Below, one piece after another: positions 1-64,000 of a stretch of 64,000 nt of DNA. The stretch is from contig WRMN01000005.1 of NCBI GenBank assembly GCA_009777095.1, positions 1 to 64,000 of the forward strand, in the 5' to 3' direction. Both the position numbers and the translations under genes were made by a program. Every line of letters starts with the position of its first letter. Positions within the stretch are counted from its first letter, which is position 1. Origin of the DNA: Bacteroidales bacterium. GTDB lineage: Bacteria; Bacteroidota; Bacteroidia; Bacteroidales; UBA932. The notes under the pieces are model-generated. The model was not told the origin of the DNA. It saw nothing but the letters and a program-made list of their open reading frames with translations, and ran no database searches.

Positions 1-234
1 GTTCGACTATTGGTTCGGGTTCAACTATCGGCTCAGGTTCGACTATTGGTTCGGGTTCAACTATCGGCTCAGGTTCGACTATTGGTTCGGGTTCAACTAT
101 CGGCTCAGGTTCGACTATTGGTTCGGGTTCAACTATCGGCTCAGGTTCGACTATTGGTTCGGGCTCAACTATCGGCTCAGGTTCGACTATTGGTTCGGGT
201 TCAACTATCGGTTCGGGTTCAACTATTGGTTCAG
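1..234 (-). repeat. 18-bp tandem repeat (36-bp higher-order unit) encoding (EPEPIV)n
   Basis: On the minus strand the sequence repeats an 18-bp unit translated as EPEPIV. Alternating synonymous variants give a 36-bp super-unit. Every unit is a multiple of three, so copy-number changes keep the frame. A further partial unit lies at about 265-297. The repeat continues off the left edge. Confidence 0.95.
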
Positions 235-844
235 GTAGAACTTGCACTTGAGCTACTAATTGTGGCATTGGCTCAACTATCGGTTCAGGTTCAACTTTTT
301 CGTTACCTGCCGTATTCCATGCACTGATGCTTTGAGAAAAGGCGCTGCCGGCATTCCAGTTAACACGTATAAACTGCTTTTTGATAAAGGACAAGACCTC
401 TAATAAATTGTCAGCTGATTGATAACCGGTAATTGAGGTAATCAAGTTCTTGTTCTCATCAAGAAAGGCTAAGGCCGGAAAAGAAAAATTGTTCGAGGCC
501 AACAAAAGCGAAGTTAACTGATGAAAACCATGAGCCTCATTATTATCAAATGTATATCCTTTGAATAGGACAGATCGGGTTTCGTGCGCATCAAACCGCA
601 CAGGATAAAACTCATTGTTTAAGGTAGTGATCACCTTGGTATTTGTAAAGACAGTTTGGTCCATGAGTTTACAGAACTCGTCTTGTTCAACATAGAGATA
701 TACCACAGTGATGCGAGGCGATTGGCCCGTCATTTCTTGCATCTGCTCAAAAGTTGTCCATTTAACGCCTGTATTGGCATTATTTGATTGGGAGATGGCT
801 ACTGAGTAACAGAAAACAAATAAGAGAATGAAAATGTTACGCAT
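1..844 (-). CDS. Secreted thioredoxin-fold protein with EPEPIV repeat tail (partial, runs off the window)
   Basis: The ATG is at 844-842 and the frame stays open to position 1, so the C-terminus lies outside the window. Residues 1-19 form a signal peptide ending near VAISQ, which predicts export to the periplasm or envelope. The next ~160 residues look like a thioredoxin fold of the DUF255/thioredoxin_7 type (TVVYLYVEQDEFCKLMD, then FPALAFLDENKNL). The usual CxxC is reduced to a single Cys in EFCKLMD, so it may be a redox-inactive or single-Cys version. From about residue 183 the protein becomes a proline/glutamate repeat of EPEPIV units. It starts 28 bp after folE on the same strand and is probably co-transcribed. 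Fold assignment is by eye; its role is unknown. Confidence 0.8.
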   Translation of the reverse strand, partial: MRNIFILLFVFCYSVAISQSNNANTGVKWTTFEQMQEMTGQSPRITVVYLYVEQDEFCKLMDQTVFTNTKVITTLNNEFYPVRFDAHETRSVLFKGYTFDNNEAHGFHQLTSLLLASNNFSFPALAFLDENKNLITSITGYQSADNLLEVLSFIKKQFIRVNWNAGSAFSQSISAWNTAGNEKVEPEPIVEPMPQLVAQVQVLPEPIVEPEPIVEPEPIVEPEPIVEPEPIVEPEPIVEPEPIVEPEPIVEPEPIVEPEPIVEPEPIVEPEPIVEPEPIVE

Positions 845-872
845 AAGGTTTATGTTATTATTTCAAATTGTT

Positions 873-1469
873 TCAATGCAGTTTTACGCCTATCAGGTGC
901 ATAAATTCTTCGCGGGTACGCGGGTCTTTCATAAAGGCGCCCGTAAAGGCGGAAGTTATAGCCACAGAGTTTTGCTTCTGTACGCCGCGCATTATCATGC
1001 AGGTATGCATTGCTTCTATAACTACGGCTACGCCAAGCGGCTTCAGCGTGTCCTGAATACAGTCGCGAATTTGAACCGTCAACCTTTCCTGCACCTGAAA
1101 TCGGCGGGCAAAGGCATCTACCACTCTGGCTACTTTGCTCAATCCGGTAATATATCCGTTGGGAATGTAAGCTACATGCGCTTTTCCGTAAAACGGCAAT
1201 AAATGATGTTCGCACAAAGAATAGAGGTCTATATCTTTCACTAAGACCATTTGTTGGTATTCTTCTTTGAAACGGGCCGAAAGCAATATATCTGCCGGAT
1301 TCAATGCATACCCATGAGTGAGAAATTGCATGGATTTGGCAACCCTTTCAGGAGTTTTTAACAAACCTTCCCTTTTCGGCTCTTCACCCAAAAGTTGCAG
1401 AATAGCCTTGTAGTGTTCGGCTAAAACTGCCGTTTTTTCAGGACAGTACTTATCAATTTTTTCGTACAT
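873..1469 (-). CDS. folE: GTP cyclohydrolase I
   Basis: Makes 7,8-dihydroneopterin triphosphate from GTP, the first step of folate (and queuosine precursor) synthesis, in the cytosol. At 198 residues it has the normal length. The zinc site is intact: [10 protein letters not shown] supplies C86 and H89, and [10 protein letters not shown] supplies C157. The signature [19 protein letters not shown] (110-128) and the QNS substrate loop are also present. The ATG at 1469 is followed at once by the family's normal N-terminus. It is the first gene of a likely two-gene transcript with the thioredoxin-fold protein 28 bp downstream. Confidence 0.98.
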
Positions 1470-1579
1470 ATCAAACTAATTCCTTCCCTTGGTTTTCACA
1501 AAGTGTGAAAGCAACAAAGTTAATCCTTTTTAACCGATTTACAAAATAATTATAAAATTACATCTGTAAACCCGCAAAT

Positions 1580-1849
1580 CTATTCTTTTTGACCCTCCGT
1601 ACATTCCTCGCCGCTACAACCGCTGCAAATATCCTCAGGGTTAACCGCTTCGCCGCGCAGTTGCCGCCAGCGGATAATTTCTTCCTGCTTAGTACAGCGA
1701 ATACCTAATCTTCTCATATTGCTGTTTTTACCGACTTCCGTCTCGGGAAATTTGCCCTTCTTCCTGATGAGTATGCTTATTGACAAAGCAAGCACAGAAA
1801 ACCCAACAAGGGCAATGGCGATAAGTAACATTATGATAAAGGTTTGCAT
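1580..1849 (-). CDS. Small single-pass membrane protein with Cys-rich C-terminus
   Basis: 89 residues. Residues 3-29 are one strongly hydrophobic helix, followed by a basic stop-transfer (RKKGK), so it probably sits in the inner membrane with its tail in the cytoplasm. The soluble part has a conserved-looking stretch (FPETEVGKNSNMRRLGI) and ends in a cysteine cluster, ICSGCSGEECTE, which could bind a metal. I have the impression of similar short proteins in other Bacteroidota but cannot name a family or function. It stands alone between folE and the kamA-like gene, on the same strand as both. Confidence 0.7.
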   Translation of the reverse strand: MQTFIIMLLIAIALVGFSVLALSISILIRKKGKFPETEVGKNSNMRRLGIRCTKQEEIIRWRQLRGEAVNPEDICSGCSGEECTEGQKE

Positions 1850-1922
1850 GCTTAGCTTAATTTAATATTAATAAATATGCGAAATAAATGTAATCAATCC
1901 GAAAAATCTTAAACCACAAAGC

Positions 1923-3254
1923 CTAATATGCCCCGGAATCGCGCTCAAGCGCATCTCTCACATAATTATCTAATTCCGATTCAAAAAAGAACTCCTTCTC
2001 TCCAAAAGCGGGTTTTAACTGGTCGAACCAGGTGGCCGTGGAACTATATTTGGCAAAAAAAGGCCGAGCTACCCAGTCGGGATTACGTCCTTGTATGAAA
2101 CGAAGTACAAAGATTTTCTCTCCTACAGCCTCGCTTACGCCAAGAATCTGTATTTTGCCGGCATGGTCGCTCATGCTGGGGCCCCTGACGGTGCGGCAAA
2201 TGCCGCTTACCTTTTGATAGGCCTTGCGGAAGATAGTCTGGCATTGGGCTAAGGGAAGTTCAAAATAGTGCTTGGCTCCGGTGTCCCGCGCTACAAACAT
2301 ATAGTACGGAATACAGCCGAGGCCAACTTGGCGGCGTAACAATTCTTCCCAAATTTTGGGGTCGTCATTGATGTGCCGAAGTACGGGCGACTGGGTGCGT
2401 ATATGCGCTCCTGTATTGCGAATACGCCGTACCGCTTCTTTTACCGCATCTGTGGAAAGTTCTACAGGGTGGTTAAAGTGTCCCATAATGGAAAGGCGCC
2501 TGCCGGCATGTATAATATCGTCAAAAAGGCGCAGAATCTCATCGGCATCTTCGTCGGTGGTAAAGCGATATGGCCAATAGGCTAAGGCCTTGGTGCCAAT
2601 TCGTATGTGCCTGATTTGCTTCATAGTGGGGGAAAGCATCGGCTCAATGTAAGCGCGTAAGAGGGAGGCGCTCATCACCATGGGGTCGCCTCCGGTAAAG
2701 AGGACATCGGTAACCTTGGGGTGGGCTTTTATGTATTTTAGGTACAGTTCATAATCCTCCTTCATGGAGAATTTCTTTTCGGGCAGGCTGGAAAACTGAG
2801 GCCAGCGGAAGCAAAAAGTACAGTAGGCGTGGCAGGTTTGTCCCGGTCGGGGAAAGAATAAGACCGTCTCGCGGTACTTATGCTGTAAGCCATGCAAACG
2901 AACGCCTTGAAATTCAGGAACATTATGCTCCTGCCCCGATGGATTGGGATTGAGTTCGCAACGGATTTTCTCTACAAGGGCCTTAAGCGACTGTGTATCT
3001 CCGTTGTAAAGCAAGTGTTCTACCTCTCTGTAATGTTGAGGCAAGAGCATCTCCTTTCGGGGAAAATTCAGCGTAAACATGGGATCGTCTTTGAGTTGGC
3101 TCCACTGTATCAGTTCGTCAATGACGTAGTTATTGGTCTTAAATGGAAGAACATGCCCAACCACCTCAATGGCCCGACGGTCTTCAGCAGGAATGGAAGC
3201 GGCTTGTGGTATTTGTTTCCAATTCTGAAGCGTGTATGATTGGTATTTTTTCAT
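1923..3254 (-). CDS. KamA-family radical SAM protein (lysine 2,3-aminomutase-like)
   Basis: Radical SAM enzyme related to lysine 2,3-aminomutase and EpmB. The [4Fe-4S] motif CHAYCTFC gives C141, C145 and C148, and FTGGDPMVMS is the typical SAM-contacting strand of this family. The PLP-lysine motif of true aminomutases (PGGGGK) is not visible; the corresponding region reads VRGPSMSDHAGK, so the reaction may differ. The frame extends upstream to 3353, but that would run into cmk and add a hydrophobic stretch. The ATG at 3254 (MKKYQSYTLQ, 443 aa) is the better start. It lies downstream of cmk on the same strand with a 68-bp gap. Substrate unknown. Confidence 0.88.
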   Translation of the reverse strand: MKKYQSYTLQNWKQIPQAASIPAEDRRAIEVVGHVLPFKTNNYVIDELIQWSQLKDDPMFTLNFPRKEMLLPQHYREVEHLLYNGDTQSLKALVEKIRCELNPNPSGQEHNVPEFQGVRLHGLQHKYRETVLFFPRPGQTCHAYCTFCFRWPQFSSLPEKKFSMKEDYELYLKYIKAHPKVTDVLFTGGDPMVMSASLLRAYIEPMLSPTMKQIRHIRIGTKALAYWPYRFTTDEDADEILRLFDDIIHAGRRLSIMGHFNHPVELSTDAVKEAVRRIRNTGAHIRTQSPVLRHINDDPKIWEELLRRQVGLGCIPYYMFVARDTGAKHYFELPLAQCQTIFRKAYQKVSGICRTVRGPSMSDHAGKIQILGVSEAVGEKIFVLRFIQGRNPDWVARPFFAKYSSTATWFDQLKPAFGEKEFFFESELDNYVRDALERDSGAY

Positions 3255-3322
3255 GATTTTGCAAATTATTGGGGTATAATACGCTTTTGCAAAAATAAGA
3301 AAAAAAACAAAAATATACAAAT

Positions 3323-4012
3323 TTAAGAACCCGCTATCACCCGTCGGAACCATGCCATCTGCTCTTCGGGTATCATATTGCTGTTATCTAATAGGATAGC
3401 ATCTTCGGCCTTGCGCAGAGGAGCGACACTGCGAGTTTCGTCGTCGTGGTCGCGCTGTATAACGTTGTTTAATATTTCATCAAAAGATACTTTGCTGCCT
3501 TTCTCCCTTAGTTCTTTGTAACGCCTTTCGGCGCGCACACGCGGGTCGGCAGTCATAAAAATTTTCAGTTCGGCCTGTGGAAACACCACCGTGCCTATGT
3601 CGCGCCCGTCCATCACAATACCCTTTTCTTTGCCCATTTGCTGTTGCAAGTAAACCAAGTGTTTACGCACGCCCGCAATGGCGCTCACCGCACTCACCTG
3701 CTGCGAAACGGCTATCTCGCGTATCTCGCGCTCTACGTTAACCCTGTTGAGGAAGGTATTGTTTTGGCCGGCAATATTTTGAAAACTAATGTGAATATCG
3801 GGCAGGACGGCCATCAATGCTTCAATTTCAATTTGTCCATCAGAGCTAACCAGTTTATGTTGAAGTCCGTATAAAGTAACGGCGCGGTACATGGCGCCCG
3901 TGTCCACATAAATATAATTTAGTTCTTGGGCTATGGCCTTGGCAAAGGAACTCTTTCCGGTCGAGGAATGTCCGTCAATAGCTATAATTATTTTTGTCGT
4001 AAAAGGATTCAA
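3323..4012 (-). CDS. cmk: Cytidylate kinase
   Basis: Phosphorylates CMP/dCMP to the diphosphates with ATP, in the cytosol. The P-loop GHSSTGKSS, the substrate motif DTGAMYRAVTLYG and the VMDGRDIGTVVFP loop are all present, and the length (~229 aa) is normal. There is no in-frame ATG before the P-loop. I chose the TTG at 4012 (M-NPFTTKIIIAIDG), which puts a few residues before the first beta strand as in homologues. A TTG at 4036 is the alternative, but it overlaps a possible minus-strand promoter box (TACTTTTG, 4041-4034). It is followed by the kamA-like gene and is divergent from the response regulator. Confidence 0.95.
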   Translation of the reverse strand: MNPFTTKIIIAIDGHSSTGKSSFAKAIAQELNYIYVDTGAMYRAVTLYGLQHKLVSSDGQIEIEALMAVLPDIHISFQNIAGQNNTFLNRVNVEREIREIAVSQQVSAVSAIAGVRKHLVYLQQQMGKEKGIVMDGRDIGTVVFPQAELKIFMTADPRVRAERRYKELREKGSKVSFDEILNNVIQRDHDDETRSVAPLRKAEDAILLDNSNMIPEEQMAWFRRVIAGS

Positions 4013-4163
4013 TGTTAACTTCGTGTTAGTGTACAAAAGTAGTGATTTTTTCTTTCTTTTACTAAATTAAATCGAAAAAGCGCTAAATTTGCGCCCAATT
4101 ATACGAAAATAATTTATGTTAATATGCGATTTTTAACGCCTTTACAAATTTAATGTTTAGAAG

Positions 4164-5327
4164 ATGAGAATTTTAGTAGTTGATGATGAAAAAAGTATCC
4201 GTAACACCATGAAGGATATTTTAAGTTATGAGGGACACGAGGTGGTAGTAGCGGAAAAAGGGGCGGAAGTCTTGCACAAGGTGGCCGAAACGCCTTTCGA
4301 CTTAATATTTTGCGATATTAAAATGCCCGAAATGGACGGAGTGGAAGTGCTGGAGCAACTGCAGCAGCGTTTTCCAGAATTGCCGGTGGTAATGATTTCA
4401 GGCCATGGCACTATTGATGTGGCGGTGGATTGTATTCGCAAGGGTGCCTACGATTTTATTGAAAAACCGCTTGATTTGAACCGTATTCTTATAGCTTTGC
4501 GGAACGGAACGGAAAAAACGGCATTGGTTAAGGAAACCAAAGTACTTAAACGTAAAATTTCCAAACTGCCTGATATAATAGGCGGATCGGAAGCCATACA
4601 AAAAATCAAGGAAATGATAGACCGCGTGGCTCCGACCGAAGCGCGGGTGCTGATTACCGGTGCTAACGGAACAGGAAAGGAATTGGTTGCGCGTTGGTTA
4701 CATGAAAAGAGCACACGGATTGCTGCGCCCTTTGTGGAGGTAAACTGCGCCGCTATCCCCGGAGAACTGATAGAAAGTGAGTTGTTTGGCCACGAAAAAG
4801 GTTCATTTACTTCAGCCGTCAGGCAGCACAAAGGTAAATTTGAACAGGCCAACGGCGGAACTTTGTTCCTTGATGAAATCGGCGACATGAGTCCTTCAGC
4901 TCAGGCCAAAGTATTGCGCGCCCTGCAGGAAAATAGAATTACCCGCATAGGCAGCGATAAGGATATTAACGTAGATGTCCGCGTAATAGCGGCTACTAAT
5001 AAAAATCTCCAATTGGAAATAGAAAGAGGAACTTTCCGCGAAGATCTTTATCATCGCTTAGGTGTAATTTTAATCCGAATGCCGTCTCTATCGGAGCGCA
5101 AAGACGATATTTCGATTTTTGCCCATTATTTTATCCGCCAAATTTGTGATGAATACGGATATAGTGTGCGAAAAATCACTGATGATGCTTTGATAGAACT
5201 GCAAAAATACCCATGGACGGGGAATATCCGCGAATTTCGTAATGCCATGGAGCGTTTGATTATTCTTTGCGATAAGCGCATAGGGCTCAAAGAGGTAAAA
5301 ACGTACGTCAATCCGCTGTTTCTATAA
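4164..5327 (+). CDS. Sigma-54-type response regulator lacking a DNA-binding domain
   Basis: Receiver domain at 1-120 with phospho-acceptor D51 (FCDIKMPEMDG), followed by a sigma-54 activator AAA+ domain: Walker A GANGTGKE at 166-173, Walker B LFLDEIGD at 234-241, sensor FREDLYHRL at 291-299. Two things are odd. The sigma-54 contact loop, normally GAFTGA, reads GSFTSA (213-218). The protein also ends at residue 387, straight after the AAA+ lid (WTGNIREFRNAMERLI), with no Fis-type helix-turn-helix. The 60 bases after the stop hold no lost HTH, so this is not a simple frameshift. It may act from solution or through a partner. No histidine kinase is adjacent. A TAAATTTG box at 4084-4091 may be its promoter. 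Confidence 0.9.
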   Translation: MRILVVDDEKSIRNTMKDILSYEGHEVVVAEKGAEVLHKVAETPFDLIFCDIKMPEMDGVEVLEQLQQRFPELPVVMISGHGTIDVAVDCIRKGAYDFIEKPLDLNRILIALRNGTEKTALVKETKVLKRKISKLPDIIGGSEAIQKIKEMIDRVAPTEARVLITGANGTGKELVARWLHEKSTRIAAPFVEVNCAAIPGELIESELFGHEKGSFTSAVRQHKGKFEQANGGTLFLDEIGDMSPSAQAKVLRALQENRITRIGSDKDINVDVRVIAATNKNLQLEIERGTFREDLYHRLGVILIRMPSLSERKDDISIFAHYFIRQICDEYGYSVRKITDDALIELQKYPWTGNIREFRNAMERLIILCDKRIGLKEVKTYVNPLFL

Positions 5328-5388
5328 AAATAATCTAAGCACAAATATGCTTTTCTACCTTTCCAGCTTTAGGCCTTTGAACTTTAAA

Positions 5389-6270
5389 CTACTCTAAGAT
5401 ATACCCAAAATTCTTGAGTTGTTGGGTGTTTTCGCGCCAGTCGGGGTTTACCTTAACGAAGATGCGCAGATAAACCTTCTTTTCAAAAAAATCTTCCATA
5501 TCTCTACGCGCCTGTATGCTGATTCTCTTTAAAGCGCTGCCGCCGCTGCCTATGATAATGCCTTTCTGCGAATTACGCGCCACGTGTATGACCGCTTCTA
5601 TGTGATACATGTCTTCCGTTTCCCTGAACTGCTCTATCGTCGCCTCCGTGCAATAAGGAATTTCTTTGCTGTAATTCAATAATATTTTTTCGCGGATAAT
5701 TTCAGCTGCAAAGAAACGCAGATTGCGGTCGGTCAAAGCGTCCTTGTCGTAATAGGCAGGGCTTTCGGGCAAGAAAGATAAAATACGTTTAAACACGCCG
5801 TCAATATTGAATTTCTCCTGTGCCGAGACAGGGTAAATAATCGCCTTCGGCAACAATGTAGTCCAGACTTCCACCAACCGTTCTAAGGCTTCAGGCGTAG
5901 TCAAATCAATTTTGTTGATCACCAAAATTACAGGCGTGTCAATCTGTTGCAGGCGGGTAATATATTCTTCGTTTTTATCATATTTCTCTACTACGTCGGT
6001 AACGTAAAGAATAAGATCTGCATCGCCTATGGCCGTATTCACAAACTTCATCATGCTTTCCTGCAACTTGTAGTTAGGCCGCAGAATGCCCGGCGTATCG
6101 GAAAACACTACTTGAAAATCTTCGCCGTTTACAATACCCATAATCCGATGGCGGGTGGTTTGCGCCTTAGCAGTGATAATCGACAACTTCTCCCCAACTA
6201 AGGCATTCATGAGGGTTGATTTACCCACATTAGGATTTCCAATAATATTTACAAAGCCCGATTTATGCAT
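5389..6270 (-). CDS. era: GTPase Era
   Basis: Essential GTPase that binds the 3' end of 16S rRNA during 30S assembly. G1 GNPNVGKST, G3 DTPGI and G4 NKID are visible in the N-terminal half. The C-terminal KH domain is VIIGSGGSALKRISIQAR, with the typical ending FVKVNPDWRE. At 293 aa it is normal length. Its ATG overlaps the stop codon of the upstream pseudouridine synthase (TAATG at 6270), so the two are translationally coupled. Coupling two ribosome-maturation genes is functionally sensible. Confidence 0.98.
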   Translation of the reverse strand: MHKSGFVNIIGNPNVGKSTLMNALVGEKLSIITAKAQTTRHRIMGIVNGEDFQVVFSDTPGILRPNYKLQESMMKFVNTAIGDADLILYVTDVVEKYDKNEEYITRLQQIDTPVILVINKIDLTTPEALERLVEVWTTLLPKAIIYPVSAQEKFNIDGVFKRILSFLPESPAYYDKDALTDRNLRFFAAEIIREKILLNYSKEIPYCTEATIEQFRETEDMYHIEAVIHVARNSQKGIIIGSGGSALKRISIQARRDMEDFFEKKVYLRIFVKVNPDWRENTQQLKNFGYILE

Positions 6271-7568
6271 TATTCATAAGCTCCCATGCGTAACATATTC
6301 ATTTCGGCATCGGTGAGAAAACGCCATTGGCCGCGTTTCAGGTTTTTCTTGGTAAGGCCTGCAAAGTAAACCCTGTCCAATTTCTTCACCTTGTACCCTA
6401 AGGCTTCGAACATACGGCGCACAACGCGATTGCGGCCCGAATGAATTTCGAGGCCTATCTGAGTTTTGTCGTCATCAACATAAGCAAGGCTGTCGGCCTG
6501 AGCAAGTCCGTCATCTAATTCCACCCCATCGAGCAGTTGTTGCATATCTGTCTGCTTAAAATTCTTATCCAAGAAAATATGGTATATTTTTTTCTTATTG
6601 TAAGAAGGGTGCGTCAATTGTTCGGCCAATGTTCCGTCGTTGGTAAACAACAACACGCCGGTAGTGGCCTTATCAAGGCGGCCTACGGGATACACCCGCT
6701 GCGGACATTTATCTTCGCCAATCAGGTCCATGACCGTTTTTTCGGCATTAGGGTCTTCCATAGTAGTTACAAAGTCCTTAGGTTTATTCATTACGATATA
6801 CACCTTTCGCTCGCCCTTGAGGCGTTCGCCGTTAAAACGAATATCGTCGTCGGGCTGCACTTTCACGCCCATCTCCGTTACTACCTTACCGTTTACGCTC
6901 ACTAATCCTGCCACGATGTACTCATCGGCTTCGCGGCGCGAGCAGATGCCCGAATTGGCAATAAATTTATTGAGGCGGATACCCTCATCTGTTTGCTTTT
7001 TTACAGGTTTTTTTGAAGGCGAAGAGTAACGGGTAACGGGTGTCGAATAATTTCTTGTGCCTTTTGTCCTTGTTCCTTGTGTCCCTCGTCCTTGTTCCTT
7101 CTTCTTTGGCCCTTGACTCTTGACTCTTGATTGCTTCGTACCTCGTAATGACGATTGCCCCTTGAACCCTTCGCCCCGCTCAGGACGCCGCCTTGAACCC
7201 TCTTCCCTGCTCCTCGTTCTTTCCGTCCTTGTTCCTTCTTCTTTGAATCTTGATTGCTTCGTACCTCGCAATGACGATTGCCCCTTGAACCCTTCGCCCC
7301 GCTCAGGACGCCGCCTTGAACCTTCTTCCCTGCTCCTTGTTCTTTCCGTCCTTGTTCCTTCTTCTTTGAATCTTGATTGCTTCGTACCTCGCAATGACGA
7401 TTGACCCTTGAACCCTTCGCCCCGCTCAGGACGCCGCCTTGAGCCTTCTTCCCTGCTCCTCGTTCTTTCCGTCCTTGTTTCTTCTTCTTTAAACCTCGAT
7501 TGCTTCGGACCTCGCAATGACGATTGAACCTTATTCCTTGTTCCTCCCGATGGCGTAATTTTTTTCAT
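6270..7568 (-). CDS. RsuA/RluB-family 23S/16S rRNA pseudouridine synthase with repeat-built N-terminal extension
   Basis: Residues ~195-250 form an S4 RNA-binding domain ([20 protein letters not shown]). The rest is the pseudouridine synthase domain, with the catalytic-Asp motif [12 protein letters not shown] and [14 protein letters not shown]. This is the RsuA/RluB/RluE branch that modifies rRNA; which position cannot be told. The first ~190 residues are unusual: three complete and one partial 41-residue units starting [19 protein letters not shown], encoded by a 123-bp DNA repeat, then a low-complexity K/G/T stretch. There is no ATG between 7568 and the S4 domain, so either the extension is translated or a non-ATG start just before the S4 domain is used. 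Upstream partner of era. Confidence 0.92.
7129..7526 (-). repeat. 123-bp tandem repeat carrying an interspersed REP-like core, inside the pseudouridine synthase gene
   Basis: The core gattgcttcgtacctcgcaa (plus strand) begins at 7129, 7252, 7375 and 7498, an exact 123-bp spacing each time. On the coding strand it reads SLRGTKQS. The spacer between cores is also repeated with few changes. Related cores occur at 33597-33639, 57644-57670 and 57844-57870. Confidence 0.95.
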
Positions 7569-7651
7569 ATTTGTGTAAATTTTGGCACAAAGATAGTGTT
7601 TTAAATGATTTTTTTCGTACTTTTACTGTTTGGAATGTTTTTATTTCCCTT

Positions 7652-8899
7652 ATGAAATTGATACCCTCATTAATTCGTGAAAACTTTAAAGTTTCACTTA
7701 CAGCGGTTAGAACTAATCGCTTACGCTCTATTCTAACCATTCTAATCATCGCTTTCGGGATTATGGCTTTGGTAGGCATTCTTACTGCTATTGATGCACT
7801 AAAGGGCTCTATTACAGACGATTTTACCTTAATGGGCGCCAATACCTTTTCTATTCAAAGTCGAGGGAATAATTTCCAAGTAATGGGCAAACGTGTACGT
7901 AAACGCAGTTTCAGTTATATTTCCTACCAACAGGCGGCCGATTTCAAAGAAAGGTATGAATTTCCTGCACACATCACGTTACGCACTTATTTATCAGGAG
8001 GGGCAACGGTGAAGAGCGGCGCTGAAAAAACCAATCCCAACATTTCACTGGTAGGCGTATCCGAGAACTATCCTATTACATCGGGAACCGAAATCGACAA
8101 AGGCCGCATGTTTTCCTCGCATGAGGTAGAAAACAGCGATTTTGTGGCTGTAATTGGCTCCGAAATTGCCACTACTTTGTTCAAAAACCGTAATCCCATT
8201 GATGAATATGTCTCCGTAGGCGGCAGCCGCTACCGAGTTGTCGGCACCTTTAAATCAAAGGGAACGGGTTTTGGCGGAGGCCCCGACCGTACTATGGTTA
8301 TCCCCATAAGTAACAGCCGCAGCGTTTTTTCCCGCCCCAATCAAAATTTTGTTATTGAAATAACCCCTTTCAAAGCAGAGGATTTAAATATGGCTATCGG
8401 CGAGGCGGAATCTACCTTCCGCTTAGTGCGTCGCCTTTCGCCCGATATGGAAACGGATTTTAACATTGAGCGCAGCGACGCCTTAGCCGAAATGATGCTC
8501 GATTTCATCAGCTATGCCACGCTGGCCGCCATTGCCATAGGACTCATTACTATGCTGGGGGCAGCCATCGGCCTGATGAATATCATGCTGGTATCGGTAA
8601 GCGAGCGCACGCGCGAGATAGGTACGCGCAAGGCTATGGGCGCCAAGTCGAACACCATTAAGCAACAGTTTCTCTTTGAGTCTATTGTCATCGGACAAAT
8701 CGGCGGCCTACTTGGAATTATGCTGGGCATTAGCGCCGGCAATGCTATTGCTATGGTCATCGGCTCCTCTTTTATTATCCCTTGGGTGTGGATACTTTTA
8801 GGCATAACGCTGTGTTTTGGAGTGAGTATTGCCTCAGGGTACATTCCCGCCCGCCGCGCCGCCCTGCTCGACCCCATTGAGGCGCTGAGGTATGAGTAG
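7652..8899 (+). CDS. MacB/FtsX-type ABC transporter permease
   Basis: Inner-membrane permease of the MacB class. One transmembrane helix follows a short cytoplasmic N-terminus ([19 protein letters not shown]). A large periplasmic MacB-type core domain of ~230 residues comes next, then three C-terminal helices with the FtsX signature [17 protein letters not shown]. The ATG at 7652 ([11 protein letters not shown]) is preferred. An upstream in-frame ATG at 7571 would add 27 residues lying in the divergent promoter region. No ATPase (MacA/MacB ATP-binding) gene is adjacent, so it must pair with an ATPase elsewhere. Length 415 aa is normal for this permease-only form. Substrate unknown. Confidence 0.9.
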
Positions 8900-8910
8900 C
8901 AGGCTGAGCC

Positions 8911-9057
8911 TTACCCCGAAGATACGGTTTCACCCTGTCTAATTTTTCCAATATTAAATTCGGTATTTTCAAATTCTATTTTTGCGCCTTGCGGTTGCTT
9001 GTTTTGACCACAAGAAAGAATAGAAATGCTTATTTAAATAAAATATATACTTTCTTT
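8911..9057 (-). pseudogene. Remnant of a DUF1573-family lipoprotein gene
   Basis: On the minus strand a frame reads ISILSCGQNK (lipobox-like) then KIEFENTEFNIGKIRQGETV, which matches the start of the first beta-sandwich strands of DUF1573 lipoproteins. The frame stops at 8911-8913 (GSSG-stop type ending), after about 35 residues. Upstream of the lipobox there is a stop (ATT TAA) and no start codon. The original start probably lay at ~9057, touching the stop of the TlpA-like gene. DUF1573 genes often neighbour TlpA-like genes in Bacteroidota, so this looks like a decayed partner. Identification is by motif recall. Confidence 0.6.
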
Positions 9058-10300
9058 ATTGCTTTGTTATTTTTATAAATTTATCAATCTCTTGTAGTAA
9101 TTCTGTTATAGACTTTTTGCCTACTGTATGCCAAACGACTTTTTTGTTTGGCGAAATCAAGAACATTGAAGGGAAAATTCTAAATTGTTTTTTAAAAGTT
9201 ATTATATCATCTTCATTTTTGAAAAAATAAAGGTCAGAAATATCAATCTTCATCTTTTTACAAAACGCTTTTAAGTAATCGCTTGGCTGTTCGTAAGAGT
9301 TTAATGAAACAATTGTAATGCCACGTTCTTCAAATTTCTGTTGATTTAAAGCAACCTCTTTCATCATCTCAAAACAAGGAAAACAACTTTGATGCCAAAT
9401 ATCTAACAATAGCCAACCCTTTATATCATTTAGCTTTATTGAATTATTTTCAAAACTAACTATCTCACAACCGAGCACCTCTTTGCTTAAAGTGATTTTT
9501 GATTTTTCAAATTTTTCTACTTGTTGTTCGCGCTTATCGAATGCTTTTTTATTTATTGCGATATAGGGGTTGTCGTTTTTCACTACAGGAAAATCGGGAT
9601 AAAAAATTGTGTTAAATATCGCTTTATAAATAGAATTTGGTTGATTAAATTCCAAATAATTGATAACTATTTCACGTTCTATAGCGCCCAAATCCAATTC
9701 GGCAATCGTATTATTTTGACGTTTCGTAGTTATTTTTTCCAATAAGTAATTATCTTGATTAACATACATTTTTACATCCTCGTACATTTTTATATCATTA
9801 ACAATTAAAGAAGAATCAACACATTCAAACACAAAATAATCGCCCATATCTGAGATTTTATCCATCTTTTTAAAAAATTTAGGGTATCCTATGATTGAAG
9901 TATAAAAATGTGTTTCCCCACGAATACTGACATCATTAAAATATTTACCCCAATAATCCTGCAAGGAATTGACTGCTATAAATTTTCTTACAAGATTTAG
10001 AGTTGTATTGGTCTCATCTTCAGTATATGAAATTGTATTTTTAGTTTGCGCTCCAACAAATTTATTGTTTTCACAATAAATTAAAGTTGTATCTTTAGTA
10101 TTATATGTTGTGTCAATTACACCTCTGTCTTTTGTGTGTTTTCCACGAATTGTTGAATTTGTAACAATTTCTGCCGTATAATTGTCGTATTTTTTGTAAC
10201 TATCAATTACAAAATTTTGAAAAAGTGTATCAAGATTAATTTGTGCAAAAAGTGTTTGCCCAAAAATAAAAATTACTGAAAATAAAAATACTTTTTTCAT
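9056..10300 (-). CDS. Secreted TlpA/AhpC-type thioredoxin-fold protein
   Basis: 414 residues. Signal peptide MKKVFLFSVIFIFGQTLFAQ, then ~240 residues with no family I recognise, then a C-terminal TlpA-like thioredoxin domain: WLLLDIWHQSCFPCFEMMKE holds an intact CxxC (CFPC), and a cis-Pro-type segment follows (RIFPSMFLISPNKKVVW). It probably acts as a periplasmic or envelope thiol reductase. The gene is clearly more A+T-rich than its neighbours and is flanked by a pseudogene on one side and a large imperfect palindrome on the other, which suggests acquisition or rearrangement here. It was probably once followed by a DUF1573 lipoprotein gene. Confidence 0.85.
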   Translation of the reverse strand: MKKVFLFSVIFIFGQTLFAQINLDTLFQNFVIDSYKKYDNYTAEIVTNSTIRGKHTKDRGVIDTTYNTKDTTLIYCENNKFVGAQTKNTISYTEDETNTTLNLVRKFIAVNSLQDYWGKYFNDVSIRGETHFYTSIIGYPKFFKKMDKISDMGDYFVFECVDSSLIVNDIKMYEDVKMYVNQDNYLLEKITTKRQNNTIAELDLGAIEREIVINYLEFNQPNSIYKAIFNTIFYPDFPVVKNDNPYIAINKKAFDKREQQVEKFEKSKITLSKEVLGCEIVSFENNSIKLNDIKGWLLLDIWHQSCFPCFEMMKEVALNQQKFEERGITIVSLNSYEQPSDYLKAFCKKMKIDISDLYFFKNEDDIITFKKQFRIFPSMFLISPNKKVVWHTVGKKSITELLQEIDKFIKITKQ

Positions 10301-10359
10301 ATATTAGATGTTGTTATAAAATAAAAACCGCAAGCCTCGCATGAATTCGCACTTGAGGC

Positions 10360-10457
10360 CTTAGACTCCCCCCCCTTAACAAATTTTCAATGAACAAAAC
10401 TCACGGTTGACCAAGAGCATTGAGTCATGTTTTTGCTAAGGGGTGAAATAGTCTAAG
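10360..10457. repeat. Large imperfect inverted repeat
   Basis: The arms CTTAGACT (10360-10367) and AGTCTAAG (10450-10457) are perfect complements, as are CCCCTTA (10372-10378) and TAAGGGG (10437-10443). An inner ACTCA/TGAGT pair extends the pairing. The whole could fold into one ~98-nt hairpin. It could be a MITE-like remnant or a structured transcript. Confidence 0.7.
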
Positions 10458-10679
10458 TTTCAGGTACAAAATCAAGCTAATGCTTAATTATGTGTTTTCG
10501 CAAAATATAATAATCAGTTGCATATTAAATAGTTGCGTCATAATAAATATAATTACATTATTTTTGTTTATTTCGTAACAAAGTTAAGAAATAATTTAGC
10601 GATACAAAATTATTTGCTGTTTAATTTTCAGCAATTGCCGACTTTTATTATATTCAAGGTAAAATAATATGCTGAAAAA

Positions 10680-10710
10680 TTGCTTCCTAAATGAGAAAAA
10701 CTTATATTTG
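10680..10710 (+). promoter_or_regulatory. Bacteroidota-type promoter for the tldD-like operon
   Basis: TTGC at 10680-10683 (-33 position) and TATATTTG at 10703-10710 (TAnnTTTG, -7 position) are separated by 19 bases, the spacing known for the Bacteroides primary sigma factor. The leader to the ATG at 10836 would be ~120 nt. Confidence 0.65.
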
Positions 10711-10835
10711 CAGAAAAATTAAGAAAAATACAACTGAGTTTTACCTTACCGGTAGTATGCAGCGACGAGGCTATTGAAGCCGCCAAGTAATTAATGTATA
10801 ACTCGATAAAACTATAAAATTAAAATCAATATGTT

Positions 10836-12524
10836 ATGAAAAGAAAATTACTATTAGGTGTCATAGTGGTTTGCTTTACAGCAATAGCTTCTTATGCACA
10901 GACAGCTTCGCAGGACGAGTTGTTGAAAATTTTGAAAAGTGAAATAGACAGAGGTATGGCGTTATATCAAAAAGCCGATATACCGGTTTACCTTATCAGT
11001 TACAGGATCGATGAACTTGAATCCCATTATATAGCGACTTCGTTCGGTACATTAACGGGCTCTAATCCGAATAAAGAAAGAGTGCTAACTGTTCAGGTTC
11101 GTGTAGGGGATAAAGATTTGGACAACTTCCGTGAACTTAGAGACGACGCTTCGGCATATACCAGTTCACGTTACACAAGAATAAATATTCCGACAGATAA
11201 TGACCCGAAGGCCATTGCTTTAGTTTTATGGGAAGCCACAGAAAAAGCATATCGCGATGCAGCCTTACGTTATGAAAAAGTGAAAGCCAATGTAGCTGTT
11301 AAAGTGGAAGCTGAAGATAAGGCCCCTGATTACACGGATATATCTCCTGTGCAATATTACGAAAAACCTGTTAAAATGTCGGATTTTAAATTTGATGTTA
11401 AAGAATGGGAAAATCGTTTAAAAAAATATTCGGCGGAGTTTTCCGAAATTAAAGATATTTTAGATGGCGAATCTACCTTACGTTTTTTAGTTGAACGTAA
11501 GTATTTTGTAACTAATGAAGGAACTTCGATTGTTCAGAACAATACTTATTGCCACCTTTTTCTTTCGGTTATGACACAAGCAGATGACGGCATGGAACTT
11601 CCATTGTACCAATCTTATTTCGGACACAGTCCTCATGATTTGCCGAATGATAATATTATGATACGAGATGCGCAAGAAATAGCGAAAACGGCGGTTGCCA
11701 TGAAAACAGCACCGGTGGTTGACCCCTATACCGGTCCGGCAGTATTATCTGAACAGGCTTCCGGTGTTTTTTTCCATGAAATATTTGGACATAGAGTTGA
11801 AGGTTTGCGCCTGAAAAGCGAATCGGATGGGCAAACTTTTAAGAAAAAAGTAGATGAACTTGTTCTGCATAAAGATTTTTCTGTGATTTTTGACCCGACT
11901 ATTACTACCTATAAAGGTACTCCGCTTAACGGAAGTTTTAAGTACGATGACGAAGGTGTTAAAGGTGAAAAAGTGGCTGTTGTGGATAAAGGCGTTTTGA
12001 AGAATTTTTTAATGACCCGTACGCCTATTAATAATTTTCCGAAGTCTAATGGACATGCGAGGGCTCAGGCAGGATACCAACCGGTTTCGCGCCAATCGAA
12101 TTTAATTGTTGAAACTGAAAAACCTTATACGGAGGCACAATTGAAAGAAATGTTAATAGAAGAAGCTAAAAAACAAGGCAAGGAATATGGTTATCTTTTT
12201 GCAAGAGTAACAGGTGGTTTTACGACAACCGGAAGATTTATGCCAAATTCGTTTAATGTAACGCCTTTAGAAGTATATCGCGTATTTGTAGATGGTCGCC
12301 CTGATGAATTGGTGCGCGGCGTGGACTTAGTGGGTACGCCCTTAGCCATGTTTTCTCAGGTTGAAGCAGCAGGCGATAGGCCTGGCAATTTTGCAGGAAC
12401 CTGCGGAGCCGAATCTGGAGGCGTTCCTGCCGGATGTTGCTCTCCGGCCTTGTTTGTAAAGCAAATAGAAATGCAGAAAAAAGACAAGTCGCAAAATCGT
12501 CCTCCGATTATGGAAAGACCCTAA
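10836..12524 (+). CDS. Secreted TldD-like metallopeptidase (active-site subunit)
   Basis: 562 residues. Signal peptide MKRKLLLGVIVVCFTAIASYAQ indicates export. The TldD/PmbA-family catalytic motif HExxxH is present as HEIFGH (314-319). A C-terminal GTCGAESGGVPAGCC segment probably supplies the third metal ligand, as in TldD. In E. coli, TldD acts with TldE in the cytosol to process small unstructured peptides; here an exported version is predicted. The next gene (41 bp downstream, same strand) is a paralogue without the HExxxH motif, matching the TldD/TldE active/inactive pair. Substrate unknown; proteolytic removal of leader or misfolded peptides in the envelope is an inference. Confidence 0.9.
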   Translation: MKRKLLLGVIVVCFTAIASYAQTASQDELLKILKSEIDRGMALYQKADIPVYLISYRIDELESHYIATSFGTLTGSNPNKERVLTVQVRVGDKDLDNFRELRDDASAYTSSRYTRINIPTDNDPKAIALVLWEATEKAYRDAALRYEKVKANVAVKVEAEDKAPDYTDISPVQYYEKPVKMSDFKFDVKEWENRLKKYSAEFSEIKDILDGESTLRFLVERKYFVTNEGTSIVQNNTYCHLFLSVMTQADDGMELPLYQSYFGHSPHDLPNDNIMIRDAQEIAKTAVAMKTAPVVDPYTGPAVLSEQASGVFFHEIFGHRVEGLRLKSESDGQTFKKKVDELVLHKDFSVIFDPTITTYKGTPLNGSFKYDDEGVKGEKVAVVDKGVLKNFLMTRTPINNFPKSNGHARAQAGYQPVSRQSNLIVETEKPYTEAQLKEMLIEEAKKQGKEYGYLFARVTGGFTTTGRFMPNSFNVTPLEVYRVFVDGRPDELVRGVDLVGTPLAMFSQVEAAGDRPGNFAGTCGAESGGVPAGCCSPALFVKQIEMQKKDKSQNRPPIMERP

Positions 12525-12565
12525 GCAATTAAGAATTAAAATTAAGAATTAAAAATATTAAAGAC

Positions 12566-14419
12566 ATGAAAAATATTAGGAAATATATCATTGTGTCAGC
12601 CCTGTTTATGGTGGCTTTTGCATTTTTGAATTTGACGTATGCTCAAACGGAAACTTTTGAAGATATCGCTTTTAGAGCTATGCAAGATGAAATGAACAGA
12701 AACATGTCTGAACTCAGGTTGGACAAACTTAAATCGCCTTATTACCTCAGCTATTTAATTACGGATGCTAATTTGTATAGCATAGAGGCTCAACTTGGAG
12801 CTTTGGTTAAGGTCGTTGACAAGCCCCTTAGACAACAGGAAACTTCGGTGATGGTGGGCAGTAATCAAAGAAATAATCTCAATTTTATTAATGAAAATAA
12901 GCTATTCGGATGGTACGGAGGATCTTTTAACATACCATTGACTTTAGAAAATAACTATGACGCTGTACGTCGCAGCCTTTGGGTAGAAACGGATGTGAAG
13001 TATAAAGAAGCAACGGAATTGATTGAAGCAAAATTATCTGCAATGAATCAACAAAATATACCGGCAGAAGAATTGAACTTGGCTGATTTTTCAGCTATTC
13101 CTCCGTTAAATAAAATAATTTCATCTCCAAAAATAAACTTTGATAAAGCTAAAATAGAAACTTTAACCAAAACCTTATCCGCTGTTTTTTCAAATTACCC
13201 TCATCTTACCAAATCAGGCGTTAATACTTATATTTACACCGCCGACGTTTTGTATGCCAATAGCGAAGCTATAACTTATAAGGTACCGTTTTCATTGGTT
13301 TGCGTTAGAGTATATGCAGAAGCCGTAGCCGCAGACGGAGAACCCTTAATGGATTATATTAACTTCTATTTTAATGCTCCGGAACAAATACCTGCATTGG
13401 ATATTCTCAACCAAAAGGTTAACCAGATGGCAAGCTTATTAACGGAATTACGATCCGCTCCTGCAATTCAGGAATCCTATAGCGGACCGGTGATGTTTGA
13501 AGGCGAAGCCGTAGGTGAAATTGTTGCTCAATGTTTTGTAGATAACCCTAATGGATTGCTTGCCGGAAGAAAACCTGTTGTCAGCAGTCCTATGCTGCTT
13601 CAAAGATATGGACAATATCTACCCAAAGAAAACAATTTGGAACAACTTACCGATAAAAAAGTGATTTCGAGAGAACTTTCCGTTGCAGCTATTCACGATA
13701 AAAATAGTTATAACGGCACGCCACTTGTCGGTTACTACGAAATAGATGCGCAAGGCGTTGTTCCCGCAGCTAAAACCGTACTTATTGAAGATGGCGTTCT
13801 CAAAAGATTGTTGACAGACAGAACGCCCACTATGCAGAATGCAAATTCTAGCGGACATCGTGTTTTTGCCCTGTCAAACGGAGCAATGACAGGTGCATTG
13901 GGTTCAGGCATTATTGAATTAACTAGTGTAGAAACTAAAGGTTACGCAGCGCTTAAAGAAGCCTTAATTGCCGCAGCTAAAGAAGAAGATTACGAATATG
14001 CCTATATTGTACGTAAAATGGCAAATCCCATGGCCGGGGTTCCGGGCCTTTCAACCTTTGTTCCTTCTTCAAATACCGGAATCTTTACAGTTTCACGGCC
14101 GATATATATTTACAGGATATCCGTAAAAGATGGTAAAGAAGAACTGGTTCGTTCTGCTAAGATAGCTGATTTGTCTTTAAAATCGTTTAAACGAATTGTT
14201 GGCGTAGCAGATACACAAGAGGTGTATAATACGCTTCAAAAAGGTAAGCAAGACGGCTTGTTCGGCTATGCTACCTCTCAATTTTCTTTAGTGGGCGCCC
14301 CGGCCAGTTTTATTGTGCCAAAGGCTATTGTATTTCAAGAATTAGAAGTAGAAAAAGATAAAGATATCGTTTTGAAGAAAGAAACGATAGTTCCCAGTCC
14401 GCTTTTATCAGGAAAATAG
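12566..14419 (+). CDS. Secreted TldE/PmbA-like protein, non-catalytic partner
   Basis: 617 residues with an N-terminal signal peptide (residues ~1-27, ending TYAQ). It has the same domain layout as the upstream TldD-like protein: the YSGPVMFEGEAVGE segment corresponds to YTGPAVLSEQASGV there. Where the partner has HEIFGH this one reads VAQCFVDN, so the metal-binding motif is lost. That parallels E. coli TldE, the catalytically dead subunit of the TldD/TldE heterodimer. The 41-bp gap after the tldD-like stop, filled by short AT repeats (aattaagaattaaaa), and the shared strand suggest one transcript and a heterodimer. Confidence 0.87.
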   Translation: MKNIRKYIIVSALFMVAFAFLNLTYAQTETFEDIAFRAMQDEMNRNMSELRLDKLKSPYYLSYLITDANLYSIEAQLGALVKVVDKPLRQQETSVMVGSNQRNNLNFINENKLFGWYGGSFNIPLTLENNYDAVRRSLWVETDVKYKEATELIEAKLSAMNQQNIPAEELNLADFSAIPPLNKIISSPKINFDKAKIETLTKTLSAVFSNYPHLTKSGVNTYIYTADVLYANSEAITYKVPFSLVCVRVYAEAVAADGEPLMDYINFYFNAPEQIPALDILNQKVNQMASLLTELRSAPAIQESYSGPVMFEGEAVGEIVAQCFVDNPNGLLAGRKPVVSSPMLLQRYGQYLPKENNLEQLTDKKVISRELSVAAIHDKNSYNGTPLVGYYEIDAQGVVPAAKTVLIEDGVLKRLLTDRTPTMQNANSSGHRVFALSNGAMTGALGSGIIELTSVETKGYAALKEALIAAAKEEDYEYAYIVRKMANPMAGVPGLSTFVPSSNTGIFTVSRPIYIYRISVKDGKEELVRSAKIADLSLKSFKRIVGVADTQEVYNTLQKGKQDGLFGYATSQFSLVGAPASFIVPKAIVFQELEVEKDKDIVLKKETIVPSPLLSGK

Positions 14420-14472
14420 TTTGTATTGCTAATGAAATTTCTAAACTGCATTGTTTTATCAGCGTTTTTTAA

Positions 14473-14480
14473 TACCTTTG
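14473..14480 (+). promoter_or_regulatory. -7 box upstream of tRNA-Gln
   Basis: TACCTTTG matches TAnnTTTG and ends 13 bases before the tRNA 5' end. No clear -33 TTTG is seen at the expected spacing. Confidence 0.5.
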
Positions 14481-14493
14481 CAGTTTAAAATAT

Positions 14494-14564
14494 TGTCCTG
14501 TGGTGTAATGGTAGCACATCAGATTCTGGCTCTGCTTGTCTGGGTTCGACTCCTAGCAGGACAA
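14494..14564 (+). tRNA. tRNA-Gln (anticodon CTG)
   Basis: 71 nt folds into a clean cloverleaf. The acceptor TGTCCTG pairs fully with CAGGACA (14557-14563). D stem GTGT/GCAC. Anticodon arm TCAGA-TTCTGGC-TCTGC has loop U33 followed by CTG at 14526-14528, with the first stem pair mismatched. T stem CTGGG/CCTAG encloses TTCGACT. Discriminator A; CCA is not encoded. The U1-A72 first pair is typical of glutamine tRNAs. The LOG gene starts only 6 nt after its 3' end, so the two share a transcript. Confidence 0.95.
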
Positions 14565-14569
14565 CTTTA

Positions 14570-15169
14570 ATGAAAAGAATTTGTGTTTTCTGCGGCTCAA
14601 GTTTGGGCTTTGATGAAATTTTTGCCGAGCAGGCTTATCTTTTGGGAAAGACCTTAGCGCAAAGAAATATCGGACTTGTGTATGGCGGCTCCAATATCGG
14701 ACTTATGCGCGAATTGGCTAATGCCGCGCTTGAATACCACGGCGAGGTGATTGGCGTGATGCCGCATTTTATGAAAGAAAAAGAACTGGCGCACCAAAAT
14801 CTTAGCAGTTTGGAAGTAGTCAATAACATGCAGGAACGAAAAAGCAGAATGTACGAATTGTCGAATGGGGCTATCGCTTTGCCGGGCGGTTTCGGTACTT
14901 TAGACGAACTGTTTGAACTGTTGACATGGGGGCAGTTAGGCCTGCACCAAAAGCCGATAGCTTTACTGAATACTGTTGGATATTATAACAATTTATTGTC
15001 GTTTATTCAAACAATGGTTGATAAGGGTTTTGTAGGCGAAAGCAGCCGAGCTATGATCTTAGTACACGACGAGGTAGACAGCCTGCTTGACCTGATGTTT
15101 AATTATAGGGCGCCGGAGGTGGATAAATGGAGAAAACACAGGGAAACGAACAACGGGGTTAATGGGTAA
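14570..15169 (+). CDS. LOG-family nucleoside monophosphate phosphoribohydrolase
   Basis: 199 residues of the LOG/TIGR00730 (Rossmann-like) family. Known members cleave AMP or cytokinin riboside 5'-monophosphates to the base and ribose 5-phosphate. The diagnostic PGGFGTLDELFE (PGGxGTxxE) and the N-terminal CVFCGSSLG and GLVYGGSNIGLM motifs are intact, and the length is standard. The ATG at 14570 lies 6 nt after the tRNA-Gln 3' end, so tRNA 3' processing would leave an almost leaderless message. Convergent with sdhC. The physiological substrate in bacteria is uncertain. Confidence 0.95.
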   Translation: MKRICVFCGSSLGFDEIFAEQAYLLGKTLAQRNIGLVYGGSNIGLMRELANAALEYHGEVIGVMPHFMKEKELAHQNLSSLEVVNNMQERKSRMYELSNGAIALPGGFGTLDELFELLTWGQLGLHQKPIALLNTVGYYNNLLSFIQTMVDKGFVGESSRAMILVHDEVDSLLDLMFNYRAPEVDKWRKHRETNNGVNG

Positions 15170-15178
15170 AATTAAGGG

Positions 15179-15218
15179 AATTGGTCAGACTGTATTTTTC
15201 TATACATTTTGACCAATT
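15179..15218. terminator. Inverted repeat between convergent LOG and sdhC genes
   Basis: AATTGGTCA (15179-15187) and TGACCAATT (15210-15218) are perfect 9-bp complements around a 22-base loop. The right arm lies within the last codons of sdhC. No clear U-run follows on either strand, so function as a bidirectional terminator is tentative. Confidence 0.35.
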
Positions 15219-15865
15219 ACTAAAAAATAAACAGGCACCGTCAGGAACGCTGATGTTATAAGCGTAGCGTAAATATAAGCAATTATCTTCCAGCGGCAGA
15301 GCCATTTGCTGTTGTTCAGGCCAATGGTTTGGAAGGCGCTCCAGAGGCCGTGGGTGAGGTGGAGCCACAGGGCGCAAAACCAAGCAATATAAATGATGCT
15401 GTAAAGCGGTTGACTAAACCTTTCAGCTACTAATCCGTAAGGGTCGGCAGCGCCTTCGCCGTTCAGGTAGTGGGCTAACTGCATCTTAGCCCAGAAATGA
15501 GTGAGGTGCAGGACTAAAAAGCCCACAATGATAAGTCCTAAGACAAACATATTACGGGCAGCCCATGAGGAAACCGCTCCTTTGTTGGCCACCCTGTATG
15601 CTTGCGTACCGCGCGCCTTCCAATTATTCCATGTGAGGTACACGGCATAAACAATGTGAATAAAAAAACCAAAAGCCAATACCGGCACCATCACCTGAAT
15701 AAGCGGATTGGTATCCATGAACCGACAGGCTGCGTTGTAAACATCGCGTCCGGCCAGCAACAATAAATTAATGCCGGCATGCATCACTAAAAACAGCATC
15801 AAAAACAAACCGCTAAGGCTCATTATTAATTTTTTACCAATAGAGGAAGCGAAAATACTTGCCAT
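15200..15865 (-). CDS. sdhC: Succinate dehydrogenase / fumarate reductase cytochrome b subunit
   Basis: 221 residues, five predicted membrane helices, of the Bacteroidota b558 type (SdhC/FrdC) that anchors the catalytic subunits, carries heme b and reacts with quinone. The start MASIFASSIGKKLIMSLSGL and the histidines in LVMHAGINLLL, FFIHIVYAVYL and LHLTHFW fit the family. Normally sdhA and sdhB follow directly. Here the next gene downstream is the convergent LOG gene, so the flavoprotein and iron-sulfur subunits are not adjacent. It lies 14 bp after the DUF4837 gene on the same strand. Confidence 0.93.
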   Translation of the reverse strand: MASIFASSIGKKLIMSLSGLFLMLFLVMHAGINLLLLAGRDVYNAACRFMDTNPLIQVMVPVLAFGFFIHIVYAVYLTWNNWKARGTQAYRVANKGAVSSWAARNMFVLGLIIVGFLVLHLTHFWAKMQLAHYLNGEGAADPYGLVAERFSQPLYSIIYIAWFCALWLHLTHGLWSAFQTIGLNNSKWLCRWKIIAYIYATLITSAFLTVPVYFLVIGQNV

Positions 15866-15879
15866 GACAAAAGGTTAAA

Positions 15880-16869
15880 TTATTGATTTTCTTCCCATTC
15901 AAAAGAGTAGATAATAGCTTCGACTTGACGTAAAAAATCACGTTTTTTCCCTCTTGGGTAATAAACATTGGCTTCCAGTACAATAATATCCTTACCATCG
16001 GGAGCGAAGAAGGAATGGCTGACAAAGGGACCGGCCATGTAGTCATTTTCCAATTCCCACAAGCCGCGGGTTTCCACAAAGTGCCTTTTGTTATATAAAA
16101 CATTGCGCGAGGTGGGAGGCAATATGCTTGTAGTAGTCATATAACTATTCTCACGAGCGCCCGGAACTTCCTGTTTTAGGATTTTATTGCGTTGTGCAAT
16201 AATGTTTTCGAGTTGTAAAGCAGTACTATCTTTATAGGGATATTTATAGATGAATATCCTTAATTGCGCCTTCTGTATCTCATAATCTATCCACACGAAA
16301 TTATCGGTTTTTTTACGCATTTGGTAGTAATCGGGGAAGTAGGGCGAGCCGCCGAACAGTTTATTGACCGTATCGCGTAAACTTTTGTCTTCAGTTCTTT
16401 TTATCACGGTGTTCATTCTGTCGCGCTCGGCTTGTTCTATAATGTTAATAAAACGTGTTTGTTCCTGCTGTAGCAAGGCTAAGAGTTCTTCGCCGGTGGG
16501 CGCATTGACAATGACTACGGTTTGAGGAGCAGCCCAGATATCGTGTTTAACGACAATACGCGCCGGAACGGTGTCGGGCATAATTTGCAGGAATACCAAG
16601 TTGCGGTGAATTTCAAAAGTGCGGCTGAACGAAGAAGTCGAAAGATTTATAAGGTCAAATATCGGCTCTTGTTGCGGCAGGGCGGGATAAATGGGCGCTA
16701 TGATGCTCCTTACTTCTTTGGTAAAAGTAGTATCCCAAAGAGATTTATCATATATAACTACAATCTCTCCTGCTTTACCGCTGATGTTTCGTTTCAACTG
16801 TGGGCCGTCTTCGCAGGCCACCATGCCGGCCATCACAAGGCCTATTAGTAAAAAATGAATTGTTTTCAT
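15880..16869 (-). CDS. DUF4837-family lipoprotein
   Basis: 329 residues. The signal peptide ends in a lipobox (GMVAC, Cys19), so this is an envelope lipoprotein. The body (ISGKAGEIVVIYDKSLWD near the start, NVYYPRGKKRDFLRQVEAI near the end) matches my recollection of DUF4837, a family found mainly in Bacteroidota and of unknown function. It sits between rseP and sdhC on the same strand (47 bp and 14 bp gaps). The position next to rseP could hint at envelope-stress or cell-envelope work, but nothing in the sequence proves it. Confidence 0.85.
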   Translation of the reverse strand: MKTIHFLLIGLVMAGMVACEDGPQLKRNISGKAGEIVVIYDKSLWDTTFTKEVRSIIAPIYPALPQQEPIFDLINLSTSSFSRTFEIHRNLVFLQIMPDTVPARIVVKHDIWAAPQTVVIVNAPTGEELLALLQQEQTRFINIIEQAERDRMNTVIKRTEDKSLRDTVNKLFGGSPYFPDYYQMRKKTDNFVWIDYEIQKAQLRIFIYKYPYKDSTALQLENIIAQRNKILKQEVPGARENSYMTTTSILPPTSRNVLYNKRHFVETRGLWELENDYMAGPFVSHSFFAPDGKDIIVLEANVYYPRGKKRDFLRQVEAIIYSFEWEENQ

Positions 16870-16916
16870 AATACTGTTTTTATATAAGATGCATTTAAGG
16901 CATAAATTCCATAAAA

Positions 16917-18296
16917 TTATTTAAACAAACGAAAGATGTCGTTGCCAAAGGCTAAAATCATAATACCTATTAAGAAGATAAAGCCGACCATGTTGGCATA
17001 TTCGAGAAACCTGTCGCTGGGTTTGCGGCGGGTAATCAATTCATAAACAGTGAATAAGGTATGGCCACCGTCTAAGCCCGGAATAGGAAGAATATTCAAC
17101 ACAGCTAACATAATAGACAGGAAAGCGGTAATACTCCAAAAGGCATTCCAGTTCCAACTTGAGGGGAATATTTTTCCTATAGTAATAAAACTGCCTACCG
17201 ACTTATAAGCCTCGGTTTTTGGCGTAAAAATTAATTTGAGTTCGCTAAGGTAATTGTTTACTGTTTTGTAGCCCTTTGTTACACCGGCAGGAATAGCGCT
17301 CAACAGCGTGTAATGATGCTCGGTGATGGTAAAATCTTCGGCAGAACTGCCCAAAAAGACGCCCAACTTGCCGTCTTCGCTAACCAATAAGGACAATTGC
17401 AGAAGACTGTCGTTACGTTGTATGGCTACGTTAACCTCGTGCCCTTTGTAGCGTTGGAGTAACGAGTGTATATCTTGTGGAATAAAAACACTGCTGTCGT
17501 TGATGGCTACAATGCGGTCGCCTTCCATAAGGCCTGCATGCAAGTTGTGAGAACTGTCGGGAATATTATGCACAACGAACGGTTGCCGCAGTTCAAACAT
17601 ACCGGCATGCAACATAGCAGGGAAATATTGTTGGTCAATATCAAAAGTCAAAGTGTCGGCGCTGCGCAATACAGTGGCAGTTTTGGCCTGACGCCTCAGC
17701 ATCGTCATTTGCAATTCGTTGAAACGTTCTATCGGTTTACCGTCGAAGGCTAAAATAATATCGCCGTGGCGGAAACCGAGTTCGAGGGCTAATTCATTGC
17801 ATTGTATGCCGAATTTAGCATCTTTGGCAGCCAGATAATTATCGCCCCAAACGTACAACATGCCTGAGTAAATTAAAACAGCCAGCAGCAAATTATTGAT
17901 AACGCCGCCAACCAATACCCAAAAACGTTGTCGGGCAGGCTTTGAGCGGTATTCCCAAGGTTTAGGCTCTTGCCTCAGCTGTTCTTTGTCCATCGACTCG
18001 TCAATCATTCCGGCAATTTTGCAGTAGCCGCCCAAGGGCAGCCAGCCAATGCCCCACTCGGTTTTTTCGGGACAGGCCTTCCAATGCTCCGGCGCCGATG
18101 AGGATAAAAACGAGAACTGCCACCTCCCGCCGATTCTTTTAGCCCTGAGCAACGAGAAAGACGGATTGAAGAAAAGGTAAAACTTGTCAACCCGCATCTT
18201 GTAAATACGCGCCCACATGAAATGGCCTAATTCATGAACGATAATCAATATCGACAGGGACAATAGCAATTGTATGATTTTCAAAAAAGCTTCCAT
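16917..18296 (-). CDS. rseP: RseP-type site-2 (intramembrane) zinc metalloprotease
   Basis: 459 residues. The zinc motif HELGH (H21, E22, H25) is in the first membrane helix. There are two periplasmic PDZ domains in the middle: one around GDIILAFDGKPIERFNEL, one around GDRIVAINDSSVFIPQD. The third ligand motif NILPIPGLDGGH is near residue 400, followed by the last helices. It cleaves transmembrane segments such as anti-sigma factors or signal-peptide remnants in the inner membrane. It lies 7 bp after dxr, a pairing common in many bacteria. Confidence 0.97.
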   Translation of the reverse strand: MEAFLKIIQLLLSLSILIIVHELGHFMWARIYKMRVDKFYLFFNPSFSLLRAKRIGGRWQFSFLSSSAPEHWKACPEKTEWGIGWLPLGGYCKIAGMIDESMDKEQLRQEPKPWEYRSKPARQRFWVLVGGVINNLLLAVLIYSGMLYVWGDNYLAAKDAKFGIQCNELALELGFRHGDIILAFDGKPIERFNELQMTMLRRQAKTATVLRSADTLTFDIDQQYFPAMLHAGMFELRQPFVVHNIPDSSHNLHAGLMEGDRIVAINDSSVFIPQDIHSLLQRYKGHEVNVAIQRNDSLLQLSLLVSEDGKLGVFLGSSAEDFTITEHHYTLLSAIPAGVTKGYKTVNNYLSELKLIFTPKTEAYKSVGSFITIGKIFPSSWNWNAFWSITAFLSIMLAVLNILPIPGLDGGHTLFTVYELITRRKPSDRFLEYANMVGFIFLIGIMILAFGNDIFRLFK

Positions 18297-18303
18297 AATA
18301 ATT

Positions 18304-19452
18304 TTAGATGTTTTGTTGTGTAATAGTTCGTGCTGTGAGATCTGTTTGTACTAAATCGTCAAAATCAGGTTGAGATATAAACGGTATTTGATACATTGTT
18401 TTTTCGATGAGCGTAGGGATAGCCGTAAATTTAATCTGCTCGTTGAGGAAGGCCTGCACGGCGATTTCATTGGCGGCGTTCATAGCGCAGGGAATATTTC
18501 CTCCTTTGTTAAGCGCTTCGTATGCCAAGGATAGGCAAGGAAATTTAGTAGTATCGGGCGGAAAGAAATCCCAGCTTTTAGCCGCAGAGAAATCAATACG
18601 CTGTTGAGGCATGGGCAAGCGCATCGGATAACTGAGCGCATATTGGATAGGCAGTTGCATGTCGGGCAATCCCAACTGGGCTTTAATAGCGCCGTCGGCA
18701 AATTGCACCATGGAATGAATAATGGATTGCGGGTGCACCAGCGCTTCAATTTTTTCGGACGGAAGGCCGAAGAACCAATGTGCTTCTATCACTTCCAAGC
18801 CTTTATTCATCATAGTAGCGGAATCGATAGTTACCTTAGCGCCCATGTTCCAGTTGGGGTGTTTGAGCGCCTGTTGTTTAGTTACCGCCGATAGCGCTGT
18901 CGGGTTGGTGTGCAGGAAGGGCCCGCCGGAGGCGGTAAGGTATATTTTTTCTATCTCGCTTTGCTCGCCTGCAAGGCATTGGAAGATGGCCGAATGTTCG
19001 GAGTCGATGGGAATAACGGCGGCTTTATTTTCCAAGGCTGTTGCTATGACTAAAGCGCCGCCTGCCACTAAAGTTTCTTTGTTGGCCAAGGCTACGGCCT
19101 TGCCGGTATTCAGTGCGGCGAGGGTAGGGGAGAGGCCTGCAAACCCTACCAAGGCCGAAACCACCATATCGGCAGTATCCCATGCAGCCACTTCGGTAAC
19201 CGCTTTATGCCCGGCATAGACTTTAATGGGATAATCGGCCAAAGCATCGCGTACCTTATCATATTGTTTCTCGTCTGCAATAACTACCGCATTGGGTTGA
19301 AATGCTATAGCCTGCCGTATAAGTAAATCGGCATTTCCATGGGCGGTGAGCACTTCTACCTCAAACAAATCGGCATGTCTTCGGATAATATCCAGTGTTT
19401 GCGTGCCTATAGAGCCCGTAGCCCCTAATATGGAAATGTGTTTTTTCTTCAT
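18304..19452 (-). CDS. dxr: 1-deoxy-D-xylulose 5-phosphate reductoisomerase
   Basis: Converts DXP to MEP with NADPH, the committed step of the non-mevalonate isoprenoid pathway. NADPH-binding GATGSIGTQTLDIIR is at the N-terminus. IPIDSEHSAIFQCL and LTASGGPF bind substrate and metal. The tail AMNAANEIAVQAFL is typical. The frame is open to 19566, but that part overlaps the upstream peptidase gene, so the ATG at 19452 (MKKKHISILGATG, 382 aa) is the start. It is sandwiched between the M23 peptidase gene (7 bp upstream) and rseP (7 bp downstream), clearly one operon. Confidence 0.97.
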   Translation of the reverse strand: MKKKHISILGATGSIGTQTLDIIRRHADLFEVEVLTAHGNADLLIRQAIAFQPNAVVIADEKQYDKVRDALADYPIKVYAGHKAVTEVAAWDTADMVVSALVGFAGLSPTLAALNTGKAVALANKETLVAGGALVIATALENKAAVIPIDSEHSAIFQCLAGEQSEIEKIYLTASGGPFLHTNPTALSAVTKQQALKHPNWNMGAKVTIDSATMMNKGLEVIEAHWFFGLPSEKIEALVHPQSIIHSMVQFADGAIKAQLGLPDMQLPIQYALSYPMRLPMPQQRIDFSAAKSWDFFPPDTTKFPCLSLAYEALNKGGNIPCAMNAANEIAVQAFLNEQIKFTAIPTLIEKTMYQIPFISQPDFDDLVQTDLTARTITQQNI

Positions 19453-19459
19453 TGATGGC

Positions 19460-20326
19460 TTAGAAGATAATATATTTTTCAGCATCAACCGGCGCGCCGT
19501 TGAACCACAATTCAAAATGCAGGTGTGCGCCGCTGCTGAGTGCTCCCGAATTTCCGACAAAGGCAATAATTTCGCCTGCTTTCACAGTATCGCCTGCCTT
19601 TTTTAGCAATTTTGCACAATGTTTATAGATGGAAATCACATTGTTTTTATGTTGTATTTGAATAACATTGCCGGTATCGTTGGTCCAGGCTGCTATAGTT
19701 ACCGTACCGTCAAGCACCGAAGCAATACCTGCGTTTAGCGTAGTAACAATATCTGTAGCAAAATGTCCGTTTTGCTGGTCAAACTTGTCGGTAACAATCC
19801 CTTTTACAGGAGGGTAGAAGTTCATAGCGGCCAAAATGGGACTTTCTGCTTTTTCAGCAATATCTTCTCCTTTTATTTCACGTTCAACTTCCAGACGGAG
19901 TAAAGAGTCTTCTTTGGAGTGGCGGCTAATCAGTGTTTTGTGGAGCAACAAGGAGTCGCTAATTTGGGATTCTACGGGAATAGGATCATGGCCTTCGAGA
20001 ATGCGGTTTAAATTAACCAATTGAAGTTCCCATTTGGCAATGGCTATTTCTAAGGAATCGGCCCGGAGCGCGTTTTGCACAATCTCACTGCGGGTCTTAT
20101 CGTCGGGATAACCGGGAATGAACTCACGCAGAGGAGTAAAAGCAATCATTACAATGACAAAGGCAATGATAGCCACAATAATGACATTGAGTAAAATTAA
20201 CGCTTCTAATTTCGTTAATCTAATATTCCACAGCTCTTTATACGATGAGTCATTAGAAATGGAAAAGCGGTATTTTTGTTTAGACCCTTTCCTTGACTCG
20301 TAGCCATTATAATTTTCTTTATTCAT
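19460..20326 (-). CDS. Membrane-anchored M23 (LytM) peptidase
   Basis: 288 residues. A cytoplasmic basic N-terminus is followed by one membrane helix (about 41-63) and a short linker with a possible coiled coil (~75-160). The C-terminal M23 domain has its metal ligands present: H188 and D192 (GHFATDI), H236, and HLH at 268-270. All catalytic residues therefore look intact, and it is probably an active peptidoglycan endopeptidase facing the periplasm. It heads an operon with dxr, rseP, DUF4837 and sdhC. Confidence 0.93.
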   Translation of the reverse strand: MNKENYNGYESRKGSKQKYRFSISNDSSYKELWNIRLTKLEALILLNVIIVAIIAFVIVMIAFTPLREFIPGYPDDKTRSEIVQNALRADSLEIAIAKWELQLVNLNRILEGHDPIPVESQISDSLLLHKTLISRHSKEDSLLRLEVEREIKGEDIAEKAESPILAAMNFYPPVKGIVTDKFDQQNGHFATDIVTTLNAGIASVLDGTVTIAAWTNDTGNVIQIQHKNNVISIYKHCAKLLKKAGDTVKAGEIIAFVGNSGALSSGAHLHFELWFNGAPVDAEKYIIF

Positions 20327-20400
20327 ACTAATTAAAACTACAAAAGTACTATTTTTTTTGTTTTTTTAATAAAAAATATCATCAGATAGAAAAAAAATGG

Positions 20401-20408
20401 TATATTTG
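20401..20408 (+). promoter_or_regulatory. -7 box for the DUF5362-like gene
   Basis: TATATTTG matches TAnnTTTG and lies 26 bases before the ATG at 20435. The -33 element at the expected spacing is poor. Confidence 0.45.
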
Positions 20409-20434
20409 TACCAATAACCAAAAAAACATCTACT

Positions 20435-20878
20435 ATGGAAACTTCGTTAGGAAACAGCAATTTAAATGTTTCGGAAATCGTTAAAATGTATCTGAAAAAG
20501 AGCGCTAAATATGCAAATGTGGTTGCAATTATAGGCTACGTTTTTTGCGGATTAACATTCTTATTAGGACTGCTTGTCTTAGCTGTGCAGGCAAGTGTGC
20601 CCAATGGCCTCACCGTAGGTTTAGTATATATAATTATGGCGCTGATTATGCTATTTCCTGCAAATTATCTTTATAAATTTGCCAATAAGATCAGAAATGC
20701 ACTATTGAGTGATAATCAACAAGAATTTGAAGGGGGTTTGTTAAATTTACAGTCCTTATTTTGTTTTCATTTTCGTCTTTTCATTGTTTGTATATGCCTC
20801 ATAACCATTTCAATACTCGTCATCATTATAGCCGGCCCACCCTCGACATCGTTTAATCCTTACGATTTCGGGTACTAA
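20435..20878 (+). CDS. DUF5362-like multi-pass membrane protein
   Basis: 147 residues. Three hydrophobic segments are visible: about 26-51, 59-74 and 113-133. The segment ANYLYKFANKIRNALLSDNQ and the overall layout recall DUF5362 proteins of Bacteroidota. Function unknown; probably an inner-membrane protein. It is a single gene divergent from the M23-dxr-rseP operon and convergent with the ATP synthase operon, whose last gene (atpG) ends 39 bp away. Confidence 0.7.
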   Translation: METSLGNSNLNVSEIVKMYLKKSAKYANVVAIIGYVFCGLTFLLGLLVLAVQASVPNGLTVGLVYIIMALIMLFPANYLYKFANKIRNALLSDNQQEFEGGLLNLQSLFCFHFRLFIVCICLITISILVIIIAGPPSTSFNPYDFGY

Positions 20879-20917
20879 CGGGCATACCTGTAAAAATTAT
20901 TTGCAGTTTCACCTGCC

Positions 20918-21802
20918 TTATCTTGCTGTGCCGCTGATAATATCTAAAAGTTCGTTGGTGATGGCTTGCTGGCGGCTCTTGTTGTAGAGCAGCGTCAATT
21001 CATCAAGTAATTCATCGGCATTATCGGTGGCTAATTGCATGGCCATGGTGCGGGCTGCATGTTCCGCTGCCGCCGAATCGAGCAGGGCTGCAAATATTTT
21101 TAACTCCAGTACCTTTGGCAGCAACAAAGCAATCAATTCGTCGCGTGAAGGCTCAAGAATGTAGTCGGGACTTGTTTTCCACTTGCCGCCGCCATTTGCC
21201 TGAGCAGCTTCCTGAAACGAAAAAGGAAGGTAAACCTCCGAAGTCGGAATCTGTATTGCCGTATTTTTAAAATGATTGTATATAAGCGTCACATGGTCCA
21301 CCTGATGGGTGGAATAGAGTTCCAACAGTTGCAAGGCTAATGCCGCCGCATCTGCATAATTGGGCTTTTCGGCCATTCCCCGAAAGTCCCCTTGCGGTTT
21401 GTATCCTTCACGGAGTATAGCATCGTAAATCTTGCGCCCCACAGGAAAAATCAAGATGTCGCGACTGTGTAACTTGCTGTAGTTATCCTGTATCGTGGCG
21501 TTCAACTTTTTCAAGATATTCACGTTGAATGCGCCACAGAGCGAGGAATTGGAAGAGAAAGCAACGATAGCTGCCCGTTTGACTTCTTTTCTTGGCTGTA
21601 TATAAGGAGAAACAAAGTTTTCTTCCGAAGCGAGGAGCGAGGATAACATACTTATCAGCCGCTGTTCATAAGGCAGCATGTTGGCTACGGCATTCTGCGC
21701 ACGGTGTAGTTTTGCAGAAGCTATCCTTCGCATTGCGGAAGTTATCTTCCAAATGTTTTTGATAGATGAAATGCGTCCTTTTATCTCCTTGAGCGATGCC
21801 AT
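20918..21802 (-). CDS. atpG: ATP synthase F1 subunit gamma
   Basis: 294 residues. The N-terminal MASLKEIKGRISSIKNIWKI and the C-terminal coiled helix ending LTLLYNKSRQQAITNELLDI are the two antiparallel shaft helices of gamma that rotate inside the alpha3beta3 ring. The middle has the usual Rossmann-like body (AIVAFSSNSSLCGAFNVNIL). It is the last gene of the operon, 104 bp after atpA. That gap is filled by short tandem repeats (gtttaactgtttaa and caattctcaa types). Confidence 0.97.
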   Translation of the reverse strand: MASLKEIKGRISSIKNIWKITSAMRRIASAKLHRAQNAVANMLPYEQRLISMLSSLLASEENFVSPYIQPRKEVKRAAIVAFSSNSSLCGAFNVNILKKLNATIQDNYSKLHSRDILIFPVGRKIYDAILREGYKPQGDFRGMAEKPNYADAAALALQLLELYSTHQVDHVTLIYNHFKNTAIQIPTSEVYLPFSFQEAAQANGGGKWKTSPDYILEPSRDELIALLLPKVLELKIFAALLDSAAAEHAARTMAMQLATDNADELLDELTLLYNKSRQQAITNELLDIISGTAR

Positions 21803-21887
21803 TTATTTATTGTTTATTTGTTTAACTGTTTAACTGTTTAATTGTTTAATTGATTTGCGATACTCAGTTATTTATCGTTTTATTCTC

Positions 21888-21919
21888 AACTCTCAATTCT
21901 CAATTCTCAACTCTCAATT
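21888..21919. repeat. 32-bp interspersed repeat of caattctcaa type at the atpA stop codon
   Basis: This stretch is a tandem array of ~9-bp units (ctcaattct/ctcaactct). It is identical, base for base, to 55255-55286 inside the large RHS gene. The atpA stop codon (21907-21909) and its last three codons (IES) lie inside it. Confidence 0.9.
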
Positions 21920-23493
21920 GTATTCAGCGCTCCGACTAAGGTGGCGGCAATCTGCTCAATTTTTTCACACACCTCGCTGTCAAGTACGCCCTTTTCGAGT
22001 TTCTTATATTCTTCGGTCGGTGTAAATGCGTTGAGAAATTGACTTTCAAATTCGTCCACCAGATCAATCGAAATCTCTTTCAACAGGCCATGCGTGCCGC
22101 AGTAGAGAATAGCGATTTGCTGCGCTACGGGTTTAGGAGAATATTGCGGCTGTACAAGCAAGCGTGTGTTTTTGCGCCCTCGGTCGATGGTGGCTGCGGT
22201 TACAGCGTCCATGTCGCCGCCGAATTTGGCAAAGGCTTCGAGTTCGCGGTATTGCGCCTGGTCAATCTTGAGCATTCCTGCTACCTGTTTCATTGCCTTG
22301 ATTTGGGCATTGCCTCCTACACGCGATACGGATATACCTACGTTAATGGCCGGCCGAACACCCTGATTGAATAGATCGGTGTCTAAGAAAATTTGTCCGT
22401 CGGTAATAGAAATTACGTTAGTGGGAATATAGGCTGAAACGTCGCCGGCCTGCGTTTCGATGATGGGAAGCGCTGTGAGCGATCCTCCTCCTTGTACCTT
22501 TCCTTTGAGACTTTCGGGCAGGTCGTTCATGTTTTGCGCTACCTCTTGTTGTCCGATGATTTTGGCAGCACGTTCGAGCAGGCGCGAGTGCAGGTAGAAA
22601 ATATCGCCAGGATAGGCTTCTCGGCCTGAGGGACGGCGCAGAATAAGCGAAAGTTCGCGATAAGCCACGGCCTGTTTCGACAGGTCGTCATAGACTACTA
22701 ATGCGTGACGCCCCGTATCTCTGAAGTATTCACCGATGGCGGCGCCGGCAAAGGGAGCAAAATACTGCAAAGCGGCCGTATCGGAAGCTAAGGCGGCTAC
22801 CACGACCGTGTACTCGAGGGCGCCGCGCTCGCGCAGCATTTCCACCAAAGACGCCACAGTGGTACCTTTCTGTCCGATGGCTACGTAAATGCAATAAACA
22901 GGATCGCCTTTATCAAAATTGTTCCGCTGATTCAGTATGGTGTCGATAGCAATAGAGGTTTTACCTGTTTGTCGGTCGCCGATAATCAGTTCGCGTTGCC
23001 CGCGTCCGATAGGTATCATAGCGTCCACTGCCTTAAGCCCTGTCTGGAGCGGCTGATTTACAGGCTGACGGAAGATTACTCCGGGCGCCTTACGCTCAAG
23101 CGGCATCTCGGTCGTAGGACCCTGAATAGGCCCAAGCCCGTCGATAGGCTTCCCCAGCGGGTCAATCACACGTCCGAGCATTCCTTCGCTTACCTCAATG
23201 GAGGCAATGTGGCGCGTACGCTTCACACTATCGCCTTCCTTGATTTCATCGGTCGGCCCTAATAACACCACGCCAACGTTGTCCTCTTCAAGGTTCATTA
23301 CTACGGCTTTCATGCCGTTCTTAAATTCTAATAATTCATTAGCTTCGGCATTTTGCAAGCCATAGAGGCGTGCTGCCCCGTCGCTTACCTGTAATACCGT
23401 GCCTACCTCTTCGAGTTTTAACTTCGATTCGATACCCTCCAACTGGTTGAGTAATACCTCGGAAATTTCACTTGCTTTAATATGTTCAGTCAT
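21907..23493 (-). CDS. atpA: ATP synthase F1 subunit alpha
   Basis: 528 residues, the non-catalytic nucleotide-binding subunit. P-loop GDRQTGKT, the [18 protein letters not shown] segment and the [16 protein letters not shown] region with the conserved Arg finger are intact. The start is the ATG at 23493 ([11 protein letters not shown]). An upstream in-frame ATG at 23508 would add only five residues. The last three codons and the stop fall in an interspersed caattctcaa repeat, so the extreme C-terminus was shaped by that repeat. Between atpH and atpG. Confidence 0.98.
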
Positions 23494-23531
23494 AAATGTA
23501 AAAATCAATCCGGCGCTTATATTATACTATT

Positions 23532-24077
23532 CTACCGGTGTTCATTTATAAAATGTTTTTTTATTTCGGTCAACTGTGAGGCGATGGAAGCGTCAATCCG
23601 CATGAAGTTCATTTGGAAGATGAAGCCTCCAATCAGTTCGGGGTTGATATGTTTGTCCAATTCTACTTCTCCTCCTGTACGGGTGCGCACCAATGTTTTG
23701 ATACGCTCTTCCGTATCCTGAGCGAGCGGAACAACGGTTTCTAATAATGCTACGTTAATATTGCGCGCTTTGCGGTAAAGGTCAAGGTAATTAACAGCTA
23801 TAGATTGCAGCAGGAACTCCCTCTGGTTACGAACAACTAAGCGAATGAAACGCCAAGTTTGGCGCGTTACCCGTTCACTGATGGCGCTTTTGATTAATGC
23901 TATCTTACCGCGCGTTCCGAGAATCGGATTTACCAAAGCAGGACGCAGGCGAGGTTCCAGGGCAAAATGTCGCGCAAGGATTTCCATCTCTCGAAAAACC
24001 TCGTCCGACACCCCTTCGTGTTCGGTGTAAGCGAACAGCGCTCTGGCATAACGCACTGATATGATACCTGTATTCAT
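23532..24077 (-). CDS. atpH: ATP synthase F1 subunit delta
   Basis: 181 residues, part of the peripheral stalk (OSCP homologue) that holds F1 to subunit b. The N-terminal helical domain begins MNTGIISVRYARALFAYTEHEG, and the C-terminal part ends with the usual VELDKHINPELIGGFIFQM. Normal length. It follows atpF with a 2-bp gap and precedes atpA by 38 bp. Confidence 0.95.
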   Translation of the reverse strand: MNTGIISVRYARALFAYTEHEGVSDEVFREMEILARHFALEPRLRPALVNPILGTRGKIALIKSAISERVTRQTWRFIRLVVRNQREFLLQSIAVNYLDLYRKARNINVALLETVVPLAQDTEERIKTLVRTRTGGEVELDKHINPELIGGFIFQMNFMRIDASIASQLTEIKKHFINEHR

Positions 24078-24079
24078 CT

Positions 24080-24586
24080 TTAATTAGCTAAATTTTCGCG
24101 CTGTGCCTCGTCTATCATACGATTTAATAAATCCATCTGGCAGTCTTTTTCTTTTAACTTATTACGCAGAATTTTTTCAGCAATATCAACGGCTAAAATT
24201 GCTACCTGGCTGCGAATTTCTGTAAGGGCGGCTTCGTGCTCTAAGCGAATCTGCTTTTGTGTCTCCTGAAGCATTTTCTGCGTTTCGCGCTGTGCTGCCT
24301 CTTTTGCATCGGCCAAAATCCGTTCCTTGGTTTGGCTTGTTTCCCGCAGTATGGAAAGTTGTCTTGAGCGTGTTTCTTCCAGCATGGCTTCGCTTTGAAC
24401 TTTCACCTCGGCTAAACGGCGATTGGTTTCATCAGCCGCCTGTAACGATTTGGTTATATATTCCTTCCGCTCTTCTACCATACGCGTAATAACGGGAAAT
24501 CCCCATTTCGCAACAATGAAGAAAACGATGCCGAACGACAGCAGCATCCAAAACAAGAGCCCTGAATCGGGCAATAATAACGACAT
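24080..24586 (-). CDS. atpF: ATP synthase Fo subunit b
   Basis: 168 residues. An N-terminal membrane helix (LLFWMLLSFGIVFFIVAKWGF) is followed by a long charged helix with heptad-like pattern (residues ~35-150), which forms the dimeric peripheral stalk. The length and the Phe/Trp-rich helix are normal. It lies 21 bp after atpE and 2 bp before atpH. Confidence 0.96.
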   Translation of the reverse strand: MSLLLPDSGLLFWMLLSFGIVFFIVAKWGFPVITRMVEERKEYITKSLQAADETNRRLAEVKVQSEAMLEETRSRQLSILRETSQTKERILADAKEAAQRETQKMLQETQKQIRLEHEAALTEIRSQVAILAVDIAEKILRNKLKEKDCQMDLLNRMIDEAQRENLAN

Positions 24587-24607
24587 AACCTCTTTTTTAA
24601 AAAGATT

Positions 24608-24850
24608 TTAGAGTGCGAGAAAACAGACTACAATAGCGAATAGAGCAGCGCCTTCAATAAGAGCAGATGCAATAATCATCGACATACGAATGTCGTTAGC
24701 CGCCTCGGGTTGTCGTGCAATGCCTTCCATGGCTGCCGCGCCGATTTTACTGATGCCGAAAGCTGCAGCGAATGCAGCTACACTTGCTGCGATAGCAATA
24801 ATGCCGATGTGCAGAGACGATGCGGCTTGTAAAAAATTTGTCATAAACAT
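24608..24850 (-). CDS. atpE: ATP synthase Fo subunit c
   Basis: 80 residues forming a two-helix hairpin. The polar loop ARQPEA (45-50) contacts gamma/epsilon. The ion-binding carboxylate is E66 in ASALIEGAAL. The Gln/Glu-Ser/Thr pattern of sodium-binding c subunits is not seen, so proton coupling is the more likely reading. MFMTNF gives two possible ATG starts, two codons apart; the first is annotated. Confidence 0.97.
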   Translation of the reverse strand: MFMTNFLQAASSLHIGIIAIAASVAAFAAAFGISKIGAAAMEGIARQPEAANDIRMSMIIASALIEGAALFAIVVCFLAL

Positions 24851-24878
24851 AAGATTTAAACTTTAAATTATACGATTT

Positions 24879-25967
24879 TTATTTAATTTCTAATTTTGCT
24901 TCTTTAGTTTTGTGATGATGCGCTTTCGGTCTCGACAGGCCGATAAAGACAGCCGACAGCATGGTGAAAACATAAGCCTGAATATAGGCTACCAACAGCT
25001 CAAGGAAACTCATCAACACACTCAAAATAACCGATATAGCACTCATGCTTGCGTTCACTGTCGGCCCTTTGACTACGGTCAGAAAGACTAAGCAGGTCAG
25101 TCCGAGAATGATAGCATGTCCGGCCATTATGTTGGCAAACAAACGAATCATCAGTGCGAATGGTTTTGTGAAAATCCCGAACAGCTCAATTACAGGCATC
25201 AGCGGAATGGGAATTTTCATCCATACAGGTACATCAGGCCATAAAATTTCTTTCCAGTATTCTTTATTGCCGAACAGGTTGACTACAAAAAAAGTACATA
25301 AGGCTAATACCATTGTTACGGCCATATTGCCTGTAGTGGAAGCGCCACCGGGGAAAAATGGAATTAAACCCATAAGGTTGTTAATCAAAATGAAAAAGAA
25401 AGCAGTCAACAAGTAGGGTGCATAACGTTTATACTCGGCGCCAACACAGGGTTTTATCAAGTCATCATGAATATTCATCACAAACATCTCCATGGCGCCG
25501 ACAAATCCTCCGGGCACGCTTCTGCTCGGCCTTTTCCTGTACCACCGTACTAAGCTCATCACTATGCAGATTAAAATGATGCTGTTGATGATAAGGGCAG
25601 CCGCATTTTTTGTGAGCGATAGGTCTATAGGCCGCACCTCTTCTCCTGCGGCATTACGCTCAGCCAGTTTGCCGACATACTTGCCTTCCTGCGCTATGTA
25701 AAAGCCTTTATATTCTTTGTGATCTAATTTTGAGGACATAAAAAGATGCCAGCCCTTTTCCTTGCTGTAGGCAATAATCGGAAGCGGAATAGTGATGTGC
25801 GTGTCGCCCCAAGTGGTAATATGCCAGCCGTAGGAATCCCCTGTATGCGAAAAGATAAACTCCTTTACATCGAATTTCTTTGTTGCCTCGCTATTTTCCC
25901 CCTGAGCGCTGAGGGACATCACAAAGAAACAGATGAAACAGATAATATATTTAGAGAATTTAGTCAT
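24879..25967 (-). CDS. atpB: ATP synthase Fo subunit a
   Basis: 362 residues, longer than E. coli AtpB. The N-terminus carries a cleavable-looking signal peptide (residues 1-22, ending SLSAQG) and a ~90-residue periplasmic extension, a layout usual in Bacteroidota. Membrane helices follow, with the essential Arg in MIRLFANIMAGH and the LLVAYIQAYVFTMLSAVFIG helix that lines the proton half-channel. The start is 4 bp after the stop of the small membrane protein gene, and atpE follows 28 bp later. Confidence 0.97.
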   Translation of the reverse strand: MTKFSKYIICFICFFVMSLSAQGENSEATKKFDVKEFIFSHTGDSYGWHITTWGDTHITIPLPIIAYSKEKGWHLFMSSKLDHKEYKGFYIAQEGKYVGKLAERNAAGEEVRPIDLSLTKNAAALIINSIILICIVMSLVRWYRKRPSRSVPGGFVGAMEMFVMNIHDDLIKPCVGAEYKRYAPYLLTAFFFILINNLMGLIPFFPGGASTTGNMAVTMVLALCTFFVVNLFGNKEYWKEILWPDVPVWMKIPIPLMPVIELFGIFTKPFALMIRLFANIMAGHAIILGLTCLVFLTVVKGPTVNASMSAISVILSVLMSFLELLVAYIQAYVFTMLSAVFIGLSRPKAHHHKTKEAKLEIK

Positions 25968-25971
25968 CTTA

Positions 25972-26376
25972 TCAGCGGATTTGTCGGGTCATTTTTTCAA
26001 AACGGTAAAAAATAGCAATTTCTACAAATAAGTAGAGGAAATAAAAAATTAGCGTAGTAATTACCATCTCGGTTATATTTTCGCCTGCAAGCCAATAATA
26101 AAGTAAAACACTTCCTAAGGTCAGCACAATTTTGATTGCCCGCGACAACATGTAGGCAGTCAGGATCTTTTGTGCCTTATGCCTGCTGTAATGGTACATT
26201 CCTATTGACATAAATAATCCCAACAATATAAAATAAGCAGGGATTAACGGATACCACCGAAAATAATAGGCAGGGAAAATCCAATACAAGACTATCCAAC
26301 CTGCTAAACCTGCAATAACTACTGTTGCGAGCAAGGAGAGGATAAGGGGCAGATATTGTTTTTTGGATTGGTTCAT
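25972..26376 (-). CDS. Four-helix membrane protein in the AtpI/AtpQ position of the ATP synthase operon
   Basis: 134 residues with four hydrophobic helices (about 11-35, 41-61, 80-96, 103-123). It lies between atpC (1-bp gap) and atpB (4-bp gap). In this phylum that slot holds small membrane proteins that assist Fo assembly (AtpI-like) or are uncharacterised. The sequence itself has no motif I can tie to AtpI, so the role is inferred from position. Confidence 0.75.
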   Translation of the reverse strand: MNQSKKQYLPLILSLLATVVIAGLAGWIVLYWIFPAYYFRWYPLIPAYFILLGLFMSIGMYHYSRHKAQKILTAYMLSRAIKIVLTLGSVLLYYWLAGENITEMVITTLIFYFLYLFVEIAIFYRFEKMTRQIR

Positions 26377-26377
26377 G

Positions 26378-26614
26378 TTATGCTAAAACTATAATATGGT
26401 TTTTCTTTACTTCAACAAATCCGCCTCTGGGGATAGGTAATGTTTCTTTTTTGCTGTCTTGCGTATAGATGATCTTTCCTTTTGGCTGTAAAGAGGAAAT
26501 CAGTGGCGCATGGCCTTCAAGTACAGTGAATGAACCCATTGTACCAGGTAGCGTAACGCTTTCGACTTCGCCGCTGAAAAGCATCTTTTTTGGAGTGATG
26601 ATATCTAATTTCAT
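26378..26614 (-). CDS. atpC: ATP synthase F1 subunit epsilon (short form)
   Basis: 78 residues: MKLDIITPKKMLFSGEVESV, the beta-sandwich domain, and FTVLEGHAPLIS. The C-terminal inhibitory helical hairpin of longer epsilon subunits is absent. Short epsilon subunits of ~80 aa are usual in Bacteroidota, so this is not a truncation. It follows atpD by 31 bp. Confidence 0.95.
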   Translation of the reverse strand: MKLDIITPKKMLFSGEVESVTLPGTMGSFTVLEGHAPLISSLQPKGKIIYTQDSKKETLPIPRGGFVEVKKNHIIVLA

Positions 26615-26645
26615 ACCTTAAAATACTTCATGTTTTTGTCTTTAT

Positions 26646-28184
<1,539 letters not shown>

Positions 28185-28214
28185 TTATTTGAATATTCCT
28201 AAAAAAATATCCGG

Positions 28215-28245
28215 CAAAATTAATGCAAATATTTGATTAAACAAT
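28215..28245 (-). promoter_or_regulatory. Candidate promoter of the ATP synthase operon
   Basis: On the minus strand TAATTTTG (28222-28215) fits TAnnTTTG. ATTG (28245-28242) lies 19 bases upstream at the -33 position. It is 37 bases before the atpD ATG. Confidence 0.55.
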
Positions 28246-28274
28246 TTATTTTTTATTTTTCGGTCATTTTTCAG

Positions 28275-28282
28275 TATATTTG
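28275..28282 (+). promoter_or_regulatory. -7 box for the DUF4274-like gene
   Basis: TATATTTG fits TAnnTTTG, 29 bases before the ATG at 28312. It is divergent from the atp promoter ~50 bp away; the -33 element is only TTTT-like. Confidence 0.5.
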
Positions 28283-28311
28283 CAAGATGTTATCTGAAAA
28301 AATTTTTGCCC

Positions 28312-29151
28312 ATGGATACTAAAATAGCCGCTTTTTTGACTTATCTTGAAACAGCTTCTGCTGAAACCCGCCATATAGTAATGCAAAATTACCCTAATGA
28401 ATTGCCTTTAAATGAAGTAGTTGCCTATTTGAAAGACGATCCGACAACGGAAAAGGCTACTGCTTTGTTAATGTATTGGTTGATGCACCCCCGTTTTTCC
28501 AAACAGTTTGACCCGAATGAAGCGCGGGAAAAAGAATTGGAAAAATTCGGCGAAGTTTATTTTGACCTGATAGAAGACCTTGAATGTAAATATGCGGCTG
28601 GTTTTTACACGGTACAAACTATAGGCTATGACCCTTATTACGATTACAGCCGCGATTCTGGCTATTTCGGGGAAAAACGCAGGGTTCCCTCAATAATGAA
28701 TGTGCCGGTCTATGGCAAAACTATTGACACCGCAACTTATGACCGTGAGCATGGCTTGCAAAAAGGCCTGACGGCAGAATTGTTTGCCGTTATTAATGCC
28801 GCAACTGTCCCGCCGCCGACTATCCCTGTTTCGGAGTCGGAAGCGGCGCCTATAGTGTCGGAGGAGCCTGTTTCACCCTACGTGCCTTTCGAGCCTTTGC
28901 TTGCAGGACAGAAAGTAGAAGAAGAAAAGCTTGTTACTGTAGCTGAAGATGCTGAAAAGAGCGAGTGGGAAAAAGTAATGGAAAAATATAAGGAAGAATG
29001 GAAAAAAGAAGAGGAGTATGACCCTTATGCTCCTGATCCTCATACTGATACTCAACATGCGCCCAATAATTCTAAGGCAGGTTGCGGCGCATTCATAGCG
29101 ATTGCTGCTATCATTATGCTATTGATGAGAATGTGCGAGAATACGAATTAA
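28312..29151 (+). CDS. Tail-anchored protein with an N-terminal DUF4274-like domain
   Basis: 279 residues from the ATG at 28312 (a TTG two codons upstream is less likely). The N-terminal ~90 residues (NEVVAYLKDDPTTEKATALL, then MYWLMHPRFSKQFD) resemble DUF4274, but this is recall without alignment. A Tyr-rich middle (GYDPYYDYSRDSGYFG) is followed by a Pro/Glu-rich acidic linker (~165-250). A single hydrophobic helix at the C-terminus (CGAFIAIAAIIMLLMRM) suggests a tail anchor with the bulk in the cytoplasm. Function unknown. Divergent from the atp operon. Confidence 0.75.
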   Translation: MDTKIAAFLTYLETASAETRHIVMQNYPNELPLNEVVAYLKDDPTTEKATALLMYWLMHPRFSKQFDPNEAREKELEKFGEVYFDLIEDLECKYAAGFYTVQTIGYDPYYDYSRDSGYFGEKRRVPSIMNVPVYGKTIDTATYDREHGLQKGLTAELFAVINAATVPPPTIPVSESEAAPIVSEEPVSPYVPFEPLLAGQKVEEEKLVTVAEDAEKSEWEKVMEKYKEEWKKEEEYDPYAPDPHTDTQHAPNNSKAGCGAFIAIAAIIMLLMRMCENTN

Positions 29152-29194
29152 GCCTAACAGGCAGCTAAACCTTGAACCTTAAATTTGTCGCCTG

Positions 29195-29593
29195 TCATTT
29201 TCTTAGCCGCTCGGTCATCTTGACCATGGCCTCGTCGCGGGCGATGCAGCGTAGCGCCATATAGGTAAGAATGGCGGCAATGACAGGAAAGGCAGCTGTC
29301 AGTGAAAAGGCGGCGCCTGTTTTCAGCGTAAATAGATAATAGGCTATAATCCCTTGGACACCTAATAAAACAAGGCAATTAAACATACAAAGGCGTATCT
29401 GGCGCGTACGTTTACGATACATGAAAATGTTGAAGTAGCCAATGACTGTTGCAACAATAAGCAAGACCTGAATAAGAGTAGAGTCGGTATACTTAATAAT
29501 TTCCTCGCCGAAACTGATAAAGGGGTTAAAAAACATGCAGGTCAGCAGAATGGCCGCAGCCAGCAGAAAAAGAGTTTGAATACGTTGAAGCAT
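29195..29593 (-). CDS. DUF4293-family membrane protein
   Basis: 132 residues with four membrane helices, starting MLQRIQTLFLLAAAILLTC, which is the characteristic beginning of DUF4293. The frame opens at 29617, but the ATG at 29593 matches the family start. A family of unknown function found mainly in Bacteroidota. It lies 31 bp downstream of pyrE on the same strand. Confidence 0.85.
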   Translation of the reverse strand: MLQRIQTLFLLAAAILLTCMFFNPFISFGEEIIKYTDSTLIQVLLIVATVIGYFNIFMYRKRTRQIRLCMFNCLVLLGVQGIIAYYLFTLKTGAAFSLTAAFPVIAAILTYMALRCIARDEAMVKMTERLRK

Positions 29594-29624
29594 ATTGGGT
29601 TGTTGTATTTTTCGCAATTATTCC

Positions 29625-30266
29625 TTATTCATTGTCCTTGCCCCATTTCTCCGGAGATTGGCGCCATTCTTCAAGTGTTTCCATATCGGATTCTTTGATA
29701 TAGTTACACTGCTTGGCTTCTTCAATCAGGGTCAGATAATTGGTAAGGGTGTGTAATTCGCAACCGGCCTTCTCGAAGCTGCGGCGGGTAGAGATAAAAT
29801 TGTAAGAGAAAATGGCTACCATGCCCAATACTTCCGCTCCCGCCTTACGAACGGCATCTACAGCTTGCAAGCTGCTGCCGCCGGTAGATATGAGGTCTTC
29901 TATTACCACTACACGCGCTCCGGGTTGCAATTCCCCTTCAATAATGTTCGACAGGCCGTGGCTTTTAGCAGAAGAACGGATATAAATAAAAGACTTTTCC
30001 ATTTTTTCGGCCACCAAGGCTCCGTGGGCAATAGCGCCTGTAGCAACGCCTGCGATGACCTCTGCATTGGGAAAATGCTGAAGAATGAGTTGCGTAAGGC
30101 TTTCATAAATCAGTTTCCGCGCTTTGGGGTAAGACAATATTTTGCGATTATCGCAGTATATAGGTGAACGCCAGCCGGAGGCCCAGGTAAAAGGTTGCTC
30201 CACATTCAAGCGCACGGCGGAAATGTCAAGTAGTTGGCGAGCAATAATTTTTTCTATTTTTTTCAT
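29625..30266 (-). CDS. pyrE: Orotate phosphoribosyltransferase
   Basis: 213 residues. Transfers ribose 5-phosphate from PRPP to orotate to give OMP in pyrimidine synthesis. The PRPP-binding motif VVIEDLISTGGS is intact, as are the N-terminal WASGWRSPIYCDNRKIL and the GVATGAIAHGALVAEKM segment. Normal length. Divergent from the Nudix gene with 34 bp between start codons, so the promoters must overlap. Confidence 0.97.
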   Translation of the reverse strand: MKKIEKIIARQLLDISAVRLNVEQPFTWASGWRSPIYCDNRKILSYPKARKLIYESLTQLILQHFPNAEVIAGVATGAIAHGALVAEKMEKSFIYIRSSAKSHGLSNIIEGELQPGARVVVIEDLISTGGSSLQAVDAVRKAGAEVLGMVAIFSYNFISTRRSFEKAGCELHTLTNYLTLIEEAKQCNYIKESDMETLEEWRQSPEKWGKDNE

Positions 30267-30274
30267 AAAATTTT

Positions 30275-30282
30275 TATCTTTG
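30275..30282 (+). promoter_or_regulatory. -7 box for the Nudix gene
   Basis: TATCTTTG fits TAnnTTTG, 18 bases before the ATG at 30301, in the 34-bp gap to the divergent pyrE. Confidence 0.5.
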
Positions 30283-30300
30283 TGCTAAATTTATCCTTAA

Positions 30301-30912
30301 ATGTATAAAATATTCTTCAACGACCGAGTTCTAAGCATTAGTAACAATTGGCTGCAATGTAGCCAAGTTATGAATGCAATAATCTACAAAGTTACAAAAA
30401 AAAATGAAATAAAACCAATAGTTGATAATTTTCAGCAAAATTTGGCTATGCGGGAGCTGTACCTGTATGTTGAAGATGTGGAAGAAGCTATGAATGAGGT
30501 TCTTTCCTTATTTAACGTAGAGGAATCGGCCGGAGGGGTGGTCTGCAATAATAATGACGAATGGCTGCTGATATTCAGGCACGAATTTTGGGATTTGCCC
30601 AAAGGAAGACCGGAGTCGGGGGAAAGCATGCCTGAAGCCGCCTTGAGGGAGGTTGAGGAGGAATGTGGCATTCATGAACTTACATTGTTTGATTTTCTCA
30701 CCTGTACCTATCATACTTATAAAGAAAATGAGCAAATTATGCTAAAGAAAAACTACTGGTACAGTATGAAATATACAGGGACGGCAAGCCTTATACCTCA
30801 AAAGGAAGAAGGCATTATAGAAGCGCGATGGGTGCCCCGCAATGAAATCCCCGTATATTTACCAAAGATGTATTCATCAATTACAGAGGTGCTGCAGATG
30901 GCTGTTTGCTGA
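30301..30912 (+). CDS. Nudix hydrolase
   Basis: 203 residues. The Nudix box GRPESGESMPEAALREVEEE (from residue 102, completed by CGI) is complete, so it should hydrolyse a nucleoside diphosphate linked to another moiety with Mg2+. The N-terminal ~70 residues form an extra domain before AGGVVCNNNDEWLLIFRHEFWDLPKG. The bacterial Nudix family is too broad to name a substrate. Start at 30301, just after a -7 box. Divergent from pyrE, convergent with the transglutaminase-like lipoprotein (20-bp gap). Confidence 0.9.
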   Translation: MYKIFFNDRVLSISNNWLQCSQVMNAIIYKVTKKNEIKPIVDNFQQNLAMRELYLYVEDVEEAMNEVLSLFNVEESAGGVVCNNNDEWLLIFRHEFWDLPKGRPESGESMPEAALREVEEECGIHELTLFDFLTCTYHTYKENEQIMLKKNYWYSMKYTGTASLIPQKEEGIIEARWVPRNEIPVYLPKMYSSITEVLQMAVC

Positions 30913-30932
30913 TAATTTAAAGATTTAAAATT

Positions 30933-33563
30933 TCACCTCTGTTTATTCTCCAACCATATTATTTTGAGTAAGGCTTCTCCTACGCCTATTTTATAGCCTT
31001 CCGACACATACAAAATACCGCCGTTAGCAGATAAATATACCACCAAGGGGTAATTATCTTCAAATTGCCTTTGTAATGACGCGGTAACGGTTTTCAAGAT
31101 ATTTCCCTTATTAGCGCCTGAATAGCTGTTCAGCGGCAAGCCTTTGTAGGTATCAAGCGTAAATGAAGCGTTATAACGATCTTCGGGAACTAAGAAGAGT
31201 ACGCCGCCGCCCCATTCATTAAAGGCTTTGAGCCGCATATCCTGCAACAAGTGCTCGGAAGGCTCTTTTTTCGGATCAATAAAGCAAAGCGCCAAGCCTT
31301 TTCCATGCGACAGGGTTTTTAAACTATGCTTGCTATTATCGCTCAAATACACTTCCGTATTCATGTCCACCGAGCCTAATAAGGCAATTTTATCGGTAAT
31401 ATTAGACAATTTCACCTTAGTTGTATAGGTAGTAGCTAAGGTAAAATATTCGGCACGCACTGCCACAGAACCGTCGTTGGCACGGCTGCCGCTCATCAGC
31501 CTGTAGTAGCCCTCATCTAAGGATAAGTGGACATCATATTCCTTAACGGCAGGACTGTTCCATAAATTGAGCGTCTGAAAATCGTCGTTCTTATATACCG
31601 CCAGTGTATAATGGGTTAGGTAAGCAGGTTTCACAATATTTGTTTTATCGTTGCCAAGTATAAGATAGCTTTTCGACTGTTGCTCCGTAAGGTTTTCGGC
31701 CTCAAATAACACGTCGCGCCATTGCCTGTCGGAAAAATATTGCGGCTTTCCCGTAGCAGTTTCTATCTGCGCAGGAATTCCCAGACTGCGGCACAGGGCA
31801 ACAAAAAACACGTCGCGCGAACGACTATCGGCGCGCTTCAATTCATACACGCCCTGTGGAGTAATCAAACAATTATAATAATTGGCTGCATCATCAAGGG
31901 CGATATTTTCTTTCACATAGCGGATAATATGCTCCACCGTAGTCGGCTCACCTGCTATTTCACGAACAAATTCCGACTGTTGAAAAAAGCTGCGCCAGGG
32001 TCTAATCAACTCTGTGGCAATGCGCGGCGATAACATTTGCTGTACTAAAATAGTTTTAGGAATATCAGTAGTCATATAAGATAACCCATTATCAAAATGA
32101 TCATGTAAATAGTCTAAGGGCGTGTCTCTTAAATCTTTTTCCGATAAGGACAAGAGAAATTCGCTAATCCAATGCCTGTTATTTCCGCTATCTATAAAAG
32201 CAGCAATATCGCGCCAATTTCCCTGCGACAATTGCAGGATTTTCCACACTTCTTCTTTTTTCAACTGTTGACGCACTGCTAAGTCAATCGCATATTCTTC
32301 GGTAGCAAAAGTTTGCATATAAGCTGTGCGAATCGAGTCTTCCTGCTGCAAACGCAGGGCATGCAATGCCGCTTTTTCCGAGGATACCGCCGACACCTGC
32401 TGCTCCTGCGGCACATTTACTGTAAGCTCCTCCACATAAGGTTCGCCGGGCTGTTTATCTAAATGTACAAGCACGAGCGTATCGTCAGGGGTTGATTGGC
32501 CATAACCATAGCGGTCGGCTTTATCTGCCCATACCATAATATCGCCCATGCCGGAAATAATAGCGGCCATGCCTTGTTCATCGGTCTGCTTTTCTACCAT
32601 AGGATACCATTCGGCATAGTTATATACCTTGAATTGCACGCGGGCGCCGCTTATCGGTTGGCCGTTCTCATCTACCGCCTGCACCTTTACTTCGCGCGTG
32701 GGGGCATAATTCTCCAAAACATTAATCCGCGAAAATAAAGGGGTTTCTACATTTTTTTCTTCAGGCCCCGTATATAAGCCGAAGACTGTAGTGTGCACCA
32801 TCATTGCCCGTTTAACCGGACCGGTAAACCAGGCCATATTCAGCTCAGGTTCAGGTTCGCAAGCGCCCATGTAGTACCATTTTCCATCAACCCATACTTC
32901 TACCCAGGCATGGTTATCGTCGGTATGCACCCAGCGCGGCGTGTAGCATTGGCGGGCGGGGATACCCACAGCCCGCAGTGCGGCTACGGTAAAGGTCGAT
33001 TCCTCGCCGCAACGCCCCCATGAGGTGCGCATAAGCGCCAGCGGGGCCGAAGTGCGCCCATCGGTAGCGCGGTAAGTTACTTTCTCATGGCACCAATGGT
33101 TCACTTCCAAGGCCGCTTCGGCCATTGATAAACCTTTCACCCTGTCTTTTAATTCCTCGAAAAACACAATGCGGGCAGTGTCTAAATATTCGTTATTCAC
33201 ACGATATACTAATACAAAATGGCGAAAAATATCGCAGGGAACCGACTTTCCCCAGTGAAAATAATCCTGCGCTTTAAAGGCAGCGTCTATCTGCTTCAAG
33301 AAAAATTCTCCATCGTAGTCGGCCAGATCGCACAAGGGCATGTAGGCATACAAAAATTCCAAGGCTTCCCGCTGTTTCAGGCTGAGTTTGCGCTTGTCGA
33401 GCACGCCGAACAAGGCCTCAGCACGATGTTTGGCCTCTTCCTTTCTTTTCTGAAACTGCTCCTGCACCTGCGCTCGGTAGGTTTTATCTTTCAGAAAGTG
33501 TTCTTCTTGTCCGCAAGCCACCGCCAGTAGGGCGGTTAGTATGATAAACGAAACTTTTTTCAT
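30933..33563 (-). CDS. Large transglutaminase-like lipoprotein
   Basis: 876 residues. Signal peptide with lipobox LLAVAC makes it an envelope lipoprotein. The first transglutaminase-like domain (about 150-235) has C185 (WGRCGEEST), H218 (DNHAWVEVW) and an acidic residue after WYYMGACEPE. A carboxypeptidase-regulatory-like beta domain follows (VQAVDENGQPISGARVQFKV). A second transglutaminase-like segment near residue 575 (ADSRSRDVFFVALCRSLGIP) has lost the Cys at the matching place. The start is the ATG at 33563; the open frame extends into an interspersed repeat shared with the end of cutC. It lies 5 bp after cutC. Substrate unknown. Confidence 0.88.
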   Translation of the reverse strand: MKKVSFIILTALLAVACGQEEHFLKDKTYRAQVQEQFQKRKEEAKHRAEALFGVLDKRKLSLKQREALEFLYAYMPLCDLADYDGEFFLKQIDAAFKAQDYFHWGKSVPCDIFRHFVLVYRVNNEYLDTARIVFFEELKDRVKGLSMAEAALEVNHWCHEKVTYRATDGRTSAPLALMRTSWGRCGEESTFTVAALRAVGIPARQCYTPRWVHTDDNHAWVEVWVDGKWYYMGACEPEPELNMAWFTGPVKRAMMVHTTVFGLYTGPEEKNVETPLFSRINVLENYAPTREVKVQAVDENGQPISGARVQFKVYNYAEWYPMVEKQTDEQGMAAIISGMGDIMVWADKADRYGYGQSTPDDTLVLVHLDKQPGEPYVEELTVNVPQEQQVSAVSSEKAALHALRLQQEDSIRTAYMQTFATEEYAIDLAVRQQLKKEEVWKILQLSQGNWRDIAAFIDSGNNRHWISEFLLSLSEKDLRDTPLDYLHDHFDNGLSYMTTDIPKTILVQQMLSPRIATELIRPWRSFFQQSEFVREIAGEPTTVEHIIRYVKENIALDDAANYYNCLITPQGVYELKRADSRSRDVFFVALCRSLGIPAQIETATGKPQYFSDRQWRDVLFEAENLTEQQSKSYLILGNDKTNIVKPAYLTHYTLAVYKNDDFQTLNLWNSPAVKEYDVHLSLDEGYYRLMSGSRANDGSVAVRAEYFTLATTYTTKVKLSNITDKIALLGSVDMNTEVYLSDNSKHSLKTLSHGKGLALCFIDPKKEPSEHLLQDMRLKAFNEWGGGVLFLVPEDRYNASFTLDTYKGLPLNSYSGANKGNILKTVTASLQRQFEDNYPLVVYLSANGGILYVSEGYKIGVGEALLKIIWLENKQR

Positions 33564-33568
33564 GTTGC

Positions 33569-34306
33569 TTATTTGTTGATTTGGGTATTTGTTGAAGACT
33601 GCTTCCTGCTTCGTCCTTCGCAGTCGCAATGACGGTTGAAAGTTGTTGAAGGTGGTAGGCCTGCGCGGAAAGAGCCGTGAATTTCCTTAGCATCGGTGTT
33701 TTTAATGAGTTCGGCGGCATTTTCTGCAGTAATGCCGGCGCCGGGCATCACAATGATGCGTGTCCCGGCCTGCGACACTAATTGTCGTAGCATTGCTGCA
33801 CCTTCCGGAGCCGAAGGGTACCCTCCGGAGGTTAGCACCCGCTCGCAGCCTAACTCAATAATGCTTTCTAAGCACTCAGGCAGGTTACGGCAAGAGTCGA
33901 AAGCCCGATGGAAGGTTACCTGCATATTGTATTGACGGGCAATAGCCATCAATATAGCACAACGGCGGACATCAATGCTTCCGTCGGCATTCAGCATTCC
34001 TATCACTACGCCGTGGCAGCCTAACTTGCCGCAGCAGTGAATATCCGATTGCATCAGAGCAAATTCGGTATCGTTATACAAAAAATCACCTCCCCGCGGA
34101 CGGACAAGGACAAAGACGTCTATGTTCAGCAGTCGCCGCACGGCTTCTATTATGCCAAAAGAGGGAGTAGTACCACCTACTGCCAAGTTTTGGCATAGTT
34201 CTATTCTGTCGGCTCCGCCTTGCTGCGCGTCTAATGCCGCATCAATGCTTTCGACACAGACTTCTATCTTAATTTTATTATTTGTAGCCACAAATTCTGC
34301 AATCAC
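33569..34306 (-). CDS. cutC: CutC-family protein
   Basis: 245 residues, TIM-barrel CutC family, named for copper homeostasis although the copper role is disputed. IEVCVESIDAALDAQQGGAD and ELCQNLAVGGTTPS are the family N-terminus, followed by TFHRAFDSC and VLTSGGYPSAPEGA. The start is a GTG at 34306 overlapping the TGA of yebC (GTGA), which implies coupling. The last ~20 residues (from CDCEGRSRKQSS) are encoded by an interspersed REP-like repeat and are not family sequence. The native end was probably soon after EIHGSFR. Confidence 0.92.
   Translation of the reverse strand: MIAEFVATNNKIKIEVCVESIDAALDAQQGGADRIELCQNLAVGGTTPSFGIIEAVRRLLNIDVFVLVRPRGGDFLYNDTEFALMQSDIHCCGKLGCHGVVIGMLNADGSIDVRRCAILMAIARQYNMQVTFHRAFDSCRNLPECLESIIELGCERVLTSGGYPSAPEGAAMLRQLVSQAGTRIIVMPGAGITAENAAELIKNTDAKEIHGSFRAGLPPSTTFNRHCDCEGRSRKQSSTNTQINK
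33597..33639 (-). repeat. REP-like interspersed repeat at the 3' end of cutC
   Basis: The plus strand reads gcttcctgcttcgtccttcg at 33601 and continues cagtcgcaatgacggttg. It combines the core seen four times in the pseudouridine synthase gene with the 'aagcaggaagc' variant found at 57644 and 57844. It supplies the last codons of cutC. Confidence 0.8.
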
Positions 34307-35016
34307 TTCATATTGTGGTAAACATTCTGCACGTCATCGTCCTCTTCAAATCGCTCAATCAATTTTTCGAGTTCTGTCCTTTGCTCGGGAAGAAGTTCTT
34401 TTAATTCGGCAGTGGGAATACGTTCAAAGCCGCCGCTCAGCAGTTCTAAACCCTGTTCTTCAATATATTTCTGAATAGCGCCGTATGATTCAAATCCGCC
34501 GTATATCATCACCTCATCGCCGTCGGCAAAAATTTCTTCGCCGCCAAAGTCTATCAACTCCAACTCCATATTTTCAATATCCATACCTTCTTTCGCCTTC
34601 ACCTTAAACATACATTTACGTTCGAACATAAACTCCACGCTGCCCGAAGTACCTAAGGAACCGCCGAATTTGTTAAAATAACTGCGTATGTTGGCAACGG
34701 TACGCATAGTGTTATCGGTAGCCGTTTCTACAAGGAAAGCAATACCATGAGGGCCATAGCCTTCATACACCACTTCCTTGTATTCGCTTTGGTCTTTTTC
34801 AATCGCCCGTTTAATGGCCCTTTCGATATTATCTTTGGGCATATTTTCAGCTCTAGCCATTTGAATGACAGCCCGCAGGCGGGGATTATTTTCGGGGTCA
34901 GGGCCGCCGGACTTGGCAGCTATGGTCAACTCTTTTCCTATACGTGTAAACACGCGGGACATATTGCCCCAGCGTTTCATTTTACGTTCTTTACGATATT
35001 CAAAAGCACGTCCCAT
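34303..35016 (-). CDS. YebC/PmpR/TACO1-family protein
   Basis: 237 residues. MGRAFEYRKERKMKRWGNMS and ENNPRLRAVIQMARAENMPKDN are family signatures. The family has been described as DNA-binding regulators in some bacteria and as translation factors that help ribosomes on proline stretches (TACO1). Which applies here cannot be decided. The long YebC branch can be distinguished from YeeN only by alignment. Its stop overlaps the start of cutC; the TPR gene ends 18 bp upstream, so they may be co-transcribed. Confidence 0.95.
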   Translation of the reverse strand: MGRAFEYRKERKMKRWGNMSRVFTRIGKELTIAAKSGGPDPENNPRLRAVIQMARAENMPKDNIERAIKRAIEKDQSEYKEVVYEGYGPHGIAFLVETATDNTMRTVANIRSYFNKFGGSLGTSGSVEFMFERKCMFKVKAKEGMDIENMELELIDFGGEEIFADGDEVMIYGGFESYGAIQKYIEEQGLELLSGGFERIPTAELKELLPEQRTELEKLIERFEEDDDVQNVYHNMK

Positions 35017-35034
35017 AGTATGTCGATTTTTAGT

Positions 35035-35703
35035 TTATTCCATAGGCGATACCTCGCCGATATATTTGTCTATTTCGCGGGCTTCCTCAGACTGAGGATA
35101 ATTAGTTTTAATACGCAGGAACATCTTCAGGGCCTCTTCGGGCTTACCCGAAGCTTTATAAGTAAGCCCTGCCTTCAGCAATGGCTCTGCCGCAAAAATA
35201 TTTTCGCGATAATTAGCTGCTTTCAGGAAATAATTCAGCGCCTCAGGATAATTATTCAGATTAACGTAAGCATCGCCGATACGAGCTAATGCAATAGCCG
35301 ATGTAATCTCATCGCCTACCTTGTATTTCTTCAAGTTTTCAATAGCTTGTTCGTATTGGCCTAATTTCAATTGGCAAATCCCTGCATAAAAGTAAACCAT
35401 ATCGCCGGCCTTGCTGCCGTATTCATCAATAATCTGCAAAAAGCCCGAATTATTACCATCGCCGTTCAACGCTAAGGATAGAGAATCTATACGGTAGTAT
35501 TGTTCTGCTATAAACATCTGACTACGAGCTTCTTCTTGTTGCGGCTCATAGTAAAATTTTTGATAACCGAAATAAATCAGCACTATGGCCAATATGCCGA
35601 CCACAGCATAAATAATAACATTTTTATATTTTGTCAAAAATTGTTCTGCGGACGAAAGTACTTGTCCTACAGCTTCTCCGGAATTGTGAGCTTGTTTAGC
35701 CAT
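35035..35703 (-). CDS. TPR-repeat membrane protein (YfgM/BamD-like topology)
   Basis: 222 residues from the ATG at 35703 (MAKQAHNSGEAVGQVLSSAE). The frame is open to 35817, but that would overlap recF and include unlikely sequence. A cytoplasmic N-terminus is followed by one membrane helix (VIIYAVVGILAIVLIYFGYQ) and then at least four tetratricopeptide repeats (for example GDMVYFYAGICQLKLGQYEQ and ARIGDAYVNLNNYPEALNYF). It is probably an inner-membrane protein with a periplasmic TPR domain used for protein contacts. Divergent from recF. Confidence 0.87.
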   Translation of the reverse strand: MAKQAHNSGEAVGQVLSSAEQFLTKYKNVIIYAVVGILAIVLIYFGYQKFYYEPQQEEARSQMFIAEQYYRIDSLSLALNGDGNNSGFLQIIDEYGSKAGDMVYFYAGICQLKLGQYEQAIENLKKYKVGDEITSAIALARIGDAYVNLNNYPEALNYFLKAANYRENIFAAEPLLKAGLTYKASGKPEEALKMFLRIKTNYPQSEEAREIDKYIGEVSPME

Positions 35704-35790
35704 GAAAATAATATTAATAAATTTAGGGTTGCAAATATAGTGTTTTTTTATGAAATAGTAAAAAAAATTTCTACAAACTATGTAAAATAG

Positions 35791-35798
35791 TATCTTTG
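35791..35798 (+). promoter_or_regulatory. -7 box immediately before recF
   Basis: TATCTTTG fits TAnnTTTG. Only four bases separate it from the recF ATG at 35803, so the transcript would be leaderless or nearly so. TTTC at 35768-35771 is the likely -33 element (19-base spacing). Confidence 0.6.
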
Positions 35799-35802
35799 TG
35801 CT

Positions 35803-36894
35803 ATGCTTTTGAAACAAATTTCCATAACGAATTTTAAGAATATCGTAGCAACTACACTGCGTTTTTCCCCGAATATCAATTGTATAGTAGGTAATAACGG
35901 CGAGGGGAAGACCAACCTCTTAGATGCTGTTTATTACCTGTCTATGACCAAAAGTTACTTCGGAGGCAGCGACCTATTCCATATTCGACATGGGGAACAG
36001 TATTTTTTATTACAGGGATTATTTTCGCATGATAATGAGGAAGAACAAGTTAACTGCGGCGTTACACGGGAAGAAGGAAAAATTTTTAAACGGAATGGAA
36101 AGACTTACAACCGTTTAGCTGAGCATGTAGGACGTTTTCCCTTAGTAATGGTTTCGCCTACCGACAATACGTTAATTAATGAATCGGGAGAAGAACGCCG
36201 GAGGTATTTGAACGGCATTTTGGCACAAAGCGAAAAAGAGTACCTAAATGTATTGTTGCGGTATAATCATACTCTCTTACAGCGCAATAAGCTGCTTAAA
36301 ACCCCTTACGACAGTAATATGCCGACTTTATTGAGTGCTATTGATGAGCAAATGGTTGATGTTGGAAAAAAAGTATATAACTTTCGTAAACAGCTAATTA
36401 TAGATTTGCAACCTTATTTTAGCCAGGCCTATGCTACCCTCTCCGAAAATAAGGAAGAGGTGAGTTTAATCTACCGTTCAGAACTTGATAATGAGGATTT
36501 TGTAGAGATATTGGAACGAAACCGCGACCGCGACAGGATCTTGCAGCACACTTCTGCCGGCATACACCGCGACGACCTTAGCATGTTAATAGAGGGCTAC
36601 CCCTTACGGCGCACAGGCTCACAAGGGCAACAAAAAACCTTTCTGCTGGCATTGAAGTTAGCCCAGTTTGAGTTGCTTCATCGGCAAAAAGGCTTCCGAC
36701 CCTTGCTGTTGCTCGATGATATTTTTGACAAGTTGGACGCCGACAGGGTACATCAACTGTTAAGCATGGTAGCTCAGGCCAACTTCGGCCAAATATTTAT
36801 TACCGACAGCAACAAGGTGCGCGTCGATGGCATAGTGCAGCAACTAACGCAGGATTACGCCATGTTCACGGCGGAGAAGGGAGTATTTAAATGA
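35803..36894 (+). CDS. recF: DNA replication and repair protein RecF
   Basis: 363 residues, SMC-like ATPase that loads RecA at gaps with RecO/RecR. Walker A GNNGEGKTNLLDAVYYLS is near residue 32, the ABC-type signature TGSQGQQKTFLLAL is further on, and Walker B LLLLDDIFDKLD follows. Length and order are normal. The ATG at 35803 lies four bases after a -7 box. It is divergent from the TPR gene; the DUF721 gene that often follows recF in this phylum is not here. Confidence 0.97.
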   Translation: MLLKQISITNFKNIVATTLRFSPNINCIVGNNGEGKTNLLDAVYYLSMTKSYFGGSDLFHIRHGEQYFLLQGLFSHDNEEEQVNCGVTREEGKIFKRNGKTYNRLAEHVGRFPLVMVSPTDNTLINESGEERRRYLNGILAQSEKEYLNVLLRYNHTLLQRNKLLKTPYDSNMPTLLSAIDEQMVDVGKKVYNFRKQLIIDLQPYFSQAYATLSENKEEVSLIYRSELDNEDFVEILERNRDRDRILQHTSAGIHRDDLSMLIEGYPLRRTGSQGQQKTFLLALKLAQFELLHRQKGFRPLLLLDDIFDKLDADRVHQLLSMVAQANFGQIFITDSNKVRVDGIVQQLTQDYAMFTAEKGVFK

Positions 36895-37057
36895 GGATTG
36901 TTGAAGGTTTCTTACATCTCATACTTCACATTCCCAAAAAACGAAAAAGCCAATGAAAGAATATGGATGCGCTATTAAATGACCTGATAGGAAATCTTCC
37001 TCAAGTACAAATAACTACTTACACGAATTCAGTGATTTATAATCCGTAAATATTGCT

Positions 37058-37065
37058 TACCTTTG
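37058..37065 (+). promoter_or_regulatory. -7 box immediately before dusB
   Basis: TACCTTTG fits TAnnTTTG and ends four bases before the ATG at 37070, the same geometry as for recF. Confidence 0.55.
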
Positions 37066-37069
37066 CAGC

Positions 37070-38053
37070 ATGAAGATTACTCATCTTACCTTCGATAAGT
37101 ATCCGCTGTTTTTGGCGCCTATGGACGAGGTAACCGACGCCTCGTTCCGTTATGTGTGTAAGCATTTCGGCGCCGACATGATGTTTACTGAATTTGTAGC
37201 TGCCGACGGATTAATACGCGATGCCGCTTCGACTGTAGCTAAGATGCAAATTTACGATTATGAGCGCCCTATCGGCATTCAAATCTACGGACACCTGATG
37301 GAGCCTATGATTGAAGCCGCACGCATTGCCGAAGAGGTTGCACCTGATGTGATTGACATTAATTTCGGCTGTCCGATGAGAAAGATTGCCGCCCGCGGCG
37401 CTGGCTCGGGCATAATGCGCGAACCCGACAAGATGGTGGAGATGACCAGCCGGATTGTTGATGCTGTCAAAGTTCCGGTAACCGTTAAAACCCGCTTAGG
37501 CTGGGACGAGGACAGTAAGATTATTGTAGAATTAGCCGAACGCCTGCAGGATACGGGCATAGCGGCGCTGACCATTCACGGCCGCACCCGCGCACAGGTA
37601 TATAAGGGTGAAGCCGACTGGACCCTGATCGGCGAGGTGAAGCGTAACCCGCGAATGAAGATACCCATCATTGGCAACGGCGATGTGAAGAGTCCGCAAC
37701 GCGCTAAAGAAATGTTCGACCGCTATGGAGTGGACGCCATCATGATTGGCCGTGCTACCTATGGTCACCCTTGGATTTTCAGGGAAATCAAGCATTACAT
37801 AGCGACCGGAGAGCTATTGCCCGACATGCAAGTCAGTGAAAGGGTGGCCTTAGCAAAAATACACTTACAAAAATCAATTGAGGTAAAAGGCGAGCGCACC
37901 GGCGTGTTGGAAATGCGGCGCCACCTGAGCAACTACTTCAAAGCCTTGCCAGACTTCAAGGAAACACGCAGCAAATTAGTTACCGAAAACAACCCCGAAA
38001 AGGTGACAGAAATATTGGATTATATCGGGGAAAGGTGGAAAGAATCGGCTTAA
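37070..38053 (+). CDS. dusB: tRNA-dihydrouridine synthase (DusB type)
   Basis: 327 residues, FMN-dependent TIM barrel that reduces uridines in the tRNA D-loop. The FMN and substrate segment LAPMDEVTDASFRYVC is at the N-terminus. The catalytic Cys is C101 in INFGCPMRKIAARGAGSG, and ALTIHGRTRAQVYKG and IIGNGDVKSPQRAKEM follow. The C-terminal helical domain recognises tRNA. The stop is only 2 bp from the stop of the giant convergent gene. Confidence 0.96.
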   Translation: MKITHLTFDKYPLFLAPMDEVTDASFRYVCKHFGADMMFTEFVAADGLIRDAASTVAKMQIYDYERPIGIQIYGHLMEPMIEAARIAEEVAPDVIDINFGCPMRKIAARGAGSGIMREPDKMVEMTSRIVDAVKVPVTVKTRLGWDEDSKIIVELAERLQDTGIAALTIHGRTRAQVYKGEADWTLIGEVKRNPRMKIPIIGNGDVKSPQRAKEMFDRYGVDAIMIGRATYGHPWIFREIKHYIATGELLPDMQVSERVALAKIHLQKSIEVKGERTGVLEMRRHLSNYFKALPDFKETRSKLVTENNPEKVTEILDYIGERWKESA

Positions 38054-38055
38054 TT

Positions 38056-41000
38056 TTACCTTACTAAAGAAATACTACCTGCCGGATGAGTTTCGCGTCC
38101 TTTTTTATCAATGTAACGTAGAACATAAAAATAAGCATCTGAGGGCGCTTCCCTGTCTTTTTCAGTACCATCCCAGCCATCATCGCCTTCAAATATCTTT
38201 CGGCCAAGCCTGTCGTAAATAATAACGCGGTAGCCTTTCATAAAATGATCATTTACCCCGTCGTTATTGGGCGAAAATACTACAGGTATAAAGAGATTAC
38301 CCGCTAAACTGTAATCATTGCTTACACTGCAACCATTACTGTCGGTTACTTCTACCGTAAATGTATAAATTTGGTCATCGTAGGTTCCGAAAGCACAAAC
38401 ACCCTTAATAGTACCATCATTGTGAAGCGTCATACCATTAGGAAGAAGTCCGGAGACAATAGTATAGAACGGCGAATCGGCATTGCTTTGCAACTGCTGC
38501 TCGTAATACCTGTTACGCTCAAAATCAGGCAAAACCGTCGGATTAAGATGCAATAAATCTCCTACCGTAATATACACCGTATCCTGCACGTCGGGACAGT
38601 ATTGCCGCGAAGCCGTAATAACATAAGAAGAAGAAGAGGTATGGCTAAAAGTGGTTTGCGGAACATTCCATGTAATATTATCGGCATCGTAATGATCAGT
38701 TGTCAGCGTCAGTATTGTGCCGTAACAAACAAAAAGGTCGTCCATGGCTTTCAACTCCGGCGGTTGAGCGACAGAAATGCTGAGGCTGCCTTGCGAAACA
38801 CAATGATGAATACTGGTAGCCTTAACATAGAAGGTGGTATCGGTAGTTAAGGAAGCAATAGTAAACGAAGTCGTTCCGAGAAATTGTGTCTGCAAGAAGT
38901 CTTCATACCAATTTAGAACATCGGTGTCGTCAACGGTAGATGCCGTAACCGTAACGCTTTCACCCGAGCAAATATTACTGTTGCTAATAATCAGCACAGG
39001 CAAGGGATTAATCGTAACCTTCACTGAGTCGCGGACAGAACAGTTATGCTCTGATACGGCTTCGACATAATAAACCGTAGTGGTAGCAGGCGTAAGCGTC
39101 ATCGTATTAGCCGTAACTATAGCGCTGGTATAATTTGGGTCGCTGTACCATGTAAGGGTTCCGCTGATATTGGTTATCGTAGCGCTAATGTCTAATGTTG
39201 TTCCGTAACATTCGGCTACATCGGGGCTGACAACCAAGTGGGGCAACGGATTTACCGTTACCGTTACAGGACCTGCCGAACTCGAACAGCCATGGCTGTT
39301 GAGTACTATGACCGAATAGTCGGCAGTGGCCGTTAAGGAACTTAGCGGATAAGTATTTACTGTAGTAGTTCCTAATTGTATTGCGCCCTCATACCAGGTA
39401 TAAGTCATAGCCGCTGTATTTCCATTCAAAATGTCGGCTGTTAAGGTTGTACTTTCATCGGAGCAAATAGTAGAATAGGAAGCCGAAAGGCTGACTTCCG
39501 GCAATGGATTAACGGTTACTGTTATAACTGTTGCAGAACCTGAGCAGCCATTTTCGTTCAGGACTTCTACCGAATAGTCGGCTGTGGTCGTTAAGGCGCT
39601 TAACGGATAGGTATTGACAGTGGTGGTTCCTAATTGGGTTGCACCCTCATACCAGGTATAAGTCATAGCCGCCGTACTTCCACCCAAAACATCGGCTGTT
39701 AAGGTTGTACTTTCACCGGAACAGAGCGTAGAGGCTGAGGCGGAAAGACTGACCTCAGGCAGCGGATTTACCGTTACCGTAACAGGGCCTGCCGAGTCGG
39801 AACAGTCATTGCTGTTGAGCACTGTTACCGAATAGTCGGCTGTGGCCGTCAAGGCGCTTAACGAATAGGTATTGACAGTGGTAGTTCCCAAGGTGTTTGT
39901 ACCCTCATACCAGGTATAAGTCATAGCCGCCGTACTTCCATCTAAAACCTCGGCTGTTAAGGTTGTACTTTCACCGGAGCAAATAGTGGACGATGAGACC
40001 GAAAGTTGGACATCGGGAAGCGGGTTCACGGTTACCTGCAGCATCTCTGAGGTCTCTAAACAGCCATCGCTATTGGTTACTCGTACATAGTAATTAGAAG
40101 TCTCCTCCAAATTGCTTATCGGATAAGTGTTTTCGGTTGTAGTATCTAAGAGGCCGGCGCTTCCATACCAAACATAGGTCATAACTGTGGTCGTTCCGCC
40201 CGATACTTCCGCTGTTAAGGTTGTAGATTCGCCAAAGCAAATAGTAGCCGAAGATACTGACAGATCAACCACCGGCAAGGGATTTGCCGTTATTGTTATC
40301 GAAGCAGAGGTAGCTATGCAGCCATTGTTATTGATTACTTCCACGTAGTAATCGGCAGTCGCGGCCATAGCGCTTAGATAGAAATTATCTACTGAGGTAA
40401 CTCCCATTGAAGTAGTATTTTCATACCAGATATAATACATAAGTGTAGTAGTTCCTCCGGAAACCTCGGCTGTTAGGATAGGCGATTCCCCAATACAAAC
40501 ACTGGTAGAAGAAGCCGAAAGGCTGACCACCGGCAGTAGATTTACCGTTATAGTTGCCGGAGTGGAAGTCTCAGAACAGCCATTACTGTTAAGTACTGTT
40601 ACCGAATAGTCGGCGGTGACCGTCAAAGAGCTTAGCGGATAGGTATTTACCGTAGTAGTTCCTAATTGGGTTGCGCCCTCATACCAGGTATAAGTCATAG
40701 CTGTAGTAGTCCCGCCGGAAACATCAACGGTTAGGGTAGCAGGGTCGCCGTAACACACATCGGGTGAGGAAGTTAATAAGCTTACTATCGGCAAAGGATT
40801 TACCGTTACTGTAACAGGACTTGAGGATCCGAAACAGTCATTGCTGTTGAGCACTGTTACCGAATAGTCGGCAGTGGCTGTCAAGGCGCTTAGCTGATAA
40901 GTATTTACAGTAGTAGTTCCCAAGGCGATTGCGCCCTCATACCAGGTATAAGTCATAGCCGCCGTGTTTCCATCTAACACCTCGGCTGTTAAAGTTGTAG

Positions 41001-44000
41001 ATTCACCGAAACAGATAGTCGAGGGTGAAGCCGACAGGCTGACCTCAGGCAGCGGATTTACCGTTACCGTAACAGGACTTGCCGAGCCCGAACAGTTATT
41101 GCTGTTGAGCACTGTTACCGAATAGTCGGCAGTGGCTGTCAAGGCGCTTAGCGGATAGGTGTTGACCGTGGTAATTCCCAAGGCGGTTGCGCCCTCGTAC
41201 CATGTATAAGTCATAGCTGCCGTACTTCCATCTAACACCACGGCTGTTAAAGTTGTAGATTCACCGAAACAGACAGTCGAGGGTGAAGCCGACAGGCTAA
41301 CATCAGGCAGCGGATTTACCGTTACCGTAACAGGGCCTGCCGAGCCGAAACAGTCATTGCTGTTAAGCACTATGACCGAATAGTCGGCAGTGGCCGTCAA
41401 GGAGCTTAGTGAATAGGTATTGACCGTGGTAGTTCCCAAGGCGATTGCACCCTCATACCATGTATAGGTCATAGCTGTGGTCGTTCCAGCCGATACCGCA
41501 ACCGTTAAGGTTGTAGATTCACCATAACAGACAGTCGAGGGTGAAGCCGACAGGCTGACATCAGGCAGCGGGTTGACCGTTACTGTAACAGGACTTGAGG
41601 ATCCGAAACAGTCATTGCTGTTGAGCACTGTTACCGAATAGTCGGCAGTGGCTGTCAAGGCGCTTAGCGGATAAGTATTTACAGTAGTAGTTCCTAATTG
41701 GGTTGCACCCTCATACCATGTATAAGTCATAGCCGCTGTACTTCCATCTAAAATGTCGGCTATTAAGGTTGTACTTTCACCGAAGCAAATAGTAGAAGAT
41801 GAAGCCGACAGGCTGACATCAGGCAGCGGGTTGACCGTTACCGTAACAGGGCTTGCCGATCCGGAACAGTCATTGCTGTTGAGCACTGTTACCGAATAGT
41901 CGGCAGTGGCTGTCAAGGCGCTTAGCGGATAGGTGTTGACCGTAGTAGTTCCTAATTGGGTTGTACCCTCATACCAAGTATAAGTCATAGCTGCCGTACT
42001 TCCATCTAAAATGTCGGCTGTTAAGGTTGTGCTTTCACCGAAGCAAATAGTAGAAGATGAGGCTGACAGGCTGACATCAGGCAGCGGATTTACCGTTACC
42101 GTAACAGGACTTGCCGAGCCGACACAGTCATTGCTGTTGAGCACTGTTACCGAATAGTCGGCGGTGGCCGTCAAGGAAGTTAGCGGATAGGTGTTGACCG
42201 TAGTAGTTCCCAAGGCGATTGCGCCCTCATACCAGGTATAAGTCATAGCCGCCGTACTTCCATCTAACACCTCGGCTGTTAATGTTGTACTTTCACCGAA
42301 GCAAATAGTGGACGGTGATGCCGAAAGCCTGACATCGGGAAGCGGATTTACCGTTACCGTTACCGGAGCAGATGCGCCGGAGCAGCCGTTAGTATTGATT
42401 ACGCTCACGGAGTAATTAGCGGTAGCGCTCAAAGCGCTTAGATCGTAGTCGTTTAATGTAGTTGTGCCTATTTGAGCGCCTCCTGCATACCATGTATAAG
42501 TCATGGCTGGAGTGCTTCCGTTTGAGACTGTAGCCGTTAGGGTAGTAGATTCACCATCGCATATAGCGATTGGAGCGACTGACAGGCTAATCTCAGGCAG
42601 GTCATATACTACTACCGTTACCGTTACCGTTACCGGAGCAGAAGTCTCGGAGCAGCCATAGCTGTTGAGTACTTCCACAGAGTAGTCGGCAGTAAGGGTC
42701 AAAGCGCCTAAATCGTAAACATTGACTGTAGTGGTGCCTAATGGCGTAGCTCCTGAAAACCAGGTATAGGTCATGGCCGGAGTGCTTCCGCTTGGTACCG
42801 TAGCCGTTAGGGTAGCAGCCTCACCTCTGCAAACAGCGGACGAAGAAGCTAATAAATCGACTACCGGCCGCGGATTTACCGTTACGGTTACCGGATCGGA
42901 TATCTGCGCACAGCCGTTACTGTTAAGCACTTCCACAGAATAATTAGCGGTAGCGCTCAAAGAGCTTAGATTGTAGTCGTTTAATGTAGTTGTGCCTATT
43001 TGAGCGCTTCCTTCATACCAGGTATAGGTCATAGCAGTAGTAGTGCCGCCCGAGGCGGCAGCTGTTAAGGTAATGGCATCGCCGGAACAGGTGGTAGTTG
43101 ATGAAGCCGAGAGGTTAACCTCCGGCTGCGGATTTACCGCTATTGATACCGTTAGCGTTAGCGGAGCAGAAGAACCTGAACAGCCGTTACTGTTGATTAC
43201 TTCCACGGAATAATTTGCAGACGCCGTTACAGCGCTTAGTTGATAAAGATTGACTGTAGTGCTGCCTAATGTCGTAGTTCCCGCATACCAGGTATAGGTC
43301 ATGGCCGGAGTGCTTCCGCTCAAAACTGTAGCCGTTAGGGTAGCAGGCTGATTCAAGCATACAGCGGGTGACGAAGTGGCTAAATTGACCACAGGCAGCG
43401 GATTCACTGTTAATGTTTCTGAAGCCGATGTCTCGGAACAGCCATTGCTGTTGAGTACTTCCACGAAATAATCGGCTGTTGCAGTTAAGGCGCTTAGCGG
43501 ATAGTTGTTGACAGTGGTAGTTCCCAAGGCGGTTGCGCCCTCATACCAGGTATAGGTCATGGCTGTGGTAGTCCCGCCGGAAACATTGGCTGTTAGGGTA
43601 GCAGGGTCGCCGTAACACACATCGGGTGAAGAAGTGGTTAAACTGACCACAGGCAGTGGATTAACGGTTACCGTTATAGCTGTTGCCGAGCCCGAGCAGC
43701 CATGCTCGTTAAGTACTTCTACCGAATAATTGGCAGTGGCTGTCAAGGCGCTTAGCGGATAGGTATTTACAGTAGTAGTTCCTAATTGGATTGCGTCCTC
43801 GTACCAGGTATAAGTCATAGCCGTAGTACTTCCCTCCAAGACGGTGGCTGTTAAGGTGGTACTTTCGCTGAAACATATAGTGGACGGTGAAGCCGAAAGG
43901 CTGACATTAGGTAGCGGATTGACCGTTACCGTAACAGGCGTTGCAGAGCCCGAACAGTCATTGCTGTTGAGCACTGTTACGGAATAGTCGGCAGTGGCCG

Positions 44001-46857
44001 TCAAGGCGCTTAGCGGATAGGTATTTACTGTAGTAGTTCCTAACTGGATTGCGCCCTCATACCAGGTGTAAGTCATAGCTGCGGTAGTTCCGTCGGAGAC
44101 ATTAGCCGTTAAGGTGGTACTTTCACCGGAGCAAATAGTGGACGGTGAAGCCAAAAGGCTGACCTCAGGCAGCGGATTGACCGTTACCGTAACAGGGCTT
44201 GCAGGGGCGGAACAGCCGTTGTCGTTAACTACCTCTACCGAATAGTCGGCAGTGGCCGTCAAGGCACTTAGCGGATAGGTATTTACAGTAGTCGTTCCTA
44301 ATTGGATTGCGCCCTCATACCATGTATAGGTCATAGCCGTAGTCGTTCCGCCGGAGGTATTAGCGGTTAGGGTGCTACTTTCACCGGAGCAAATAGTGGA
44401 CGGTGAAGCCGAAAGACTGACAATAGGAGGGAGGCTTACCGTTACCGTAACAGGGCCTGCCGAGCCGAAACAGTCATTGCTGTTGAGCACTGTTACCGAA
44501 TAATCGGCAGTGGCCGTCAAAGCGCTTAGCGGATAGGTATTTACAGTAGTCGTTCCTAATTGGATTGCGCCCTCATACCATGTATAGGTCATAGCCGCAG
44601 TACTACCCGCCAATAGCGTAGCTGTTAAAGTTGTACTTTCATTGAAACATATAGAGGAGGGAGAAGCCGAAAGGCTAACAGTCGGCAGCGGATTTATCGT
44701 TAATGCTACCGGAGCGGAAATACCCGGACAGCCATCGCTATTGGTTACTTTTACGGAGTAAGTAGTACCAGTGGTTGAAAGGGTGAGATGATTGGTCGTA
44801 TTGACTGTAGAGTTGCCCAAATCTAAAGCCCCTTCATACCAGGTATAGGTCATGGACGTAGTAGTCCCGCTGGAAACATTAGCCGTAAGGGTAGCAGGCT
44901 CGCCTAAACAGACGGCAGATGAAGCAAGCGATAAATCTACTATAGGCGGCGGATATACTGTAACCACCAAGTTCTGAGTATTACTGCAGGCGCTTGTCAG
45001 CTCATATACGTATGTTACATTTATCGGAGCGGCTGTATTATTGACTAATGTTTCGTTGATGTTTGGCCCGCTTCCTGCACCTGTAGCCGGCGTAATGCCC
45101 GTTACCGCTGCCCGCGACCAACTGAAAGAAGTACCCGAATCGGGGCTTGTTGCAGTATAATTAAGCGCCACACCCGAACAAACGCTTGCCGTAAGTGCTG
45201 AGTTCATAACCGGCGCAGGAGTAATTGTAAGCGTAACCGACGAGGGATTATTTACCGTAACAAATGTCTGATCGGTGCTGCTCAGGGTTATGGTTACGGC
45301 AGAATTATCGGTTCCTGTAGGCGAAGCTGTTACCGTAAAGGTTGCGCCGTTCGACCCCTCCGGTATAGTAACCGAAGAAGGCATGGAAAAAAATTCGGAG
45401 GTAGCTCCTGTATAGGCAAGGTTTACAGTAACATTGTTGGCAGCAGTGATTGTACTCGGATATTGAACGACAAATTGCTGAGAAGACCCTCTACAAACAA
45501 ACTTATGCGTATCGTCCGACAAACTTACGGTTGTGGCAACGGTAAGCACAGCAGGCGTGCCAATAGGAAGGGTTTGCGTCATGTTGCTGATTGAACTGCC
45601 ATCGACCACCCATTGACCGGCGCGCACAATGTTGATAGGAACCGCTACCGTAGCGGATCCCGCTGCGGCAACCGAAGCCCCGGTTAGTTGGTAAAACTCG
45701 TTTCCGGGTGCACAATTTGTAATTCCTCCCGAAAAACCGAAAGAACTACAGCCTCCCGGCCGAATTTGTAAACCGGTATGGTTAACCCGAAAGCCTACAT
45801 TGTTCAAAACCACCGGACTATGGCTCTTGTACTCCAAATCAAGCGTAACGTTATCACCGATATTTGCCGTATGATTTTTTACTCCATTCCAAAAATAATC
45901 CAAATCGCCGTCAAGCGTAGAGGTAAAGGTCAAGCCTGTTCGGATTTCGGTAATTTCTCCGGCCGGAATATTATCGTAACCCACGCCTGTCCCATTATCG
46001 GCGCCTGTCGAAAAAGGACCGAACTGGAACTTATATTGACTATCGCTCCCCGTAGCAGTGCCGTTTCCGGGAGTTGCACCCGGTATATTAAAACAATATC
46101 CCCGATTGTACGGATTAGCGGAATAGCCTCTGTCAAAATCCCGTCCTATCGGAAAAAAAGCAATTAATGCACCATCTCCGGTATTATTGCGTGCGCCCAC
46201 CAAGCGCAAAGACTGCATCTGCGCCGTTGTTAAATACCGGTTAGCTACAATCGGATTATTATTTAAACTGAAAATATCCGGCAGAATGAAGGCATATCCC
46301 GCATCTGACAAATTAACGTAAGTATCCCATCCGTAAGCGAGTGTAATGGGCGTTCCGGTAGGAATATTTCTTGCATCAATGGTTGCGTGTTTGATGAAAT
46401 AATCAGGCGAAGTAGTATTGTACGTGATTTTCAACGTAACCGTAAATGTATTTCCATTATAGGTACCCGTAAACCGCTTGGTCATCTCCTGATTGGCTCC
46501 GATAGTAACAGGCGCGCCTACATCTGCAATAGAATTAAAGGCAGTAATGGCGCCTACCAGAGAAGAACCAGCTAAAGGCATCGTATTCCCCCCTGACGAA
46601 AAGGTAGTATTGCCTATTTTAATAGCAAACAAGTGAGAATTTTCAGCATAAAATTGCTTTCTCCAAGAGTTGTTTAGCCATCGATAGACACAATATCTGC
46701 CGCCGTTAGCTATTCTGATGGATAATAAATTAGCCGGAACAGGAGTAGTCCCCGCCGCAACTCCTAAAGTTACCGGATTATCTGTAACTTGAGCATGCAA
46801 TGATGTAAAAGAAAGCCCAAAAAACAAGATTAACGAAAGGGAGATAATTTTTTTCAT
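38056..46857 (-). CDS. Giant T9SS-secreted surface protein with 22 Ig-like repeats
   Basis: 2933 residues. Signal peptide MKKIISLSLILFFGLSFTSL, ending LHAQ. The N-terminal ~640 residues are not repeated and contain a Calx-beta-like stretch (SSVTIPEGSNGATFTVTASP). Residues ~637-2537 are 22 tandem repeats of about 86 residues, each with a Cys in STICFGESTTLTA, the core MTYTWYEG and a second Cys in LNSNDCSGSA. They look like Ig/SprB-type domains held by one disulfide. Three diverged repeats follow. Residues ~2855-2933 (VFSPNNDGVNDHF, DGWDGTEKDREAPSDAYFYV) are a type-B T9SS sorting domain, so the protein is exported by type IX secretion and shown on the surface. The start overlaps the stop of the upstream small gene (ATGA). 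Confidence 0.93.
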   Translation of the reverse strand: MKKIISLSLILFFGLSFTSLHAQVTDNPVTLGVAAGTTPVPANLLSIRIANGGRYCVYRWLNNSWRKQFYAENSHLFAIKIGNTTFSSGGNTMPLAGSSLVGAITAFNSIADVGAPVTIGANQEMTKRFTGTYNGNTFTVTLKITYNTTSPDYFIKHATIDARNIPTGTPITLAYGWDTYVNLSDAGYAFILPDIFSLNNNPIVANRYLTTAQMQSLRLVGARNNTGDGALIAFFPIGRDFDRGYSANPYNRGYCFNIPGATPGNGTATGSDSQYKFQFGPFSTGADNGTGVGYDNIPAGEITEIRTGLTFTSTLDGDLDYFWNGVKNHTANIGDNVTLDLEYKSHSPVVLNNVGFRVNHTGLQIRPGGCSSFGFSGGITNCAPGNEFYQLTGASVAAAGSATVAVPINIVRAGQWVVDGSSISNMTQTLPIGTPAVLTVATTVSLSDDTHKFVCRGSSQQFVVQYPSTITAANNVTVNLAYTGATSEFFSMPSSVTIPEGSNGATFTVTASPTGTDNSAVTITLSSTDQTFVTVNNPSSVTLTITPAPVMNSALTASVCSGVALNYTATSPDSGTSFSWSRAAVTGITPATGAGSGPNINETLVNNTAAPINVTYVYELTSACSNTQNLVVTVYPPPIVDLSLASSAVCLGEPATLTANVSSGTTTSMTYTWYEGALDLGNSTVNTTNHLTLSTTGTTYSVKVTNSDGCPGISAPVALTINPLPTVSLSASPSSICFNESTTLTATLLAGSTAAMTYTWYEGAIQLGTTTVNTYPLSALTATADYSVTVLNSNDCFGSAGPVTVTVSLPPIVSLSASPSTICSGESSTLTANTSGGTTTAMTYTWYEGAIQLGTTTVNTYPLSALTATADYSVEVVNDNGCSAPASPVTVTVNPLPEVSLLASPSTICSGESTTLTANVSDGTTAAMTYTWYEGAIQLGTTTVNTYPLSALTATADYSVTVLNSNDCSGSATPVTVTVNPLPNVSLSASPSTICFSESTTLTATVLEGSTTAMTYTWYEDAIQLGTTTVNTYPLSALTATANYSVEVLNEHGCSGSATAITVTVNPLPVVSLTTSSPDVCYGDPATLTANVSGGTTTAMTYTWYEGATALGTTTVNNYPLSALTATADYFVEVLNSNGCSETSASETLTVNPLPVVNLATSSPAVCLNQPATLTATVLSGSTPAMTYTWYAGTTTLGSTTVNLYQLSAVTASANYSVEVINSNGCSGSSAPLTLTVSIAVNPQPEVNLSASSTTTCSGDAITLTAAASGGTTTAMTYTWYEGSAQIGTTTLNDYNLSSLSATANYSVEVLNSNGCAQISDPVTVTVNPRPVVDLLASSSAVCRGEAATLTATVPSGSTPAMTYTWFSGATPLGTTTVNVYDLGALTLTADYSVEVLNSYGCSETSAPVTVTVTVVVYDLPEISLSVAPIAICDGESTTLTATVSNGSTPAMTYTWYAGGAQIGTTTLNDYDLSALSATANYSVSVINTNGCSGASAPVTVTVNPLPDVRLSASPSTICFGESTTLTAEVLDGSTAAMTYTWYEGAIALGTTTVNTYPLTSLTATADYSVTVLNSNDCVGSASPVTVTVNPLPDVSLSASSSTICFGESTTLTADILDGSTAAMTYTWYEGTTQLGTTTVNTYPLSALTATADYSVTVLNSNDCSGSASPVTVTVNPLPDVSLSASSSTICFGESTTLIADILDGSTAAMTYTWYEGATQLGTTTVNTYPLSALTATADYSVTVLNSNDCFGSSSPVTVTVNPLPDVSLSASPSTVCYGESTTLTVAVSAGTTTAMTYTWYEGAIALGTTTVNTYSLSSLTATADYSVIVLNSNDCFGSAGPVTVTVNPLPDVSLSASPSTVCFGESTTLTAVVLDGSTAAMTYTWYEGATALGITTVNTYPLSALTATADYSVTVLNSNNCSGSASPVTVTVNPLPEVSLSASPSTICFGESTTLTAEVLDGNTAAMTYTWYEGAIALGTTTVNTYQLSALTATADYSVTVLNSNDCFGSSSPVTVTVNPLPIVSLLTSSPDVCYGDPATLTVDVSGGTTTAMTYTWYEGATQLGTTTVNTYPLSSLTVTADYSVTVLNSNGCSETSTPATITVNLLPVVSLSASSTSVCIGESPILTAEVSGGTTTLMYYIWYENTTSMGVTSVDNFYLSAMAATADYYVEVINNNGCIATSASITITANPLPVVDLSVSSATICFGESTTLTAEVSGGTTTVMTYVWYGSAGLLDTTTENTYPISNLEETSNYYVRVTNSDGCLETSEMLQVTVNPLPDVQLSVSSSTICSGESTTLTAEVLDGSTAAMTYTWYEGTNTLGTTTVNTYSLSALTATADYSVTVLNSNDCSDSAGPVTVTVNPLPEVSLSASASTLCSGESTTLTADVLGGSTAAMTYTWYEGATQLGTTTVNTYPLSALTTTADYSVEVLNENGCSGSATVITVTVNPLPEVSLSASYSTICSDESTTLTADILNGNTAAMTYTWYEGAIQLGTTTVNTYPLSSLTATADYSVIVLNSHGCSSSAGPVTVTVNPLPHLVVSPDVAECYGTTLDISATITNISGTLTWYSDPNYTSAIVTANTMTLTPATTTVYYVEAVSEHNCSVRDSVKVTINPLPVLIISNSNICSGESVTVTASTVDDTDVLNWYEDFLQTQFLGTTSFTIASLTTDTTFYVKATSIHHCVSQGSLSISVAQPPELKAMDDLFVCYGTILTLTTDHYDADNITWNVPQTTFSHTSSSSYVITASRQYCPDVQDTVYITVGDLLHLNPTVLPDFERNRYYEQQLQSNADSPFYTIVSGLLPNGMTLHNDGTIKGVCAFGTYDDQIYTFTVEVTDSNGCSVSNDYSLAGNLFIPVVFSPNNDGVNDHFMKGYRVIIYDRLGRKIFEGDDGWDGTEKDREAPSDAYFYVLRYIDKKGRETHPAGSISLVR
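39245..44945 (-). repeat. 22 tandem ~258-bp repeats inside the giant surface protein gene
   Basis: Each unit encodes ~86 residues. Neighbouring units, especially those between about 40,800 and 42,400, are nearly identical at the DNA level, which points to recent duplication and homogenisation. Two units carry extra Thr-Val insertions (TVTVVVY and TVSIAVN). Confidence 0.93.
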
Positions 46858-47309
46858 CAGTACTCCACTTTTTTATAAATTAAGTAAAACTGCCTGCTTG
46901 CTTGAGTGTATTCTATTTTAAGAAGCTCATTTTCAAATGTATAATTAAACGTGCGCGACTGTTCTTCCCGCATGGTAACAATCAATGTTCCCTCGTTGGC
47001 GGTAAAAGTTCCTTTCAGGCTAACCTCGGGAACAAACTCCGTTTCGGTGCTGTTTACGCCTATTTGGTCGTCAAAAAAATAAAGGGAAGTAAACATGTTT
47101 CTCGGCAGCCTGCTCTTATCGGCCAGCAGTTCCTCTACTGAATATGTTTGGGAAACATCATCTACGGTGATGGTTATTGTTTTAAGTTCCCAAAGTCCTT
47201 CTAAGCGCTCATCACTATGCTGTGCACTTGCCTTGCCGGTTGTAAAACAACAAAGCAGCAAGATACATAGGACCATTATCATTGATTTTCTTTCAGGTTT
47301 GTTTTGCAT
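46857..47309 (-). CDS. Small secreted lipocalin-like protein
   Basis: 150 residues, or ~141 if the inner ATG of MIMVLCILLLCC is used. A signal peptide ends near ASAQ. The remainder (LEGLWELKTITITVDD, SLKGTFTANEGTLIVTMRE, YKKVEY) has the alternating pattern of a small beta-barrel such as the lipocalin-like domains common in this phylum, but no firm family. Its stop overlaps the start of the giant surface protein gene by one base pair set (ATGA), so the two are co-transcribed and coupled. It may be needed for the large protein's export or stability. Confidence 0.75.
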   Translation of the reverse strand: MQNKPERKSMIMVLCILLLCCFTTGKASAQHSDERLEGLWELKTITITVDDVSQTYSVEELLADKSRLPRNMFTSLYFFDDQIGVNSTETEFVPEVSLKGTFTANEGTLIVTMREEQSRTFNYTFENELLKIEYTQASRQFYLIYKKVEY

Positions 47310-47591
47310 CGTTAGTAAGGTTTTTAATTTATATATTGGAACTGTCTTTATATTATCGTACCAAATCTTTACACTATTGCACCTACCTTAAAATAAAGAA
47401 TACAAAGATAATTAATATTTTATTCATTTCTGATAAAACTCAACTTTATCAACAACTTTTTAACATTTTTTAACACTTCTTAATGATTTTTAACACTTTT
47501 TAACAATTCTCACTGTAAGTATTTCTAAAATCCTACAGATTAAAAATGTAATAAATCGTCAATGATCAGTGGTAAACGCCCTCGCAAAGGC
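47310..47591. other. A+T-rich gap with repeated TTTTTAACA motifs
   Basis: 282 bp upstream of the small lipocalin-like gene. Between ~47446 and 47510 the motif TTTTTAACA occurs four times with small changes, next to TTATCAACA, which is one base off a DnaA box. No gene is seen. It could be a promoter/leader region for the surface-protein operon with protein-binding repeats. Confidence 0.5.
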
Positions 47592-49103
47592 TCAACAATA
47601 GTGTAACAACTCTTCAATATGCTCCCGCGTATTGCTTAAGCGGGGAACCTTGTTTTGTCCGCCTAATTTGTTGCGGCTTTCCATCCATCTGTAGAAAGCG
47701 CCGGCAGGGGCGGCATGTAATACCAAACGGCGCAAGGTAGTATTTTTAGAACGCTTGGCTTCGTAGTCGGAATTTTCGGCGCAGAGGGCTGCATCTAATA
47801 AATTAGCAAACTCCTCTATATCATTAGGCGCTACGGCAAATTCAATAACCCACTCATGAGCGCCCTTGGCAGTGCTGTCCATGAAAATGGGCGCAACCGT
47901 GTAGTCGGTAATTTGTGTGCCGGTGGCCTCGCAGGCCTTGCGCAAGGCGTTTTCGGCATTATCAATAATCAGCTCTTCGCCGAAAACATTGATAAAGTGG
48001 CGGGTACGGCCGGTGATTTTGATTTTGTGCGGATACAGTGAAGTGAACATTACCGTATCGCCGATAAGGTAGCGCCATAGCCCGCCGGAAGTGCTTATGA
48101 CAATCGCGTAATTTATCCCTTTCTTTGCGGTTTCCATGGTGTCGGGAGTATAGCGGCCTTCTCGGGTTTCTTGGAGTTTTCCAAGGGGAATAAATTCGTA
48201 AAAAGCATCGTTTTCGGGTAAAAGTAGCATGGAGGGGTCGCTCGGCTCGTCCTGAAAAGCAAAAAAACCTTCGGAGGCATTGTAAATATCCATGTAGCGC
48301 ATATCGTCTGAGGGAATAAGCTCGCGGTATTGCTCGCGGTAAGGCGTGAAGCTAATGCCTCCGTGCATGAATAATTCCATCTTAGGCCACAATTCGAGCA
48401 AATTTTTCTTTCCGCTAATTTCCAGTATTCTTTTCATCAACACTAAGTTCCACGAAGGAACGCCTGCGAAAGAGCTTACATTTTGCTTACAGGCTTCGGC
48501 GGCAATGCCTTCCACCTTGGTTTCAAAATCGGCAATGAGCGCGGTTTTCCGCTTGGGCACACGCTTAAATTCGGCGTACCGGGGGGAATTTTGAATCAGA
48601 ACTGCCGAAAGGTCGCCGTAGCGGACGCCGGCAGCCTGCTCGTCGGGTTGGTGGCTGCCGCCGAGCGTTAAGGTTTTACCGTCAAGTAGCTTAGACTTTG
48701 GATAATTATGCAAATAAACACAGATTACATCTTTTGGCCCTTGATAATGGCAACGATGCAGTACTTGCCGACTTACCGGAATGAATTTGCTTTTTCCGGC
48801 TGTGGTGCCGCTTGATTTGGCAAACCAGCGCACAGGCGTGTTCCACAATATATTTTGCTCCCCTTTCAGCATTCGGTTGATATAGGGCACAAGCTCGTCG
48901 TATTCGTGAATGGGCACGCGCTGTTGGAACTCGCCAATACCACCAATGGTATCGAACCGATATTTTTCTCCGAAGAAAGTATGGCCGCCGGCTTCCAATA
49001 AGCGTTCGAAGACCCGCAGTTGGGCAGTCCACGGATTATTCCGATAAGCCTCTATTTGCCGAAAACGCGAAGCGGTAAGCCGACGAATTAATTGAGTAAT
49101 CAT
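47592..49103 (-). CDS. GH3-family protein (adenylate-forming, acyl-amido-synthetase fold)
   Basis: 503 residues. SSGTTAGKSKFIPVS is the ATP-binding P-loop-like motif of the firefly-luciferase superfamily. SEGFFAFQDEP and YTPDTMETAKKGINYAIVIS, followed by GGLWRYLIGDTV and KITGRTRHFINVFGEEL, are the GH3 core. Plant GH3 enzymes join auxin or jasmonate to amino acids. The bacterial members are common in Bacteroidota and uncharacterised; substrate unknown. A single gene, on the same strand as the surface-protein operon but upstream of it. Confidence 0.92.
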   Translation of the reverse strand: MITQLIRRLTASRFRQIEAYRNNPWTAQLRVFERLLEAGGHTFFGEKYRFDTIGGIGEFQQRVPIHEYDELVPYINRMLKGEQNILWNTPVRWFAKSSGTTAGKSKFIPVSRQVLHRCHYQGPKDVICVYLHNYPKSKLLDGKTLTLGGSHQPDEQAAGVRYGDLSAVLIQNSPRYAEFKRVPKRKTALIADFETKVEGIAAEACKQNVSSFAGVPSWNLVLMKRILEISGKKNLLELWPKMELFMHGGISFTPYREQYRELIPSDDMRYMDIYNASEGFFAFQDEPSDPSMLLLPENDAFYEFIPLGKLQETREGRYTPDTMETAKKGINYAIVISTSGGLWRYLIGDTVMFTSLYPHKIKITGRTRHFINVFGEELIIDNAENALRKACEATGTQITDYTVAPIFMDSTAKGAHEWVIEFAVAPNDIEEFANLLDAALCAENSDYEAKRSKNTTLRRLVLHAAPAGAFYRWMESRNKLGGQNKVPRLSNTREHIEELLHYC

Positions 49104-49490
49104 GTTTAGTTTACGGTTTTATTTCCATATTTTCTAAGGCAAAGGTAGTAACTATTTCTATCATTTGCCAAAAAAGTAGATTTTGTGTAATCTGATTTAT
49201 ATTCATATACCCGATTTTCTTACAGCGCATACACCGACCGGTATAAATACCGGCTTTCCTTGTGTAGCCATAAGCAGAAGATACAATACATAAATGTTTT
49301 TCATATCTAAACGAAATTTCAAGAACGAGTGGAATGGCGGAAAACTCCACCGCAAAGATAAGAAAAATTTTGACTTAATACACAAAACTGATTATGAAAA
49401 TAGTATAAATTTGTATAATCCACAGATAAAAATTACTATCTTTGCATAGAATTAAAAACTAAGTTATTGTTTTGCAACAAAAAAAGTAGA
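49104..49490. other. 387-bp intergenic region before the RHS locus
   Basis: Between divergent GH3 and RHS genes. It is A+T-rich, with a TATCTTTG -7 box at 49437-49444 for the RHS gene. Short open frames on the minus strand (up to 79 codons) have no recognisable protein features and I do not call them genes. Confidence 0.6.
49437..49444 (+). promoter_or_regulatory. -7 box for the RHS locus
   Basis: TATCTTTG fits TAnnTTTG, 46 bases before the ATG at 49491. Confidence 0.55.
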
Positions 49491-52400
49491 ATGAAAAACA
49501 AAAAACAAAAAGCCTGTTGCTTATTTTTAGTATTGTGTACAATAGTTGTCTGGGGACAAAATAATGATATTCCCGAACTTCCACGACCAATTCCACCCAC
49601 ACCTCAAGCAGCGCAATTTATCCGTTATGGGGAAATACCGGTAGGGCATACCACCGGCGTGCCACAAATAGAGGTGCCTATCTACACATTAAGTACCGGC
49701 TGGATTGATATTCCGATTTCTATTTCTTATCATGCTTCAGGTTTCAGGCCTCGCGAGATTCCTATCTCGGTTGGTTTGGGTTGGGTGTTGAATGCCGGTG
49801 GTATGATTTCACGCGCCATTGAAGTTTTACCCGATTTTGAAGCTTTACCTGATGATATGCCTGTAAAATCGGAAGCAGATATATGGGGAATGAAAACCGG
49901 TACGTACCAACCGGTAGGCGTATATTGGTTTAATAGTATTTGGTGTTGGGAAAACCTCATACTTAACCCACAACAGAATCATTCACAGATAGATACTCGT
50001 TCCGATAGGTACAGTTATAATTTTCTCGGTAATGCAGGCATTGCAAGGTATAATGTTAACACAAAGAAACTTATACCCGTCCCTTATGCTCCGTTGATTA
50101 TTAACAGGATAGCCATAGATCACTATGTAATAACAGATGCCAAAGGTATAAAGTATGAGTTTACTGTTCCGGAGAAAACCAGTTACCAAATTAGTGATCA
50201 CACCTTTTTTCCGGCTACTTCAACAGGCTGGCACCTATCCAAGATAAGCTATCCGGGCATGGAAAATGATCCTGTTGTCTTTTCTTACAAGAATGCGGAA
50301 GGATATGGAGAAGTTATATCTTCTCGAACAATAAGCATTCTTAAAGAATTTACTACTGGCTCAAATTTCACGTGTGAACAATGTGGTGGTTGTCCGGGGG
50401 ATTCGCAAAAATGCCCTAAACAATGGACAACAAATTCAAGTCTAAATTCTATTTTTTATTCTTATGACTCTCAGATTATAACATCAATTAAATGGAAGAA
50501 TGTTTCTATTGAGTTTAATTATTCAGACGATAGACAAGACAAGCGAAAAGAAAGACTGACTACTATTGTTGTAAAACACGGGAATAATATTGTGCGGCAG
50601 GCAGTGATAGATAATAATGATTATTTTGGGAGTAAACCTAAGAGTTTACGTCTAAAATTGAATAGTATTTCCTTATATGGCAACAATACTGCTACGAATG
50701 GAGAAGTATATAGCTTTAATTATAATTATAGCTCTGGAGTGCCTGAATACGGAAAGATCGGCGGCGAGGATTTATGGGGGTATTTCAATAATAGTAATGA
50801 CCACCTTATACCCATTGAAATTGCACAGCATTTAAAAAATACTTATCCCAGCGCATGGCTTAATCCCTCCATTTATCCGGATAGAAAACCCAATGAAGCC
50901 GCTACAAAAACGTGTGTATTGGAAGAAATTGTATATCCTACAAAAGGGAAAACCCGGTTTGAATATGAAATAAACCGAATTCCCGGTTTTTACGTAAACA
51001 TAGGTGATTCGCTGTCTGATATGGTAGGCGGTTTGCGTTTAAAGAAAAGAATAAATTATTCCGAAACCGGAACCGTTTTAGATATAAAGGAATACCGGTA
51101 TGAAGGTTACGGTACAATGCCTTTAAGTTATGACATGTTTATTGGTGAACTACAGACTAAGGAATCTTATGGTATGCATGAACACTTTTTAGCTAGGCTG
51201 TGTGCTGATGTAACATATAAGATAGCAACAAGTTCCTCCATGCTGTCATTAACAGGATGGAGCGCCAGTCCGGTATTTTACAATAAGGTTATAGAATATA
51301 ATGGAGAAAATGCCATTTTTTCGGGAAAAACCGAATACTTTTATACTGCACATAACTTTCCTGATGATATCCCCTCTGTTTGTAAGCAGACCTTTTCACC
51401 CTGGTATTTTTCGGTTTATAATGATTGCGACAAAGGCCATATAAAGGAATTGTTAGACTCAATAAAAATATATAATCAATCCGAAGCTATTGTAAGAAAA
51501 ACAGCAAACACCTATCAATTTTACAATATCCCTTATATACCTACAGGTGTTCATGTGAAACAATTACGCCTGTTTCCAAATGGTTTTGACCCTTGGATGG
51601 CACAGGCAATTGTCAGTTCCTCATGCAATGAGCAGAGTTATTATCAAAATTACTTCCTCGGCAACATTGTAGCGGTAAACACTTATGCTAAGCAGGAAAT
51701 TCATCTTTTACAAAGCACTACGGATACCGAATATGTTAATGGAGCGCCGGCAATCAGTAAAACCAGCTCGTATGTCTATGATACAAAAGACGATAAGCCG
51801 ATACTGTTTACACCTTTTTTGGTTATACAGGAAAACAGCGATGGCGAAACATGGGTAAGCAAATCTGTATTCCCTTATGACGATGCCTATAAAAATACCG
51901 CACCCTACAATATAATGGTGGGTAAAAACATGCTGGATTTTCCTGTAGAAGTAAAGACTGGAAAAGGCATAAAAATAATCAATAAACAACCTATTAATCA
52001 AAGATTTACAACTTATAAGCAGGTAGCGGATATGATACTTCCCGATGCAATTTCGATAAAATATACAGGAGATACGCCGGTAGAACAGCGCATTACCTAT
52101 CATGAGTACGATGTATATGGCAATCCTGTCTATATATCCAAAGACAACGCAGAAAGAGTGGTATATCTTTGGGCTTATAGAGGACAATACCCTGTGGCAG
52201 AAATAGTCAATGCTGCTTATGACGAGGTAGAAAATATTTTAGGCGCCACTTTAATCAGCAGGCTTGCAAGCGAAGATGAACCTGCAAGCAATGACCTGGC
52301 TGCTGTCAACAATTTACGCAATAGTTTGCCGAATGCTTTAGTTACGACTTATACTTACAAACCCTTAATAGGAAAAGCTACCGTTACCGACCCTAACAAC

Positions 52401-52502
52401 ATTACTGTTTATTATGAATACGATGATTTAGGCCGGTTAAAAACGATAAAAGATCAGCATAACAATATATTACAGCAAAATGAATACCACTATAAACAGT
52501 AA
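49491..52502 (+). CDS. Secreted RHS/YD-repeat protein, N-terminal shell component
   Basis: 1003 residues from the ATG at 49491; a TTG at 49467 opens the frame but sits before the signal peptide (MKNKKQKACCLFLVLCTIVV, ending WGQ). The first part (YGEIPVGHTTGVPQIEVPIY, ISISYHASGFRPREIPISVG, LGWVLNAGGMISR) is the typical N-terminus of Bacteroidota RHS proteins. YD-type repeats appear at the end (ITYHEYDVYGNPVYIS, VYYEYDDLGRLKTIKDQHNN). It has no RHS core or toxin domain and ends where the next RHS gene begins (19-bp gap), so the two probably form one secreted shell together. Lower G+C than the housekeeping genes. Confidence 0.88.
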   Translation: MKNKKQKACCLFLVLCTIVVWGQNNDIPELPRPIPPTPQAAQFIRYGEIPVGHTTGVPQIEVPIYTLSTGWIDIPISISYHASGFRPREIPISVGLGWVLNAGGMISRAIEVLPDFEALPDDMPVKSEADIWGMKTGTYQPVGVYWFNSIWCWENLILNPQQNHSQIDTRSDRYSYNFLGNAGIARYNVNTKKLIPVPYAPLIINRIAIDHYVITDAKGIKYEFTVPEKTSYQISDHTFFPATSTGWHLSKISYPGMENDPVVFSYKNAEGYGEVISSRTISILKEFTTGSNFTCEQCGGCPGDSQKCPKQWTTNSSLNSIFYSYDSQIITSIKWKNVSIEFNYSDDRQDKRKERLTTIVVKHGNNIVRQAVIDNNDYFGSKPKSLRLKLNSISLYGNNTATNGEVYSFNYNYSSGVPEYGKIGGEDLWGYFNNSNDHLIPIEIAQHLKNTYPSAWLNPSIYPDRKPNEAATKTCVLEEIVYPTKGKTRFEYEINRIPGFYVNIGDSLSDMVGGLRLKKRINYSETGTVLDIKEYRYEGYGTMPLSYDMFIGELQTKESYGMHEHFLARLCADVTYKIATSSSMLSLTGWSASPVFYNKVIEYNGENAIFSGKTEYFYTAHNFPDDIPSVCKQTFSPWYFSVYNDCDKGHIKELLDSIKIYNQSEAIVRKTANTYQFYNIPYIPTGVHVKQLRLFPNGFDPWMAQAIVSSSCNEQSYYQNYFLGNIVAVNTYAKQEIHLLQSTTDTEYVNGAPAISKTSSYVYDTKDDKPILFTPFLVIQENSDGETWVSKSVFPYDDAYKNTAPYNIMVGKNMLDFPVEVKTGKGIKIINKQPINQRFTTYKQVADMILPDAISIKYTGDTPVEQRITYHEYDVYGNPVYISKDNAERVVYLWAYRGQYPVAEIVNAAYDEVENILGATLISRLASEDEPASNDLAAVNNLRNSLPNALVTTYTYKPLIGKATVTDPNNITVYYEYDDLGRLKTIKDQHNNILQQNEYHYKQ

Positions 52503-52521
52503 CCGGCTTAATTGCATGCAG

Positions 52522-55500
52522 ATGAAAAGGATATATAAAATACTATTGCTTGGCATAATACATTGTTTAACATTTCAGTTAGCTCATGCACATACACCGG
52601 ACTTCAATGAATTTGTCAATTTTCTCGTCGAAGACAATTTTCATGCCGGAGAAATAGCAGCAAACGCCGATACGGTAACCTGTACTGACTATGTGTTTAT
52701 TAGTGAAATTAGCGGAGCATCGTGTGCCTTGCCCTATCGCCCTATTTATAAATGGCAGCGAAAGATATTGCCCGGAGGAGTGGAAGAAGACATACCAGCG
52801 AGTAAAAGTCCTTCCTATGATGTAGGTTATTTAACTACTTCCACTGCTTTCCGGCGCGAAGCAAAATGCGATGAAACTATAGCCTATACTCCCTGGGTGG
52901 AGATAATCGTAGTACAGCCCTTATTGGCCGGCACTATTTTTCCGGCGAGCTTGTCGGTAAATAACTGCGAAAATATTCCACTATTACAGGTACAAGGATA
53001 TAGCGGTGGCACATCCTATACTTTCAGTTGGAGTTTGAAAATTTTGAATAAGGAACTGCAAATTTCGGGCGCCAATGCTTCTACCTATCAACCGCCTCCT
53101 ATGTCCCACTCTGCAGAATATCGCTGTAAGGTAACCAGCGGTAGCCAATCAGCTTATACGCCATGGATGCCCATTACCGTAGTAGCACAACCCTTATTAT
53201 CGGCCGGCGCCATTTCTCCGGCAAGTTTGTCGGTAAATGCCAATGAAACTATCTCTCCTTTACAAGTAGAAGGAGCCGGCGGAGGGTTGCTATGTTCTTA
53301 TACTTATCAATGGTGGTCTAAGTCACCTGTTACAGGCGTAGAAACGATGATCCCCGACAATAATGTTTTTATCTATCAACCGCCCCCGCTGAGTCAATCT
53401 ATGAACTATCGCTGTGAAGTAACCAGTGATGATCAATCGGCTTTTACGCCATGGATGGAAGTTAGAGTAAATGGGTCGGAAAGTTTAAATAATTATTTAG
53501 CGGAAGCAAATTATATCGCAACTTGCAGACCTTTGGATGCCGTACAGCAACTTAGCACCCTTTCCATAGAAGAACAGCAGCGCGCTACCTCCATTACCTA
53601 TTTCGATGGCCTGGGCCGCCCCATACAAACTGTCCTGCCCCTGCACACGCCCGAAGGCAAGGATTTAATCAGCAGCATTACATACGACGCCTTTGGCCGC
53701 GAAAGCCTGCAATACCTGCCTGTGCCTGTGGGTGGTAACAACGGTGGTAATTATGCAGCTACAGCCACCCTCAATACCGCCCGACAAAGTTTTTACGGAG
53801 CAGAAGCCCCCCGCGCCTTTGCCGAAACCATTTACGAACCCTCGCCTCTGAACCGCGTTACAGGGCAGGTGATGCCCGGCGCAGCGTGGGAAGCGCAGCC
53901 TGTTGAGTTGGACTACCAAACCAATACTTCGCCCTTAACCACATGGCACGCCACAAGCAATGGCAACTACACGCCGCTAAGCTATGCTGCCAACCAACTG
54001 TATGTAGCTCAGGTTACCGACCCCGACGGACGCCTCGCCCGCGAATACAAAGACAAATTAGGACGAGTGGTGATGACCGAGGCCTACGATGATACCGACT
54101 GGCTGCAAACAAGATATGTATATGACGATTTCGGGCAGCGAAAAGCCGTTGTGCCGCCCGAAGCTACAAGTGTAGAAGAGGAGGAATACTGTTATTACTA
54201 CGAACACGACTACCGGCGACGGGTGGTTAAAAAGAAAATCCCGGGTGCCGACTGGATCTATGTGGTATATGACAAGCTCGACCGCCCCATACTTACGCAG
54301 GACGGCAATCAGCGTACCCGCGATGAATGGACTTTCCGTAAATATGATGTCTTCGGACGGGAAATCATTACCGGCTTGTATTCCACTATGCTTACTCATA
54401 GCGATTTGCAGACACAGTTTGCAACTGAGTTGATTACCGAAGAATACACCGGCAGCGGCCTGGCCGGTTATTCGTGGAATAATGAACCCATTGTAACCCA
54501 AGCCGAAGACTTGCTTAGTGTGAATTATTATGACAACTACGCCGGGCTTTCGGTTATTACAGCAAGCAACCCTACCCAAGCCACCCTGAGCTTTATGGCT
54601 AACGATTTGGTAACGGAAACTGCCAATAGCAACAAAGGCCGATTAACCGCCACCCTCACGGCTGCCTTACCCTCCCCTACCTTAACTACTCTAACTACCT
54701 TAACCACTCTAACTACTACTCCTGTTTTAACCACTGTTTACTATTACGACACCTACGGTCGTGTGATACAAACCGTAGCCACCAACCATGTAGAAGGTAT
54801 AGACCGCGTAAGTACTCAATACGATTTTCGCGGCAATGTGCTGCAAAGCCTGCAGGAGAGCGATTGGATTAACGATAGCGATGACCCCGGCAGCTTGACC
54901 CTGCGGCAGACTATAGACTACGATTTGGTGAAGCGCCCCACAGCCATGCACCTGCAAATTAACGACGAGCCGCCGCAAACCATTGCAGAAATGGAATATG
55001 ATGAGTTAGGGCGGGTGAAAATAAAGCAATGGCACGATGGCGTTGAAAGTACGACCTATACCTACAATATACAGAACTGGCTGAAAACCATCACCGGCGC
55101 TTTGTACAGTCAGGAACTTTTCTACGAGCAGCCTCCGGCCGGCAGCACTGTAACTCCGCAATTTGGCGGCAACATCAGCGGCATGAGTTGGAGTACGCCG
55201 CAACACACCAACAACTGTTACGCATTTACCTACGATGGTGTCTCAAGGCTCATTAACTCTCAATTCTCAATTCTCAACTCTCAATTCTCAAACAGTTACA
55301 CCGAACATTTGACCTACAACAAAAACGGCAGCATTTTGACCCTGCAACGTTACGGCGCTAATGGTTTGATAGATGACATGAGCTACAGCTACAACGGCAA
55401 TCAGGTAATGCAGATTGTTGATATAGCTACTGCTGACGGTTTTCCTGTAGGGACTACCAATTATACTCACGATACTAACGGCAACACCATTACCGAAGGT

Positions 55501-56745
55501 AGCACGCAAACAAGCTACAACCTGCTCAATTTACCTTCACTCGTAACTTTAGTGGGCGGGCGAAAAATAGAAAATACTTATGCTGCCGATGGCCGTAAGT
55601 TAGCTACAGTAGCTAAAGAGGGCAATGAACTTAAAGAGGGAACTAAAACTTATAATGGTAACTTAGTCTTTGATCTAAACCGTGATTTGGAGTATATACT
55701 ATTCCCTGAGGGCAGGATTTTACATAATGCAGGAAGTTTTACTTATGAGTATCATCTCAAAGACCACTTAGGCTCTACAAGAGTTGCCTTTACGCCCATA
55801 AACAGCATCGCTAATGTCGTACAGGTCAATGCTTTTTATCCATTCGGAGCACCTATTGCCGCTTTGAGTTGGAGCAGCCAGACGCAGAACAAAAACCGCT
55901 ATCTCAGGGAAGGAAAGGAATACGTGAGCGACCATGGGTGGAATAAATATGACTTCGGTTGCCGTGCGTTTGATTCTTGGAATCTACACCCTTTACAACT
56001 TGACCCGATGGCGGAAAAGTTTTATCATTTGTCTCCGTACACGTTGTGGGGAAACAATCCCATGCGCAATATAGACCCCACGGGGATGATTTGGAGAGAT
56101 ATAAATGGAAATGAAATAGAAGACCATAGTAAGATTCAGGCATACATTTTCTATGACCCTCGCAAGAAAGGTGGATTTTCTGAACAATCCATGCAAATGG
56201 CTAAAGATTTGGAGCAAGAATATGGTGAAGGCACTGTTGCTATGAGCAATGTTACAACAGTGGAAGAATTTGTTCAAGATTGGGGCGACATGGCGGGAGT
56301 TAATATCAGTGAAGTAAATCTAAACTATCATGGTAACAATCAAACTATCATGTTAAATTCAAGTGGTAAACAGTATATTACTGCTACGGGTGATGGAAAA
56401 ACTAATCGGTCAGGAACAGATGCTACGAATGTACAAGATTTACCTGCACCCGCAGGCACCATTGATAATGCTCAGCTAAATATAAATACATGTGAATCTA
56501 ACAATCCTAACCAATATCCGTTAAAAGGTTCGGGTCAAACTCTTATGAATGCGTTTAGAACGACTACCGACTTTAATGTTGTAAGAGGTACTTCCTACGG
56601 GGTCAGTTATGACAGAACTACAAAGCAGCCTTTTCCCGGACGTTCGTGGAGTCGTGGCACATGGGATTATATGTATAAACCTGCCCCTATAGTAACAAAA
56701 TATCCCGGCATAGACCTAACCCTACCTCTGCCTGTATTAAAATGA
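52522..56745 (+). CDS. Secreted RHS polymorphic toxin with caspase-like C-terminal domain
   Basis: 1407 residues from ATG 52522 (MKRIYKILLLGIIHC, signal peptide to ~residue 24). Two Ig/PKD-like segments (~130-320) are followed by a DUF6443-like entry (ATSITYFDGLGRPIQTVLPL), many YD repeats, and the RHS core around 1075-1188 (YHLKDHLGSTRVAF to NPMRNIDPTGM). The variable tail (~1190-1407) is unrelated to the core. It has a strand-helix start (AYIFYDPRKKGG) and two conserved-looking strands, EVNLNYHGNN with H1270 and AQLNINTCESNN with C1324. The His-Gly and Cys at the ends of hydrophobic strands, 54 residues apart, match clan CD (caspase-like) peptidases. A 12-residue insertion (near 55255) comes from an interspersed repeat. 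The next gene is the likely immunity protein. Confidence 0.88.
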   Translation: MKRIYKILLLGIIHCLTFQLAHAHTPDFNEFVNFLVEDNFHAGEIAANADTVTCTDYVFISEISGASCALPYRPIYKWQRKILPGGVEEDIPASKSPSYDVGYLTTSTAFRREAKCDETIAYTPWVEIIVVQPLLAGTIFPASLSVNNCENIPLLQVQGYSGGTSYTFSWSLKILNKELQISGANASTYQPPPMSHSAEYRCKVTSGSQSAYTPWMPITVVAQPLLSAGAISPASLSVNANETISPLQVEGAGGGLLCSYTYQWWSKSPVTGVETMIPDNNVFIYQPPPLSQSMNYRCEVTSDDQSAFTPWMEVRVNGSESLNNYLAEANYIATCRPLDAVQQLSTLSIEEQQRATSITYFDGLGRPIQTVLPLHTPEGKDLISSITYDAFGRESLQYLPVPVGGNNGGNYAATATLNTARQSFYGAEAPRAFAETIYEPSPLNRVTGQVMPGAAWEAQPVELDYQTNTSPLTTWHATSNGNYTPLSYAANQLYVAQVTDPDGRLAREYKDKLGRVVMTEAYDDTDWLQTRYVYDDFGQRKAVVPPEATSVEEEEYCYYYEHDYRRRVVKKKIPGADWIYVVYDKLDRPILTQDGNQRTRDEWTFRKYDVFGREIITGLYSTMLTHSDLQTQFATELITEEYTGSGLAGYSWNNEPIVTQAEDLLSVNYYDNYAGLSVITASNPTQATLSFMANDLVTETANSNKGRLTATLTAALPSPTLTTLTTLTTLTTTPVLTTVYYYDTYGRVIQTVATNHVEGIDRVSTQYDFRGNVLQSLQESDWINDSDDPGSLTLRQTIDYDLVKRPTAMHLQINDEPPQTIAEMEYDELGRVKIKQWHDGVESTTYTYNIQNWLKTITGALYSQELFYEQPPAGSTVTPQFGGNISGMSWSTPQHTNNCYAFTYDGVSRLINSQFSILNSQFSNSYTEHLTYNKNGSILTLQRYGANGLIDDMSYSYNGNQVMQIVDIATADGFPVGTTNYTHDTNGNTITEGSTQTSYNLLNLPSLVTLVGGRKIENTYAADGRKLATVAKEGNELKEGTKTYNGNLVFDLNRDLEYILFPEGRILHNAGSFTYEYHLKDHLGSTRVAFTPINSIANVVQVNAFYPFGAPIAALSWSSQTQNKNRYLREGKEYVSDHGWNKYDFGCRAFDSWNLHPLQLDPMAEKFYHLSPYTLWGNNPMRNIDPTGMIWRDINGNEIEDHSKIQAYIFYDPRKKGGFSEQSMQMAKDLEQEYGEGTVAMSNVTTVEEFVQDWGDMAGVNISEVNLNYHGNNQTIMLNSSGKQYITATGDGKTNRSGTDATNVQDLPAPAGTIDNAQLNINTCESNNPNQYPLKGSGQTLMNAFRTTTDFNVVRGTSYGVSYDRTTKQPFPGRSWSRGTWDYMYKPAPIVTKYPGIDLTLPLPVLK
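55255..55291 (+). repeat. In-frame interspersed caattctcaa repeat within the RHS gene
   Basis: It encodes [12 protein letters not shown]. The first 32 bases (55255-55286) are identical to 21888-21919 at the end of atpA. The length keeps the RHS frame open. Confidence 0.9.
55843..55952 (+). repeat. 110-bp RHS core segment duplicated at 62467-62576
   Basis: 106 of 110 bases are identical to 62467-62576, in the same orientation and 6624 bp apart. It encodes GAPIAALSWSSQTQNKNRYL and onwards. Downstream of it the two copies diverge to roughly three-quarters identity up to DPxG, and are unrelated after that. Confidence 0.95.
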
Positions 56746-56805
56746 CACCCAAGTACAAGATTATTCAAATAAAACAACAATAAGAGCGTTTAGAAAGATT
56801 AATTT

Positions 56806-57258
56806 ATGAAACGAAAATTTTATACAGAAATATTATTTATAGCTATATCCTTATTCTGTAGTTGTAGAGGAAGATTGCCAGAAACCGTTATTTTTTTTGA
56901 AAATTATGATTTGAGTACTGGAGAATATAAACTTCTTGTGTTTGGAGGAGAGGGGCAATGGATTGATGATTATCGAGACTTTTATATTGACGATACTGAA
57001 GTCCTGACAAAGATGCAAAAACGATGGGTTTTCAAGTATCAATCGGATATAATGGCATGTGGTTATGGATATTCAATTTTGTTAGTTGATAGAAACAAGG
57101 TGCTTAAAGAAGTGGAAGTTAATATTGAATGTGATTGCGAATATATGTCAGGTTGGATATACTTTCCCAGAAGTTATTTATCAGATTATAAAAATCATTT
57201 TAAAAAAATGACAGAAATGGAGAAGAAGGAGTTTTTGGAAAAGTATAGGAAGAATTAG
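56806..57258 (+). CDS. Small lipoprotein, candidate immunity protein for the upstream RHS toxin
   Basis: 150 residues. The N-terminal signal sequence ends in a cysteine pair (LFCSCRG) suitable as a lipobox, so it is probably a lipoprotein facing the periplasm or the cell surface. The body (about 30-150) is acidic and aromatic-rich, with CDCEYMSGWIYFPRSYLSDY near the end, and no family is recognised. It starts 60 bp after the RHS toxin stop, the standard place for an immunity gene. A periplasmic location would suit a toxin that acts on, or enters through, the envelope. Low G+C like the toxin tail. Confidence 0.7.
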   Translation: MKRKFYTEILFIAISLFCSCRGRLPETVIFFENYDLSTGEYKLLVFGGEGQWIDDYRDFYIDDTEVLTKMQKRWVFKYQSDIMACGYGYSILLVDRNKVLKEVEVNIECDCEYMSGWIYFPRSYLSDYKNHFKKMTEMEKKEFLEKYRKN

Positions 57259-57492
57259 ATAAAAAACAAAGAAAAATACCGCTACCCTTCCCGTCGTTCA
57301 ACCAACACATCGGGTTGCCTCTTTTGGCAAAACAAACTCAATCCCGCACAGGGGGCTTTGTTATTAGACGGTTTTCAGGGGGAAAGGTTTAACGCGGAGT
57401 TCCCTGCTTCGCGGTCAGGCCGGTGGTTGTTTGTTCCTTGAGCAGGAAAAGCGGAGTTCGTCATCGCTCGTCGGCACAAAACCATGCCATGC

Positions 57493-57549
57493 CGTTCAGC
57501 CCTTTTTTCTTTTTTGCTTAATTTATAAGGCATAAAAAAAGGCTGAACG
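57493..57549. repeat. Hairpin with poly-T/poly-A stem
   Basis: CGTTCAGCCCTTTTTT (57493-57508) pairs with AAAAAAAGGCTGAACG (57534-57549) with a single extra base. The GC-then-T layout on both strands would work as a bidirectional intrinsic terminator. Confidence 0.7.
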
Positions 57550-57643
57550 CCCTTCGGGTGCTTCGCTGTCGCTTCGCAGCCTGTCATGGTTTTTGCAGCT
57601 CCTCGTTCTTCCTCACGGCAGGCTCCCGCGTCCGTGTGTTCGT

Positions 57644-57670
57644 GCTTCCTGCTTCGTACCTCGCAGTCGC
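57644..57670 (-). repeat. REP-like interspersed repeat copy
   Basis: The plus strand reads gcttcctgcttcgtacctcg then cagtcgc. Same family as 33601-33627 and, in part, the four cores at 7129-7526. Confidence 0.75.
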
Positions 57671-57741
57671 ACCAACACACCTCCGGCGCCTGCCCATAAT
57701 TTTGCTCGCCTGCTGGTCGCCGCCGGCTGCGGGCTTGTCAT

Positions 57742-57803
57742 GGTTTTTGCGGGCATGGCCGCGTCTTTAGATTTAACGGCAGCCATGCCTCACGGCAAAA
57801 ACC
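57742..57803. repeat. Hairpin GGTTTTTGC / GCAAAAACC
   Basis: GGTTTTTGC (57742-57750) and GGCATGGC (57752-57759) pair with GCCATGCC (57782-57789) and GCAAAAACC (57795-57803). This gives a 17-bp stem with a small bulge. Confidence 0.7.
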
Positions 57804-57843
57804 ACGCCAAGCCCTTGTGTGAGGCACATAGGTCGCCCCCGCT

Positions 57844-57870
57844 GCTTCCTGCTTCGTGCCTCGCAGTCGC
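57844..57870 (-). repeat. REP-like interspersed repeat copy
   Basis: The plus strand reads gcttcctgcttcgtgcctcg then cagtcgc; one base differs from the copy 200 bp to the left. Confidence 0.75.
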
Positions 57871-58224
57871 AGCTCTCAGGCTCCCACCGGCGGCTCCACT
57901 CGCAGGCGGCTCGCGCCTTCCGTTCGCTTACGCTCACTTCGGCTGCTTGGCCGTCGGCCATTACGCTACGCTCCACAGCCTCCGGCCAGCCGTTGGATAA
58001 GAACCGACCGAAGCAGGTAAGAGCAGGCTGCAGATTAAAAATGCAGATTGTTTCCTTTGTAATCCTCAGGGTTAGATGTGTGCCAGGCTGAAGTCCCTGC
58101 AGTTGTTTGCTCGTTTTTTACGTAAATTTGTCCGCTGCGCTTCCAAACATACATAAAAAACGAACGATGTTTTTCTGTGCAGTTCAAAGGAGGAAAGCAG
58201 CTGTATTAACTGGACTTTTAGCGT

Positions 58225-58584
58225 CTATACAAAAGTTATCTTTCCGTCGAGCAGGTCTTTCATTCTCTTTTTAGTAAGCATGGAATTAATGATTTTGATT
58301 AAGGCCTCTTTCTCGTCATCGTCCAGCTGGTTCATCATCATTAACTGCTCGTTCTTCTCGCGGCTTTGAATGTTTACAGCACCGTTGTCGTCATCATTCA
58401 GCAGCCGGTCGGCAGAGACGGCAAAGACTCTCATCAGTCGCTGCACAATGTCGATAGAGGGCAGCAGATGGCCGTTCTCCATCTTGGACAGGTGGGTAAC
58501 ATGAATATGTAATCTGTTGGCCAGTTCCTGCTGGTTCATGTCGGCTGCCTTACGCAGGGCTCTAATCTTATCTTTAAACGCCAT
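58225..58584 (-). CDS. XRE-family transcriptional regulator of the recombinase module
   Basis: 119 residues from the ATG at 58584 (MAFKDKIRALRKAADMNQQE). The helix-turn-helix is at ~15-55 (QQELANRLHIHVTHLSKMEN), followed by a short acidic C-terminal segment (DDEKEALIKIINSMLTKKRM). Such Cro/C1-type proteins commonly repress the divergent genes of mobile elements. It is divergent from the ATPase gene with a 182-bp shared control region that contains inverted repeats and a promoter, so autoregulation and repression of the ATPase/recombinase genes is the natural inference. Confidence 0.88.
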   Translation of the reverse strand: MAFKDKIRALRKAADMNQQELANRLHIHVTHLSKMENGHLLPSIDIVQRLMRVFAVSADRLLNDDDNGAVNIQSREKNEQLMMMNQLDDDEKEALIKIINSMLTKKRMKDLLDGKITFV

Positions 58585-58666
58585 ATTGGAAAGTGTTATT
58601 GTCGCAGGCAAAGTTACCATAATTTAAGATATTTAACTATTTTTTTTTGTTTTTAATGAAAATATA

Positions 58667-58727
58667 TTGCAAATATATGAAATTTATTTTTACCTTTGCA
58701 TTCAAAATAACAATTAATTTTATTGTT
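58667..58727 (+). promoter_or_regulatory. Promoter and candidate operators of the recombinase module
   Basis: TTGC (58667-58670) and TACCTTTG (58691-58698), 20 bases apart, form a good promoter for the ATPase gene. A near-palindrome atatattgcaaatatat overlaps the -33 box. AACAAT (58709-58714) and ATTGTT (58722-58727) form a perfect inverted repeat just downstream. These are candidate sites for the XRE regulator. Confidence 0.55.
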
Positions 58728-58766
58728 AAATTCTCAAGGCCACTGAATTTTGATAAAACAAGCGAT

Positions 58767-60293
58767 ATGAACCCACTGCAAATACTTAATCCTCATTTTC
58801 TTATTTACAGCGATGAGCTGTTTACGATAGACGTTCTTGGCGGGATAGACCTGCTGCAGATGGAAAGAATGATCTGTACCCTGCGGATAACACACAAAAA
58901 CTATCCGCCGATGCGCACTACCCTTGATTTGTACAGCGACAGCCAAACCGACAGACTCATTCGCAGGCTCTGCGACAAATACGGCTTGACGCTCGTAGAA
59001 AGCGCTAAATCCGTACATGCCTGTATCTGCCAGCTGGAAAGCTACAGACTGGAACGGCTGCGCTACCCGCAGGGCGAGCAGGAAGATACTTTTGAGATGA
59101 GCGAAGAAGAACGGCAGGCAGCAAAAAAGTATTTATCACATAAAAACCTGATTGCCAACCTGAAAAATGATTTGGAAAAAATCGGGATTTTGGGCGAGGA
59201 AGACAACGCTTTGATTTTGTTTTTGGCCATGGCAAGCCACAAAAGCGACAGCCCTTTTTCCGTTCTCTGCCTTTCCGAAAGCGGCATCGGTAAAAGCTAT
59301 CTGCTGCAAAAATTATCGGAATGCATGCCGAAAAACACCTTTTCCTTTCACACCCAAATAAGCGAAAACGCCCTTTATTACTTCGACAGCAGGCAGATTG
59401 ACGGCAAAATCCTGTTTATTGAAGACTTGGAATGGACAAACGCAATGCTGATGCCGCTGGCTACGCTGCAAACACAGGGCAGACTGATAAAAACCCGTGC
59501 CACCAAAGACAAAGACGGAATGCTGCACAGTACCACCTTTGAAGTGGCGGCAAAACTCTGTTTAATTGCCTGCGCCTGTTCCGAAAAGAACTGTGAACAG
59601 TTGAGCCTGCCCTTTTTGTGCCTGCACCTGAACCACAGCAGCGCACAGGATACTAACGTTATGGAATATCAAAAGAAAATCAGGGCGGGTTTGATTAACC
59701 AAACAGAAATAAGCCAAATACAGCGGCGTTTGCAGTGTGTAATTGCAAGCCTGAAAAACACAGGCATTATCAACCCTTTTGCAACACTTATTCACCTGCC
59801 CGATGACGTTCCGCACCCAAGAAAAACGCTTTTACTGCTACTTAATTTCATTGATGCTATTACCTTTTTCCGCCAGTACCAAAGAGAAGAAACCGCCGAC
59901 CCGAACACCGGCGAGGTGATGATAAAAACCCGACCCGAAGACATAGAACTGGCTTTTACCTTACTGAAAAGTTCCCTGCTGCGCCGGGTCGATGAGTTGA
60001 GTATAGCGGTGCAGGGTTTTTACGCCTGGCTGCAACAGTATTTAAACAGGGCGCAAACAAACCTGTTTACCGCCTTTGACCTGCGCAGGGAAAAACGCAT
60101 ACACCCGCGAACCCTGAACCGCTATCTGCAGGAGCTTTGCCTGTTCCACTGCATACAAATCACCGGCGGGAACAGGTACCGGGAGGGCTACCGGTACAGG
60201 ATTACCGGCCTGAACGAAGGCAATAACCTGAGCGAAAGCATGGAAAGCGCTGTAAAGCAAACGCTTGATAAAATAAAAAGCGAAATTCAGTAG
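58767..60293 (+). CDS. P-loop ATPase of the recombinase module
   Basis: 508 residues from the ATG at 58767 (MNPLQILNPHFLIYSDEL). The frame opens at 58647, but that adds a basic hydrophobic stretch lying over the promoter. Walker A SESGIGKS is at 170-177 and Walker B ILFIED at 215-220. A segment follows resembling the sensor region of AAA+ helicases (ATKDKDGMLHSTTFEVAAK). The C-terminal ~100 residues look like a winged-helix (FDLRREKRIHPRTLNRYLQE). The order recalls MCM/DnaC-like AAA+ proteins of mobile elements, but I cannot name a family. It lies 98 bp upstream of the two recombinase genes. Confidence 0.8.
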   Translation: MNPLQILNPHFLIYSDELFTIDVLGGIDLLQMERMICTLRITHKNYPPMRTTLDLYSDSQTDRLIRRLCDKYGLTLVESAKSVHACICQLESYRLERLRYPQGEQEDTFEMSEEERQAAKKYLSHKNLIANLKNDLEKIGILGEEDNALILFLAMASHKSDSPFSVLCLSESGIGKSYLLQKLSECMPKNTFSFHTQISENALYYFDSRQIDGKILFIEDLEWTNAMLMPLATLQTQGRLIKTRATKDKDGMLHSTTFEVAAKLCLIACACSEKNCEQLSLPFLCLHLNHSSAQDTNVMEYQKKIRAGLINQTEISQIQRRLQCVIASLKNTGIINPFATLIHLPDDVPHPRKTLLLLLNFIDAITFFRQYQREETADPNTGEVMIKTRPEDIELAFTLLKSSLLRRVDELSIAVQGFYAWLQQYLNRAQTNLFTAFDLRREKRIHPRTLNRYLQELCLFHCIQITGGNRYREGYRYRITGLNEGNNLSESMESAVKQTLDKIKSEIQ

Positions 60294-60359
60294 GACAGTA
60301 GGACAAACCCCACTGTCCGACTCTCAAAGCCCCGCCGGCAAAGGGATAAGCAGTAGGAC
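60288..60359. repeat. Clustered cagtaggac repeats with an inverted GGACAGT/ACTGTCC pair
   Basis: cagtaggac occurs at 60288, 60296 and 60351. GGACAGT (60293-60299) faces ACTGTCC (60312-60318). They fill the gap between the ATPase stop and the first recombinase gene and are candidate recombinase or regulator binding sites. Confidence 0.65.
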
Positions 60360-60391
60360 GACACAAAACAGAAAAATCAGGAATTAAAAAT

Positions 60392-61330
60392 ATGGATAAG
60401 GCAGGATTTATGCACTATTTAGAAAGTAAAGAGCTTACTGTAAACTATATAGCTCGATGTACAAGGCTGGCAGAGCGCTTTTTTAAGCAAGCTGAAAAGG
60501 AAGACATACAGGTAATCAAAGCCGATATTTTAAAGTACCTGGAAGCTCTGAACAGAAAAGGGCTGCAAAACATATCACGCTATCGTTCGCTCTCTGCGCT
60601 AAATCATTACTTCAGTTTCCTTTACGGCGCGGGATTAATCGACAAAAACCCCTGTCTGCTGCTTAAAATACGCGGAATAAAAAGAAAAATACTGTACAAA
60701 ACTTACAGCCCCGAAGAACTTGAGGCGCTTTTTGATAATTATTACCAGTACTTTGTACGCAGCCATGATGAGAGTTGCCTGCCCGAAAATCATCGAAAAT
60801 CATCGGCTTTGAAAAAGTACAGAAACGCCGTGATAGTAAGTATTTTAATCTTTCAGGGGGCAATATCGGGCGAAATAGAAGGAATAGAAGTGAACGATAT
60901 GGATTTAATGAAAGCGACTGTTAAAATACGGGGCGGACGGCGCAGCAACGGGAGAACGCTGCCGCTCAAAGCCGCCCAAATCGGTTTAATGATGCACTAT
61001 TTGCAGAACATACGTCCGCAGCTGATGGAATACCGAACAGGGGAGACCGACAGGCTGGTTTTTCCTTTGTTCGGCAACAAAAATAACGCCGATAAGGATA
61101 ATATTTTAAATGTAACAGGAATGATTGCCAAACAGTTAAAAACCATTGACAAGCAATTTTTAAATTTTAAACAGCTGCGGGCTTCGGTCATTAGCTTTTG
61201 GATAAAGACGCAGGGATTACGCAAAGCCCAGTACATGGCCGGGCATCGTTACGTCAGCAGTACAGAGAATTACTTATCCAATAATTTAGAGGACTTAACA
61301 GAGGAGATTAACAAATTACACCCGTTTTAA
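60392..61330 (+). CDS. Tyrosine recombinase homologue with incomplete catalytic site
   Basis: 312 residues. The N-terminal SAM-like core-binding domain (1-100) is followed by a catalytic-like domain. R263 (KQLRAS), H285 (AGHRY) and Y294 (STENY) are present. The first catalytic Arg, expected in GLR-SE, is replaced (GAISGE, I158), and the His of HxxR is K260. So two of the RKHRHY residues are missing and it probably cannot cut DNA alone. Its stop codon overlaps the ATG of the next recombinase (TAATG at 61330), so they are made together. A heteromer with the downstream enzyme is the likely form. Confidence 0.87.
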   Translation: MDKAGFMHYLESKELTVNYIARCTRLAERFFKQAEKEDIQVIKADILKYLEALNRKGLQNISRYRSLSALNHYFSFLYGAGLIDKNPCLLLKIRGIKRKILYKTYSPEELEALFDNYYQYFVRSHDESCLPENHRKSSALKKYRNAVIVSILIFQGAISGEIEGIEVNDMDLMKATVKIRGGRRSNGRTLPLKAAQIGLMMHYLQNIRPQLMEYRTGETDRLVFPLFGNKNNADKDNILNVTGMIAKQLKTIDKQFLNFKQLRASVISFWIKTQGLRKAQYMAGHRYVSSTENYLSNNLEDLTEEINKLHPF

Positions 61331-62238
61331 TGAATAAAGGATACAGAACAGTTGCAGCCGAATATGCTGTATGGCTTGATACGCTTGGTTACTCCGAGGG
61401 CTTGCGCTATGGCTGTAACTCAGCCCTGAAGCTGTTTTTGGAATGGCTGGAAGACAACCGGCTGCAAAGCATAAATCAACTGAGGGATAAACATATAAAC
61501 GATTATCGTCAGTATTTGGAAACGCGCCGGCACCTGCGCATCAAAGGCCGTTTGCTGAGCGTTGCTCACTTAAACCGAAATTATTTTGCCATTGATAAAC
61601 TGTTGGAGTTCCTGCACCAGTACGGTGTGGAAAAGGTCCCGGTGCCTGCCAACCGCCGTATAAAAATGGATAAGCAGGAGCGGATAGGAAAAATAGAAGT
61701 TCTTACACAGCAGGAAATAAAAACGCTGTACAGGGGCATACCGAACACCTATCAAAAAAAACTGTCCTTTGAAGAACGGCAAGCCAAACAGTACGAGTTA
61801 AAACTGATTTTTGCCCTCTTTTACGGCTGCGGCTTACGGCGTTCCGAAGGCTACAGGCTGCAGCTGCAGGACGTTGATTTTGATAAAAAAACCGTGTTTG
61901 TAAGGCAGGGAAAGAACTACAAAGACCGCACTGTTCCGATGAGTGCGGGCGTTTACGAAGCATTGCAGGATTACGTTTACAACTTCCGGCACCAGCTGAA
62001 ACTAAAACACAATCGTTTATTTATCAGCGATATACACATGCTGCGGTTGCGCCTTAAATACCTGCAGAACAGTTGCAAAGACACGAATATACAGGCTAAA
62101 GTCATCACCCTGCACACGCTTCGCCATTCTATTGCGACCCATCTGCTGCAAAACGGCATGAGCATCGAAAACATCGCCCTGTTTTTAGGGCATAACAGCC
62201 TTGACAGCACACAGATTTACACGCATTTAGTCAATTAG
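61330..62238 (+). CDS. Tyrosine recombinase (XerC/D-like), catalytically complete
   Basis: 302 residues. SAM-like N-terminal domain (1-105). The catalytic residues are all visible: R170 (GCGLRRSE), K195 (RQGKNYKDR), H262 and R265 (HTLRHSIATHLL), H288 (LGHNS) and nucleophile Y297 (TQIYTHL). It ends four residues after the motif, compact as in transposon-type recombinases. It is coupled to the upstream degenerate homologue. An intrinsic terminator follows 20 bp after the stop. Probable job: integration/excision of the module or rearrangement of the RHS cassettes; neither is shown by the sequence. Confidence 0.93.
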   Translation: MNKGYRTVAAEYAVWLDTLGYSEGLRYGCNSALKLFLEWLEDNRLQSINQLRDKHINDYRQYLETRRHLRIKGRLLSVAHLNRNYFAIDKLLEFLHQYGVEKVPVPANRRIKMDKQERIGKIEVLTQQEIKTLYRGIPNTYQKKLSFEERQAKQYELKLIFALFYGCGLRRSEGYRLQLQDVDFDKKTVFVRQGKNYKDRTVPMSAGVYEALQDYVYNFRHQLKLKHNRLFISDIHMLRLRLKYLQNSCKDTNIQAKVITLHTLRHSIATHLLQNGMSIENIALFLGHNSLDSTQIYTHLVN

Positions 62239-62258
62239 AGGCAGAGATTGAGAATTTT

Positions 62259-62288
62259 AAAAGGAGGACTTAAAAATCCTCTTTTTTT
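62259..62288 (+). terminator. Intrinsic terminator after the recombinase genes
   Basis: AAAAGGAGGA (62259-62268) pairs with TCCTCTTTTT (62277-62286) over 10 bp with one G-U, loop CTTAAAAA, running into a T-tract. It closes the recombinase transcript before the orphan RHS cassette. Confidence 0.8.
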
Positions 62289-62313
62289 GTGCTTGTATCT
62301 GAATATTTTTTAG

Positions 62314-62321
62314 TAATTTTG
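62314..62321 (+). promoter_or_regulatory. -7 box for the orphan RHS cassette
   Basis: TAATTTTG fits TAnnTTTG, 22 bases before the ATG at 62344. The closest TTTG upstream (62286) is spaced 24 rather than 19 bases. Confidence 0.45.
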
Positions 62322-62343
62322 CAGTGGTAAATCTCTGTAAAAA

Positions 62344-63333
62344 ATGGGCTGCGTTAAACTGCACATATTGGACGAACAGTATAAAAGACCTGAGTTCAAG
62401 GTAAGTTACATTAAAAAAGAACTGACCTCGAATTTTTGTGATAAAAACGCACGTAGTTCCTCACTCTTCGGAGCGCCTATTGCCGCTTTGAGTTGGAGCA
62501 ACCAGACGCAGAATAAAAACCGCTATCTCAGGGAAGGAAAGGAATATGTGAGCGACCATGGGTGGAATAAATATGATTACCACGCCAGAGCATTTTGTTC
62601 GTGGAGTATACACCCTCTACAACTTGACCCGATGGCGGAAATGTTTTATCATTTATCGCCGTATGCGTTGTGGGCAAACAATCCAGTCAATGCAATTGAC
62701 CCCGATGGGCGAGTTGTTTGGGTTCTTCCTCTAATTCCTGCTATAAAAAGTTTACTTATAGCTACAGGTATTACAACAACCGCTTATGTGGCACATAAAG
62801 CCGCGAGAGATGCTAATATTGGACAGGCTATTAGTGGCGCTCTCAGAGATGCAGGTAATGCCATAGGGGAAGTGTTTTCCTCTCCAAACTCTGTTGCTAC
62901 GTCAAGAGTAGAAGAGGGTCGTGTAGCCGCAGATAATACGCAGGTACAGACACGGATACCTCTCTCAGATGTTGTTGTAAAAGAAAATAGAGCAGCTACT
63001 CGAGAGCAAAAGAACAATCAACAAAGAGATGATAGAATAAAGCAAGGGAAAGCAGATGAGGCGCGGGGAAATGTACAAAACGCGGCGGATAACAGTGGTT
63101 ATGGGCAACGCCCACCTGGTGGCGATCCAGAACCTAAAAATAAAGTTGTGACGACAATTGGAAAGATAACACTTGGAGGAGGGGTATCAGCTCTAGGAAT
63201 TTATCAAATTTTTGGAAATAGTGATATACAGCAGGTACAAGAACAAATGCAACAACAACAGCAACAACAGCAACAAGAACAACAGCAACAACAAAGCCTA
63301 TGGGAACGTTTGAAATCCTTATTTACAGATTAA
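62344..63333 (+). CDS. Orphan RHS C-terminal toxin cassette
   Basis: 329 residues, lacking the signal peptide and the whole RHS shell. Residues 1-40 (MGCVKLHILDEQYKRPEFKV) are a leader of a type I recall from other Bacteroidota RHS orphans. Residues ~41-123 repeat the RHS core end (GAPIAALSWSNQTQNKNRYL to NPVNAIDPDGR). The tail (124-329) is unrelated to that of the full-length RHS gene: a hydrophobic segment (VLPLIPAIKSLLIATGITTT), a charged linker (DDRIKQGKADEARGN), a second apolar segment and a poly-Q tract (~298-318) ending LWERLKSLFTD. It is followed by small membrane-protein genes, the probable immunity genes. Confidence 0.8.
   Translation: MGCVKLHILDEQYKRPEFKVSYIKKELTSNFCDKNARSSSLFGAPIAALSWSNQTQNKNRYLREGKEYVSDHGWNKYDYHARAFCSWSIHPLQLDPMAEMFYHLSPYALWANNPVNAIDPDGRVVWVLPLIPAIKSLLIATGITTTAYVAHKAARDANIGQAISGALRDAGNAIGEVFSSPNSVATSRVEEGRVAADNTQVQTRIPLSDVVVKENRAATREQKNNQQRDDRIKQGKADEARGNVQNAADNSGYGQRPPGGDPEPKNKVVTTIGKITLGGGVSALGIYQIFGNSDIQQVQEQMQQQQQQQQQEQQQQQSLWERLKSLFTD
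62467..62576 (+). repeat. Second copy of the 110-bp RHS core repeat
   Basis: Partner of 55843-55952 (4 mismatches in 110). Same orientation, so recombination between the copies would delete the 6.6 kb in between and fuse the RHS shell to this toxin tail. Confidence 0.95.
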
Positions 63334-63334
63334 T

Positions 63335-63535
63335 ATGAAATATCTTAGATTTCTAAATAAATTAAGCGATGTGTTGATTATTCCTACGGCAATTGGGGGA
63401 GCGTGTATTGTAATATTTAAAGACACATTAAACACTTTAAAATACGCGCAGGCCTTGCGATTCTTAGTCGTTATGATGGGCATAATTATTGTTGTAGGAG
63501 CTTTAGTGAAAAATAAAAATGAAAAAAATAATTAA
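63335..63535 (+). CDS. Small two-helix membrane protein, candidate immunity protein
   Basis: 66 residues with two hydrophobic helices (about 10-28 and 42-59) and charged ends. The ATG begins one base after the toxin stop (gattaatatg), so it is coupled to the orphan toxin gene. A second copy of this gene starts at 63836, after the same junction. A membrane-embedded immunity protein suggests that the cognate toxin acts on the inner membrane, for example as a pore former, which is an inference only. Confidence 0.72.
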   Translation: MKYLRFLNKLSDVLIIPTAIGGACIVIFKDTLNTLKYAQALRFLVVMMGIIIVVGALVKNKNEKNN

Positions 63536-63728
63536 TTTTATATTGTATAATACTTATAGTATTTTACTGTGTATCTTTTCGATATATTTGCTAATTTATG
63601 GTTTTTGTGGATTTGATAAATTAGCTCCGATTTACACCTATTTATTAGTTTTATTATTAGGCATGATAATCGGGTTTGGCCTTCACAGAAAGGTTAGTCA
63701 GTTACTATATCGTATGAATAACAAGTGA
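63519..63728 (+). CDS. Small two-helix membrane protein
   Basis: 69 residues with two predicted membrane helices (about 12-30 and 38-55) and a basic C-terminus (HRKVSQLLYRMNNK). It overlaps the end of the preceding gene by 17 bp in another frame, which indicates translational coupling. No family recognised. It lies within the 501-bp unit of the local duplication; whether the second copy also has it is outside the window. Confidence 0.65.
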   Translation: MKKIINFILYNTYSILLCIFSIYLLIYGFCGFDKLAPIYTYLLVLLLGMIIGFGLHRKVSQLLYRMNNK

Positions 63729-63834
63729 GTATTTGCAAAAACAACAGCAACAACAACAAGAGTTACAGCAGCAACAAGAACAACAGCAAAAACAAAGCCT
63801 ATGAGAACGTTTGAAATCCTTATTTACAGATTAA
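63727..63834 (+). pseudogene. Broken duplicate of the orphan toxin's poly-Q tail
   Basis: In frame it reads EYLQKQQQQQQELQQ, then QSL-stop-ERLKSLFTD-stop. The last 49 bases of the unit (63794-63842) match 63293-63341 with one mismatch, which turns the Trp codon TGG into a TGA stop. Only the last ~35 codons of the toxin were copied. It is the left part of a 501-bp tandem duplication. Confidence 0.85.
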
Positions 63835-63835
63835 T

Positions 63836-64000
63836 ATGAAATTTTTTAAAATCTTAAAAAAAATAAGTAATGTGCTATTTATACCTACATTAATTGGAGC
63901 AGTTTGCTTATTGATATTTAAAGGTGAGTTAAATACTCTTAAATATGCACAAACAATACGATACTTATTCGTTGTCGTATGCATCATTACTTTAATCGGA
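63836..64000 (+). CDS. Second copy of the small membrane immunity-like protein (partial, runs off the window)
   Basis: The 55 codons visible (MKFFKILKKISNVLFIPTLI, then FKGELNTLKYAQTIRYL) are clearly related to the protein at 63335-63535 (shared IP-I-G, FK, LNTLKYAQ, R-L-V) but diverged. It is preceded by the same junction sequence. The frame is still open at 64000. Probably a diverged orphan immunity gene retained after loss of its own toxin tail. Confidence 0.8.
   Translation, partial: MKFFKILKKISNVLFIPTLIGAVCLLIFKGELNTLKYAQTIRYLFVVVCIITLIG

Follow-up and report, generated by a model that had tools for sequence, protein, structure and literature searches.

Within a 64,000-nucleotide stretch of a Bacteroidales contig (WRMN01000005.1; hereafter the window), we found a four-gene recombination module that in all likelihood (probability of about 0.83) is the engine of an integrative element dedicated to polymorphic toxins. 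Integration of this element would replace the tip of a resident RHS toxin gene and displace the old one, and the element probably replicates itself. The earlier note on this DNA had placed four genes at 58225-62238 between a full RHS unit and an orphan, and these are present as described (Table 1): the full RHS gene and a small gene (52480-56745, 56806-57258) lie on one side and the RHS orphan (62344-63333) on the other. The genes thus stand, but the extent given to the module was too narrow, since the repeating unit also comprises the toxin tip and the immunity gene (55843-62466). This cargo, the recombination inside the RHS coding sequence and the making of the orphan by displacement had all been missed.

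Table 1. Features of the integrated unit and its surroundings, in window positions.
Feature	Positions	Strand	Remarks
Full-length RHS polymorphic toxin gene, integration target	52480-56745	+	DUF6443 E=2e-42
Integrated unit 1: new RHS tip, immunity gene, module, right end	55843-62466	+	6,624 bp; RHS core direct repeat at 55843 and 62467
Left recombination site (attL) TTCGGAGC, within YPFG motif of RHS core	55843-55850	.	aligned with 62467, contig position 70834 and the RHS gene of contig C6
Putative immunity gene of RHS toxin (cargo)	56806-57258	+	directly after toxin gene
Interspersed intergenic repeat; left edge of stretch identical between units	57300-57548	.
XRE/Cro-CI type repressor gene	58225-58620	-	HTH_3 E=1.8e-13; divergent from operon
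AAA+ ATPase gene	58767-60293	+	MCM-like predicted fold, C-terminal winged helix
Recombinase 1, degenerate tyrosine recombinase	60392-61330	+	Phage_integrase E=3.4e-8; catalytic positions
Recombinase 2, intact tyrosine recombinase	61330-62238	+	Phage_integrase E=1.7e-33; catalytic positions
Terminator-like hairpin, 3' of recombinase operon	62259-62286	+
Element right end: start codon and leader peptide (MGCVKLHILDEQYK...), in frame into displaced tip	62344-62466	+
Recombination site between units 1 and 2 (attR of unit 1)	62467-62474	.
Orphan RHS tip carried by unit 2	62467-63333	+	ORF start 62344 within unit 1 end

Gene content and boundaries of the unit

Pfam recognised the XRE protein and both recombinases and returned no significant family for the ATPase, for which the ATG at 58767, matching the homologues, was preferred over a possible ORF start at 58647. 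The two recombinase genes overlap (61330). Recombinase 2 keeps the entire R-K-H-R-H-Y set, whereas recombinase 1 lacks the first Arg but still has the second Arg, His, and Tyr; this catalytic pattern is conserved across Bacteroidota and bears out the earlier suggestion of an active and a degenerate enzyme. Because of its position, the hairpin behind the operon was the sole terminator call used; promoter and terminator counts were no higher than in shuffles. Scanned against Rfam, the module gave no hits, and PADLOC returned generic HTH matches only.

A PDB sequence search with the helicase alignment as query gave chance-level P-loop matches only, so that a fold search was needed. The AlphaFold (AF2) model of the ATPase (mean pLDDT 83.5) displays an MCM-type AAA+ fold with the C-terminal winged helix that had been suspected, and Foldseek ranked MCM replicative helicase subunits best (E=1.6e-9, probability 1.00, TM about 0.4), followed by RuvB and ORC/Cdc6 proteins. 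In its model the ATPase resembles MCM helicases, yet it fails the sequence criterion of that family, as the Pfam MCM match reached 14.4 bits, below the cut-off of 23.3. With a TM of this size, the predicted fold makes helicase a tentative assignment of function. The alignment revealed that the window ATPase lacks the CHC2-toprim primase half seen in many relatives; in those retrieved by the plasmid searches described below, the ATPase mostly makes up the C-terminal half of a CHC2-toprim primase. No ATPase relatives were found in viral contigs and phage records.

A search of the own genome revealed a second, 100% identical ATPase 8.4 kb downstream on the same contig (C5), and comparison of this contig with itself uncovered a 5.2-kb block of 99.8% identity (57304-62525 versus 65670-70892). 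At its right edge, this block reaches into a fragment of the RHS core (FGAPIAALSW...). The full RHS gene has this fragment too, at 55843, as does a module-free RHS gene on contig C6. In the site alignment, TTCGGAGC is preceded by RHS core in the full genes and by the element end in the orphans, and it is followed by an RHS tip throughout. Because the sequences diverge upstream of TTCGGAGC and are all RHS tip downstream of it, the natural unit is 55843-62466, followed by 62467-70833 (contig positions). Unit 2 (8,367 bp) lies in tandem, extends past the window and carries a different tip, and a third tip remains behind it as the last orphan. The last 60 bases of the two unit ends are identical but for one base. 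In the window, the start codon comes from the element end itself, and a leader of 41 codons reads from it in frame into the displaced tip; orphans start at one fixed base behind this conserved non-RHS end. With a full toxin gene followed by tips with core fragment, the locus has the make-up of a polymorphic toxin orphan array. The genome contains four Rhs-core matches, and the unoccupied-site comparison for the window element was limited to the paralogous unoccupied RHS gene on contig C6. The gene directly behind the toxin gene gave no Pfam match; its immunity role is presumed from its position.

The intergenic repeat at 57300-57548 is non-coding and has copies at C1:241410, C2:99555, C6:356, C13:5156, C5:72332 and 73007, often near RHS ends. 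We rejected it as a cassette boundary or attC-like site, as it also occurs between unrelated genes elsewhere in the genome. On the 3' side of the unit 2 orphan (window 63250-64000, contig C5 to 65269), several tandem paralogous genes for small membrane proteins follow one another with a period of roughly 500 bp and 78-93% identity, possibly representing an immunity-gene array. Near the RHS island, the minus strand (38056-46857) encodes a 2,933-aa protein with repeated Ig/PKD-like units and a C-terminal secretion-type domain.

Linkage and distribution of the module

Genome sampling yielded few carriers of the ATPase: 1 of 300 in the family besides the window's genome, 14 of 396 in the phylum and 13 of 393 in the order, often with tandem pairs 6-8.5 kb apart. 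The only other carrier found in the same family (L006) has an ATPase of 75% identity and an active recombinase split over three reading frames, which suggests either decay of this copy or errors in sequencing.

A scan of named genomes resulted in 76 loci, mostly from Bacteroidota and with conserved gene order. These loci were chosen by the ATPase alone, so that linkage was not a selection criterion, and the denominators given here are loci with enough flanking sequence. At least two recombinases follow the ATPase in all 61 testable loci (two were counted in most), and a divergent XRE gene lies ahead of it in 61 of 66. One recombinase is intact and one degenerate in 53 of 55 pairs. An RHS gene is located at most 6 kb upstream in 34 of 40 loci, another large ORF in five more, and an RHS orphan downstream in 33 of 44. 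The RHS background, with about 277 RHS-core matches in 118 Bacteroidota genomes of an assumed 3.5 Mb or so each, corresponds to a chance of about 0.4% per 6-kb stretch. The earlier note had raised the questions of whether the ATPase and both recombinases form a linked triplet, whether they adjoin RHS orphans beyond chance and whether they are the remnant of a larger known element; the triplet recurs in dozens of genera, the 34 of 40 loci with an RHS gene upstream far exceed the background, and no larger known element appeared.

The distance matrices of the helicase and the recombinases correlate (0.74, 0.66, and 0.85; 0 of 2000 permutations as high), while that of the XRE protein (0.12) shows no correlation with them. 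This comparison shows helicase and recombinases to be co-inherited. In 26 other loci, the unit lies between direct repeats of the toxin gene, with a median unit of 7.75 kb. The target motifs near the RHS core end are mostly Y(Y)PFG, and also DYGAR, YGFNG, HLGN, and NYVY. Nearest recombinase relatives had the same target motif in 20 of 24 cases (0 of 5000 permutations for the active enzyme), a relation confounded by host phylogeny. Leader starts of the MGCxKL type were present in some related loci; a universal MGC leader was rejected, as several elements are without it.

Related elements, occupied and empty sites

Plasmid protein searches retrieved relatives in Aureispira, Aureibacter, P. aeruginosa, Lonsdalea, Providencia, Janthinobacterium, and Leptospira. 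The P. aeruginosa relative sits behind a two-partner-secretion toxin gene, and besides RHS genes, CDI-type and further toxin genes have related modules behind them. Proteobacterial relatives have a single recombinase instead of a pair. Aureispira carries two identical 7,652-bp units and Aureibacter two units of 8,169 bp; three array junctions in each pinned the crossover to TACGAG and to TATGGATT (8 bp shared), respectively. The identical neighbouring units in both could alternatively have arisen by unequal homologous recombination.

Circular plasmids composed almost solely of element-type genes exist, and these could be true plasmids, excised circles or artefacts of assembly. The Lonsdalea plasmid NZ_CP072857.1 (11,289 bp) consists nearly entirely of two tips and of immunity, SymE, XRE, primase, and XerC genes, with a second, unannotated primase-like stretch. 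The Shigella 'plasmid' NZ_CP055112.1 (8,758 bp) has roughly the length of one period of the chromosomal array in E. coli, as an excised circle or an assembly artefact would, and was set aside as proof of a circle. In E. coli units (L018, L019, L081, L082), a SymE-family gene lies between the immunity gene and the XRE gene, and some proteobacterial units end in a RelE/ParE-type pair; these genes may stabilise the element.

Element ends, which the earlier note had hoped to obtain from occupied and empty sites, could be defined in an E. coli relative. This element is distant from that of the window, has one recombinase, bears a primase and is located inside an rhs gene. Its near-identical XerC marker gene was found in 53 of 5,426 E. 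coli genomes, which have it at as many as 6 places each. The four E. coli loci examined have at least one unit behind the rhs gene between ansP and yddH, with one divergent case elsewhere. With the last orphan of STW0522-31 as query for empty sites, we found its tip and immunity gene fused to a full, module-free rhs gene at the same place in Ec-U10 and JNE151685, with 99.4-99.7% identity on both flanks of a 16.7 kb insert. In Ec-U10, the left flank (9.07 kb, 99.6%) and the right flank (9.84 kb, 99.7%) meet at GACCCGATAGGGCT, and the crossover lies within GACCCGATAGGGCTG, where 15 bp are shared. At the same locus, R12 has one unit and SCU-111 two; the last orphan of SCU-111 gave no empty sites, the element being present in all six genomes with that tip. 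The STW0522-31 insert is a composite of the array, an ISEc1 copy and a further core fragment rather than a single clean event, and one empty/occupied pair would be compatible with gain as well as with precise loss. As far as sequence comparison goes, the Ec-U10/STW0522-31 arrangement is the one predicted by tip displacement through integration, and empty and occupied sites with a short shared core, as expected of an integrative element, are present in the E. coli relatives. Comparison of loci thus documents unit boundaries, tip replacement and displacement, a crossover of about 6-15 bp and tandem units.

Mechanism, alternatives and known systems

We propose that a circular form would carry one recombination site just ahead of a toxin tip, followed by the immunity gene, the repressor, the helicase (often with a primase) and the recombinases. 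The active/degenerate pair, or the single enzyme in Proteobacteria, would recombine the circle site with a short matching site that resident rhs (or cdiA-like) genes have in their conserved 3' part. Upon integration, the tip and immunity gene of the element would become fused to the resident core, and the old tip would be left as an orphan behind the right end. A circle of the order 'element end - site - new tip' and a gene of the order 'core - site - old tip' would yield 'core - site - new tip ... element end - site - old tip'; the arrangement predicted by circle integration is the arrangement found. Repeated integrations would create tandem arrays, and excision would restore the previous tip. 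From knowledge of their families, the XRE protein presumably silences the operon and the MCM-like helicase presumably replicates the circle. We infer that these recombinases are the catalysts and that the circle forms and replicates, that the XRE protein represses and that the element is transferred; our guess is that the right-end leader keeps orphans expressed.

Tips might instead be moved by RecA-dependent homologous recombination between core fragments, with the module as a passenger between them, a reading that we consider highly improbable. It accords with a published model with episomal circles (Jackson 2009), with kilobases of identity between tandem units and with the SCU-111/R12 comparison, in which the crossover may lie anywhere along roughly 1 kb of similar element end. 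However, orphans share their start base behind a conserved non-RHS element end, recombinases accompany the ATPase in 61/61 testable loci, and identity at the crossover is just 8-15 bp in Aureibacter and E. coli. Stretches of 8 and 15 bp, as shared there, are too short for normal RecA exchange, and such a short shared sequence speaks against exchange by RecA alone.

A general integrative plasmid or phage satellite could also use rhs as a convenient site and exchange tips as a by-product. Plasmid-borne relatives exist, and the set of repressor, primase-helicase, and integrase resembles the replication and integration cores of phage satellites and integrative plasmids. This origin is nevertheless unlikely, as the element carries precisely the tip and its immunity gene, in frame, the target lies just upstream of the polymorphic toxin end in RHS and CDI-type genes, and the units contain no packaging or transfer genes. 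We give a comparably small chance to a phase-variation device, in which the recombinases reshuffle resident cassettes in one cell with no mobility between cells: several tips per locus have matching sites and excision of unit 1 would join the next tip to the core, but the patchy distribution (1/300, 14/396, and 13/393 in family, phylum, and order), the occurrence in 53/5426 E. coli with empty sites and the replication genes point to mobility. Phase variation and mobility are compatible roles, and the evidence supports both the minimal transposon and the cassette-shuffling device that the earlier note had offered as alternatives.

The dedicated integrative element that we favour shares a divergent repressor, primase-helicase, and integrase with phage satellites (PICIs) and integrative plasmids, here as XRE, an MCM-like helicase with or without primase, and recombinases. 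It differs from them in that cargo and target are the toxin gene itself and the helicase is MCM-like by predicted fold; no packaging or capsid-interference genes were found between the two sites in the units examined. As in integrons, the newest cassette adjoins the expressed position and older ones are pushed back, whereas integrons have one integrase for many cassettes and each complete unit here has its own recombinases, with fusion inside the coding sequence, and no attC sites were noticed. Adjacent tyrosine recombinase genes are also typical of RIT elements and Tn554-type transposons. The earlier view that this is no RIT element holds, as the window has two recombinases, one of them degenerate, instead of three, together with a helicase, an XRE gene and a fixed target in toxin genes. 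In comparison with Tn554-type transposons (TnpA, TnpB, and TnpC), no third gene follows the recombinases, and a helicase and an XRE gene are found instead. Likewise in agreement with the first reading, neither relaxase nor type IV secretion genes were present in the window or in annotated related units. IMEX have no integrase of their own and use host XerCD at dif, whereas this element has an intact recombinase and lineage-matched toxin-gene sites. The rAID loci of Bacteroidales (PMC12247911) similarly link a tyrosine recombinase to interbacterial-toxin immunity genes, but consist of a recombinase and orphan immunity gene arrays without toxin tips or helicase.

The Rhs/CDI orphan-array papers (PMC2935791, PMC3150448, PMC4927057) describe the same arrays of displaced tips and immunity genes behind full-length genes, whereas element, ends and gene set are undefined in the text covered here. 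Circular intermediates were postulated with no integrase known for tip exchange (Jackson 2009, PMC2935791), homologous recombination was discussed (Poole 2011, PMC3150448), and integrase/transposase genes were noted among cdi orphans and site-specific recombination suggested (Ruhe 2016, PMC4927057). XerC/D was found beside some polyimmunity loci (Zhang 2012), and Kirchberger 2017 saw no sign that an integrase takes part in effector-immunity insertion. A full-text literature search, with a coverage outside subscription journals, gave no description of this element; integrative elements are a kind already known, and the arrangement of cargo and target was not found described.

How Rhs/CDI toxins change their tips has been an open question since the arrays were described, and the route proposed so far relied on homologous recombination by the host and a hypothetical circle. 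A dedicated recombinase-helicase element would offer an enzyme that can be tested, a defined site and a marker, and it would explain the tandem arrays and the fixed orphan start base; with the E. coli members, the tip-exchange model can be tested directly in a laboratory strain. The odds are about even that a widespread class of self-replicating elements exists in Bacteroidota, Proteobacteria, and Leptospira, in which site and cargo form the toxin gene, the element earns its keep by re-arming the host with a new toxin-immunity pair and the right end supplies a conserved MGCxKL start and leader that keeps displaced tips translatable. If so, MGCxKL orphan starts in Bacteroidota would be the footprint of past integrations. 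Overall, the element model would tie weapon turnover to mobile-element biology.
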